Position numbers and translations under genes: made by a program
Notes under the pieces: model-generated
Database searches by the model: none
Seen by the model: the letters and a program-made list of their open reading frames with translations, nothing else
Told to the model about the DNA's origin: nothing
Assembly: GCA_021442155.1 (NCBI GenBank)
Contig: CM038221.1
Coordinates: 27,743,906-27,807,905, forward strand
Origin: Cymbidium sinense
Lineage: Eukaryota; Streptophyta; Magnoliopsida; Asparagales; Orchidaceae
Reading direction: 5' to 3'
Length of the DNA: 64,000 nt
Part shown: positions 1-64,000 of the stretch, one piece after another
How the letters are laid out: every line of letters begins with the position of its first letter
Position numbering within the stretch: position 1 is the first letter of the stretch

Positions 1-317
1 TTATTGAAGAAATTGAGTGGGAAAAAAACTTTATTTTTATATGATGTATTTATATACATATAATATAATTTTTGTATATTTATATATTTGACATCAAAAT
101 TTTAATATTTTTATATATAAAACTCAATTTTAATATCATATAAAAAATATCACTATGATCATCTTCTTAAAAGTGAATATAATTTTTCATATCATATATA
201 ATTGAAATGTTAGAAATATAAATATCAAATTTAATTTTAAATGTTAGATATATAAATACATACCAATTGTGTGGTATTTATGTAAATCTTTTTTTATATT
301 GTTTGTTGAAAATGTTA

Positions 318-391
<74 letters not shown>

Positions 392-1133
392 TAGTAATAT
401 TGTATGTGCACAAAGTATATGTGAATAATATTTTAAAAAAATATTTTAAGAATTAATATCTCTAAAATATTTTTTTAAATAAAATGTTATTTTTAATGAC
501 AAAATTGATTTTTTTAAAGATAATTGCAAAAGTATATATATCATATTACATGATTAATTTGGATAATAAAATATTTTGAAATATTTTATATTAGAATGAT
601 AAAAAAATATCTTTTAAGTTATTAATAATATCCAAAGTTATAATTCAATATAATATTTAACTATATATAAACTTTATATAAAAGAGAAATTTTAGCTTAT
701 TATTTTGAACGCTTCATTAAAAAATATATTTGCAAGATAAAATGAATATTGATAAAATATAATATCTTTTAAGATAAGTCATTAAGCATATATTAAATTA
801 ATAATCATCTATATTATTTTAAATTTATAAGTGAAAATAAATTTAATTTTCTTATAAGGATCTCATAAATAAATAATTTTACATATCTCATAAATATTAG
901 GATATCATTTTGTTATCTTATGATTTTGTACAGTATAAATGCTAATGAGTTATTATGAATAATTATCTATTTAATTGATCATATTAAGTTATTGATTATT
1001 AAATCAGAATATTAAATTAATAATCATATATGATGTTCTCAATTTATAAGATAAAAAATATATATACTTTATATATGTCATAGGGTTGAATTAATTAATA
1101 CACAAATTATATAATCACAAATATTATAATTGA
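1..1133. other. AT-rich spacer with (TC)n and a dispersed repeat
   Basis: No gene is seen. A (TC)n tract occupies about 320-389. A segment at about 580-745 (TTAGAATGATAA..., TATAATTCAATATAATATTT) recurs in the same orientation at about 5,860-6,010, and a short piece of it near 10,868, so it belongs to a dispersed AT-rich repeat family. Confidence 0.6.
320..389. repeat. (TC)n microsatellite
   Basis: Uninterrupted TC dinucleotides, about 35 units, directly visible. No gene is adjacent. Confidence 0.97.
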
Positions 1134-1815
1134 TATGACAATAATACTTATAAATAATCTTGATGCAAAAAAGCGATCCAGTTAATGAGAAATCTTAAAA
1201 TATCTAAAACTGATGTCGGTTAATCCATAAATAACTCTCAAACTGGTGTTTATAGTCAAATCGGCGTCTCGACTAGGATCTACGAGCCAAGATCTCATAA
1301 TTCGACTTCATTTGAGCATTCAAATACACAAAATACATCATATGATCAAGGAAATCATGAGCAAGATGGGTATAGTTTGGTGCGTGTATTAGAGCGTACT
1401 CCAATCATAAATAGTCCCTCATTTATATGAGGGGCCAAAAGAGAAGAGAGCTCACAAAGCTTGATCCTAAACAGATCTTAGACACTTTGCCTGTCAAGCA
1501 CTAGATGATTCTACGTCGTCGGTCTATAATCTAAATGGCATTTAGATAAGTTCCCCACTATTCTTATCATCTATACCACAGAAGATACAAGGCATTCAAT
1601 TGTTCTTTCTCATGATTGTAATCATTATGGAAGATTTTTGTTTCTAAACAGATACATAGTGGATGATTTTTTTTCTTGGGCTAGGCCCGTGGTTTTCCCT
1701 CTCGATTTTCATTAAAATTAGAGTTTTCTTGTTCACTCTTTATTGCTTTGTGTGTGTTGGATTTCATATAAGGCTAAGTGAACTTTCACTCTACCATGTG
1801 GTTTTCTAGCAATGA
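1134..1815 (+). repeat. Left LTR-like direct repeat
   Basis: Matches 4,594-5,415 in order and orientation. Shared blocks include GATATGACA, ATCTTGATG, GTGTTTATAGTCAA, TCGGCGT, GACTTCATTTGA, AATACATCA, TGATCAA and the final GTGGTTTTCC and GTGTGTGTTG stretch. The copies differ by many substitutions and small indels, so the insertion is old. The outer limits are approximate. Confidence 0.55.
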
Positions 1816-2089
1816 TAAAAACGATCATGCTATTTATTATTCATCTGTATAAGTAAGTTTTAACAAGATCAAAACCACCATGGAGCATTTTAAACTTTAA
1901 GGAGGCATGCGAAGAATGAATTCAAACTTCATTCCTTGATTTTATCAGCAAAACTCTTAATCTATCATATGTTAATATGTTAAGCATCTAATCATTACCA
2001 TCCCGAAACAAGTCAAAGTTGGAGGATATTTCAACATTAGAATATAGCTTTGAAAATTATGATTTTCCAATCATACTCATGGAAAAAAA

Positions 2090-3420
2090 CAAGACCTGAG
2101 AAACTTTGGCTAAACGGATGTTTTTTCTTGTCTGGTTATCATTTGGGTAACACTCTAACAAACAACGTAGATAGGTCAAAAGGTCCTTGGTGGACTTAAC
2201 CTCTTCCATATAGGTTAAAATTAAACAAGACATAACCGGATAGGTCAAAAAATCCTGGATTCAATTGACCTCTTTATACGCGTCTGTAACACTCGACAAA
2301 CAACTGATGGGTCAAAATCTCTCAATTCAATCTCTTCCACACTTTATATTTGACAAACAACTTTGATGGGTCAAAATCCTCAGATTCAATTCAATCTTAC
2401 AGTTAACGTCATGGGTAATACTCTAACAACCCATGGGTCAAAATCCCGGATTTAATCCAACCTCTTCCATAAGTTAACGCGTCAATACTGACAAACAACT
2501 AGATAGGTCAAAAGATCCTTGGTACTTCCCACGACCTCCATAGTTTCTAACACCGACCTGATAGGTAAAATCTTGGCAATTTCAATTGACCTCTTCCAAA
2601 TATTCTCTAACAAACAACCTTATTTGATCAAAATAATTCAATTCAACCTCTTCCTATGGGTAATTTTAACACAACCTTATGGGTAAAATTTGGATTGATT
2701 CAACCTCTTCCATACAAGTTACGTCATCGGTAACACTCGATAAACAACCTAGATAGGTTAAAAGATCCTTGGTGGACTTCCATGACCTCTTCCATACTTA
2801 ACCTCTTAACACCGACAAAGAATAGATAGGTCAAAATCTCACCATCTTATTTACATCGTCTTACACTCGACAAACAATATGGGTCAAAATCTTGGATTCA
2901 ATTCAATCTCTTCCACAGTTAATGTCATGGTGCTACAAACCTATGGTAAAAAATACTTGATTCAATTCCCTCTTTATACATTAGCGTCATACAACAACTG
3001 ATCCAAAAGATCCTGGACTTACGATCTCTTCCAACAGTTAACGTCGCCGGTAACACCAACAACCGGATAGGTCAAAAATTCTCGATTATTCGACATCTTC
3101 CATACATTGCGTCATTCTCATACAACCTGATGGGTCAAAATCTCCATTGATTCAACCTCTTTTTAATCGCCTACACTCGACAAATAACCTCGATGGGTCA
3201 AAATCTCTGATTCAATTAACCTCTTCCACATTGCGTAACCTCAACAACAATAGGATGGGTCAAAATCACATAATTCAACCTCTTCCATAGTTAACATCAT
3301 TGAGCAATACTTTGACAAACAATAGGATAGGTCAAAGGTCCTTGGTGGACTTCCACCACCTCTTCCATATTAACGTCGTATTTAACAAAACAACTCGGAT
3401 AGGTCAAAATCCTCATCGTT
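2090..3420. repeat. Degenerate ~65-85 bp tandem array
   Basis: About 18-20 units, each carrying some of the ordered blocks GTTAACGTCAT, GGTAACACTCGACAAACAAC, GATRGGTCAAAA, TTGGATTCAATT and ACCTCTTCCATA. Spacing between successive GGTCAAAA or CCTCTTCCA blocks is mostly 60-85 bp. Units differ by loss of short blocks rather than by scattered substitutions alone. No coding potential is convincing; the short minus-strand reading frame at 2,057-2,248 is made of the repeat. Confidence 0.75.
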
Positions 3421-3699
3421 ATCTACATATTCTAGCCATGCCGTAATTCTGGTCTTTGCTAACCAATTGAGCCAACCATGCTTGCTAATAAACCATTTGC
3501 CTAATCCGTAGATCTTATCGGTCGTATATAGATGCCACTATTGACTAGCTGAAGTTGCTAGCCGATAGTGCCGCCAACAAACTCATATTCGTGGTCGATT
3601 TTCGAACTAATTATCCTTGATACTGCGGTAGACCATCGACAATCTCCGCCGGTCACTTCATTTATCCTCGCTAACCATCGCTCTAATTGGACCATAAAT
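3421..3699. other. Interior of the LTR element, no gene recognised
   Basis: Less AT-rich than its surroundings, with CCATCGCTAA- and GCTAACCAT-like words that hint at further decayed repeats. The short open frame at 3,568-3,771 has no recognisable domain and runs into the next repeat array, so I do not call a gene. Confidence 0.4.
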
Positions 3700-4070
3700 A
3701 AATTGAACATCGCCGTGCCAGATCTCGGTTATGGTCTCGATCGCCTCAAAATTGTCCAGGAGGTTAGTTGACACCACGAGGAAAGCAAGCTTTTGTATGA
3801 ACTACGGGCCATCGCTAAAATTAGGTTAGTTGACCTTTAAAAAAACTTCGGTATTGACTACATCTTGATCACCGAACTCGGTCGATCGGTTGACCTCTTT
3901 AACTTTAAATATGAGCTTGATCGTCTTAATCGGTCGGTCATTGACACTCTTTCAAAGGAAACTGCCATATGAACTACGGTCTTGATGCCTTGAACTCGGT
4001 CGGTCAATCTTACACTATTTTGAAAAATTATGTATATGGGCCTTGATCGCCTCAAATGACCTTCTCTTAA
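3700..4070. repeat. Second degenerate tandem array
   Basis: About five loose units of 60-80 bp carry the blocks GAACTACGG, CTTGATCGCCTCAAA, TCGGTCGGT and TTGAC. They are visible around 3,730, 3,798, 3,911, 3,975 and 4,030. The period is irregular and the copies are strongly diverged. Confidence 0.5.
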
Positions 4071-4593
4071 GAAGAGAACGTGCCTTCTCCCTTTGGCCAC
4101 AGATTTTTATAGACTTATGGGGCAAAAGGTCAATCAAAAACTAACCGCTCAAACATAAAAAACAAAAACGGACGTTTTACATTATGAATTCTTGTGGTAT
4201 ATCACGCACTTCGCTTCATAACTCTGATTGACCGTAGATTTCTGCTAATATTCATTATTGTACCATGAACTCATTTACTAAATTCAGCGTTAGCCATAGA
4301 ATGCGTTCATTCAGCGACTAAAATTTACAGACCCTGCAGATATGATTAAAAATATTGGTCCATACTTACTTGCAAATACACGCCGCTGATAGAAGTCTTG
4401 TTGTAGATGGGTCCCCTCAAAATCTCCAGATTGCTACTCACTCCTGCTTAATGGTCATAATGCTCCATATGAAGATCTGTTCTCAAAATGTGTGGTTAAT
4501 GGACTCCAATTTCATTGAAGAATTTTTTATTTTCAAGTATTTGACATATATATTTTGGATGATTGAGATAATGTATCCAAAATAAGGAAACGA
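4071..4593. other. 3' interior of the LTR element, nothing recognised
   Basis: No repeat family or gene recognised. The frame at 4,355-4,585 shows no known motif and ends next to the right LTR-like repeat. Confidence 0.4.
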
Positions 4594-5415
4594 TATGACA
4601 CTTAAAATACCACAATATATCTTGATGTCAAATGCAAGTTGATCATAAGTTGAAATTGATCACTTAAAATATCATTGGAAACTTTAGATATCTAAATCCT
4701 TAAATAACACTTAAACATGGAGTGTTTATAGTCAATCGGCGTACGATGAGTTGGATCTAACAAGCCAATATTTCATAATTAGACTTCATTTGATTCAAAT
4801 ACTTAAAATACATCAAATGATCAAAGGAATCATTTTGAGCCATTCGATAAGTGAGTTGTTGTTTTGCATATATTTACAAAACCACTCCAATCTATATAAA
4901 TAAAATTCTGAGATGTCAATAAGAGGAGAGAGCTCTAAAATTGAAAATCTCCCATAATCGTAACACTTCGGCGGTCGTGACCAGTACCGCCAATCACCGC
5001 TCATCAGCCTCACGTCGTCAAATCATCCTCATTGTAATAACCATAGTCTTTGGTTATCCTCGCCACCGTCGTCGGTCGCCTAGCATTATTGCCACCTCTT
5101 GATCTACCACCGCCAATTATTGTAGATCTGATACCGACCTTGAATCTCCTGGTACCACCATACGATATCGGTTTGTTTTTATCATCATTGCATTAGCATT
5201 ACATCTAATAATATTGCTCATTCCATTATCATACATATATTTGTAATTCATTGTCGGAAAATTTTGTACTTAAATAGATTATAATTCGCAGTGGTTTTCC
5301 TCTTTTGAGATTTTTTAAATTCAGTTTTATCATTAATTCTTGGTGTGTGTGTTGACTAACAAAGTTAAGCCAGTAAAAACTTTTACTAGGTTTTAGCTAA
5401 TAATAAAATTAAAAA
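4594..5415 (+). repeat. Right LTR-like direct repeat
   Basis: Partner of 1,134-1,815, about 140 bp longer because of internal indels. The end contains GCAGTGGTTTTCCTC and GGTGTGTGTGTTG, matching the end of the left copy. Confidence 0.55.
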
Positions 5416-6158
5416 GTTAATTTACTAGGTGCAAAACTAATTGATGCAAAATCAATAATTTGACAAGAAAAAAACTTTATTGAAAAAAAGATATAATAAT
5501 AAATGCATTAAAGAGATATAAAAAAAGATATACGATACATGAATTCTATTTAACTTATTAAAGTATTAAACTATAAGAATAATTTTATATATTTTAAAAC
5601 TTGGTAGTAACATGCAAAATAAATAATGTAGAAATTATGAAATTAAATAGAATTATTTTTATTTTTATTATATTCAATACCAAATTAATTTAATAAAAAT
5701 TATATTTGATTATAATTAAGTGATAAGAGATTGTCCACTTTTCAATTTGTACAAATAATAATTTAATATTTAGAGAATAGAGAAAATTATAAGCACAATT
5801 TTTTTGTAATTTAAATGTGATCAAAATTATCAACCTTCTTAGGAGGATTGCTATAATTGATATTGGAATGATAAGTAAATATCTTTAAATTCATAATAAT
5901 ATCCAAAATTATAATTCAATATAATATTTACCAATATATAAATTTTATACAAAGAGAAATTTGTGCTTATTATTTTGAATACTTTATTAAAAATATATTA
6001 AATAATTATGAAATAAGAGTTTATAATATTAATCTATATTCTCATAAATTTATTATTCAAAATTATTTGGTGCATGCATAATTAATTTGCAAAAATTATT
6101 AAAAAAAATATATAAAATATTCTTCAAAGAATTCCATGAATTAATGCTTTATTGTTTG

Positions 6159-6309
<151 letters not shown>

Positions 6310-6861
6310 TTATATTGTGTGTCTATAATGATATTTTGTATTTGATTTAATTTTATATATTTCAATAATTAATATTTCTCAAGCAATTACAAAATCAAAA
6401 TGGTTGTTGCATATGGTATGTTTATAATTGAAATTAGAAAATCAAATTAATTTCACATTAATTATATATATTTCATTAATCAGTATTTTTTCAAGTATAA
6501 ACAAAATTAAGATGATTGTTATACAATATAGTTTTATGATTAAAAGCACAAAAATAAATTAATAAAATTGAATGGTTGTATAATAAAATGAAAGTAGATC
6601 GATAAGATATAATAGTATCACTTTCATAATATTTTGATATAGAAGGAAAGAATTTAAAATGTTGGAGAGATAATTTGATTGCAATCTAAATGTTATCATA
6701 ATTAAAGAAAAAAATAAGAAGGAAATGATGAATACTTTGTTGGCAAATTGGTGAGCAAGAGTGAGAAGTAGATAGTAATTTTTATAGTTAATTATATAAC
6801 ATAATTTATATGAGACTAATAAGTGAATAGGTTAAATATAAGATCCTTATTTAAGTTAAAT

Positions 6862-6879
6862 AAGATGTAAAGTTAATTA
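6862..6879. repeat. Target-site duplication of the RTE LINE, left copy
   Basis: AAGATGTAAAGTTAATTA, identical to 9,568-9,585, immediately left of the (ACA)n tail of the LINE. Confidence 0.93.
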
Positions 6880-9567
6880 CAACAACAACAACAACCTTAA
6901 TCACTTGGGTGGGGTCATTTCCTTAAATCTCCATTGTGTCCTATATGTGTCAAATTCTCATTTAATTCAGTATACTAAGATCATTTTTATACATCTTAAC
7001 CAAGTCTTTTTTAGGTCTACCTCATCTTTTCTTAACATAAGGCAAATCTAATGCATCCACTCTCCATCGGGTCATCTGGACGACTTTATGTGGCCAAACC
7101 ATCTAAGGCCTCTCTTATCTATCTGGAGCTACTCCAACTTTTCCCCGAACATACTCATTTTGCATTCTATCTCTAGGGTAAAGCCACTCATCCACGAGCA
7201 TCCTCATCTGTAACACTTAACTTAGTCTTATGTTTATTGTGGCACCATAAGTCATTGGGGTCTTACCACCATCTTATAAAATTTTCCCTTAAGTTTAAGT
7301 GGAACTTTTCTATCACATAATAGGCCAGATGCATTCCTCCACTTCAACCATCCAACTTGAATTCTACTAATAATATCTCCATTTATTTCACCATCATTTT
7401 GAACAATAGAGCCTAAATAGATCTCACTCTAATGACTTGATCACCTAAAGTCACAACACTACCACTAAAACTTCTAAAATTACACTCCATATATTCAGTT
7501 TTAGATCTGCTTAAACGAAAACCTTTAGACTCTAAAGTTGACCTCCATAATTCAAGTTTCATTGGACTCCTCTCTAGTCTTATCAACAAGAAGAATGTCA
7601 TCAAAAAAGCATACAGGTACATCTTCTTGTAAATGCCTCGTAAGAACATCCATAACTAAAGTAAAAGATAAGGGCTTAATGTTGATCCTTGATGTAATCC
7701 AAGAAATAGGAAAATAGTTTGTCAATCCTCCTTGTGTTTGGACACAAGTGACGACTCTAGTATACATATCCTTAATGACTTGAATATAACCAATATTAAC
7801 TTCTTTCGTTCTAGAACTCTCCAAAGAACATCTCTTGAGACTTTATCATAAGCTTTCTCTAAATCAATAAATATCATATGTAGATCCTTTTTATTTTCTC
7901 TATGCTTCTCCATCAAACCTCTTAACAAATGTATAGCATCCATAGTAGATCTAACGGCATGAAAGCGATTGTGAGAAACTTACATCACATCGTATGCTCA
8001 ATTACTCTCTCCCATAATTTTAATGTATGGCACATTAACTTAATTCCTCATAATTTGCACAATCTTGTGCATCACCTTTATTCTTAAATATAGGAACCAA
8101 CAAACTCTTTCTCCACTCATCGGCATCTTTTTAGTCTTTAAAATAATATTAAAAGATTTGTAAGCCAAGAAATTCCTTGATCTCTAAACATTTCCACACT
8201 TCTATTGGAATATTATCGGTCCTCTTGCTTTTCCACATTTCATTTTCTTTAAAACTTCACTAACTTCCGGTTACTAATCTGACGATAAAATGAAATTCTC
8301 TATTTTTGTTTAGGGTATTAAGGTTGCTAAAATCAATCACTTTCAGATCCTTCATTGAAAAGTTTATTAAAATACCTCATCCACCTATTTTCAATATCTT
8401 TTCTAAGAAAAGCACTTTATTATTTTCATCCTTAATACTCACTTGAACTATGTCTTTACTTCTCCTATCTCTTTGGTTGGCTAACTTATACATACATCTT
8501 TCACCTTCTTTGGTATCTAATCTATTGTATAAAATCAAAAAATTTAAATTTTTGCATCATATATTGCTTTCTTAGAATCTCTGAGCCATTTTATATCTTT
8601 CCCAATTCTCCAATTTTTACATCTAAACCAAGTTTTATAACAATGCTTCTTATTTCTTATCTTTTCTTGCACTCGACTCCACCCTATTCTTATTAAAGAA
8701 GCTTTTCCTTTTGATTCCAAGCACATCTTTAGCAACTTGTTTAATAGCACTTGATACTTTTCCCACATAACGTTAGCTTCATATGAACATCCCAAACTTT
8801 AATTTCTTGTGGCTTCTTAAAATATTTTTATTTGTGTTCTTTAAGTGTCCCCATCTAATCCTAGGATAATTAAGTTTATTTTTCTCTTACAACCTTTCAT
8901 CTTAAAATCTAAAACTAATAGTCGATGTTGGGTACTTAAAATTTCACTTGGAATGACCTTACAATCTTTTCAATCTAAGCGATCTATTTTTATCAAAAAT
9001 AATCAATGTTTTACTAGATCCATTTTATAAGTAATAATATGTTCATCTCTTTTCTTAAATAAAGTATTAGCAACTATAAAATCATAAAATAAGGCAAAAT
9101 CTAATATAGTCTACCTTCTTAATTCTAAATCCATAACCATGAATACTTTTAAAATCTTATCTCTACCAACATGTCCATTTAAATCTCCCCAATAAATACT
9201 TTTTTTTTCAAGAGGTATCTTTTGTATTAATCCCCTAATTCATTCCAAAATTTTTCTTTTGAGCTTACCTCCAAAACTTGAGGGCATAGACACTTATAAC
9301 ATTGATAATCTTAGTATCAATAATAATCTTTAAAGTATAATTCATCTCTCCATTAATACTTATAACATTATCCTTCAAACTTTTATCTATAATCACTACA
9401 CCATTTCTAGTTCAACTTTTACCATCAAAGTTTAAAACCTAAACTATCAATCTCCTTTGCCTTCTCCCCAACCCATTTAGTTTCTTGAACACATAAAATA
9501 TTTATCTTTCTATGAACTATAATATCTATTAATTCCATTAATTTACCTGTAAGAGTACCTATATTCC
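6880..9567 (-). mobile_element. RTE-type LINE retrotransposon
   Basis: A 2.69-kb insertion bounded by a perfect 18-bp direct repeat. Read on the minus strand it starts inside the endonuclease domain (GTLTGK near the 5' end, then the INILCVQETKWVG motif), continues through a reverse transcriptase and ends in a (TTG)n tail, seen on the plus strand as (ACA)n at 6,879-6,896. A (TTG)n tail and an endonuclease-RT layout are known features of plant RTE-clade LINEs. The start is only slightly truncated, as full elements begin a few residues before WNVGTLTGK. Frameshifts and stops break the ORF. Confidence 0.92.
7413..9567 (-). pseudogene. RTE LINE ORF (endonuclease + reverse transcriptase), broken
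   Basis: Endonuclease remains lie at about 9,567-8,950, with the QETKW motif that carries the catalytic glutamate. The RT palm is at about 7,950-7,413: FIDLEKAYD at 7,943-7,722, then in another frame the [13 protein letters not shown] motif, where most family members have YADDIVLVDETRE. The A-to-F change next to the DD pair and several frame changes (frames 7,722-7,943, 7,552-7,824 and 7,413-7,649 overlap) show it is dead. The span 8,544-8,795 is a further open piece of the linker between the two domains. Confidence 0.88.
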
Positions 9568-9585
9568 AAGATGTAAAGTTAATTA
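9568..9585. repeat. Target-site duplication of the RTE LINE, right copy
   Basis: Identical to 6,862-6,879. The absence of any mismatch over 18 bp points to an insertion younger than its broken ORF suggests, or to an element already defective when it inserted. Confidence 0.93.
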
Positions 9586-12060
9586 TTAAAAAAAAATCAT
9601 CCATACTATTTGATGTGTAGGACTAAAAAAGAATTTGTTTATATCATATTGTCAAATTAAATAGAGATTATTAAATCAAAATTATGTAATTATATTGCGT
9701 GATTTAAGTGCTAATAAGTTTTTGAAAAATTTACATGAATTTTATTTCTCTTAAAGTTTGTAACTATGATTGAAGAATATTCATTAATTATAAGGTGATC
9801 TGAAGTATTTTTAAAGTCAACTGAACCTTAATTATATTTATACTTTTCTCAAATTTAGAAAAATTAAATATAAAAATTATCAATAAATATGTAAGAATTT
9901 CAAAATGCATATCTATAAAAGAATGTTATTATAAATTATAAATAAGAATATTAAAAATAAATATGTGACTTAATTTAATCATACATATGTAAAAGTAAAA
10001 AAATTTATAAATCTATAATGTATATTATAAAAATAAATAATAAATAATTTATAAAGCATGTACCTGATTGGTGTAAAACTAGTAGTGTGACGAGAATAAG
10101 ATTTATCTATAAGAAAATAGAAAGAAATACATTAAAGAGTAAAAAAAAAATGTAATCTATGAATTTTTTAATGATTTAATTATGTGAATAAATTTATATT
10201 AATGAAATGTTGACATAATGTAAAATATATTATTCAGACACTCATGATATCAGAGGAATTATAATTTAGTTTTCATTAAGAAATATCTATTTGCATTGAA
10301 TACAATTTAAATTAATTTAATAAAAGCTACGCATATTAAAAAATCAAATTATATTATATTATATAATTATTTAATTAAATTAAGTTAAATATTTAATTAT
10401 CTTGAATTAATGTTACATATGACATTGAAGATTAATATTTAATTTCATATGTAACAATAATTCTATATACAAAATAAATGGTCCGGCTAATTTATCATGG
10501 TATGATCGTACCACATTAATATTAAATTAAAATAATTATTCATTATTTGGATGAAAGCTTTAGAACATGAAAAGTATTCATCGAATCTTAATAATTTTGA
10601 AAAATTGGATTCATAAATTGAAATTTATGCAATTATTGAAAGTTTAGTGGTGACTAATTTGTCCTAAACTTTTAAATCTCACAAATTCATAACAAGATGT
10701 TTAGGAGAAATAATATTAAGATAAAAAATCATTTAAGTGAAGAAAATATAAGCTTTAATTATATTCTTAATTATATTGTTAATATATTAAACTTCAAATA
10801 ATGTATTAAAATTGATATAATAATTACAAAATTTAAAAAAAAAATCAAATAAAAGATTTCATTATCTAATATTAGAATGATAAGTGAAAATAAAGTAAAA
10901 AGAAATAAAACTGTAGATATGAATTAACTATGTTAAAAATTCAAGTGCACGAGAGATTTATCTCTATTGAGGATCACATAATAAAATATATTTAGTAGAA
11001 AGAAAAAAAGAATTGTAGGATTTAGACGTTAGAAAAGAATATAAAAAAACTTGAAAATGTGGATTTGAAAAATTAGTTAAATAAGAAATTTTACATACAT
11101 AACACACAATTCTTATGCATTTACATATTTAACTCATAAAATTTGAGATTTACAAGAACTACTCTTTTTCTATGCATAAAAAAATACATTTGACTTTAAA
11201 AAGTATTAATTGTGTTATATTTATGTAATAATAGAGATTATAGTGCTATTTAAATTAAAAAATAAAAATTTAGGTGGTAGATATGTTAAGTAATATATAA
11301 GAAGTATATATTTTATATGAAAATAAGCCAAAAACGTGGCTTCCAAAATAAGAAATTTGGCATCCATAACACAATTCTTATGCATTTACATCATAATTCA
11401 TAAAGTTTAATAATTAAAAAAATGACTCTTTTTCTTTACATAAAAATATATATTTAATTTTAAAAATTAATGATGATATAAACTTTAATGCAATAATAAA
11501 ATTTTGAGTGCTATTTAAATAAAAAAATAAAAATTTAGATGATAGATATATAAATATATAAGAAATATATGCTTCATATATAAATAACACTACTAACAAA
11601 TAAATCTTTAAGTTTTAAGCCTTACTGAAAGCGCTTCTATATTGTATTAAAAAAAAAAAAAACTTTGAATGTGAAATGTGAATGATTTGGAGTTATTTGG
11701 GGTAATGTGAAAATGCGCTGTTATGTCATTCTGATTACATTTTGAAGAATCTGTAATGGGATAGCTGTATTTTTCAACTTGATTTTATTACTTATGATGA
11801 TAGTCAAAAAGCTATGATTTAATTATTATAAAATAAAAATAAAAATTTATATACTCATTATAATTTTTTCATATATTAAATTTTTTTTATAATAATTTCA
11901 TTATTATTTTTCATATAACTGTAATTATCTTAAATATATTTATAGATGAAAGCAGGATCTTAGGTTTGGATATCATATGACTTGTTTTAAAAAAAAAGAG
12001 GCTAAAGAAGCATTTGAAACTTACTGTTTGTTCTTAAGCACACAATAGCACCTCTAAAGT
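9586..12060. other. AT-rich intergenic spacer
   Basis: No gene recognised. It contains the 255-bp tandem duplication described separately and words shared with 5,416-6,010. The sequence is AT-rich throughout, with many poly-A and poly-T runs. It lies downstream of the ribokinase gene. Confidence 0.6.
11081..11590. repeat. ~255 bp tandem direct duplication
   Basis: 11,081-11,332 and 11,347-11,590 share CACAATTCTTATGCATTTAC, GACTCTTTTTCTTTACATAA-like, TAGTGCTATTTAAAT and AAATTTAGRTGRTAGATAT in the same order. The copies are clearly diverged. Confidence 0.75.
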
Positions 12061-12066
12061 TTTATT
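12061..12066 (-). promoter_or_regulatory. Polyadenylation signal of the ribokinase gene
   Basis: AATAAA on the minus strand, about 36 nt after the TGA at 12,104-12,102. The position fits a near-upstream element; the cleavage site is not determined. Confidence 0.5.
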
Positions 12067-12101
12067 CTCAAAGCAAAGAGCAATTCTTCTTCTACGATTC
12101 A

Positions 12102-12220
12102 TCAATAATTTGCAAGACGGCTTTTTGCATTAACAGATCTTAGCCGTTCCAAAACGGCCGCCATGTCCGGCATGCTTGCGATCGCTCCCTTCACTTCAAC
12201 GCAAAGTGAAGCTGCTGCAG
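12102..12220 (-). other. RBSK: Ribokinase exon 4
   Basis: Acceptor TTTCTGCAG then CTGCAGCAGC. The exon encodes residues 337-375, starting in the poly-Ala stretch, passing KGAIASMPD and ending LANY-stop. The poly-Ala codons are (GCA)n/(GCT)n, so a second CTGCAG just inside the exon could act as an alternative acceptor shifted by 6 nt (NAGNAG-like, in frame). Confidence 0.9.
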
Positions 12221-15200
12221 CTGCAGAAAGGTTGAGGGTATGAGTCAATTTTTTTCATAATATTTATTCGGCTGATTATATAAAAATATTTGATATCTCA
12301 ATTATTTTTTAATTTATTTACTACAATATAAATCACATTCTGATCGGAGTTAGATATCCTAATTTTTTTTTTTAAGTTTATGAAAGAAAAGAATGAATTC
12401 ATAGGATTAGATAGAGATCTCATCTCACCAGCAAATTCCAAGCAGTCTTTCGAGGACTTGCCCTCGACGAGAGCCACTGCAAAGGCGGCGGTGAAGGTAT
12501 CGCCGGCGCCGGTGGTGTCGACGACTTCAGAAGCTGGGATGGCAGCTTGTCTTATTGCTTCTTCCCCTTCTATGAATAGAGCTGATCCTTTTGACCCAAG
12601 TTTTAAGAGGATTTTCTTCACGCCCTGAAACCATGCATAAATGAAGCAAAGCAGCAGTTTTGAGTTATCAGTTAAGAGTATGTTCTTTGTATGAACAATG
12701 GGAACAAGCAGGATGATCATGCTGGGATTAGGCATATAATAGAAGTATTAACCTTGTCCCACAAAAAAAATGTTGGGAAATCTATTGCAATATTAGCACT
12801 AAACATGATAAAATAAAGGCTAATGAATTGTTTTCACATATTGCATCAGTTAGTATGAGTTACAATGTTACATTAATTGTAACTAATGTGATAATTGGAT
12901 CAGGTATCACTAGAAAGTAATTTTAGGGGGAATAAAGCAAATGAAAGAATATAAGCATTGTTGCATCAATCAAACGCTGATGTTCTCTTCACAAAACAGT
13001 TGGCATCACAATATTAATACAATACAACAACAACAACATATAACCTTTATCACTAAGTAGTTTTAATTTCGCTGAATCTTCTCATTGTCTATTATGTGTC
13101 AAATTCTCATTTAATTGAAGTATACTATGGTCATTTTTATACATCTTAACCAAGTCTTTTAGATCTACCTCTACCTTTCTTAACATAAGGTAAATCTAAT
13201 CTCTACTCTGTCAATTCGGACGGACATTTTATATGGCCAAATCATATAAGGCGACTCTCTCTAATCTTATCTGCCACTAGAGCTACTCCAACTTTTTTTT
13301 GACATACTCATTTCACATTTTATCTCTAAGAGTAAAGCCACAACAGCAACAACATTAATACAATCAAAGATAAACTTCACAAAATCAGTTAACACTTTTT
13401 TTTTTTTTTGGCTACTGAAGCTGGAATTATTTTCCATGGTAAAAGTATGTGCCTTCTTCTTTGTCGTCTGTGAGAACTTGAGGGCAGTGTTGGCATCATA
13501 ATCATTAAGGCACTATTTGGTATGCTGTATCGTGGTGTAAGATAAAGTAAATGCATTGCATTTTGAAATTACGGTGTTTGGTCTTCTATATTTTAAATAC
13601 AATATATTTCATTGATGAATCTTAAATTCACCATCAAGTTACTTTTTGATATATTTGAAATTCATTAAATAAACACTTCTCAAAAATGCTACAAATTCTC
13701 TGTTATCACCACCAACTGTTGCAGTATGGTCCGACCACTTGTTGCGCTGCTTCTCACCGCGCCTATTAAGTCATGAACACTATTTTATTTTGTATTACTT
13801 TACTAAATAAGAAAAAATAGACTCCTACATTTATAATATTTTCAACCAAATAATTTAAAAGTATTTAAAATACATTATTTTTACTCCATACTGTACTCCA
13901 TTTACACTGTATTTTTTTTTTCAACCAACCAAATAACCGCTAAACTAAGCACAATTACTCAGCTGAAAACAACCATCAGCTGGTGTCTATTTTAGCCAAA
14001 ATATTTTAGAATATTAATTGTTTATCTTTCCACTTGTCATTTAGTAAAAAATATTACGTTCCTGTGGCACTGATACATGCTCAATCATGTCTTACCACAG
14101 ATGTCTGTTATAAATAAATAAAATACAAACAAATGTCACATAAAAAGTTTTCTAAAAAGTGAAGGTATCAATCAAAATAATAAGTACCTTTATCTGGCTT
14201 CATATGAAATCCCGCCCAGCGAAAACTCCCTGATCGGAAAAGATTCAGATAGCATTAAGTTTACATGTACATTTTCTTCGTATTGTGCCTTTCCTAACGT
14301 AATTATGTCAGCACTGCTAATCTTTCTCTCAAATGCAAGAAAATAAAATGAATGGACTTACGATTAGCACTAAATGTTTTCTATTTACATTTTCTTCATG
14401 TTGTTTCTCTGCTTACATAATCATGTCCTCAAAATTTCTAATAATTAATGTTTATACACAAACATAAAATGACAGCATGATTAGTTTTTCGAACACACTA
14501 TAAACTCATATAATTGAAAGGCTTCCAACAACAAAAAGGCCATCAGGAAAGCTTCCAAATGTTCGATAAATCAGCTTCATGATAGGAAGAAAAAAAAGAA
14601 AGAAGAAGAAAGAGCACAATACTAATGTTAAATGCAACATAGATAATAACATAATAAGAAAAAACCGGCTCCTCAACTTCTCACCAACATATACTACTTG
14701 AGATAAGTGCAATTTTTGGTTTTCCCTCCCGCCATTTCATGGCATTTATTTACAGTTTGACTGATTTGTTCAAATGTTACCTAGATGATGCATAGTAAGA
14801 AAAAAAAAAAAAAGTTCTTGGATTTCTTATGAACATGTGCAGCTATTAGAGACAAGCGCAATTTTTGGTTTGCCCTCTCACCATTTCATGGCATTTCATT
14901 ACAGCTTGAGTAATTTCTTCAAAAGTCTCAGTCGGCATTCCAGTCAAACGTCTCAACTCTGATTCATTAGGGCTCAATATGTCAACAGCTTTTAGGAGTT
15001 CATAAGGAATTGGACCTTCCACCCCTCCCGCATCCAGAATAACTGGAACGCCAGCATTTTTGGCAGCCTAATATGAATGAATATCCAAAACAGCATTAGA
15101 ATATGTAACGAAACAAAAGCAGGGAAAAACGACATGGAAACATGGATAAGCATGGCCATACAAAAAACTAGATTTAAAGAAATTAGATACTAAGAGATGT

Positions 15201-18200
15201 ACAAGAAATTTCAGTAAAATTAATGCAAGTTTTACATCTTTCAAATAACAATTGTTGCATCAAGAAAAATAAAAACAAAGATCTCATTATGCAATCATCA
15301 TCTTCATCAACTCATCCTTGACATTACCCGGTTATTTGTGATTAACTTCATGAGAGTTTTTTATGTGGAAATTCAAACATTGACTAAAAGGAAAGGCTTT
15401 GCTGAAGGTACACCCCTATTAGTACGGGTCAGGCTAGTAGTTATCAGTTGGAACCCGAACTGAGTCCACTAAATAGCTGAAAGTTAGAACTAGCTTATAC
15501 AAATTTCAACTCAGAACTCCCGTACTCGAGAGTCACCATAAGCCTTGAAATTAGCAAGTCACCTAAGAACTAACCTTAACTTGATCCTCAATACTAGATT
15601 ATTGAATTCGACTTAAAGACATAAATTTGCCTACTTGTTAAGGGTACTTATTTGAATTACTCATCAACCTAATGAAGGAGCTTACACAAAATACTATTAA
15701 CCGGCAAGAAGAACACACTAAGGGAATTTGTTGAAAATACTAAGCTTAGGAACTTGGTGATGGTGCCCGCCTTCTCTTCAAAGTTGTTTTGACTAACAAA
15801 TTGGACTTGCCTACTACATGACCAGCTATAGTGGGATCACCCTATTCTTTTTTATATAATTGTACTCAGTTGTCGTGTCTGCAGCCAACCAAGGTGTTTG
15901 GCTATGATAGGGGATTGGAGGTCAGACGTGATTGCGTGAGCAGGCAAAATCATAAAATTTGGAATATAATTTTATATGAAATCTCTCTTTCTTTAAATTA
16001 TGTTCCCTTAATTCGATATGAATCATCCTATATAGCATTGTAAACTAATTCTCTAAAAGATTATATGAGAACTAGCTTCATCCTCTCTCTCTCTCTCTCT
16101 CTTTCTAACTTAAATACGTCCAGGTGCAACTGTGCAATTTAATTCTCAAGTTCTTGGTTATTTAAATCCATCATTAACAATTTTTTTTGTAATTCCTTTT
16201 ACATAATAAATATTTCAGCAGACACTAGGGAAGACAATGTATGTAGTTTGGCATTCTTCTTTGCCTATATTAAATGATTTTACAATTACGGTAAAAAGTT
16301 GGAACATATTTTAGAATTTGATAGTAATGTATGGGAGAAGGATTAAAAAAAGCTAAGCCTAGAGAACTAGGACAGGCTAATCACGATGATACAGAGATTG
16401 AAGTTAAATCAGAGTATCAAATTCATTATATGCAAAAACTTTATTCAGCCTCCATTTAGGGGTATGCAAATGCGCTAAGAAAGCAGAGTGAAAAAAATAC
16501 CCACCGTTCATAACCTATTAACTTGTAAGTTCAATCATATTCAATTCAGGACTAAACTTTCCCTCTATAGTACAATTGAATGTCACAAAAAATGTTATAT
16601 GCACCAAACCAAATTTTGCTCACTCCTTTCTCATTCCATGCCACAATAGCAATCACTGTATTGGAAAGTGTACTTCTACCATAAAGGAATCACAAGATCA
16701 TCCAACCATCATTCAACGATCTACTCTATAGAAGCAATTTACAAAATGACAATTTATGCCAGAGATAATTTCTTATCTTGAATTGGTGATAATATAACTA
16801 TGCTATCCCAATTCCCAATATATCGACACATGCACAAAGGAACTAATGAACAATAAAAAAAAAAAAAAGAAAGATAGAAATAGAAAAAGAAGAGCAAATA
16901 GAATCAAACATGAAAATCAGCAATATTAGATTATAAAAGGCTCCACTAAGTGTTTGAATAGGAAGGTCAAACAAAAGAAGGACATCAATTTGCATTTACA
17001 TAATCTTGCAAGCTCGCTTTCTATAAAATGAAAGTATTGACCACCCAAAATTTGAAATTAATTTGATCAGTTCAATCACATTCCTTAGTTTCATAAATTC
17101 CATCTAGTGAAATCCTTGTCTTCCACTTACTCTTCCTCATCATGCAACTTTGTAGTAGTTTTGTCGCAAAGTGGGCATTTTCCTTACCGTTCTTTCCCTT
17201 GTTCATCCTCCTCCTTGCAAGGTCCTGCTTATGTTTCCCAAGTGAATTCAATAGACCTGAAAATAGAAATAGCACTAAAACCAGGAGATGGGAGCATCAA
17301 TGATGGTGGAACCAACATCATCAACAATTGATTACAAGGATGACTATGTTGGAGTAAGCAGGCCCAAATCCTTAGCTGCATTATAGTGGCTTGTATTCTT
17401 TGCTTAATAATTAGGTATCTAAAATTTTTTTTTTCAAACCAGAAAATCTGCAGGGTGGGATTTATTACAATGTGGGTGAGGTTCAAACTCAAAATATAAA
17501 CAACAAGCCAATAACTTTCAAGGCCCTTTACAAATAGACTAGCTAGTACCCACTGGTCTCAAGGGATTAGAACAGTAGAGTAGGCAACTATTTTGTGTTG
17601 ATAATAGTGCTGCATCATTCTCACATCACTATCAAAAGAAACGATCAAAAGGAAAACATCAAAAATTTGCTTCTATGCGTAACTTTGTATATGGGGAGGA
17701 CCCCTAATAATAATTTAAGGGTAGGTGATGATGGTGATGATAAGAGGAATAAAGAGAATCCATGGGAATCTAGCAATAAATTTACCATTAATGCAAGCAA
17801 GCATGAAGGGCAGGCAAGATTTGTAGTTCTATAAGATTACTAATATCAAATTAGCTAGCTATTGACAACACGTCTTTTAGAAAGAACAATGGAAATTAAA
17901 TGCTTTAGTAATTAATAGAAAGCAATTTGACTTCAGGTAAAATTTTCATATTCCTTTTCATTTCGATGTTCCTGCGTGATCGTAGTATTTCATCTAGCAA
18001 ATAAATTTATGATCTGTATCAAATTAGAGATAGTGGTCGTGTACATTGGTTGCAATACTAAAATGTAATCTAAACAATTAACAAAATAAGGAAGCTTTCC
18101 CTTTTAGCCATGATCTCAACTTACCGTTATCTAGCCAAGAATTACTAAAAATTATTGCACAATTAAGTCAGTTGTTAATGTAATTTTCCGCTCTTCCTTT

Positions 18201-20275
18201 GACCCTATTACGAAAGAAGGCCCACATAAAATCCATAATAATATTGCACCTTATTAACCATTGTATGATATACTTTGTTCGGATAGGAAGAAAATGGAGA
18301 ATGTTGGGACAAGAAACCAAAGAAAGGAAAAATGGAAATTACCAAATCCTTAGAAGTTGAAGCAATGCAATTTTATGAACCTATGGACCTTTAATTCAAA
18401 ACCTAAAACTTTTAATATCAACACTACTCTATATATCCGCCTGCTTGAATTGGTCAAAAATGGCCATTGCAGACAAGTAAATGGTTCATATCCTCCAATA
18501 ATGAATTTTTAAAGTTCGGTACTAGTATCAAAGAAAATTTTGCTCTATCTTTTCTTAAAATTAGTTTCCAAAGCAAATAGCTGTGTACTCCAAGTAGAAT
18601 TTGTTACCCCTTAATAGAGAAGCTCCTTATCAGGTAAAGAAAGCTCTCTTGCTTAAAAGGTATTTGATAATTGTCTTCATACCAATGCAAATGACAGTTT
18701 TGAACAAGATTACTGAGGCCATTTGACATTCCAATATTCCGAAATGGTAGAAACATTAGTCATGGTTTGTTTATCATCAGAATTTTCCTTCCATGATTTC
18801 ATATTGCAAAACAATGAAAACTGCAAGACAACAAAATAATCTAAATATAAAAATCATTGGAAGAATTTATATGCCCGGCAAATTATATTTAACGCTTTTG
18901 TATGCTAATCTTTACCTCAAGAAAACCATTTTGAATGAATGTATATCATTAGTTCAAGATTGGCTATAGTAAATAATCTTATGATTGAAAATTTTCAAAA
19001 TTCAGAAGACTGTTTTCATTCCCAATGAAACGTTTGTTCTCTATCATTGGCTTATTGAAAAATTTGTTTTAATTTTCTTTGTTTAGTGGAAGTTTCTATA
19101 TCACTTTATAGGTCATTTAGGTGCTATGGCAGTATATCAGTCACCTAAAATATCATGAAATTATGCAAACAATTCAACTCAAGTATTTTCAAGTTCCAGT
19201 TATCAGAGTTTGAAGAAACTTTGTTCTTCGGATATTTTTATCCCTGTAAATTGTAGAATGCTAGTAACTAACAATAAATTCCACCAAACCACGTGCAATA
19301 AGCCCACGTACATTTCTACAAATCTGGCAAAATGTGTCACGTCAAAATTCAAGTAGGCTCCATTACAAGATCCAATGTATCCGGAAAACACTGAATCGGG
19401 CATCAATTTTTAATAGGGGCATTTAAATACATAGCACACAATAAGACTGTAAATTTTTAGTTGTTACATATCAGAATCATGGCTAACAGACGAACCCATT
19501 GGCGTCAAGAAATCACTAATCAAACCAGGCGTGCCATATAACAAACAACATCGATTTCCATTAAAACATTCATCTCAGGAAATTCCATTTCAAATGAAAT
19601 TGAGACAAAAAAAAAAGTTTTTCCTTAGAATAACACAGAAGCACTTACCTCGGCAACTTGAATGTTGATTCGATCCGGGATCTCCCGCTGAAGCAACACC
19701 ACACCGGCACTGGCCACCATCTCCAGATCCTCCCGACGCACTTTCTCCGGCCACCCCTGCATATTTGCACCTCCGATGATGATAATAGAGTTCTGACCAT
19801 CGGGCTCCAGCATGACAACAGCAAAGCCAGTAGGGATTGCGACGACGCGCGCGAGGCGGTCAAGCCGAACACCGCCAACACTGAGCGCGTCCTCAATGAG
19901 TCGCCCATGGGCATCGTCGCCGATTTGGCCGACAAAGTATGTCGGGTGAGCAAGGCGACCGCCGCAACACGCCTGGTTAGCACCCTTTCCGCCGGCGAGG
20001 GTCTGGCCATCGCGGGCAGCGACGGTCTCGCCTTCTTTGGGAAGGCGATCTACCTCGACGTATATGTCGGCGTTTGCGGAGCCGACGACGACCACTGGTT
20101 TGATGATGTCTATGGAGGCGGCGGAAGAGGACAAGGTGGCGGCGGGGACGGCATAAGAGGAGAAAGTGAGGCGAGAAGAGACATTGGATCTAGAGTTGCG
20201 ATTGGTGATAAAAGAGAAGGAAATGAGACGGGAAGAATGTAATTGAGCGTTTTGATGTTGAGACAAGGCATTCAT
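12102..20275 (-). CDS. RBSK: Ribokinase, plastid-type (PfkB family), four exons
   Basis: It phosphorylates D-ribose with ATP to ribose-5-phosphate, salvaging ribose from nucleoside breakdown; plant ribokinase acts in plastids. Exons on the minus strand are 20,275-19,649, 15,067-14,882, 12,624-12,429 and 12,220-12,102. They join to 1,128 nt, 375 residues, with GT-AG introns of 4,581, 2,257 and 208 bp (phases 0, 0, 1). Residues 1-58 are rich in Ser, Asn and Arg and look like a transit peptide. The kinase starts at VVVVGSANADIYVEVDRLP (61-79). GGKGANQ (95-101) is the first PfkB signature, SPNESEL (241-247) the middle motif, and DTTGAGD (307-313) the second signature with catalytic Asp313. FAAAAASLCVEVKGA closes the fold. 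The length fits the family. The start has A at -3. No defect is seen, so the gene should be active. The reading is firm; exon limits rest on family alignment from memory. Confidence 0.94.
12429..12624 (-). other. RBSK: Ribokinase exon 3
   Basis: Acceptor GGTTTCAG then GGCGTGAAG; donor TTTGCTG then GTGAGA. Residues 272-336, carrying KLGSKGSALF and the catalytic DTTGAGDTF motif. Confidence 0.93.
13013..13023. repeat. Target-site duplication of the intronic RTE fragment, left
   Basis: ATTAATACAAT, identical to 13,354-13,364. Confidence 0.8.
13024..13353 (-). mobile_element. 5'-truncated RTE LINE in ribokinase intron 2
   Basis: 330 bp matching the 3' end of the LINE at 6,880-7,190, from the (ACA)n tail through CTCATTTAATT..., CATTTTTATACATCTTAACC, AACCAAGTCTTTT, TATGGCCAAA and GAGCTACTCCAACTTTT to AGTAAAGCCA. 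Same strand as the gene. Flanked by an 11-bp direct repeat. The last ~14 bp before the right duplication (CAACAGCAACAAC) do not match the other copy. Confidence 0.9.
13354..13364. repeat. Target-site duplication of the intronic RTE fragment, right
   Basis: ATTAATACAAT, identical to 13,013-13,023. Confidence 0.8.
13509..13940. mobile_element. Tourist/PIF-Harbinger-like MITE in intron 2
   Basis: 432 bp. Left end GGCACTATTTGGT; right end reads GCGGTTATTTGGT on the other strand, 9 of 13 positions equal. TAA flanks both ends (13,506-13,508 and 13,941-13,943). A 3-bp TAA/TTA target site and a GGnnnnGTTTGG-type terminus are features of the PIF/Harbinger superfamily. No transposase is inside. Confidence 0.6.
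14733..14780 (-). other. Duplicate of the 3' end of ribokinase exon 2 (possible cassette exon)
   Basis: The block 14,705-14,780 repeats 14,854-14,929 at an offset of 149 bp, covering the last 48 nt of exon 2 and the start of intron 2. Read on the minus strand it is open and gives VTFEQISQTVNKCHEM beside exon 2's ETFEEITQAVMKCHEM. It follows a CTAG acceptor with a T-rich tract upstream, and ends at ATG then GCGGGA, where exon 2 has GTGAGA. It is 48 nt long and phase 0 on both sides, so inclusion would add 16 residues without a frameshift. It may be a decayed duplication or a GC-AG alternative exon. Confidence 0.6.
14882..15067 (-). other. RBSK: Ribokinase exon 2
   Basis: Acceptor CATATTAG then GCTGCCAAA; donor GAAATG then GTGAGA. 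186 nt, residues 210-271, with GVPVILDAGG and SPNESEL. Confidence 0.93.
15068..19648 (-). other. Ribokinase intron 1
   Basis: 4,581 bp, GTAAGT donor and TTAG acceptor. A short (CT)n lies at 16,083-16,102. The rest holds only short open frames (for example 15,831-16,043, 17,072-17,331 and 17,595-17,834) without recognisable domains. I see no independent gene and no well-preserved transposable element. Confidence 0.75.
16083..16102. repeat. (CT)n microsatellite
   Basis: About ten CT units in intron 1. Confidence 0.95.
19649..20275 (-). other. RBSK: Ribokinase exon 1 (GC-rich)
   Basis: 209 codons ending GCCGAG then GTAAGT. It carries the transit peptide and the substrate-binding N-terminal half. 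Its GC content, especially at third positions, is far above everything else in the window, which is why long shadow frames appear on the opposite strand. Confidence 0.95.
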
Positions 20276-20286
20276 CTTTCAACCAT
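20272..20286 (-). promoter_or_regulatory. Minimal uORF overlapping the ribokinase start
   Basis: ATGGTTGAAAGATGA encodes four residues. Its stop codon TGA overlaps the main ATG in the tetranucleotide ATGA. It matters only if transcription starts upstream of 20,286, which the sequence cannot show. Confidence 0.35.
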
Positions 20287-20383
20287 CTGCTGTCGACTGT
20301 CGACGATAACTATAGATTATTATCAACTTACATGATCAGAACGAAAATATTATCCGATTAAATTATTAAGAAATATTTTAAAA

Positions 20384-20543
<160 letters not shown>

Positions 20544-22099
20544 ATTTAATATATCACATAAAAATTCATTAGATCAAATATAATAACAAAATAAAATTCT
20601 ACTTTTGATAAATTTATAAACAAATTGAGGGTATTGACGAGACGACTCCACTAGCACTAATGATAGATTTATCCGACTTCAAATGAGCTTAAGGCTCCGT
20701 TTGGGAGAGCTTTTTTAGTACATTTTACTTTTGAGAGCCTAAATTTTAAATTTTGATACCCTTTTGAATAGTATGCTTTTGAAAGTTTTAGTTTCATCAG
20801 CTGGCTTCTGTTTAGCTTTCAAAAGCAAAGAAATAGCTTTTGGACTTTTAAACCACTTTGAGAATCCAAAACTTACCAAGCAGACTAAATCAAGTATTAG
20901 AAGTGTAATTGAAAACTTAAAAATATTAATTAAATGATTAAATGATATTCAAATCTGACATACTTATAGTCGAATCAAGCGACTCGATGTGTGTAATTTA
21001 AAAATCTCTAAAATTAAAAGTCAATAAGACACTTAAATTCTCAAGAAATCATCTATAATTAAGAGAATCAATATGTATCATTCGATGAAATCTGTAAAAT
21101 TTTAGCTAAAATTATCAAAATGAGTCTCTCAAAATTATAAATAGTACTCAATCCGAACATGAAAAAGGAGAATCAAGAACAAGTTAAGAGCTAATCTAAA
21201 AAGCTTGAAGTCAATCACAGTAAGCATCATCATTCACCATCAACGATCATTACAATCTTGATCACCATTATATAATTATTGTAATCTAATTCCAATGCAG
21301 TCTTTGCCTAACCTTTATATACAATCTTGTATTTATATCTACTCTCTCTTGGAGAAGATTAGAACTTTATTAGTGAATTATTTAAACTGAAATAGATGAT
21401 GGTCTAATTTGATAGTAATCTAAATATTTTGGAATTATGACATAATAATCATTTATACATTTATTAATTAACAAAGATTTTAGTTAGTGTCATAGTTTGT
21501 GAGCCATATAGTGTGATAGCAATACCCAAAAGTATATATTTTTTTCATGCAAAATAAAATATCATAAGATTAGTTGTGACTTCACATGTAACTTTTTCAT
21601 AATCTACATGCATAAAGATTCATAAGTAGACCATCTTGATATGCTTTCTTTCCTCTAATGTCATCTTCCTCAATTCACTTGCTCGTCTACGTGCATTAGT
21701 TCACCCTTGTAGATTCACCCGTTCGCTTTTATGTCAATTTTACCATAGTGATCTACCAACTTGCTTTGATTGTATATGCTTGCTTTTATTGTTCTACATT
21801 GGATTTAGAGTAAGGGTTATCTTATTTTTATTCTTTTAAGTGTAAATCTATGATATTTTGCTCTCTCTTGTTGTCCATATCCTTACATTTGTGGGTGAAG
21901 GAGTCTATGTCACATAATTTAACATATTACTTTTTTTATTTATTTAAGAGGTAATGTTAGCATTAGATTTTTATGGAATATCAAATTATAATTTTTCATT
22001 AAATTTTTTTTTAAAAAAACTCCTTGCATTTGATTCAAATGAAACAACATTAGACAAATAATATATGATAATATTTTAAAATACATAAATTTTAAATTC
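20544..22099. other. Upstream spacer of the ribokinase gene
   Basis: Apart from the MITE at 20,693-20,885 I recognise nothing. The short frame at 21,636-21,839 has no known motif. Confidence 0.5.
20693..20885. mobile_element. Small Tourist-like MITE
   Basis: 193 bp. Left end GGCTCCGTTTGG; right end reads GTCTGCTTGG on the other strand. TAA flanks both ends (20,690-20,692 and 20,886-20,888). The interior has mirrored AGCTTT/AAAGCT words (GAAAGTTTTAG, GCTTTCAAAAGC). Confidence 0.5.
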
Positions 22100-24080
22100 A
22101 TTCATCGAAATAATTCCTTAGATAGTTTGACAAACAATTGTCTGTTACTAGGCAACCAAATGATTCATCTTCCTCTATGCAAAACTCAATAATGAAAGCC
22201 TCTATTTTGATTTCAAATAGGAGAATGCACTCTAAATCATAATTAGTAAGCTTACTTGATCATGTTAGCAATCGCCTAAATGACTCTTGTTTTTGTAAAG
22301 CATAACAAATTGATTGATTAGTTAAGACTTTACTTCTGTGGACTTCAAAGTATATCAATAAGCATGTCTGCCAAATACTAATACTATGAACATTAGTTTA
22401 TTTATTAAAAGGTGTCTTCATTAGTATAGTAATTACAACCTTTAATAATTTTACTACATCAATAATGAGTCTCTCGTATTTTCGTGCACTTCAAGATGCA
22501 CACATAAAGGTTTCTCTTGTATAGATGATATAAAGGATAGGCATATATGTAAGGAGTGGCTTCAATTTAAGGAAGGTTGTCTCACACTCAGGAATCCACT
22601 CAAAAATATTTGACTTTTTTTTAGCTCATTTAAATGTAGGTGGTTTTGTTAGTTTAATCATATAATAAAATGTTTAACACTACCTAGCATAACAAAAAAA
22701 AATTGAAAGATACTTTGGCTAAGTGTGGGAAAGAAAATGGAAGGATTGCATTTCTTTGTCCATGGTACATAAAAAGTATAAGAATCACACTTAAGAACTT
22801 CTCAAACTTCTCAAATTTAGCACTAAATAAGAATTTCATTTGGTTTAGCTTGAAGCTAAATTTTTTGAGTGAGGCAAAGGTTTATAATAAGGTAACAATG
22901 TATTCAACCAATTCCTTTTTACCAAATGACCTTGGGGAACTTATCCAGTCGGCCTATCTTCAAGTCAGTTGATTCTAAAGTTAGTTGCTAACTTCACTTC
23001 ATTCAAGGTAAGAATGGATAGCATAGCTATTGCATTAGGATTAGGTCTGTAAGAGTTAGGGCATTAGCCATTTCTTCAATCATGTCTCGAAAGAAATAGG
23101 CTTGAGGCTTCCATTCTATAAGAGAGTCAAGGTGCATATGTGGCACACACCTTTTTCTTTATTTCAGAGTGGGGTGCGTACTATTATCACTACGACCACA
23201 CCACCGGGTAGCTCGCCTAAATGCCGAATCTTCCTCCACCGCCAACTCTACATTGTCGTAACCAAGCCTAACCAAACCGTCATGGTCACTAGTACTTTGA
23301 CGTCACTATAGGTAGGTCTCAGTGAAGAACGAGTGACACAACATGACTTCGGTTCACATGTGAAAGCGCTTCGAAAGGCGTTGGCTTCCAATGGTAAAAT
23401 TCTTGCAGAAAGCATACGTGCTGGCACTCAAGTCAAGTAGTAGCACTGGTAAGAAAGTTTCAATTTTCCTAACTCAAAAAAGGAAAAGTCAGACCTGAAG
23501 TACTGAATGCTGAGAATCAACATAAGCGGAACATAAAGTCACTTTGTGGGAGATTCGAACTAATAGAGTTCAACTCTCATTCTCAACCCATGAACAAGAT
23601 GAGTCTCATTTGTAACTCTAGAAACTTCTTTGTAGTGGCTTCGTTTCATGCCATAAATGAGGAGATATAAGTTTTTTCATATTATATATCAGAACATGAA
23701 TAAGAGTTAAATAAGAGGCATATATGCTCGTTAATCCAAATGTCATCATGTTGTAGCAAAAATTTCCTTTATTAATGATAATAATGATCTTTTTATGTCA
23801 AATAAAATGTATTTTAATCTTAATCTATTATAAGAATGCATTTAGAGAGCTTAGACATGAGTTACTGACCATAGAATATATTGAGTGTTGATGCCATAAA
23901 CATATATGATTTATTTGGGAACATAATAATAACTATTTTTAAGTCATTAGATGTGTCCTTCACCATAACCATGTTTAAGGCCCACTTCTAGTACTTTGGC
24001 TTCTTGATGAATCCAATACTAAATAACTTATCTACTTTCTCTTAAGTTATTGCTTGATCCCATCATAATTATTTCTCTTC
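22100..24080 (-). pseudogene. Decayed Ty3/gypsy pol fragment
   Basis: Three minus-strand stretches read as gypsy pol. An RT N-terminal stretch lies at about 24,070-23,940 (KLFSIGFIKKPKY, KWALNMVMVKD). The RT/RNase H junction is at about 22,640-22,480 (FEWIPECETTFLKLKPLL). The RNase H end is at about 22,390-22,110 (YFEVHRSKVLTNQ, SSKLTNYDLEC). They need different frames and contain stops. Between about 22,700 and 23,900 the RT core is not recognisable, possibly because of another insertion. The RNase H end differs from that of the large element at 39-43 kb, so this is a separate lineage or an older copy. Confidence 0.7.
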
Positions 24081-24859
24081 TTATATTATATTGGACAACT
24101 ATATGGCTAAACATGGATCTCATGATTGGAAAAGTTAATATAGATTCTAGTTATCTAAGATAATGACTAATAAGGCACCGATGTTCATTCAAAGTAAGTT
24201 TATTAAACTAAAAAAGTTATTTACCATTGCACACAATATTAACATTGAGCAATTGAATCTTACTTTTTGATTGATTGAGACTTACATAATCTAATTATTT
24301 GGTTAAATTATTTATTTATTATTCTTATTTTCTCTTATTGTGATCATTAACAAGCTTTTGAAGTATATTGAAGCAACATCTTCTACACTAATCTAAGTAT
24401 CCGTATATTATTGGTATATTATTTGGTGTAGAGAATTTGATCACAAGATGGAAAGTGAATACCACCGCTTAGAAGATGTGGAGTAGTTATTAGAAAAAGA
24501 TGGTCTTATAATCTAAGGGTTCCACTTATATAACAATAAAATAAAACATGAATCTTGATGTAATTTTTAAGTTATACATTTTCAAAAATAAATTAAAGAT
24601 CACTCATCTATCAATGTTTATAAATTTATAATCAAACTAAATGTTCAAATGAGATAAAGTTATCAATGTTAGCTAAGTTTGAACTTATATTTGTCCCCTT
24701 AAACAAACACAACCTAAGATCTACAAGGACACATTAGATGATCCAACTCATGGCTGCTAACGGAATTTTTGGTCAGGTTCGGTCGACTACCTCCTATGAC
24801 TAAGAAGACTATGGATCACGATAGCTCGAGATGATGGAACCATGAGATCTTGATCTAGG
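24081..24859. other. Spacer, nothing recognised
   Basis: AT-rich, no open frame of note and no repeat partner seen in the window. Confidence 0.4.
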
Positions 24860-26031
24860 GTGTCATCATTCCCCCCACCCTAAACATATGTTTTAAATTA
24901 AATGATAAATTTCATAAATTTCAAATTTAACTCACTACTACTATATGCTATGCAATTAGTGATTAGCCTTAATCACAAGTTCTTTGTCAGTATTGGAGGG
25001 GTAATTAACTATAAGTGCTTGTGCCTATAAGAAACCTAAAACAGGATCTAAAGTCCTCACAAAATTAAGGCAAAATCTCTAGATAGTGTCTTATATACAA
25101 AACCTTCATGCGCATTATTAAGCATCATTTCTTTTTTACTTCATACAAATATTTATTGTATGTATGCACACTAGAATGAGATGATCTTATCTTGCATATT
25201 TCTGAGTAATATCATACTTCATTTTATTAGCTCAGAACTTATGCAAGCCCTCAAAACCAACAATGAAAAGTATAAATGAAAAGAGCCAAGGATTATATGC
25301 TCTTTATCCCAAAGCTTATATGCTTTTTAACCCAAGGCTTATATGCTCTTTAACCCAGGCTTATATGCTCTTGCCTCTTTTCATTTCTACTTGTCATTGT
25401 TGGTTTTGAAGGCTTGCATAAGTTCCAAGGTAATAAAATGAAGTATGGGATTGCTTGGAGATATGCAAGATAAGATCATCTCAGTCTAGTGTGCATACAT
25501 ATAATAAGTATTTGTATGAAGTAAAAAAAGAAATGATGCTTTATAATACACATGAAGGTTTGCATCATTCATTTTTCTACATATATATTCAATATTTTTT
25601 TATAATTTTTATTTTTTATATACTTCACTCCTACTATAGCTTAAGTTTGACTAATTACAGGTGGAAAGAGAAACATGTCTGTTGCGAAGTTGTCATAAAT
25701 TTTTTGGCTTCAAAATTTACACCACTGACCTCTCGATGAAGAGAGGGTAGATTAATATGGGTCAAATTTTTTAAAGCCAGAAGTATTTTGTAGATATGAC
25801 ACTATCTAGATATTTTGCCTTGATTTTACACAGACTTTAGATCTAGTTGCAATTTTCTTATAGGCGCAAGTACCTATAGTTAATTAACCCTCCTAGTACT
25901 GAGAGAGAACCTTTGATTATGGAAAGTCGGTATGCCGCTAATTGTGCAGTGTATAGTAGTAGTGAGTGAAGTTTGAAATTTATGAAATTTATCATTTAAT
26001 TTAAAATATTTGTTTGGGGGAATGATGACAC
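24860..26031. mobile_element. Fold-back element with central tandem repeats
   Basis: Starts GTGTCATCATTCCCCC and ends with its exact complement. The inverted match continues through most of the element: left arm 24,860-25,287, right arm 25,373-26,031 (for example AAATGATAAATTTCATAAAT against its complement near 25,980). The right arm has about 225 extra bp (about 25,561-25,785). The centre is a short tandem array. No transposase frame and no clear target-site duplication. It fits a foldback or large palindromic MITE; the TAGGGTGTCA-like extreme end resembles hAT termini. Confidence 0.8.
25287..25375. repeat. ~25 bp tandem repeat at the fold-back centre
   Basis: Four copies of GGCTTATATGCTCTTTAACCC with small differences, in the loop of the fold-back element. 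Confidence 0.9.
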
Positions 26032-26067
26032 ACTATGGTATTTATTTTTGATTATGTGTAATGGGGA
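26032..26067. other. 36-bp junction between fold-back element and LTR A
   Basis: ACTATGGTATTTATTTTTGA... No match seen elsewhere. It may be host sequence or more of the LTR A flank. Confidence 0.3.
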
Positions 26068-29000
26068 TACCACGTTGATCTGAGGGTGTACTTGTTGAGG
26101 TGATCGGGTATGACATCAATAAATGGTGCACTATCTCAAAAGATAGAAATCACCACCCTATGATGGACCTAATCACCTTATAAAAACTCATAAGGCATGA
26201 TGGGTCTTCGAATATACCAGAGATGTTTCTCCTACTTTACATGGATAAATAAAGTATGGTTTATTTGAATCGGGTTCTAAAGTTACCTATGGGGGCAAGC
26301 TCCTATATTTAATTACATCATAAGGAAGGTGAGTTTCTTAGGAATACTCTCGATTAAAGTAGGCAATTGTTCTAAAGATTTCAAAGATAGGACTATTAAT
26401 AAAGTGGCTATTTTTGAAAATCAATAGGGATAGATAAAAAAAGGAGAGACTTATTATCGAAGCCAAAGGGAGATGAATAGGGAATGGTCATGATATTAGA
26501 AAACTTAGTAAGCATTCCAAACTATCCAATAGGTGGGCTTTATATGTTTGAAACTAAAGAGATTAATTTTATTAAAGTTGAAATTTTATTAGAAAGATAT
26601 GACTTATAATCTCACAACACAATATTGGAGAAATGCCTAAGAGGTGAAAGATTTATGCTTGTAGCTTGAAAGAAACAACAACTTCATATTATAAATCTAG
26701 GGAGCGAAAGGGCCAGAGCACGTCCTAAATCTAAGAGAAGATGTATATTGTTACCTCCATAAGAGAGGGTAAACCACTCCACTGTTGGACTTATAACTAC
26801 CTAGAGTGGAAGCCAGCTAACTCCTCCTAAAGAGATAGGAGCATGAGTGGTATGAGTAATGACTTAGTATAATGTAAATATTTTCAATATTTATTTATTT
26901 TTGGACACTTCATTTTGACAAAGGCCGTAGAATTTTTGTATGCCTAAATGTATGTTGAAGTGAGTTATGGGTCAAATCAAGAGAGAAGAGGTGAAGCTTC
27001 ATCTGCAGGAGTTGCTCTCATAGATCAAGAAGTTCCATGTGTGCAAGAATAGAGATACTCATTTTTGCAAGAGTGGTAGAAGATGCATGCATGGTATTAA
27101 ACATACAACTATACAACTGAGGGGTTGCTAAATCTTTTGATTATCTTGATTTAATGCTTAGAATTTATGTGAGGCTACGTGTATTTAGAAATTTAATTAT
27201 GAATTCTAGTTGGTTAAAGATTTATTTTTTCCTAAGAGCCTAATCGCATATAAGCCATACAACAAACACCAATCATAAAGAAATTATGAAAATGCATGCC
27301 ATTTCTAATGCACAAGCTAAACATAACATCAAATAAATTTATATCTAGCAAAAGAATAAATGCCGGTGCGGTCGGGTGCCACTATACAACTCAAAAGAAA
27401 AATGGGTAGCCGAGCTCTACCTTTATACAACCCGATATATGAAAGAATAATTACAATTACATAAATGAACAAATACTATGAGGGTCTTTATTCTTCATAT
27501 CTCCTCCATTTCTTCATTTGAGCTTGTTTTGGATGTGCTTGCTTCAAAGGCATCACGGGGCCTCCCAGGACAAAGCCTTCTAGCCACCACTCATCCTAAT
27601 CTCCCATAACACTAATCTTAATTCCTAATTGTAAAATTATATTTAAATGGAAAGAGTAAATATAATTACACCTGCAAAATAGGTTAGTTAAACATACATT
27701 CTATCCAAGCAATTATATTTATAATTTGGACTTAGCACCCTACACATGGGTAACCAAGTCCATCTGTCCTAATTTATATTATGCTTAGAGGTTAAGCAAC
27801 CTACAAAAGAAAGCATTTATATTTATTTTAAGCACCCCTTAAATACAATCTCCTGCAAAAAATATGGTTAGGCTAATCACAGCCTAACATCCACTCTATG
27901 AGGCATACACCCTAACATCCAGTCTAAAATAATACATCACAAACCAAACATACATCAAATCATGCACCACCCTAGCATAAAGCTAGAAGTGGTGACTTAA
28001 TCTAAGGTGTGTGTATTAATGCTTGTGTGGTATATCCTAACTAGGCTTTGTTATAATTTTCTAAGTATGAAGAAATTTAATTTTGAAGGGTTGTTTCACT
28101 TTAAGTGGCTAAATTGATTTGTAAGTTTTACTTAATATTTTTTTTTGTTTCACTTGGTTTATACTTAACAACTAAGTGTTATAAAGAGAAGAAAAGAGAG
28201 GATCACTCTCTTTTATTCGTACCATAAGCCACATCTAAAGTAAATTAATTAAATAAATTCTCTTTAATGAATGGTTTATTATATATTTTAAATAATCCTA
28301 TGTTTAGGTTCACTTTAAATAATCTCATTCAATAAGAAAGGTTCTTAAGATTAATTAGAATTAATTACTATCACACAACACATGTTTGTTAATTTCTTTC
28401 AATCAATATGTATCATGCATATGATTAAGTCTTAAACATAACTATACACATAATTTATATCTTAACACACTTAAATGATGAATGTAAGCAAATATATTTA
28501 GGATTGATGTTGCACTTGGTTGAATTATTTTGTCATATTAATTTAAAGCTTTATCTAAATTCTTATACAAAAGAATAAAAAGAGCTCTAAATCATATGAC
28601 TAATCAATCCAACAACTTGAACAAAAATGCATGTCTTTTTTAATTAAAAAAGAGTCATTTTCATTCATTAGCTAAATACACGTTCAAATGTATAAAAGTT
28701 TTAAGCAAGTACGTCACCATTGTCTGCATTAGGGGAACGAGATAGGAACCTCCTTGGGGCTACTTAAAGCCATTCGTCCTCGGAATGTCTAGACTAATAT
28801 ACCCACTATTCTTAAATACATATGGATGTATACAACTATAAGAATAGAAAACTATGTAAAAGTAGAGTTTGATTTAATTGATTTATTTATGTGAATGAAT
28901 TAAAGCTCTATCTAAATTCTAATGTTAAAATACATAAGAATGAAATCAAGTAGGTACGTCGCCATTATTTTGCACTAAGGGAGTGAGGTAGGAACCTCCT

Positions 29001-30843
29001 TATGGTTACTTAATGTCGTACATCCCTGGGATGTCCAGACTAATATACCCACTAATATTCTTACTTTTGTAAATCAATATATGAATGTAAGGAAGAAACT
29101 TCACTTCATACACTAAACTTATATTCACATACACCTCTTATGTATATATATATAACTAAAGTCACAATGTGTGTATATTATTATTCATTAATAAGCTTTT
29201 GAAAATACATTTGAGATTTAATAGTGATAATAGCCACACATATTTTTAACATAAGCCAACACATGCAACTTGACATAAAGAAATAATTTATTTTTAATTA
29301 ACTTTTTGAAAGAAATGAATGCATGAATCAAGTGGTATGCAACATTTTAATATGATTTGAAAGAAATAAAGAGACATAAACATGTAATTTCATTCAATCC
29401 AACTAATTCCTAAGGATAATCATATTCAATAAGCTTTTTTAAAATAAACCAAAGCTTCTTGTTAAGTTATTTTGGATGTTTGATTTGATTTAGAGAAAAA
29501 GAGGATATTCAATAATTTGCTGCTCCTAACTCATTCCCATGTTTGTGAATTGATTTAGTTTAATGGAAGAGGTAATTAAGTTGATTTTATGGATTAATTA
29601 GGTTACAATACGAGTTAAGTCCATTAATTAACCCTTGCCTATGTTACCTTAAAGTAATTAATTAAATAATTATGAGCCAACATAATATGCATGAAAAATA
29701 ACTTGCAATGATCCTAAGAAATGAAAGGGCCTAATACAATTAGCTCATAATTAATAATTAATTAAGTTAATGAACTTAATTAAGTACTTTTATGGCTTAT
29801 CCACACATGTAGGTTAGCTATAATTTTCTCAAATAGCTTTAGGTTATTAAACAATTGAAGATCTATCCAAGAAACTTAATTAGATAAGTTTTGGAGAAAT
29901 TAGGATTTTAACTTGGTTAATTAAGCCATTTTTAATTAATGAATCAAACTTTCAATTAGTCCCAAATTAATTCTTAGGGAAAAGGGAAAAGAAGGGAATC
30001 TCATTCCCCATGTCCATTCACTCCTATACAATGATTAGAAAGTTTAATTAATGGTTTTATTTCTATTTAGAATGTTAATTAACCACTTAATTAATTAAAA
30101 GAGTAATTAGGGCTAAGATAATAAATTTTTCTAATTAGCCAAGAAATAAATCCCAAGAAAATTATGGGAGGTAGGGGTCATCCTATTAATTAACCTTAAA
30201 AGTTTTGAATTAATTACTTTAGTAATTAGGGAGTAATTAAGTTAATTAAGTTTTTAAATAAACTCAAATTAAGCCTTAATTAATATTCAAAATTAATTAG
30301 GATTAATTTTAATGGATTCCTCTTCAAATACCTTTAAAATTAGTAATTATTTATATTTTTTATAATTTTTCTATGAGTTGTTATGATTTTTCAAAGTTTC
30401 AGTTGATTTAAGTGATTTTCATGAAGTATGTTAGTTTATTTTATTAAAATAAATCATTTGAACTTCAAACTTCAATATCTTTCAATCCAAAAGTTATTTA
30501 GATTTAAAATTTTTATGATAGGTGTATTTGAAGTTCAGTTTCAATTCCTAAAAATTTCAACTTAATCTCATTTGTAATTTTGGTTTAATTAATTAAATTT
30601 GATTTTTACTAAAACTAAAATTAAGCTCAAAATATTTAGTAAAATTTGGGGATTTTAGATTCATTAGATTTTTCTCGAAAAGATAAATATAATGAGCCCT
30701 TATTTGTAATTTTTTATTAAGTATTTTAGTTTCTATGAATTTTTGAAGATTCAAGTATTTTAAATAATTTTAAAAATAAAAAAATACCCTAATTTCCTAC
30801 TTAACCCAGTCAACACCCCGTGCAGCACTAATGGGAAACGTGG
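26068..30843 (-). repeat. LTR copy A of the giant Tat-type element (truncated)
   Basis: Aligns from its left edge with C (49,783), D (57,689) and B (30,844). Shared marks include GATGGGTC, CCTACTTTACATGGA, AATTACATC, TATTATCGAAGCC, GTTGGGCTTTA, AAGGGGTTGCTAA-like and ACCCTAACATCCAGTCTA. It is closest to D. It stops at about 30,843, where the sequence corresponds to about 62,215 in D, so roughly the right 3 kb is missing. It abuts LTR B directly. Confidence 0.85.
28705..29055. repeat. ~245 bp internal duplication in LTR A
   Basis: The block GTACGTC...CCATT...GGAACCTCCTTGGGGCTAC...GACTAATATACCCACTA occurs at about 28,710-28,808 and again at about 28,955-29,053. LTR D has the same pair at about 60,405-60,490 and 60,640-60,725, so the duplication predates the A-D split. 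Confidence 0.8.
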
Positions 30844-33800
30844 CGCCATGTGACTAGATGCATGATTCTATATGTACGCGAATGCTAAGTGTGACATGAC
30901 ATCGTAAGGCGACTAAAGAAAGTGATGCACAAATTAGATTCGATAGAAGTCATTACCTTTTAATAGACCTAATCACCTTAATAAAGAGTTCTAAGAATGA
31001 TGGGTCTACGTATGTACTAGAGATTCTTCCCCTACTTTACATGGAAAAGTAAAGCAGAGTTTATTTTAAACCAGGTTCATTAAGTTCTCTATAGGGGAAA
31101 GCCCACATAATTAATTACATCCTAAGGGATGGGATCACTTAGAAAAATTCTTGATTAAGGTAAATGATCGCTGTCTTTGAAGATTTCAATAGGAAAGGAC
31201 TATCAATCGATTGATTTATTTTTAAAAGATCAAGTGGGATTGATCAAAGAGGGAGTTATTATCGAAGCCAAAATGGGAGATAAGTAAGAGATGCCCACGA
31301 TGCTAGGAAGCTTAACGAGCATCTCAAACTATCCTATAGTTGGGCTTTACATTTTAGAAATTGATTTAGTTTGTTTGAGTTGCATTTTTATTAGAATTTT
31401 AGGACTTAAAATTCCTTAACACATGATTAAGGAAATGCACAGAGGTGAGGAATTATGCTTATGGCCGCAAGGAGAAGTAATCCAACTTAAATCTAGGAGC
31501 TTTGGCCAGAAAGCACCTAAATCTAAGGTGAAAATGAGTAATTGGTTTGCCTCCACGAGAGGTTTGCACCAGAGACAAATCACCCGATAACTTGGACTTA
31601 CACTTTGGGTGCCAACTAACTCTCATGATTTTAAATACATGTAGGCAAGTCTTTATGCTTATACAAAATAGCTAGGTTGTTATTATTTAGAAAGAGACTA
31701 AGTCCTTAAACTCACTCCCTGAAGAGATTGAATCATGTAAAGGAACATGATTTAAATGACCTAAATCTAATGCAATTCAAATTTCATTTTATTTTCATTT
31801 TGGATAATTATCTTGACTTAGGCTAATAGGATTCATATGACATGCATGAAATATTATTGGCCAAAATCGTGAGGGAGGAGGTGATTTCACTCTCAAAGAT
31901 CAAGCCAAGTTTTCGAAGGTGGAAGCCCCAATCAAGAGTAAAATAAGATGCATTTGTGTATGATATTATAAAAGAAATGCTCATCCAGCTAAAGGGTTGC
32001 TAATTCCTTTATCTTAATTTTAAACCTAAACTTTAGGTGAGGTTATAAGTTGTTTAATTTTTATTTGAGTTGTTAAGTTGGGTAAAAGATTTATTTTTTC
32101 TTAAAAAGCCTAATCCACATCCAGGCCATACATAAGACAAGGAAGAAACTAGGAAAATCATGCCATTTAATGCAAAAGCTAAACAAATCATCAATCAATT
32201 TATAAAGCTAATCACAAAAAGAATAAAAGGTATTAATTGACCCTTCTGACAAAAAATATCAAATATGGGTAGCAATCTACCTTATACAACTCAGATTACA
32301 AATGAATTAAATTATAATTAAGCAAGGAATTCATTATTATGGGGGGTCTTCTAGCTTTATTCTTCTTTCTTCTTTTTCTTCTTTCTTCTTTAGTTCCTTC
32401 TTTGGTTGGTTGGATGGTAGATGCTCCAAAGCTTCACATGGTGCATAAGTTAGGATCTTATGACTAATGTTCATCCTACCATAATAATTATTCCAAAATC
32501 CTCCTAATTATTCCATAAACCTTCTACTTATTAGATTTGACCTTAATCAACCCTAATCATAGGTTAAAATCACTAATCATACCTTAATAATGCTTAATTA
32601 CATAAGAAGGGTAATTAAGGAAACCATATGCAATTATTTTAATCAAGTCTTCAATAAATCCCAAGATAATTAGGGGAGGTAGAAGTCATCCCCTAAAACT
32701 TACCCAATAAATTTGGGATTAATCAGAGGACTAATTAAAGAGTAATTATTAAAATAAACTTTCTAATAAAATCCAAATTCAGAGAAAAGCATAAGTTAAA
32801 ACTAATCAAAATTAATTTTAAAATGTTCTAAATTTAATTATCTTTCCATAGAATTTTATTTCACTTTTTTTTGAATTTTCTAGCAAGAGTTATGAATTTT
32901 GGAAGATCTCCAAGTGAATTATAAATTAATTAAAGCATTTTATTAATCCTAAACTAATCCCTGGCCCATGGTGCGTGATGGAGGCGGTCAACAGCTTTAC
33001 ATGCTTTTGCCATGGAGTCACTTAAATGTCACATAGAGCGTGGTGGTGCGCTTTAATCTCTCGTCAAAGATGAGGATCTTCGCATTTTTGGATAAAGGAT
33101 ATCTAAATATGATGAATAATCTGAGTTGTCCATCTAAAATTCGTGGATGGATGGCTAAGATCATCCAAGTTCTTCCCCTTGATTAACAGAGACCATCCAT
33201 TATCAGAGATCAAAGCATGAATCAAACAAATTTAACCCACACCATCTAAAGACGGAGAGCGGCAAATCCAACGGTCATAAATCGATGGGGTAAAAATATC
33301 TTTCACTAAGATCCACACCACATTGAGTTTAATGGTTGAAAAATCCTATACCTCGCTGGAGGTGATCACCGATACTCGATTTCCATGGAGAAGCTTTGTC
33401 TGGTTGAGACGAAGCCTTGTTGAAGTTTTGAGCACTTGAGATTGAGTGGATCAATGTATGGACCAACTCCTTCTTGCTTGAGCTTCGACTTTGACCCAAT
33501 TCAACCTTTAGAACTTGGGAAACAACTTAGGTGAGCTCGACTTGGTCACTAAGTGTGCAAAAGTGGAAGGAAAGAAGTGTGGAAGAACTTGGCAATTCAA
33601 TTTCCTATTTTCCTGTTTGAAAATGAAATGGGAGAATGGAATGAGATATGATATTTGCTATCACTCTGATGGCTCTAGGTTCTAGCACTCAATCAATGGG
33701 AATTATGCATTTGAGTTTGTTTAGAGTATATCTTCCCCTTGAAGGAGCAGAATGGATCAATGGACATGCCATTTTGATCCAATTGATCATAGAGGTGTTT

Positions 33801-33899
33801 GATCAATTGTATGCACATGGTGGTTTAGAGAGTGGATTGCCAACCTCCCATGTGCTTGAATTTAAGCTTGAGAGGAGTTTGAATTTTAATTTTTGATCA

Positions 33900-35100
33900 T
33901 AGGGTCGGGTTTGGTCCAGGGACCAAATGGGCTGATCCAAACTGATTGGGTTGGGTGCACCACTCTCCCCTAGGTCCCTTTGAGCTTTTAGGAAAGCCTC
34001 AAGTGAATGTGAAGAGGGTATGACCAAATTACCCATGGGTTAAGCCAAAATTTGTTCTATGGCCTAAGGGTAGGATGGTAATTTTCTATTTTTCCACTTT
34101 GGACATGTTGGGTATGTGGAGAAACTTGGTTTGGCCAAGTTTCATTAGGTTTGGAATTCATTTGATTGGGTTTGGCTCATGTTGACCCATTTAGGTCAAA
34201 ATGGGTCAACTTAGGTCAAGTTGATCAATAGGTCAAATTGGGTCAAACCAAGGGTTGGGTCAAGTTCATATGACCATTTGAAATATTTTGGTAGCTTTGG
34301 TTTGATTCAATTTGGTATAGTTTTGGATTTGGCTCATATGACTTCATTTAGGTCAAATGGGTCAAGTTGATCTATTTGACCCATTTGATTTATTTGGGCT
34401 ACGTCATGGGAAGGTTTTGGTTAAGTTAGTCATATAGAGTGGATTGGTATCTTTGTTTTCAATCAATTTGGGTTAAATTCAATTTTGGCTCAACATGACC
34501 CCTTTAGGTCATGTTGGGTCTAAGGTCAATTGGGCTAGGTTGGGTCTACTTGGCTAATTGAGGATTTGATCAAGTTCCACAAGTGATTTGGAATGGACTT
34601 GACCCATTGGTTTCAATCAATTTGGGTTAGATCAAGCTTTGACATATTTTGACCCTTTAGGTGAAAATGGGTCAACTTGGGTCAAGTGAACCAATTGAGC
34701 TAGGTTAGGCTCAAATGTTGGCTTGGTCAAGTTCAAACATAATTCATGAGTGAACTTAGATCAATGGTTTCAATCAATTTGGCCTATGATGGAATTTGGC
34801 TATGTTAGGTTTCATTTTGGGTTAATATTTACTTGGTCAATCCATAGGTTTGACTTGGTTTGACCCAATTTGAATGATTGATCATCCAATGATGACTGTT
34901 GATTATGATGAGAAGCAAATATGAGTTTGGTTCAATCCAATTTAGTTAGAATCAAAATTTGGCTCATAAGGGTACTTTAGGTCACTTTGGGTCAAATGGC
35001 TTGGTCAAATCTTGATTTGAAGTTAGTTGATCTTGTATATGGACTTATGATTGAAATATAAATCTATTTACAAGTGGTTTGAAGTCAAATGGGTTTGATC
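33900..35100. repeat. GGTCAA/TTGACC-dense segment of LTR B
   Basis: Degenerate short-period repeat built of TTGGGTCAA, AGGTCAAA and TTGACCC. Seven TTGACC or GGTCAA hexamers lie in about 82 bp at 34,181-34,265. The same segment is at 54,360-55,480 in C and from 63,440 in D. Confidence 0.85.
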
Positions 35101-35344
35101 CATTTGAAAACATATTCAAAGGAAGAATATGAAAGGGTCTTGGGTTTGATTTTTTAGCTAGGTTTTGATTGAGTGATTGAGGTTTGAATTCATATATGAG
35201 CTCATGACTCTAGCGTTGATTGAATCATGAGAAAAAATCAAGGGTTTGGCTTGATTTGAAATTGATTTGGCCAAGTTCAAGATTTTGACTTGAAAGGCTT
35301 AGATTGGGTTTTGAGTTGATTTGAGTTTGATTTGTGGAATTGGT

Positions 35345-36290
35345 TTTGATTGTTTGAATTTATATTTCATTTATATATGTGAATATAAATGAAAATATAA
35401 ATTAATCATGCAAAAATTTCAAGGATTTGAAGTGGTTTAATCATGATTTGGGCTAAGTCCATTAAAAAAGATTTAAAGGACTTAGGAAATTTTGGAGTTT
35501 GGAGTTTGAATTTTTGAATTTGGTTTGATTGATTTATATTTATCTATGCAAATATAAATGAGAATATAAAAGAATTATGAGAAAATGTCATGAATTTGAT
35601 ATGGTTTGATCATGATTTAGGCTAAGTCCATTAATGGAAAATTAATGATTTAGGAAAGATTTTTAAATTGGAGATTTAATTTGAGAACTTGATTTGATTG
35701 ATTTATATTTATATTTCATTTATATATGTGAATATAAATGAGAACATAAATGAGTTATGAGAAAATCTTATGAGTTTGAAATGGTTTGATCATGATTTAG
35801 GCTAAGTCCATTAATAGAAAATTAATGACTTAGGAAAGATTTTTAAATTGGAGATTTAATTTGAAAACTTGATTTGATTGATTTATATTTATATTTCATT
35901 TACATATGTGAATATAAATGAGAATATGAAAGAATTATGAGAAATTCATGAGTTTGAAATGGTTTGATTGATTTTGGCTAAGTCCATTAATAGAAAATTA
36001 AGGACTTAGGAAATTTTAAATTGAGAATTTAATTCTTAGATTTGATTTGATTGTTTTGAATTTATATTTCATTTATATATGTGAATATAAATGATAATAT
36101 AAATGAGTTTTGAGAAAAACCCAAATTTGAATTGATGTAGGTCATGATGACTTTAAGGATAAAAGAAAATTTCATATTGATGAATTTTGAGTTTAATTTG
36201 ATTGGTTTGAATTTGTATTTCATTTATATATGTGAATATAAATGAGAATATAAATGGATTATGAGAAAATGTCAAAGGTTTGAATAGGTT
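35345..36290. repeat. ~175 bp tandem repeat with palindromic core in LTR B
   Basis: Six units with the core TTTATATTTCATTTATAT, ATGT, GAATATAAATGAGAATATAA, which folds on itself. Cores lie near 35,360, 35,540, 35,715, 35,895, 36,065 and 36,215. A spacer (GGCTAAGTCCATTAATAGAA...GACTTAGGAAA) follows each. LTR C has the same six at 55,795-56,720. Confidence 0.9.
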
Positions 36291-36666
36291 TTGATCATGA
36301 TTTTGGTTAAGTCCCTAAAGGAAAGATTAAGGACTTAGACAAAATTTGAACAATTTGAACATAGGAATTTTTGATGGATTTTGATCATTGGTTTCAATCA
36401 TAGATTTCAATCATGGATTTCAGTCATGGAATTGATTTAAGTTTGGAAAAAATCAAATAGAATTGATTTGGAGTTTGACTTGAAAGAAGGAAAATGAGAA
36501 TGGTTTAAGCTAAGGGAAATTTCCACAGGCATGACTATTCAAAACTCTTCTAAGTCTTCTAGGGCTAGATTGAGTGTCCAACAAATGAATATATGTGTCT
36601 TAAGGCTAAAGAAATCTTAAAATCTAAGAGAAGTCCTATGTCTAAGATGGAGGGGTTGAGATCTCA

Positions 36667-36879
36667 TTCTAGAAATGAGAAAAACAATAGATGTGGTGGA
36701 CAAGAATGCTATTGGTGTTGACCTAAATGATCAACAACAGAGAGATCATAAACAAAATAGAGGAGCACTCTTGAAGCAAGTTCAAGTCATCCGATGAGGT
36801 TTGATTTGATCTGAATCTCACTAAGGAGAAGAATGATTTGATTTGTTCTACTAGGGAAAAGGGTTGAATTTATTTTAAA
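36667..36879 (-). other. Segment between 3' UTR array and LTR B
   Basis: A purine-rich tract is expected on the minus strand just before the LTR start, but the sequence next to 36,667 (TTGTTTTTCTCATTTCTAGAA on the minus strand) is not purine-rich. Either the LTR edge is a few bases off or the tract has decayed. Confidence 0.4.
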
Positions 36880-38900
36880 TTTTGTTAAGTTTGAATTTTT
36901 AGATGAACCTTGTTGGTTTGCAATGGGTTGTACTAAATAAGAGCCACGAAGGCTAAGACCTTATTCAAATTTATCAATCCAAAGGGGTAGTATACTAAAC
37001 ACATAGTAGGACTAGCCAACCAAAGGGATGCCTTTTGGTGTACAACAACTGTATTAGGAAGAAAATGTAGTAGACTTACATCCTCCAAGTAAGGACCAGT
37101 TGTTAGGGTAATTTATTAGCATGAAAATAGATTGAACCCAACCTAGGGCTAACTATTGAGTGAATGACATTGGGGGACTTAGATCATCTCAAAGATAGTC
37201 AAGATTAATTTCATTTTTTTAGGTTTATTTATTTTGATTATGATGGATCCCATAGGTTTATGGTGAACTACACTGAGTAGGAGCCATAGAAGCCTAGACC
37301 TAAACTCAGATTTACCAATTCGAGGAGAATAGTCTACCAACCATAAGGTAGAACTATCCAACCAAAGGGGAGCTGCCTTTTAGTATACAATGTTCAAGTC
37401 TTAAAAAGAAAGCACGGGGACTCACATCTTCTAGAAACAAGAAACCACTCAAGTGATTAGTTGCTTCGGGCAACAAATCGAACCCGACCTAAGGCTGACT
37501 ATTGATTGAATGTCATTGGGAGACTTAGATCAACTCAAAGGTAGCAAGATTGATTTCATTTTTAGATTTTTTTGTTTGTATTTTTGTTAGTTTATGATGG
37601 ATCAAACTGAGAAGGAGTTCATAGAAGCATAGACATATCTCAAATTTACTGAACCAAAGGGAGTAGCTTTCTAGCCGATGGGAGAGCTATCTGACCAAAA
37701 GAGTGCCTTTAAATTTGCAATGATCAATTGAAGGGAAGAAAGCTTGGGGACTCACACCTTCCACTGGAAAAGACCACTGCAGTGATCGATTTCTTTGGGC
37801 AACAAATCAAACCCGAACTAGGGCTGCTTGTCGATTAACGATAATCATGCTAAAAAGAATATGTCATAGTCTTACATCTTTCAAAGTAGAATGATTGCCA
37901 GGGTGACATGCTTGTGGAAAAATAGATTGAACTTGACCTAAGAGTGACTACGGAGTACTAAGAGGATTTATCTCCATCGAGGTGGTCGGCAATTCATAGG
38001 GAGTTCTGCAAAGATAAGATGCCTGCTTGGGAGAAGGGGCCCTTTGGGGGCTTGAATTTCTAATACATAAGCGAATTAAATTTTTTTTATTTGTTTGTTT
38101 AATCGTAGACCTTGTTAGCTTGTGAGGGATCAAATTGAGAAGGAGCTTATATCAGACTATCTGATTCTTGAACTAAGGATATCCATTGAACAAATTTTTT
38201 CCAATAGGGTACTAGGAAAGGGGCTATCAATCCAAAGTAACGGGTAGTGTCTAAATGGGGTCACAAGGACTTGTCATCCAAAGAGTGCCACAGGATGGGG
38301 CCTAAGGGCTTAATCCAACACGGATAAGATGACATGGCTAGTCATATATCTAATAGTATTGTCCAACTCAAGGAGAAAGCAAGACTCATCTACCAAGAGT
38401 GGTGTACTCAGAGTTGTTGTCAACATAAGAACATCAACCAACCTAAGGTGCGTGGTTTGCAATCAGCAGGAAGAAAGCTGGGGACTCACATCCTCCATGG
38501 AGCTATTCTTTGGATAGTTATCTTTGGTTGAGGTGTGACCTGGGGAGACTCTTGAGTGAATGCCATTGACTGTAAAATCAATTCAAAAGTAGTCAAGAGG
38601 AAAAGCCTCTGGGGACTTATCCTAAACCTCAAATATACTCGACTAGTTAGAGCATGATGGCTAGTTCAAGAAGAAAGCACGGGGACTCATCTTCTTAAAC
38701 AAAGTCAACATGAGGTAGCTTCTTGGAGGCGGTGAAAACTACCATACTAACACTCATTGGTTTTGCAATGATCAAGTTAGGAAGAAAGCTGAGGACTCAC
38801 ATCCTCAATAAATGACCATTAGGGTGACATACTTGGAGGTAGCATGTAGACCAAAGCTAATGAGTGAGTGCCACAATAGCTCGAGATAAAAGATTTGTGT
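36880..38900. repeat. ~320-350 bp tandem array in the 3' UTR
   Basis: About five to six units. Recurring blocks: CCTTGTTRGYTTG...GATGGATC, ACTGAGAAGGAG, AAGAAAGC(A/T)..GGGGACTCACA, AATCGAACCCGACCTAGGGCT and ATTGAGTGAATGNCATTGGGGGACTTAGATCA. Unit starts lie near 36,895, 37,214, 37,561, 38,105 and 38,565. Spacing is irregular because of deletions. A piece of the same array is at 57,127-57,640. Confidence 0.85.
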
Positions 38901-39294
38901 TTGTTATTACGCATGTGTTAAAAGGAATATGTTACCTCTGGGGGACTCTTACACTTACCTTAAACACAATATGGGTTTGATGAAACGATGCCACAGATGG
39001 CAACAAGGATTCCCACTAAGAAAGGATTCTGCTTGGGTTCTCTTACACTTATCTTAATTATGTTAATCAAAATAGGTTGCCTCTCTGGTTCTCTTACACC
39101 TATTATAAAAGAATGAGGAGATTGTGTTTGTGTTGTCAAAGAGGGATAGGATGACACTGGGGGACTCTTACACCTACCTAAACACGTCATGCAGATTCAG
39201 ATAAGCAACAACACTTGAAAAGAAGAAGATTTGATGAATGGAATCAAATTTTTTTATTCTTTTTATTAATGATTATTTTCAAACATGATTTATT
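38901..39294. repeat. Short tandem stretch after pol
   Basis: Between the pol stop and the long array, the blocks GGGACTCTTACACYTACCT and GGTTCTCTTACAC recur about five times (near 38,940, 39,035, 39,090, 39,160). It extends the tandem-repeat character of the 3' UTR. The frame at 38,960-39,190 is made of this repeat. Confidence 0.6.
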
Positions 39295-40400
39295 TCATGG
39301 GTAATATTTTTTTAGATAGAGCCCATTAATTGGAAGCATCGGGTGTTCCCCTTTATAATCAATAAGCTGATAAGATCCTCCTTAGTAGGCCTTTTCTATA
39401 ACATAAGGGCCTTGCCAAGTGGGTTCAAACTTCCTCCCATCTTTCGATGGGCAATAATTAATCTCTTTAGGACTAACACAAGTTCTCCTACTCGAAAAGA
39501 CCTAGGGAGGATCAGCTTGTTGTGAGCTTGAATCATTTTATCCTTGTACAACTCAAGGTTTTGGCACGTCCGTAGGTGACTTTTCTCCAAACCTTAAAGC
39601 TCTTCTAACTACAACTTTCCATTCTTCTCTATAGTGATCTTGTTACCCAATGCTATCCTTAGTGATGGGAGTTGAACTTCTAAGGGAAGAATGACTTCAG
39701 ACCTATACACTAAGGAAAATGGGGTAGATTGAGTTGGAGTTTAATATGAGGTGTGGTAGGCCCACAAAGCTTCAACCAACAGCTCATTCCACTATCATTT
39801 GTTGTCATCAAGAGTTTAATATCTGAATGAGAGTTTTGTTGAATGCTTATGCTAAGCCATTTGCTCTGGGTAGTAGATGGTGGAGTTTTTCCAATCTATA
39901 CATGTCTTTTGGCGAAGTTGTTGATCTTCATGCATTTGAAAGCAGTATAATTATTGGATATAATTCATCAAGGCATCCTGAACATATATACGATATGGTT
40001 CCTTAAAAATTGAAGTACATGGTGAGCTATGACCTCTCTGAGTGGGATGGCTTCTGCCCACTTGTAAAAGTAACGATAGCTGTTAAGATGAACCGATGCC
40101 CCTTCAAAGAAGGAGGATCGATTGGACCTACAATGTCAGTTCCCCAACACTCAAATGGCCATGAAGCCAATGTAGGGTGTAGAATGTTGGGTGGTTGGTG
40201 GAGGACCAGACCTTGCACTTGACACTAATGGCATCTCCTAGCTACATCCATGCAATCTGTGATCATAGAAGGCTAGTAGTATCCAAGTCTTTTGATCTTC
40301 ATCTTCATCTTTGGACCGGATTGATGAGCTCCATATAGACCTGAATGCACCTCGGTTATAATGCCATGGGCTTCATGTTTTTATCTAAATAAGTAACATT
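39295..40400 (-). pseudogene. Integrase domain of the Tat element
   Basis: Read leftwards. First, zinc-finger remains near 40,320-40,220: GYY-like, then CMDVARRCH and a following CQ, the CC half of HHCC. Next comes the catalytic core at 40,200-40,030 (WPFECWGTDIVGPIDPPS, with the first Asp of the DDE triad in WGTDIVG). The C-terminal part at 39,590-39,400 has MIQAHNKLILPRSFRVGELVL. The terminal HPMLPINGLYLKKYYP-stop lies at 39,345-39,295. A stop and frame changes after FTSGQK separate the core from the end, so the enzyme is inactive. No chromodomain is seen, as expected for Tat. Confidence 0.88.
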
Positions 40401-40639
40401 TGGTCAAAGGATCGATGGTATAGGGTGCCATCAACAAGAGCATAGGAGAGAGCTCTCTGCTCACCTGATGGGCTTGTGATTTCTCTTGAGGTAGTTTATC
40501 GGTGTTCAAGTAATCTATGAATGGTTGCCTCCAATCCTCCTTGTCCATTTTGGCAATGACAACCTCCCTTCAAGAAAGTCTCGATGAGTTTTGAATCAAT
40601 AAGGGATATGACTTATCTATTTTGGACCCTTATTGAAAT

Positions 40640-41160
40640 GGACTCATCTTCCGGACATGCAACTCTCTTTGGCCATCTCTTCGTTCTCTGGAAACCTTGT
40701 AGATGGTGACTTGAGAATCGGTCAACGACTTCATGGTATACTTGTAGTAATGATGAAGCTTGGGTTTGAGAACTGGTAGGACCCGATGTCGGTTGATGAA
40801 GCGAGAATCCCCAAAGATGTTGATGCTCTTGACACGATAGTGATGGCTAACTCCAAACTTGGAATAAAGCCTCATACTCAACTTTGTATTTGGTGTATGG
40901 GTTGGAAAGATAGTATGAGAATCTCATCACATTGTGGTTTGGAGTTAGAAGAATTATTTTTACCCTTTTCAGGGAAGATAGATGGTGCTTCACCTTTAAA
41001 AGAAGCAACACCATCAAAATACTCCCATTCGGTGATTCTTGCCTCCCTAAGTTCATGATTTGTTCATCGGAGATCATCACTAAGCAATAGAAGTGGGTGC
41101 TACTAAGAAATCGCAGTGCTTGTCCTTTTACCCGCGAGAGGGAATGTGATATCAAACTGA
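40640..41160 (-). pseudogene. Second (archaeal-type) RNase H domain
   Basis: Between RNase H and integrase there is a second RNase H-like stretch. The motifs are ITPNHNVMRFSYYLSNP-like, then VEYEALFQVWS at about 40,860, then after a frame change GVSHHYRVKSINIFGDSR and VLKPKLHHYYKYTMKSL at about 40,840-40,720. The E of VEYEAL and the D of FGDSR are two of the expected catalytic acids. This extra domain is characteristic of Tat-clade elements and is the main reason for the clade call. Confidence 0.82.
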
Positions 41161-41213
41161 GAGAATCATGGACCAATGAGCAAATGTCCAAAAGCATTAT
41201 GTCATGAGAGATA

Positions 41214-41609
41214 CTACAGTGGATTAGTTCTTGAGATCAAGTTCACCTTATGAGAAAGCATATAGTGTTGTAGCTTCTGAGATGCAAAGATCAAAGCTAG
41301 GCAATGTTTCTCAATAGGTGGATACTTTACTTCAGCAGGGATCAGATGATGACTGAGGTAGTAGAGTGCATTTTCCTTCCCATCATCGTTGGCTTGGGAA
41401 AATAGAGCCCCGAGAGAGTTGTCCAATGCAACAGTGTAAAGGTTGAGTGGCATTTCCAAGATAGGGGCTGCTAGAATTGGCGGCTTCACCAAGTACTCTT
41501 TGATGTCTTTGAAAGTATGCTGACACTTGTCATCCCACTTGAACTTGGCATCCTTTTTGATAATGCTAATAATGGCTTGCATCTCTTTGATAGGTTTGAG
41601 ATAAAGCAT
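41214..41609 (-). pseudogene. RNase H domain (first) of the Tat element
   Basis: Longest clean piece of pol, 131 codons. FKWDDKCQHTFKDIKEYL is the RT/RNase H junction; PPILAAP, YTVALDNSLGALFSQ (first catalytic Asp expected at TVALD), YYLSHHLIPAE, and EKHCLALIFASQKLQHYM follow. The end after SHKVNLISRTNPL runs into a stop. Confidence 0.88.
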
Positions 41610-42612
41610 CTTAGATATGCCAACCGTCCTTGAAGGGATCTGAGTTGAGTTAAACTCTTAGGAGGTGATATTTCTAAGATAGCTTTGATCTTTTCAAGAT
41701 CTATTTTTATTCCCGTGTCAAATAACCCGACTACTCAATGCACACTTGAGATTCATTTTGGTTATATTGTCTTAGTTCAAAACTACTCTCAAGTCAGAGA
41801 TGGTCTTCCTTTTTAAACTTTTGACTACTAGATCATCAATGTATACTCAACGATGATGGATGAGTTGTTGAAGATCGAGTCATGGCGTTGGTATGTAGCA
41901 CCGGCATTTTAAGGAAAGGCATGACCCTATAACGAAGATTACGTCGGGGTTCATAAAATAGTGTTTCTTTTATCTTGAGACATCTTGATTTGGTTATAGC
42001 GGATGACCCATCCATGAAAAGAAACTGCATGAGATGAGGCAATGTCCACTCTATAGGAAGAAACTCATCCTTAGGACATGTCTTGTTTAAGTCTCTAAAA
42101 TTGATGCAAATGTGAATTTAGCCATTTTTCTTCTTAATTGGGATGACACTAGCTAACCCAGTAGGATATTTTTCTTCCCTGATGAAACCAACATCGATCG
42201 TTTCTTGACTTGAAATGACTGTTGTTGTTCAATTGCATCTAGGAGCTTGCTTAATAAGGGTAATGTAAGGATCTATTGCTAGCTTGTGGACTACAATGTT
42301 AGGAGATAATCTAGGCATTTCTTCATAACTCCATGCAAAGTAGTATTTAAACTCAGTCAATAGCCTAACTAAGTCATTAGTTTCTTCTTCGTACAATAAC
42401 GAATGGATGTATGTCGGGCGAGGATTTTCTTCTGTCCTGAGGTTGATTTCTTTAAGCTTGTCGATTGTTGAATGAATCTCCTCTTCAAATTTTGGTGGTG
42501 CCTCTTTGACTTGGAGATCATCTGGATCATCTAAAGTTTCTAAACACACATTCTCATAAGAGTTGGGGATGTGTGAGAAGAAACTATCAGACTCCAAATG
42601 GTTGGTAAGCAA
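41610..42612 (-). pseudogene. Reverse transcriptase of the Tat element
   Basis: The N-terminal linker and start lie at 42,612-42,229 (FAWSYEEMPRLSPNIVVHKL, then DPYITLIKQAPR). The palm follows with YNQIKM at about 41,985 and YRVMPF at about 41,925. The catalytic VYIDDLVV is on the minus strand at 41,831-41,849, with YIDD at 41,843-41,832. Frames shift at least three times between these motifs (for example inside the segment 41,836-42,042). The catalytic YIDD itself is intact. Confidence 0.88.
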
Positions 42613-43379
42613 TAATCTTCATCATCGATGGGACCCACCATCGAATCTAGTCTTGATTGTGTACCTCCTTTATGTTGTTCCATAGCTTTTGAAGTATTCT
42701 ATTACTTGGACCATGTGTGAAGAACTAAACCTTTATGTATAAGATTTTGAACACAAGGTGAGTAAAAGTCAAAAGATAATTCCATTAATTCTTTAAAAGT
42801 ATCTTTTTCAAGCTATACATCAACTTCAGGGCTTGAGGAGGATGATCCTAGAAAGAACTTCTTCTGTTTGATGTCATTGGAAGACTTAAGGACTTCCTTA
42901 ACTACTAAATCTTCAACTTTATGATATGTAACTGAGGTAAACTAAGGTTCCCAATAGCGCCCATAAACCATATTGAATACTTTGCTTTGCTTGGAGGCAC
43001 GGTCTTCATCTTTGTTTGGATCAAAAGTAAACTCTAATGGAAAGGGGTTGGCGGTATACTAATCACATTAGACTCATCCCTCGAGCTGATTCCAAATGTG
43101 AATAGTAGGGTACTCTATGAACTGGAACACACCTCTTTGGCCAACTAGGGGTCTCCACCTCTGAATTGCCTATTTCCTTCTACCTCTACTTGGTGGAGGT
43201 TGAGCCATCTACCCACATGTCCATATGATGGAATGAACTATGGGTGGAATGTGATATCGATCTATTTCTTCAATTCCCTTTCTTGTTCACTTGGACTTTT
43301 CTTTTCTTTTCATTTTCTTTTATCTTTTCTTTTGCTTCATTTTCTTTTCTTTTGGTTTTGCATTTGAATTTTGTCCAAG

Positions 43380-43795
43380 TTCATGAAAGGGTGTTTTGAG
43401 GAAGATAGGTCACATCCTCATAAATCTCAACCTCTCTAACTGAAAATGGCTTTTCATCTCCATTGACACGGTATTCAATTCCATCTTTTTTTAAACTTGA
43501 TGCACTGATGAAGGGAGGATGGAATGATCTTGTTCTGATGTATCCAAGGCCTACCAAGCAAAGCAGTGAATGAAGTATTCAAATCAATGATGTAGAACTT
43601 GGCTTGATCTTCCAGTCCTATCTCCAAAACACTATAGAACCTAAAGCCTCACCTTGATCATTGAATCCTCTCAACATCATCTATCTCCTTGGAGTGTAGA
43701 TGATGTCAATCTTCAAATAGGCAAGGGTCTTTAGACTCATAATGTTCGATGCACAATCCATGAGAACCAGAGTCAAACCATTCCATGTCAGTGAT
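43380..43795 (-). pseudogene. Aspartic protease region of the Tat element
   Basis: On the minus strand: LVLMDCASNIMSL, LRGFND, then ALLGRPWIHQNKIIPSSLHQ and IKFKKDGIEY. GRPWIH and IPSSLHQ are standard for plant gypsy proteases of this group. The active site expected as D-x-G-S reads D-C-A-S here, so the conserved glycine is lost. A stop falls between the two halves. Confidence 0.8.
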
Positions 43796-44199
43796 GTATG
43801 GGGACGTTGTGCTCCAAGTCCCCAGAAGAAGGTCTTCATCTGAAGGTGATCCCTTGGGCTTCTTTTGCATAATGTGCTTCCTCACCTATAGTGAGCTAAG
43901 CATATTTAGATCAAGGAGGGTGATTAGTGATTCCCTCATCTCTTTGGATAAGACAAGGGCATCATATATGCTTAGCTTAGACTTTCTTAGATGAGAAAGG
44001 ATGTTATAGTCCACCTTTGTCTTCCACAAGCATATCCAAGGGTGGAGCATCTTGTGGAAGGGCTTCTCGATCTTGTACCAATGATTGTTTCCTCATCTTG
44101 AGGTGCTACCTAGGAGGTAGAACCTTACTGAGGTTGACTTTGGTAATCTCTTGAGGCAAGGTGGTGGAAGCTACATGCACTTAGGCTCACCTACGCTTC

Positions 44200-47100
44200 T
44201 ATGGGACTCTCAAATTGGATGATTCCTATCTCAAGAGGTGAACCCATAGTGAGTTGGAAAGTCCAACTCTGAATCATAAAGAGGAAGATCAAAATTGTTA
44301 TAGTTAATTAGACTTGAAGAGTTATCGTTAATAATAAAAGAAGATAACTCATCAGAAGAAACATGGATGTAATTCAAACTAGCTTTATTCTTCAATTTTT
44401 TGGAATTTTCTTGGGGGTACAAAGTAGAAGTCAAGTAGTGAGTGGAGTAAGATTTGATGCCCTTATCCATACAAGAGTTCTACTAGTAGAAGAAATATAA
44501 GAGCTAGCTGAAATGGAAGAAGTCACCGTGTGGAAACTGCAACTGAAGGATGGAGGCTGGGACATGTGATGCTAAAGGGCTATCTTCACACATTATATTC
44601 TTTCTTGAGCTCCCACTTTCTAGAGTTAGCGGCTTGCAAACCTTCCTTGGTGTTGGAGGTTTGAGTGACTCAAACAGGAAAGCTTCTTGATCTTTTGAAT
44701 TATTTTCTTAGAGGTTTTAGACAAAGAAATGTCCCAACCTTCTTTGGTTTTGGTAGGATCACATGTATCCCAAGGATTACCCTAATGCGGAAGGTTGTTC
44801 CATAAGGTATTCCTTTGGGATAACTATAACCATCTTGAAATTGTGTTCAAGCAGTCCTTAATGTGAAGTAATCCTCCAAAATGTGGCTTAGCATATGGTG
44901 GTAAGGCAAAAAGTTTGGATCTTGACTTTTGCCTACTTCCTCCGGTCTCTTGGCTCGGGTAGCTAAAAAATCAGGTTTCTTTAACAGATTCTTAAATATT
45001 TTCTTGATTACCTCCATCTTGAAAGAATAAGGTTTATTTAACTTATGTAAAAGAGTAGGTGGAGCATAGCTACACGGCGGTGTATGCACTCTGCTGGTGG
45101 TATGGCGGTGGTGGCTGGAGCCATGGAGATTAGGTGGAGGCCGATATGGTTTCTGATGGTGGCAAGGAGGTGGAGGCTAGGTCATGGTCTCTGTGATCTC
45201 TAGTGCTACTTCCCTGTCATCACTCTCTTGCTCATGTTTCTTTCATAAACCTTTTTGGGATTTGCACTGATCTTGAAAAGGCAATTATTTGGTCTCTTGT
45301 AGACTAGCTTCTCAAATATCTTGATAGTGAAGCCCTTAAGCATGAAGAAGGTGACGCCATGGATATTCTTCAAGAGAATCTCAATGGCATGTATTCAAAT
45401 ATTTCATCACTTCATACTGGTTATGCCATCGAGAATATAATCAACAAGTGACTCAGTCTTTGTGTGCTACAATGAGATCACAATAACCCTTTCGCTCCAC
45501 AAATCTCTTGATGAAGAGTTGCTCTAACTTAGAAATATCTTTCTCTTGGGCAGTTCAAGATACCAATCAAAAGCAATACCCTCTTGACAAAAGTCAAAAG
45601 AGTAAAGCATTGCCACCACCTTATTGCAATAAGGCCTTGAAGTGCTATATGCTCAGGTTTCCCCATCAAAGCTTTTGAAGGAAGGACAAACCCTTGGGAT
45701 ATTGGATAACATCAAATTCCTTTAGGTAGGGTCTACCCTTTGGAAACCGATGATCCTCCCAGGCTTGAGCCAAAGCTTCCTTCTTGCTCAACCATGGATT
45801 TTAAATCTTTTCATGTATGGAGGTACTTTCCACTACCTTTCCTACTATGATAGCTACCTTGCTCAATGGAGGTAGAGTCTTGGTTGGGTCCAAGACATGC
45901 ACTAACTGTAACTAACATTATTTATAAGGATGAACTGGAGGGCTTATTTTAAGCACGACACTTCGCTAAAGTCCTATACTGGTGCCATTCTATTAATTTG
46001 CTCATCCTTCTACCTTAACTAAAGTCTGAGGTGTTGGGCTGATTTTGTTGTATCCTCTTGATCAACCTCATCACATTCCATGACCTATTATTCCCTAAGA
46101 AGAGATCCTCTATCAACCATGCATACTCTAACTGAATCCCTCATGAAGTCATCTTCATTGGGATTAAAGCTGACTCTCTTCATCAAACCAGGCATACCCC
46201 AAGATCCTTCTTCTCCATAAAATAGTGTGCAACTATCTCATCTACAGAATGATCTAACTTAGCAGGTACAAATAGTTTAGGCTGATCGGTGTGATCGCTA
46301 TCATGCACTGAGAGGCACCCTCATGGGAGTCAATCTATCTGTACTCACTAGATGAATATTCACTACTAATAGAGGGGTAACAATCCTAGGATGTTCCTAC
46401 CACCTGTTGAACTGGTCATCTAGAATATCTATAAATTCACCATCTCCACATGGTTGTATGGGTGGAGTTGAAGGAATGACCATGATGCTTGGGGTCCACT
46501 CCTTCATAGGTAGAAGGTTGAGAGGAGAGCTCGACCTATAATGGGTGGTGTAGGAGTAGGATCCCTTGGCATAGCGGATCACCGGGGTACATTTTCCCTG
46601 ATGTAGCCTTCATGGCCTTAGATGGAATGGGAGATGTCGCCTGCTGGCGATGGGAGCGAGGGGTGAGTGGGGTGGAGACACCACCGACTCTCTTGCACAG
46701 GGCTCTCCATGGTGGGGTCCCTGAGAAAGATACTTTATTATGGGGCCGGGTAGCGAGCTAAAATCAATCAGCGAGCGACGACGGCTTGAACCTCCATCAC
46801 TCTGCTAGTAACATGTGTATGGGCCTCACGGGCTCTCCGATGAATCACTCCCTATGGGGGATAATAGATCATCAAACCATGTTCAGACTTGCGTATGCTC
46901 CCTCCCTAGCGTAGAGATCGAGAGGCCGATGACCTCATACTCCTAGAAACTGCTGGATGTAAGTGCACCACTAGAGGTGGTGATGAACGGACATCCTCTA
47001 TGTCATCAGAGAGATGAAATTGGTTTCTTAACCAGTGGTGAAGTGATGATGGGAGACTCATCAATGGCTTATCTAGCCGCCTCTAGCTCCCTAGCTATAT

Positions 47101-47370
47101 GAGTGTGGAACCATTTGATCATACGATTCTTGTTCTATCGGTGCATGGGATGGGAGGAGTCTGAGCTAGACCCATACTCAAATGTGGGGAGGCAAGCCAC
47201 TGGGGAGCCTTACCCTTGGAGGGTACAGATGGTAGGTGCTAGCACTTCCGGGGCAACATGGAACTTAGGATGACTGGCTGGTAGCTACTTATAATCAAGT
47301 CAATGCGCCATAGCTTTCCTCTTTGAGGAGACATCATCGGAAGGTAAGTCTATCGATGATGACCGCCCCG
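44200..47370 (-). pseudogene. gag region of the Tat element
   Basis: Capsid-like motifs at about 45,810-45,480 on the minus strand: KKEALAQAWEDHRFPKGRPY, EFDVIQYPKG, SFDFCQEGIAFDW, then KISKLEQLFIKRFVERKGY. The F-x-W and LEQLFIKRF pieces match the retrotransposon gag fold. Several stops and frame changes interrupt it. Flanking pieces at 44,231-44,470, 44,847-45,089 and 46,397-46,582 are open but carry no motif I can name. Confidence 0.75.
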
Positions 47371-47703
47371 TCACCTTCTTCTCTTGGTGAGGGAATGCCC
47401 ACAAGTGATCTTGGCCCTCAAATCCAGAAAGTGAATCAAGTGGGTATGGTCTAGATGGGGAAGTCGACTAAAAAGATCCATACCATGGGGAAGGTGAAGA
47501 AAAACCGAGAACTCATCATTGACGTAAAACTGAACTGCTTTCATATAAAAGAATGCAATGAGAAATGAACTTGTATCAATTTTCTCCATAGATTTTGAAT
47601 TTTGAATTTGAAAATTTGAACCCATCCAACAACTTGGAAGTGTTAAGTGGGGTTCAAATGATTTAAGAAGATTGATTGAAAGAGAATTTGAATATGAATC
47701 CAA
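47371..47703 (-). CDS. Open 5' piece of the gag region, function unknown
   Basis: 110 codons, the most upstream frame of the internal region. It begins inside the leader hairpin array, so its first ~30 residues are translated from two hairpins. The later part (FYMKAVQFYVNDEF, LHLPHGMDLFSRLPHLDH) has no motif I recognise. It could be the start of gag or the extra upstream ORF known in some Tat elements. Low confidence that it is expressed. Confidence 0.35.
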   Translation of the reverse strand: MDSYSNSLSINLLKSFEPHLTLPSCWMGSNFQIQNSKSMEKIDTSSFLIAFFYMKAVQFYVNDEFSVFLHLPHGMDLFSRLPHLDHTHLIHFLDLRAKITCGHSLTKRRR

Positions 47704-49464
47704 ACTTCAACAAATTTAGGTATGTTGAAATATGGATTCAAAATTTGATTGATGCTTCCATAGGTTCATTGTGTTTTTGAATTTGAATTTTTGATTTTAA
47801 GGACCCTTTTCTTTAACAAATTTAAGTATGTTAAAGTAAGGGTCAACAAGATTTTGTTTTTGTTTGATTATTTTGGAGTTTCACTTACTTAACAAATTTA
47901 GGTATGCTAAGTGAAGTAAAAGTGATTGTTTCTTTTTGTAAATTTATTTTGATTTTGAAAAACTTGGAATTCTCAATTAGCAAATTTAAGTATGCTAAGT
48001 GAAGAATCAAGTATTTTGTTTGATTTTTGAAAATAGGATTCTTAGCAAATTTAGGTATGCTAAGAAAATCCTAAGTGTTTCATTTTGATTTTTGAGTGAT
48101 TGAAAGTGGAGGTTCTTTAGCAATTTGATTATACTAAAGATGAAAAATAATGTTTATGAAATGGAAATTTCATAGCAAATTTGAGTATGCTAAATGAATT
48201 TTCAAATGGTGTGATTAAAATTTTGATTTCATTTTTGGTTTTGAAAATGGAAACTTCTCCTTAGCAAATTTGGTATGCTAAGGGAGAAGTTCCAAAATGT
48301 GTTTGAAAATTTTGGTTTTGACTTTGGAAACTCCACTTAGTAAATTTGGGTATGCTAAATGAAGTTCCAAAATATGTTTTGAAAAATGTTTGATTTTGGA
48401 TTTGGAAACTTTACTTAGCAATTTTGAGTATGCTAAATGAAGTTCCAAATATTTTTTTTGAAAATTTTTTGATTTTGAATTTGGAAACTTTATTTAACAA
48501 ATTTGGGTATTTAAATGAAGTTTCGAATGTATTTGAAATTTTTTGAAATATGATTGTTGATTTTGAATTTTGGATTTGGAAACTTCACTTAGCAAATTTG
48601 ATTATGCTAAATGAAGTTCCAAATATTTTGAAATTTTGATTATGATTTTGATTTTGATTTGGAGAAACTTCACTTACAAATTTGGGTATGTTAAATGAAG
48701 TTCCAAATGTGTGTTTAAATTTTTTTTGAAATATGATTGTTGATTTTGAATTTTGAATTTGGAAACTTCACTTAGCAAATTTGATTATGCTAAATGAAGT
48801 TCCAAATATGTGTTTGAATTTTTTTTGAAATATATTTTTTGAAGTTTTAATTTTTTGAAGTTTTAATTTTTTGAATGGAGATCAATCTTATTTTTGAAAT
48901 ATGAAATTTTTGTGTGTGATTGTTGCTTTTTTTGAAAGAGAATTCCAACTTAAAACATATGAGATATGTTTTGGTGGGATTTCCTAAATGATATTTTATT
49001 TTTAGTTGGAATGAAATCTTCATTTAATAAATTTGAGTATATTAAATGAAGGTGTTCATGTATCCTTTTTGAAAATTTTAATTTTTTTTTATAGATAAAC
49101 TCTCCATTCAATAAGTGTGAGTGTATTGAAATAGAAAGATTCATGTGTGTTTTTTAAAACTTTATGATTATGATTGTGTTTTTTTTTGGAAAGGATGATT
49201 ATTTTATTTTGAAAATGAAATCTTCATCAAAGTGAATTGAAAGAAGATATTCATTTGTGCTTTTGGAAAATGTTATTAGTTTATTTTTAAAAATCCCTAC
49301 ATGTAACAATTATGAGAAATGTTAAATGAGGGTGATAGAATTTTGTAAAAAATATTTTATTAAGTGCATTTTTGAAAAGGTGCTTTAGAAAAGCAAAGTT
49401 CTTTATGGAAGATTTATTATTTTAGGATGAACCTTTCTTTATCATGAAAACGATAAAGAGGAAG
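47614..49464. repeat. Tandem array of ~20 covarying hairpins in the element leader
   Basis: Each unit is arm, ~10-nt loop, arm. The inner stem is YTTARCA...TGYTAAR and the loop is AATTTGRGTA or close. Outer stems vary between units but the two arms stay complementary. Examples: TGAATCCAAACTTCAACA (47,695) with TGTTGAAATATGGATTCA (47,723); GACCCTTTTCTTTAACA (47,802) with TGTTAAAGTAAGGGTC (47,829); TAGGATTCTTAGCA (48,034) with TGCTAAGAAAATCCTA (48,058); AACTTCTCCTTAGCA (48,252) with TGCTAAGGGAGAAGTT (48,276); ATGAAATCTTCATTTAATA (49,011) with TATTAAATGAAGGTGTTCAT (49,040). Spacers are T/A-rich (TTTTGAAATTTTGATTTTG). Confidence 0.9.
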
Positions 49465-49782
49465 TCTTAAAGATGTTTTTTTAATTTAGATCTTTTCATT
49501 TTACCCATTGGAGAAAGGGGGTTTTAAGACCAACAAGGGGTCCTAAAACCTAAAGATGTTGGCTAACTCAACTCAAGAATGAAATGAGCTAATGAAAAGA
49601 AGGATAGTCTTGGATTCATAGTAAAAAACTATCGATACTCAAAGACAATGATCATTTACCAAAGATGGAGAGGAACCATCCCGTGGAGTCTAGAAAATCG
49701 TGGTGAAAATTTCTATAGGGGTCGAGTTCAAATCTTGTTGGTGAGAAATGAAGAGGACTCAATTATAAATTCATCTTTAGGA
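49465..49782. other. Leader between hairpin array and LTR C
   Basis: The primer-binding site should lie beside 49,782, but no sequence there matches a tRNA 3' end I can name. GGGGTCGAGTTCAAATC at 49,718-49,734 looks like a tRNA T-arm, about 50-65 bp from the LTR edge. It is not a proven site. Confidence 0.35.
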
Positions 49783-52700
49783 TGCCATGTAGATCCAGAT
49801 GTACTTATTGTGATCGTATCATCAAGGAAATAGTGTACTATCTTGAAAGAAGTCACTACCCTTTAATGGACCTAATCACCTCAATAAGGACTCTAAGGAT
49901 GGGGTGCATATGTACCAGATTCTTCCCTACTTTACATGAAAAGTAAAGAGGGTTTATTTTAAATCGGGTTCATTAAGTTCTCTGGGGCAAGCCCCATAGT
50001 TAATTACATCCTAAGGATGGGATCCTTAGGAAAACTCTCGATTAAAGTAAATGATCATTATCTTTGAAGATTTCAATAGGAAGGACTATCAATTGATTTT
50101 TTTTATTTTTGAAGATCAAACAGGATTGATCAAAATAGGGTGTTATTATCGAAGCCAAAATAAAAATAAGTAGGAGATGCCCTGATGCTAGAAACCTAGT
50201 GAGCATCTCAAACTATCTATAGTTGGGCTTTACATTTTGAAATTGATTTAGTTTATTTGAGTTGCATTTTTTAGAAATTTAGGACTTAAGATTCCTTAAC
50301 AAGATTAAGGAAATGCCTAAGAGGAATTAATTATTTTATGGCCCACAAAGGGAGAAGTAACAACCCTAAATCTAGGGAGCTTGGAGAGGAAGCACAACCT
50401 AAATCTAAGGAAAATGGGTAATTGGTTTGCCTCCACAAGAGAGGACAAACCACAACTTGGACTTACAACCGGGGTGGCCACCAACTAACTCCTCCTATGA
50501 TTTTAAATACATGTAGGCAAGTCTTTATGCTTAGATAGCTAGGCTATTATTTATTTAGAAAGAGACTAAGTCCTTAAACTCACTCCTAAAGAGACTAGAT
50601 CATGTAAAGGGACATGCTTCAAATGACCTAAATCTAATGCAATTCAAATTTCATTTTATTTTCATTTTGGACAATTATTTTGACTTCGCTAATGATTCAT
50701 GAGAAATTGATTATTGGCCAAAATTGAGAAGAGGAGGTGAGTTTCCACCACTCTCAAAGGTCAAGCCAAGTTTCTCAAGGTGGAAGCCCTCCAATCAAGA
50801 GTGAAATAAGATGCATTTGTGCATGATATTATAAAAGAAATGCTCATCCTAAGGGGTTGCTAATTCTTTTATCTTGATTTTAAACCTAAGTTAATTTTAT
50901 TTGAGTTGTTAAGTTGGGTAAAAGATTTATTTTTTCCTAAAGAGCCTAATCCACATCCAAGCCATACATAAAGCGAAGAAACTAGGAAAATCATGCCACT
51001 TAATGCAAAAGCTAAACAAATCATCAATCAATTTATAAAGCTAATCACAAAAGAATAAAAGGCATTGTGGTGCACCACCACACAAACAAAATATCAAATA
51101 TGGGTAGTGAGCTCTACCCTTATACAACCAATTACAAATGAATTAAATTACAATTAAGCAAGGAATTCATTATTATGGGGTCTTCAAGCTTTATTCTTCT
51201 TTCTTCTTCTTTTCTTCTTTCTTCTTTCTTCTTTATTCTTTGGTTCCTTCTTTTGGATGGTTGGAGGTAGATGCTCCAAGGCTTCACATGGTGCATAAGA
51301 TAGGATCTTATGACCAATGTCATCTAATCCCCATAACAATCATTCCAAAATCCTAATTGCATAAATTTTATATGAAAAGAAAAGTGAAAAAAATCTAACT
51401 AACACGCAAAATAAAGGTTAGCTAAAATAAACCACAAATCCCAAGCATGTATATTGGACTTATCACCCCACATATGGGTGACTAAGTCCACTATGGATTA
51501 TGCTTAGGGGTATAAAGCACACAAAAGCATTTATATTTTATTTATGATAGCCCTTAAGCACAATCCCTGAAAAGAATAGTTAGACTAAGAATCTACCATT
51601 CATTCTATGAGCATACACCCTAACATCCAGTCTAAAACATAGATCATAAAATAAAATAAACATCAAACCATGCACTGACTAACCTAAAGAAGTGGTGACT
51701 TAGGCTAATGTGCGTGCTTTGAAGGTTTATGTGGTATGCTTAGCTAGGACTTTGGATTCAAATTTTCTATGTTTAAAGAACATGTTCAACTTAGAGGAGG
51801 ATTTCATTTAAGTTGTTTAAGTTTTTTGGGTTGATTTTATTTTATGTTTTGATTTGGTTTAAGTGGATACAATTAATTACTAAGTTATGAAGAGAGGAAA
51901 AGAGAAATGGCCTTCTCTTTCCTTCCCTAACCAAAGTAATTTCTTAGGTAAATTCACATTTTAGTTTCATTTAGGTGAATGTTTTGATTAAATATTTTAA
52001 TCAATCCTAAGTTTAGATAAACTCTAAACAAACCTATTCAAAAAAAGGCATTTAAGATTAAATAAAATGAATCAAAATTCACATAACACACATTACTTCA
52101 TTTCTTTCCCAACATATATAACATGCATATGGATGGACCCTAAGCATATCTATACATGCAAATGAGTATTTAACACACTTTATGATGCATGCTAAGTAAT
52201 CCATTTAAGAAAATTTAGAAGTTGAATATGCATGATTTTCTTAAGTAGAAAGGTTTTCTTATCCAAATTTTCACATACATGATAAAAGTAAGAAAGGCAT
52301 ATAAGTGAGTACAAGTCATTGTTAACAAAGTAATGAAATCTTGGATAAAACTTAAATACCATTGTTAACATAATGAAATCTTATAAGTCATTTCATATTT
52401 AAAATTTGAATATAAAATTTATGAATGCATGAAATAAAATACAACTTAACATTTTGGGGAATAGATGAGTAATGAAATCTTTTAAATGAACTCACTTTTA
52501 CTTAAATCCCAAGACATATGGAATAAGAAAGTTTAAAATAAATGAGTGAATTTCAAAAGTGATTTTGTTTAGTTTGAAGTTTGATTTAATTTTGAAAATG
52601 AAATAGTTTCATTCAAATTTCATGTGTTTGATATTTTTATTTTAATTTTTAAAAATTAAAATTTTATTTTGATTAGGTTTATGAATTAAATACATTAAAA

Positions 52701-54359
52701 CACACCATTAGAAGAATTAATTTAATAATTATGAGTAATGAGATGACATAAAACACTTAAATTTAAATTTATAAAGATAATAAGAAAAAAGGCTTTAATG
52801 TAATTTGGCTCAGATTAAAGTTAATTGAAAAGTGAGAGATTTGTTAAGTAATTTAAATACCATTTCACATGTGAATTGGGTTTTAATTTGTTAATTAATT
52901 TATTAAACATTATTCTACAAAATTAATTAAGTTAGAACTTTTTAGAATTTTAGAAATTGATTAAGGATAATTAATGAATTAACCCTTAATTAAGAGGAAT
53001 TAAGAGAAGGGGGTTTAGGGAATAGCTAAAAATGCCCCAAAATTATAAATTTACTTACTAGGGACCTTAATCAACCCTAATCATGGGTTAAAATCACTAA
53101 TTTAAATTATGCTTAATTACATAAGAAGGGGTAAGAAAAATCATATGCAATTATTATAATCAAACCTTCAATAAATTTAAGAAAATTAGGGGAGGTAATT
53201 GTCCCTAAAACTTACCCAAGAAATTTGGGATCATCATAAAATCAAAATAAAATTTTAATAAAACCCAATTAGAGAAAAAACATAATTTAAAACTCATCAA
53301 AATTAATTTTAAAATGTTAGGTTTAATTATCTTTCCATAGAATTTTATTTCACATTTTTTAAATTTCTAGAAGAGTTATGAATTTTGAAGATCTCTATTA
53401 ATTAGGAATTAATTAAAGCATTTTAATTAATCCAAACTAATCTCTCATGCGTGACATGGTGGTGGTGGTCGCGCTTTACATGTCATGGAGGGGTACTTAA
53501 ATCATCCCAAATGGTGAGCGTGGTGCTTTAATCCTGATCTCAAGATGGCGGATCTCCCCACATTTTAAATGGATAAAGATTTCAAAACATGTGAATAATC
53601 TTAGTCCATCTAAAATGCATGGATGGCTAAGATCATCAAGTTCTTCCCTTGATCAAGACCATCCATGATCAGGGAAGATCAAGCGATCCAGAATGGAATC
53701 ACTCAACCCACACCATCTAAAAGAGCGGCAAATCCAATGTCAAAATCAATGGGGTGAAAATTTCTTTCACAAAGCTCCACACCACATTGAGTTTAATGGT
53801 CAAAATCCCATACCTCAGGTGATCAGCTTCGATTCCTTGGAGCTTCATCTGGTTGAGAGAAGCCTTCTTGAGTTTGAGCACTTGAGGTTGAGTGGATCAA
53901 TGGTGGACCAACTCCTCCTTGCTTGAGCTTTGATCCAATTGATCCTCCTTTTAAAACTTGGGAACTCAACTTGGGTGAGGGTCACTTGGATTGTGCTTGC
54001 AAAGATTGGAAAGAAATGAGTGTGGAAGAAGTTGGCAATTCAATTGGCTATTTTCCTTGTTGAAGAAATGGGAGAATGGAATGAGCTCTAGGATGCTTTT
54101 ATCACTCTCATGGTCCTAGGTTCCTTAGCACTTGATGAATTAGGGAATTATGCATTTGAGTTTGTTTGGGGAGTATATCTCCCCTTGAAGGATCGAGATC
54201 AATGGACATGCCATTTTGATCCAATTGATCATATGGGGTTGTTTGATCAGTTAGAGTGTGCACATGGTTGGTTTGAGCCAAGGTGGATTCAACCTCCCAT
54301 GTGAATTGAAATTGAGAGGAGTTTGAATTTTCAATTTTGACCATGGTGGGTTTGGTCTA

Positions 54360-55480
54360 GGGACCAAATGGGCTAACCAAACCCATTGGGTTGGGTGCAC
54401 CACTCTCCCCTAGGTCCCCTTGAGCTTTTAGGAAAGCCTCAAGTGAATGTGAAGAGGGTATGACCAAATTACCCATGGGTTAAGCCAAAATTTGTTCTAT
54501 GGCCTAGAGGTAGGATGGTCATTTCACTATTTTTTCACTTTGGAGATGTTGGGTATGTGGAGAAACTAGGTTTGGCCAAGTTTCATTGATTTGGAATTCA
54601 TTTGATAGGGTTTGGCTCATGTTGACCCATTTAGGTCAAAATGGGTCAACTTGGGTCAAGTTGACCAATAGGTCAAATTGGGTCAAACCAAGGGTTGGGT
54701 CAAGTTCATATGACCATTTGAAATGTTTTGGTGGCTTTGGTTTGATTCAATTTGGTATATTTTTGGTTTTGGCTCATATGACTTCATTTAGGTCAAATGG
54801 GTCAAGTTGACCTATTTGACCCATTTGACCTATTTGAGTAGGTCAAGGTAGGTTTAGGTTGGTTAGTCATATGAGTGGATTGGTATCTTTGTTTCCAATC
54901 AATTTGGGTTAAGTTCAATTTTGGCTCAACATGACCCCTTTAGGTCATGTTGGGTCTAAGGTCAATTGGGCTAGGTTGGGTCTAGTTGGCCAATTGAGGC
55001 TTTGGTCAAGTTCCACAAGTGATTTGGAATGGACTTGACCCATTGGTTTCAATCAATTTGGCTTAGATCAAGTTTTGACACATTTTGACCCTTTAGGTCA
55101 AAATGGGTCAACTTTAGTCAAGTGAATTGGGCTAGGTTAGGCTCAAATGTTGGCTTGGTCAAGTTCAAACATAGTCATGAGTGAACTTAGATCAATGGTT
55201 TCAATCAATTTGGCCTATGGTGGAATTTGGCTATGTTAGGTTTCATTTTTTTGGTTAAGTGTTGACTTGGTCAACCCTTAGGTTTGACTTGGTTTGACCC
55301 AATTTGATTGATTGATCATCCCATGATGATTGTTGATCATGATGAGGATATATGAGTTTGGTTCAATCCAATTTGGTTAGGATCAAAAATTTGGCTCATA
55401 AGTACTTTAGGTCACTTTGGGTCAAGTGAGCCTAAGTGGGTCAAATGGCTTGGTCAAAACTTGATTTGAAGTTAGTTGAT
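54360..55480. repeat. GGTCAA/TTGACC-dense segment of LTR C
   Basis: Partner of 33,900-35,100, highly similar. The pattern TTGACCCATTTAGGTCAAA.TGGGTCAA is repeated with small changes. Confidence 0.85.
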
Positions 55481-55794
55481 CTTGTATATGGACTTATGAT
55501 TTGAAATATAAATCAATAAGTGGTTTGAAGTCAAATGGGTTTAGATCCATTTGACAATTTCATATTCAAAGGAAGAATATGATAGGAATTTAGGTTTGAT
55601 TTTTGAACTGGGTTTTGATTGAGTGATTGAGGTTTGGATCATATATGATTGTAGTGTTGATTGAATCATGAGAGAAAATCAAGGATTTGGCTTGATTTGA
55701 AATTGATTTGGCTAAGTTCAAGATTTTAACTTGAAAAGCTTAGATTGGATTTTAAGTTGATTTGAGTTTGATTTGTGGAATTGGTTTTGATTGT

Positions 55795-56720
55795 TTGAAT
55801 TTATATTTTGTTTATATATGTGAATATAAATGAAAATATAAATTGATCATGGGAAAATTTCAATGATTTGAAGTGGTTTAATCATGATTTGGGATAAGTC
55901 CATGAAGAAGGATTTAAAGGACTTAGGAAATTTTTGAGTTTGGAGTTTGAATTTTTGAATTTGGTTTGATTGATTTATATTCATATTTTATTTATATATG
56001 CGAATGTAAATGAGAATATAAAATAATTGTGAGAAAATCCCATGAAGTTGATATGGTTTGATCATGATTTAGCCTAAGTCCATTAATGGAAAATTAATGA
56101 TTTAGGAAAGATTTTTAAATTGAGATTTAATTTGAGTTGATTTGATTGATTTATATTTATATTTCATTTATATATGTGAATATAAATGAGAACATAAATG
56201 AGTTATGAGAAAATCTTATGAGTTTGAAATGGTTTGATCATGATTTAGGCTAAGTCCATTAACGAAAAATTAATGACTTTGGAAATATTTTTAAATTGAA
56301 GATTTAATTTAAGAACTTGATTTGATTTATTTATATTTATATTTCATTTATATATGTGAATATAAATGAGAATATAAAAGAATTATGAGAAAATCTCATG
56401 AGATTGAATGGTTTAGAGTTGATTTTGGCTAAGTCCGTTAATAGAAAATTAAGGACTTAAATTTAAATTGGAGAATTTAATTTTGATTTGATTTGATATT
56501 TTATTTATATTTCATTTATATGTGAATATAAATGAGAATATAAATGAGTTTTGAGAAAATCCGGATTTGAATTGATGTAGATCATGATGAGGCTAAGTCT
56601 TTAAGGGAGAACTTAAAGAACTTAAGAAAAATTCATGAATTGATTTGAAATTTTGAGTTCAGTTTGATTGACTTGAATTTATATGTCACTTATATATGTG
56701 AATATAAATGAGAATATAAA
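55795..56720. repeat. ~175 bp tandem repeat with palindromic core in LTR C
   Basis: Six units matching those of LTR B in number and order, so the array existed before the B-C element inserted. Confidence 0.88.
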
Positions 56721-57126
56721 TGGATTATGAGAAAATCTCAAAGGTTTGGATAGGTTTTGATCATGATTTTGGTTAAGTCCCTAAAGGCAAGATTAAGGAC
56801 TTAGGCAAAATTTTGAACTTAGAAATTTTTGATGGATTTTGATTGTGGGTTTCAATCATAGATTTCAATAATGGATTTGAGTCATGGAATTGATTTGAGC
56901 TTAGAAAAAATCAAACAGAATTGATTTGGAGTTTGACTTAAAAGAAGAAAAGTGAGGAATGGTTTAAGGGGGTAGAAATTTCAACACCCCTAAGGCATGA
57001 CCTATTCCTAACTCTAAGTCTTCTAGATTAGCTGGTGTCCACCTAATCACTAGATGTGTCTTAAGACTAAGGAACTCTTAAAGTCTAAGAGAAGTCCTAT
57101 GTCTAAGATGGAGGGTTGAGAGCTCA

Positions 57127-57688
57127 TTCTAAAAAAAGACCAACTAAGGGGTTTTCAGTAAAATGATCAAGTCAAGGAGAAAGCTTGACTTACATATTCA
57201 TAAAGAAGGAACCAATGATCATGAGTTAAAGAAATTGAAGGACCTAAAGCATGCAACCCGAGAGAATGCATGATAGAATTATATCTTCAAAGCAAGGATC
57301 AATGTGACTTGTTTACAATAACACCTAGTGAGATGCATGAGGACTTATGTCAACTCGAAAGTAGTCAAGAGATTCTTATAAGGAGCTTTGCTGACACTGC
57401 CCTAAAGATAGAATGCCTGCTTGGGAAAAGTTATCGCTGGGGGGTTTTTCCTCTTAATCCATAAGTGAAAAATATATATATTTGTTTTGTTTATATGTTT
57501 GCATAGACCTTGTTGATGTGCGACATACCACACTGAGAAGGAGCTTATATCAACTTAGTCATATCTCGGACTATTATACCAAGGAGAATCATATCCTAAG
57601 ATAGATTCTCCAACCACTTGGCTAGAAACAGGAAATAAGATTTTGTAGTGTCTTAATTTATTTTGGATGATATGTGTGTGTGTGTGTG
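57127..57688 (-). mobile_element. 3' UTR remnant of a second, internally deleted element
   Basis: It carries the array words AATGATCAAGTCAAGGAGAAAGC, then TGCCTGCTTGGGA.AAG, CATAGACCTTGTTGATG and ACTGAGAAGGAGCTTATATCA. These match 38,015-38,155 closely. It sits between LTR C and LTR D, with gag and pol gone. A (GT)n run (57,673-57,690) lies at the deletion junction with D. Confidence 0.8.
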
Positions 57689-57690
57689 TG
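57673..57690. repeat. (GT)n microsatellite
   Basis: Nine GT units at the edge of LTR D. Confidence 0.95.
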
Positions 57691-60600
57691 TCAGTATGAT
57701 CCAGAGATATACTTATTGAGGTGATTGAGTATGATATCAAGGAATAGTGCACTATATTGAAAGATAAAAATCACTACCCTATAATGAACCTAATCACCTA
57801 ATAAGGACTCTTAAGGCATGATGGGTCTTCGAATGTACCAAAAAATTTTTCCCCTACTTTACATAGATGAATAAAGTTATTTAAACTGGGTTGTAAAGTT
57901 CCCTATGGGGGTAAGCCCTCATAGTTAACATTCTAAGGAAGGTGAGTTCCTTAGAATACTCGACAAAGTAGACAATTGTCTCAAAAAATTTTAAAGATAG
58001 ACTATCAATAAATCATATGTTTGAAAAAATCAAGATAGAAAAAAGGAGAGACTTATTCTTGAAGCCAAAAGGAGATAAGTAGAGAATGCTTATGATACTA
58101 GGAAACGTAGTTAGCATCCCAAACTATCCTATGGTTGGGCTTTATATATTTGAAATTGAAGAGAATTATATTTTTGAATTGAAATTTTATTAGAAAACTA
58201 AAATTTATGATTTCACAACACAAGATTATGAAAATACCTAAGAGGTGATGATTTATGCTTGTAGCTAGAGGAAAAAAATAATCTCAGATCCTAAATCTAG
58301 GAAACTTTAGCGAGAGCCAAAGCACATCCTAAATCTCAGGTGAGAATGGGTATATTGTTTACCTCCACAAGAGAGGATAAACCATTCGTCTGCTGGACTT
58401 ATAATCACTTGGAGTGACAGCCAGCTAACTCCTCATACATTTTAAAGCCATGTGGTCAAGTCATATGTTTTGCAAGATGGTTAGGATGTTATTATTTAGA
58501 AAGAAAACTAAATTCCTTAAACCCACTCCCTAAAAAATTAGAGCATGAGTGGTATGAATGATGACTTAGTATAATGCAAATTTTATCAAATTTTATTTGA
58601 TTTTAGACTCTTCATTTTGGTAAAGGCTATGGGATTTTACATGCCTACTTGCATGATGAAATATTGTTATTGGCTAAATTAGAAAGAAAGAGGTATTTTT
58701 CACCATAAGGGAGACCCTCAGAGGTCAAGTCTTCCCTTATCGTGTAAGGATGGAAACCTTCTCTTAGCAGTGCGAAATAATATGATATGCATGATGTTAA
58801 GCATACAACATTCAACTAAGGGGTTGCTAAATATTTTAATTATCTTGATTTAATACCCAAGCTTTAAATGAGGTTATGAGTTGTTTAGAAAATTAGATTA
58901 TGAGTTGTGATTGGGGGTAAAAAGTTTATTTTTCCTTAAGATCCTAAGACAATCTAGACCATACATTAAATAATCATATATGAAGAAACTAGGAAAATAC
59001 ATGCCATTTCTATTGCACATGTAAACAAATTATCAAATATTTATAAACTCAATGTGAAAGAATAACAGCCGCGTGGTCTACCAGATAACAAAAGAAATGG
59101 TAGTCAAGCTCTACCCTTATACATCTGATATAAAAGAATAAATATAAAAAATGATATGTATGGGAGTCTTCTGTCTTCATGCTTCCTCCATTCTTCATTT
59201 GATTTTTTTCATTTTATTTGAAGCTTCTAGCATCACATGGCATGATTAAACCTTCTAGAAAATGTTCATCCTTAACCCCCATAACACTTAACCAAATTCG
59301 TAATGCACAATTATATTAAAATAATGGAAAAGTAAATCTAACTACACCTGCAAAATAAGTGTTAGCTAAACACATCATATAATCCAAGCAGTTATATGTA
59401 TAATTTGGACTTAGCACTTTGCACATTGGTAACGATGTCCACCTATCCTAATTTAGATCATGCTTAGGGGTTAAACAATCAGCAAAATAGAGCATTTATA
59501 TTTATTTTAAGCACCCCTTAAGCATAATCTCTTACAAAAAAATATGATTAGGATAATCACAGCCTAACATCCAGTCAATGAAGCATACACCCTAACATCC
59601 AGTTTACAATAATACATCACAAAACAAAGCATACATCAAACCATGCATCACCCTAATATAAAGCTAGAACTGATAATTTAATTCTAATGTGTGTGTATTA
59701 AGGCTTGTGTGGTATGTCTTAACTAGGCTTTAGAGTCAAGATTTTCTAAATATGAAGGACATTTAATTATAAAGGGTGGTTTCAATTTAAATGGTTTAAT
59801 TGATTTGTAAATTTTACTTAATATTTTATTTTATTTCATCTTGGCCTACACAAAATAACTAAGTGTTATAAAGAAAATGAAATAGAGGATCACCCTTTTT
59901 TTATCCCCACCATAAGTCACATCTAAAGAAAATTAATTAATCAATTATCTTTAGTGAAGGGCTTATTACATATTTTAATTAATCTTAAGTTTATATTTAT
60001 TTTAAATAAACTCATTCAATAAGAAAGGCATCTTAAGATTAATTAGAATTAATTACTATCACATAACACATGTTTATTCATTTCTTTCCATCATACATAT
60101 ATGACATGCATATGATTAAGTCCTAAACATACATATACATGCAATTTGTACCTTAGCGCACTTAAATGAGAGTGTAAGCAAATGTACTTGGAATTGATGT
60201 TTCATTTGGTTGAATTATTTTTTATCATATTAATTCAAAGCTCTATCTAAATTCTTATACAAAACTATAAGAAAAGAACTCTAAATCGTATGACTAATCA
60301 ACCCAACCACTTGAAAAAAAATATGAATTCATGTCTTTTTAATAAAACAATGGGGTTTTCATTCATTAGCTAAATACACATTCAAATGTATAAAAGTTTT
60401 AAGCACATGCCATTGTTCTACTGTGGGAGTATAGGAACCTCCTTGGGGCTACTTAAAGCGCATCCCTAAATGTCTTTAATATATTCACCATATCTTAAAT
60501 ATATATGGATGTATAAACAACTATAAGAATGAAAATCATACAAAAGTCAAATTTAATTGAATTGATTTATTTATGTAAATGAATTAAAACTCTATTTAAA

Positions 60601-63600
60601 TTCCAATGTTAAGATGCATAAAAATGAAATAAAATGAGTAATGCCATATTGTTGCACTGGAGTGAGATAGAACCTCCTTGGGGCTACTTAAAGATCCGGA
60701 TGTCGTGACTAATATACCCATTAACATTCAAACTTATGCAAATCAACATGAATATAAGAAAGAGACCACTTCATACAGCTTATATTCACATGCACCTCCT
60801 ATGCAAAACTAAAGTTACAAATATATATTAATTATTCATTAATGTTTTTGAAAATACATTTTGATTTAATAGTGATAATAGCCACACATATTAATTAAGT
60901 CAACACATGCAAATTTGACCTAAAGGAAATCATTTTATTTAATTAATTTTTGAAAGAAATGAATGCATGAATACAAGTGGCATAAAACATTTTAACATGA
61001 TTGAAAGGAAATAAAGAAACACAAGCATGTAATTTTATTCAATCCAACTAAGTCCTAAAGATAATCATATTAAAAAAACTCATTTAAAACAAAATAAAGT
61101 TTCTTAATGCCATTTTTGATCGTTATGTTTGATTTGATTTAAGAAATGTGAAAGAGGTTTGCTAATCCTTATCCCATTCCCAATATGTGAATTAATTTTA
61201 TTTAATGAAAAGCAATTAGGTTGATTTTATAGCTTAATTAGGTTGAGGTATGAATTAAATCAATTAATTAATCCCTTACCTACATCACCTTATGCCAATT
61301 AACTAAATAATGATGACCCAACATGAGATGCAACTACATGAAAAGTAAATTATCAATGCTCCTAAGAAATGAAAGGGGCCAAATGTAATTGGCTCATAAT
61401 TAATAGCTAATTAAGCTTAAGGGACTGACTTAATGATAGTTTTTCCACACATGTGAGCTAATCATAATTTCATTAGCTCACTCTTTAGGTTATTAAACAC
61501 CCAAAGAGCCGCCCAAGAGTTAATTAAGAAATATATGTTTAATCAAGTTAATTAAGCTTATTAATTTTTGAATTAAATACAAATTATTCTTAATCAATAA
61601 TATGAAATGAACTTAAGGGAAGAGAGAAAAGAAAAGAAGGGTTAGTCTCAATCCTCAAATCTTCAATTAGTTAATTAAAAATTTAAATACAATTTTTTTA
61701 TTGATTTAATTAACACCAATTAATGAGTCTTAATTAATTAATTTAAAGAAATGAAGAAGACTTAAGGATAAGATTGGAAGGGTCCCAACCCATTTTCCTA
61801 AATTCTCTCCTTATTAACGTGAGGGTAATGAATAATTGATTAATCATTTACTATTCATTTGATTAATTATCACTAATTAAAAAAGAGAGTACTAAGGCTT
61901 AATCAATATTTCTAATTAACTCCAATAAATTCCAAGAAAAATGGGGAGGTAGAGGTCATCCCCAAACATCTAAAGATTGAAATTAATTGGATTAATTAAA
62001 AGCTAATTAAAAATTTTAATTAAATCTTAATTAAGCAAAAAATTACTATTTAAAATTAATTAATAATAATTTTCTTGATTCTCCTTAAAATAACTTTAAA
62101 ATGAGCTATCATTTATATTTTTAGATTTTTAGGATTTATGATTTTAATTTAAGCCTTAAATAAAACAAATTTATTAACCCTTAATCTCCTTCGGCCACGC
62201 TTAATGCGGCACACGCCACATGGCACGTGATGTTTAAGTTGTCACCAAGTTAACTTGGATTATGATGAATGCGGTTTCCCATGGACCATCTGATCTAAGA
62301 TCGGACAGCCACGATCAGATCACGCGATTAAGGAAGAAATAGAGGCAGATCTAACATGATTAAATCAGGACTGTCCATTCCGATCATGCAAAATGGACGA
62401 CCCATGATATGTCTCCTTTGTGAATGGCAAAATACGGATACCATCTATCTTTCTCCATTTGATCCGCTCACGAGCTTGATATCAAATGATCCCACACATC
62501 AAGAAGAATGCAAGCACATCCACATAAAAAAATGCATGACATAATAAATTCTTCAAAGGACCAACCACTTTTCTAAAGACGGTTTTGAAATTACCTCACC
62601 TGAGCATTCAATGGGATCGAGAGTAGCTTTTCTGGTGAAATGAAGCCCTGGAGAGGCTTGATCAATTTGAAGTGAGCTGCTCGGATGACCAATCCATGCA
62701 TGTAGGAGCTTCAACTTTGATTGAACTTGGACCTTTGATGGCTTGGAGGCTTGGGAAATGATTTAGTATTGCTCGACGAGGTGTGGTTATGGTGCGTGCA
62801 AAGTTGATTGAGATTTGGTTGAGTGGAGAGGAAATAGTACTTTGGATTAGCCTCCCCTATTTGATGACTGCGCATGGGAGAAAGAAATTCGAGCTTGAGA
62901 GGCTTTAGAATGCTCTAGGAAACTCTCTGGGATTTCAAAATCACTCAAGGTGCTCTCCTGCAAATTGTGCCATTATCGGTCAAATTGAGGGAGTATACCC
63001 CAATGAGTGTGATGGATGGACAGATTCATCCTTAAATTCCATTGATTCATGCCATCGAGGCATCTGAGTTATCGCCCATATGCCAGAGTGGAGGAAGCCA
63101 TGATAGGGAGCTCAAGGCAATATATGGGAGGATTGAGTTGGGTTGGTCCTTTGGGTGCTCGGGTGTGAAGGGAGGAGACTTTGTTCACCTCCCTTTTGTC
63201 CATGGCCAATCTCAATGGTTTTAGGGTGCGATAGGGAGGCTAGGCATACCCCATTTGGCAATGAGATGGCTGCCATGGTGATGGGAGATTGGACCTTGCC
63301 TCTTATGGAAAGAATCCAATCCAAATGAGCTTGTCCAATAGTTAATTCCCTTGGGTTGGGTCCCACTTAGGTTTGGGCTGGTTTAGGAATGACCTAAGGA
63401 TGGTTTGGATTGGGTTTTGCCAGCTCCTAGAGTCCTATGAGTTGGTTTGGGGTAGTTTGTCTTCATATGGTCAAATGGGTTCAAATGGGTTAAGTTGGGT
63501 TTGATCAATTGGTCAAATTGGGTTAAACCAAGGTTTGTTAGGTTCAAATGATTTTGAAGAGTTTTGGTTCAAGATTTTGATTAATTTGCTTAGGTTTGAT

Positions 63601-64000
63601 TTTGCTCATTTGGATTCAAATAGGTCAAATGGGCTAAGTTGACCAATTTGACCAGTTTGACTAAATTGGGTTGGGTTAGGTGATGGTTCATAATGATTGT
63701 AAGCTTTGGTTTGGTTTGATTTGGGTTTAATTTAGATTTTGGCCAATTTGACCTTTTAGGTCAATTTGGGCTAGGTTTGGTCAAGTTGACCAATTGGTCA
63801 AATTGGGTTCAATTATGGTTTTGGTCAAGTTCAATAAGTGATTTGGAATGAACTTGAGCCATTTGTTGTAATCAATTTGGATCAAATCATGATTTGGCCC
63901 CTTTTGGCTTTTTAGGCCAATTTGGGTCAACTTAGGTCAAAGGGCCAACTAAACTTGGTTTGGCTCAATTGAAGGTTTGGTCATGTTCAATCATTGATTA
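57689..64000 (-). repeat. LTR D (5' LTR of the deleted element), runs off the window
   Basis: Begins TGTCAGTATGATCC, matching the left edge of C and A, and is closest to A in sequence and in the ~245-bp duplication (60,405-60,725). It continues past the point where A stops: 62,190-62,560 matches the ATCCAACGGTC-type region of B and C, and from 63,440 the GGTCAA-dense region starts. The right edge is outside the window. The frames at 62,356-62,544 and 63,042-63,366 have no motif and are not conserved in B or C. Confidence 0.82.

Follow-up and report, generated by a model that had tools for sequence, protein, structure and literature searches.

A tandem array of constant-loop hairpins with covarying stems in the 5′ leader of an orchid Tat-like retrotransposon

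For maize Sireviruses, a palindrome-rich, hairpin-forming region of the LTRs and the small RNAs from it were reportedly treated by Bousios in 2016. In the available part of PMC10760457 this region appears as a cluster of local RNA hairpins within a single non-coding portion of a plant LTR element; neither a constant loop nor covariation is described there, and maize Ty3/RLG elements are said to show no obvious peak of such hairpin structure. Sirevirus RM boxes, according to the accessible text of PMC2829016, are dyad-symmetric motifs of 10–20 bp present in 8–32 copies per element in the non-coding DNA of Ty1/copia LTR retrotransposons of plants. They lie in the LTR and the pre-ENV linker, and 12 of 13 elements have a CGG-CCG core in the arms around a variable spacer (PMC2829016, same portion). 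Within the Tat lineage, hypervariable tandem repeats of Tat/Ogre elements occupy non-coding internal DNA; according to the sections available of PMC7004042, they sit in the 3′ UTR, differ in both sequence and length, and figure there as a source of satellites rather than as RNA structure. In ssRNA viruses such as STNV and MS2, a genomic RNA contains numerous stem-loops that serve as packaging signals; they have a loop motif in common but differing stems, are spread through the genome and bind coat or core protein in assays (PMC3662417, partial text). HBV packaging signals are grouped with them as a multi-stem-loop likeness (PMC8677749). Hairpin maintenance by template switching would allow both arms to change with the loop kept, and is a mutation mechanism rather than a function (PMC8794818, partial text).

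The array described here, from the orchid Cymbidium sinense, resembles each of these systems in part. Like RM boxes it is a set of dyad-symmetric motifs in non-coding DNA of a plant LTR retrotransposon, but the orchid element is Ty3/gypsy and Tat-like rather than Ty1/copia, the array lies in the 5′ leader, and its arms are AT-rich and variable around a constant loop, with a median stem of 17 pairs (768 units, 48 copies). With the Tat/Ogre repeats it shares lineage, tandem arrangement and non-coding internal location, but it lies beside the 5′ LTR, ahead of gag-pol and not downstream of it. The closest relatives in kind are the palindromes of Sireviruses and the 3′ UTR repeats of Tat elements, each of which lacks a defining feature. 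We take the multiple packaging signals of ssRNA viruses as the nearest working analogy (PMC3662417, as far as its available text goes): the orchid array likewise has multiple stem-loops that share a loop motif and are conserved as structures, although it is tandem and belongs to a retrotransposon leader. A literature search, mostly of open-access titles and abstracts, found among the papers listed none on a constant-loop covarying hairpin array in an LTR-element leader. The initial annotation knew of no named system like it; none was listed for such an array in that search, but relatives in kind exist in the Sirevirus LTR palindrome arrays and Tat tandem repeats.

The window, the whole stretch of 64,000 nucleotides that was analyzed, contains a degenerate Ty3/gypsy element with pol read on the minus strand (Table 1). 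About 1.7 kb of its 5′ LTR (51354–53052) is unmatched in the other LTR. One of 13 distinct gag-pol pieces tested, the RNase H piece, passes the Pfam cut-off; the remainder we take to be gag-pol from its motifs. The array sits on the minus strand between the 5′ LTR and these remains, and therefore in the 5′ leader. Within the window the first RNase H alone scores. A second was seen in L071, one of three sister pol stretches fetched, which was placed by its distance from array copy L031: RT_RNaseH and RT_RNaseH_2 pieces are followed there directly by an RVT_3 piece (E 1.2e-10). The other two stretches, L069 and L070, contained no frame of 100 aa. A second RNase H (aRH) beside the RT-linked one is a mark of Tat elements; in angiosperm Ogre/Retand its place is between RH and INT (PMC6317226, partial text). 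The element is assigned to Tat because L071 shows two such domains in succession, and the location first proposed for the array, the 5′ leader of a Tat element, was borne out. At the level of the Ogre or Retand subclade, comparison of the junctions singled out no PBS.

Table 1. Positions of the hairpin array, its units and the surrounding parts of the element in the window
Feature	Position	Strand	Evidence
Whole hairpin array, 5′ leader of element	47614..49470	minus	fold, covariation, covariance model
u0, divergent loop	47614..47659	minus	z −2.8; covariance model
u1	47693..47742	minus	fold z, covariance model
u2	47800..47846	minus	fold z, covariance model
u3	47876..47923	minus	fold z, covariance model
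u4	47963..48011	minus	fold z, covariance model
u5	48028..48075	minus	fold z, covariance model
u6, 9-nt loop	48104..48150	minus	fold z, covariance model
u7	48158..48207	minus	fold z, covariance model
u8, 9-nt loop, both arms lengthened	48247..48295	minus	fold z, covariance model
u9	48322..48372	minus	fold z, covariance model
u10	48400..48450	minus	fold z, covariance model
u11	48480..48530	minus	fold z, covariance model
u12	48574..48624	minus	fold z, covariance model
u13	48657..48708	minus	fold z, covariance model
u14	48757..48807	minus	fold z, covariance model
u15, without constant loop	48937..48986	minus	z −3.2
u16	49011..49058	minus	fold z, covariance model
u17, diverged loop (three mismatches)	49095..49144	minus	fold z, covariance model
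u18, without constant loop	49211..49258	minus	z −4.0
u19, divergent loop	49293..49334	minus	fold z, covariance model
u21, without constant loop	49428..49470	minus	z −3.0
5′ LTR	49845..57690, outer bounds approximate	minus	83–85% to 30942–36675 in main blocks
3′ LTR	30942..38154, bounds approximate	minus	83–85% identity to 5′ LTR in main blocks
RNase H fragment of pol	41214..41657	minus	PF17919 E 2.7e-24; PF17917 E 9.2e-17
Degenerate gag-pol region, short stop-to-stop pieces	40030..47700	minus	RNase H piece by Pfam
Second, different hairpin array in 5′ LTR, ~180-bp repeats	55588..56845	minus	fold z, repeats
Second hairpin array, 3′ LTR copy	35140..36350	minus	fold z, repeats

The LTRs carry a different hairpin array with two hairpin kinds per ~180-bp repeat (loops such as TCACAT and TTTCC); it is also G-poor, with a mean z of about −3 on the sense strand. 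At 34000–35000, 54000–55000 and 63000–64000, stretches rich in GGTCAA/TTGACC repeats fold with low energy whichever strand is taken (mean z −1.4 to −2.6), and further tandem repeats at 2146–3428, 11079–11587 and 36932–37826 gave no clear hairpin signal. Related LTR stretches flank the element on both sides (26065–30941 and 57698–64000; 77–79% mutual identity in matched blocks), which suggests that it may be nested into, or have recombined with, a sister element. Pieces of a plant ribokinase (pfkB) gene lie on the minus strand at 12298–12747, judged by eye, and 19625–20278 (PF00294 E 8.9e-22), with best hits of 81–82% to Dendrobium and Phalaenopsis, which points to an orchid host.

About 20 hairpins had been reported initially; 21 were counted on the minus strand, the sense strand of the element, and the six arm pairs first listed are present on the plus strand. 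On the minus strand, folding unit by unit, as the initial annotation had proposed, placed each of the 21 below its 200 dinucleotide shuffles (p ≤0.025; mean z −4.8). The mean z on the plus strand was −3.3, and minus was the more extreme in 20 of the 21. Among 1-kb bins of the window (110-nt windows, 25 shuffles each), mean fold z was lowest at 48–49 kb (−3.5 minus, −1.8 plus). A covariance model built from 18 units recovered these units, as expected by construction, and no other site on the window's minus strand at E up to 1; the plus strand gave weak matches on the same units plus one at 28449. Rfam returned no match at gathering score in the window.

The loop was originally given in antisense as AATTTGRGTA; in sense RNA it is the reverse complement, TA(C/A)YYAAATT (TAMYYAAATT). 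Its constancy stood in part: in 13 of 21 hairpins the 10-nt loop is present with no more than one mismatch, u6 and u8 show a 9-nt form, and the loop is absent from u0, u15, u17, u18, u19 and u21. Exact TACYYAAATT occurs ten times in the window, always in the array on the minus strand and never on the plus strand. On these counts, base-pairing between the loop and a second site of the element's sense RNA was rejected; the candidate core for loop-loop kissing, AAATTT, is AT-only. Stems are real but longer than the 8–10 pairs first quoted. Lengths of 20, 21 and 22 pairs were found in 74, 20 and 9 of 768 units, a sharp drop past 20 pairs, just short of the length of Dicer products.

Searching the 3.53-Gb assembly, in which the window falls on contig 8, for the array yielded 63 places, 40 of 10,855 candidates having been scored; they are 66–86% identical (own locus aside). 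We assembled 48 copies, comprising the window's own (L001), 27 chosen by similarity and 20 by one 22-mer; L001–L028 are among the best array matches, and L029–L048 were picked by the 22-mer on contig C1. The array, whose presence in other leaders had been suggested as a check, was found in 48 of 48 with 9–21 loop units each (unit filters differ slightly), though all copies were array-selected and family members without it could not have been drawn. Median unit spacing was 77–105 nt. The LTR array was sought 4.5–9.5 kb upstream in 20 of the 27 similarity-chosen copies: 18 scored above 800 bits and two weaker ones 688 and 748, and 16 of the 18 had the expected orientation, with L052 and L059 opposite. 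We therefore regard the array as a regular component of the element, at least among array-chosen copies.

Genome-wide counts of a 22-nt core were 35,815 for the version with G-C at pair 3, 18,679 for that with A-T and 4,017 for the one-sided G.T; reversed controls gave 0 each. In the 48 copies the pair-3 context (n = 210) comprised 95 G-C, 94 A-T, 14 G.T, 6 A.C and 1 T.T. One scan of viral contigs with the core pattern found no relatives beyond this genome. A scan by structure alone of 28 copies and their flanks gave 562 hairpins (9/10 Watson-Crick), with a 10-nt loop in 155, a 9-nt loop in 9 and an 11-nt loop in 4; columns 1, 2 and 6–10 of the 155 were constant at 92–97%. We therefore rejected the idea that searching by the loop had created its constancy, since this structure-only scan finds the same loop in most of the 155.

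Covariation of the stems was compared with a parsimony-on-tree null in which substitutions were simulated on the tree of 18 units (14 pairs; alignment hand-edited in a few rows). Paired cells numbered 206 of 248 against 156.6 (sd 11.6) and double-changed cells 35 against 10.2 (sd 3.9), and 0 of 2000 simulations reached either value, which upholds the claim that the stems covary. By counting on the unedited alignment, 76.6% of cells were paired versus 65.9% after shuffling, with 30 double-changed cells versus 14.1 (0/500 in both cases); two-side-changed pairs were reached by 20 of 500 shuffles and further pair types by 41 of 500. Among slid controls on this alignment, −1 came near the true pairing on double-changed cells (27 vs 30) and the others gave 7–16. 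Chance folding or AT-rich noise was ruled out by the shuffle z scores and the tree-null covariation. Ordinary tandem duplication of one palindromic unit, too recent for its pairing to have decayed, would account for units 8–14, which were duplicated together with their linkers, and tandem repeats are known in Tat elements (PMC7004042, partial text). Pairing and double changes nonetheless exceed a null that already allows shared descent, and the contrast between internal and terminal branches given below also speaks against this origin, which we regard as highly improbable.

On trees of units, terminal branches approximate mostly post-insertion decay and internal branches the lineages still copying; this is an approximation, as units also duplicate within arrays. 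Units with 4 of the 8 inner pairs formed were kept (428 of 481 in the 28-copy set; 768 in the 48 copies, against 872 unfiltered). In the 768-unit set, two-sided changes ending paired made up 43 of 277 changes starting from a pair on internal branches and 25 of 540 on terminal ones (OR 3.8, Fisher p 3.3e-7). The second sample alone (20 copies) gave 31 of 154 and 15 of 250 (p 3.5e-5), and the OR ranged from 2.8 to 5.4 in six runs combining three unit filters with trees built with and without arm columns. Slid pairings showed no contrast in two-sided change (p at least 0.19 in the 768-unit set and at least 0.12 across samples). Without the pairing filter, slid two-sided change reached p 0.008–0.08 in 5 of 8 slid runs (OR 1.9–2.3; true 2.8–3.8). 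The one-sided and weaker "stays paired" measure also responded to sliding, with p 1e-4 to 0.03 in 5 of 6 runs at +1 and p 0.008 in the second sample at +2; in the 428-unit analysis the internal stay-paired share at +2 (0.57) exceeded that of true pairs (0.48).

The ratio of internal to terminal substitutions per column (428 units) was 0.77–0.86 in flanks, 0.74–0.78 in outer arms, 0.53–0.57 in inner arms and 0.35 in the loop, the last partly protected because units were found by a loop with at most one mismatch. Units on longer terminal branches were less well paired (rho −0.32, 428 units). These patterns support the view that stem pairing is probably selected in copying lineages and decays after insertion, in line with the initial annotation's proposal that the fold is kept by selection.

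The same annotation had alternatively proposed renewal by copying from arm to arm. Under this explanation, the stems are renewed by template switching during reverse transcription or replication, and selection for function plays little or no part; such switching can create and mend stems with the loop untouched (PMC8794818, partial text). Both arms of u8 were lengthened together, and the best hairpins of the 21 units are Watson-Crick at 314 of 343 ungapped stem positions, as arm copying would leave them. Few two-sided changes followed insertion, however: between the two LTRs of the window's insertion, the predicted stems of the LTR stretch differ by 41 one-sided and 3 two-sided changes, or 33 and 3 with stems predicted on the other copy. 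This comparison concerns the LTR stretch, not the leader, and includes stems outside the LTR's array; it gave no sign of mending of arms by the host genome after insertion. Two-sided changes overall were no commoner than in slid pairs (internal 35 vs 20–38; terminal 37 vs 20–41), enrichment being confined to those that end paired, and arm copying leaves the constant loop, the slow inner arms, the G-poor linkers and the purifying pattern unexplained. We consider it unlikely as the main explanation. Template switching at the step of reverse transcription could supply double changes.

Several features bear on the strand of action. Sense linkers are G-poor (G 2812 and C 8863 of 48,093 bases, 48 copies). 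In whole-array folds of 12 of the 48 copies, Watson-Crick unit pairs had a mean probability of 0.67 in sense versus 0.39 in antisense, and sense was higher in 12/12. Wobble pairs gave a null or mixed outcome, without strand preference in the leader, unit types or internal branches. Counts of GU and AC were 13 (as GT) and 5 in the window's leader alone (p 0.10), 15 and 17 among majority states of 20 unit types, and 43 and 50 as changes from Watson-Crick pairs on internal branches (768 units). Pair 7 alone shows a strong sense-wobble excess (289 GU, 15 AC), while pairs 2, 9 and 12 lean the opposite way (15/43, 39/117 and 72/160). We infer that the array acts as RNA in the sense orientation and make no firmer claim because the direct wobble test fails. 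The lack of strand preference in these tests would equally suit a function at the DNA level, with repeated sites for a transcription or chromatin protein and palindromy incidental or serving cruciform extrusion, and the repeated palindromic motifs of Sirevirus LTRs have been compared with transcription-factor sites (PMC2829016, available part). The arrangement there is the reverse, constant arms and a variable spacer against the constant loop and variable arms of the orchid array, and the linkers here are strand-asymmetric in G; we give a DNA-level function little credence.

These hairpin beads on weakly structured linkers resemble the structured leaders of plant pararetroviruses. That likeness and the position of the array before gag would fit hairpins that influence how the long leader is translated or spliced, by shunting, internal entry or as a scanning brake. 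Upstream ATGs are not depleted, however, with 23 against 24.4 expected in sense over 47614–49790, so that AUG avoidance was not seen in this interval, and some 10–21 one-loop units would exceed what a shunt needs. A role of this kind appears rather improbable. Still less probable is a template or decoy for small RNAs, with the array feeding or absorbing Dicer products or siRNAs as proposed for the palindromic LTR regions of maize Sireviruses: palindrome clusters in Sireviruses attract small RNAs (as told in the available text of PMC10760457), but the orchid stems rarely exceed 20 pairs (at least 21 in 5% of 768), which is short for Dicer products of 21–24 nt.

The explanation we favor, tentatively and at somewhat less than an even chance, is that the array is a selected multi-site cis-acting RNA element of the orchid Tat retrotransposon, most likely a platform for protein binding or packaging. 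The genomic RNA would display one loop, TAMYYAAATT, on some 10–20 separate stem-loops, with stem letters largely free and pairing itself under selection, and G-poor linkers would keep adjacent hairpins from mispairing. One protein could read loop and stem multivalently, and RNA with many sites would thereby be captured. The most plausible candidate reader would be Gag encoded by the element itself, or else a host factor with a part in export, packaging or assembly. A constant loop on stems that change but stay paired would be the look of a protein-read hairpin, and the many copies at a median spacing of 77–105 nt suggest avidity; the protein partner and the packaging role are our guess, by analogy with the viral signals. 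Retroviral nucleocapsid zinc knuckles prefer unpaired G. The loop has no fixed G, so the usual zinc-knuckle contact of Gag is not obvious, and this counts against the favored explanation. A more specific form of it, possible but distinctly less probable, is a multivalent RNA handle in which 10–20 copies of one loop, with free stems and G-poor spacers, are read cooperatively by a single protein to pick out the element's RNA.

To our knowledge, little is settled about the way in which LTR retrotransposons of plants tag their RNA for packaging. A fixed loop on covarying stems offers a concrete candidate packaging signal with many natural variants in one genome, from whose sequences recognition rules could be read and then tested. 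The many dead copies provide a neutral control, making this an unusually clean case for weighing selection against arm copying as the source of compensatory change. If true, the RNA handle would be a natural device resembling an MS2 array in an LTR retroelement, with units numbering in the tens of thousands in a single orchid genome.
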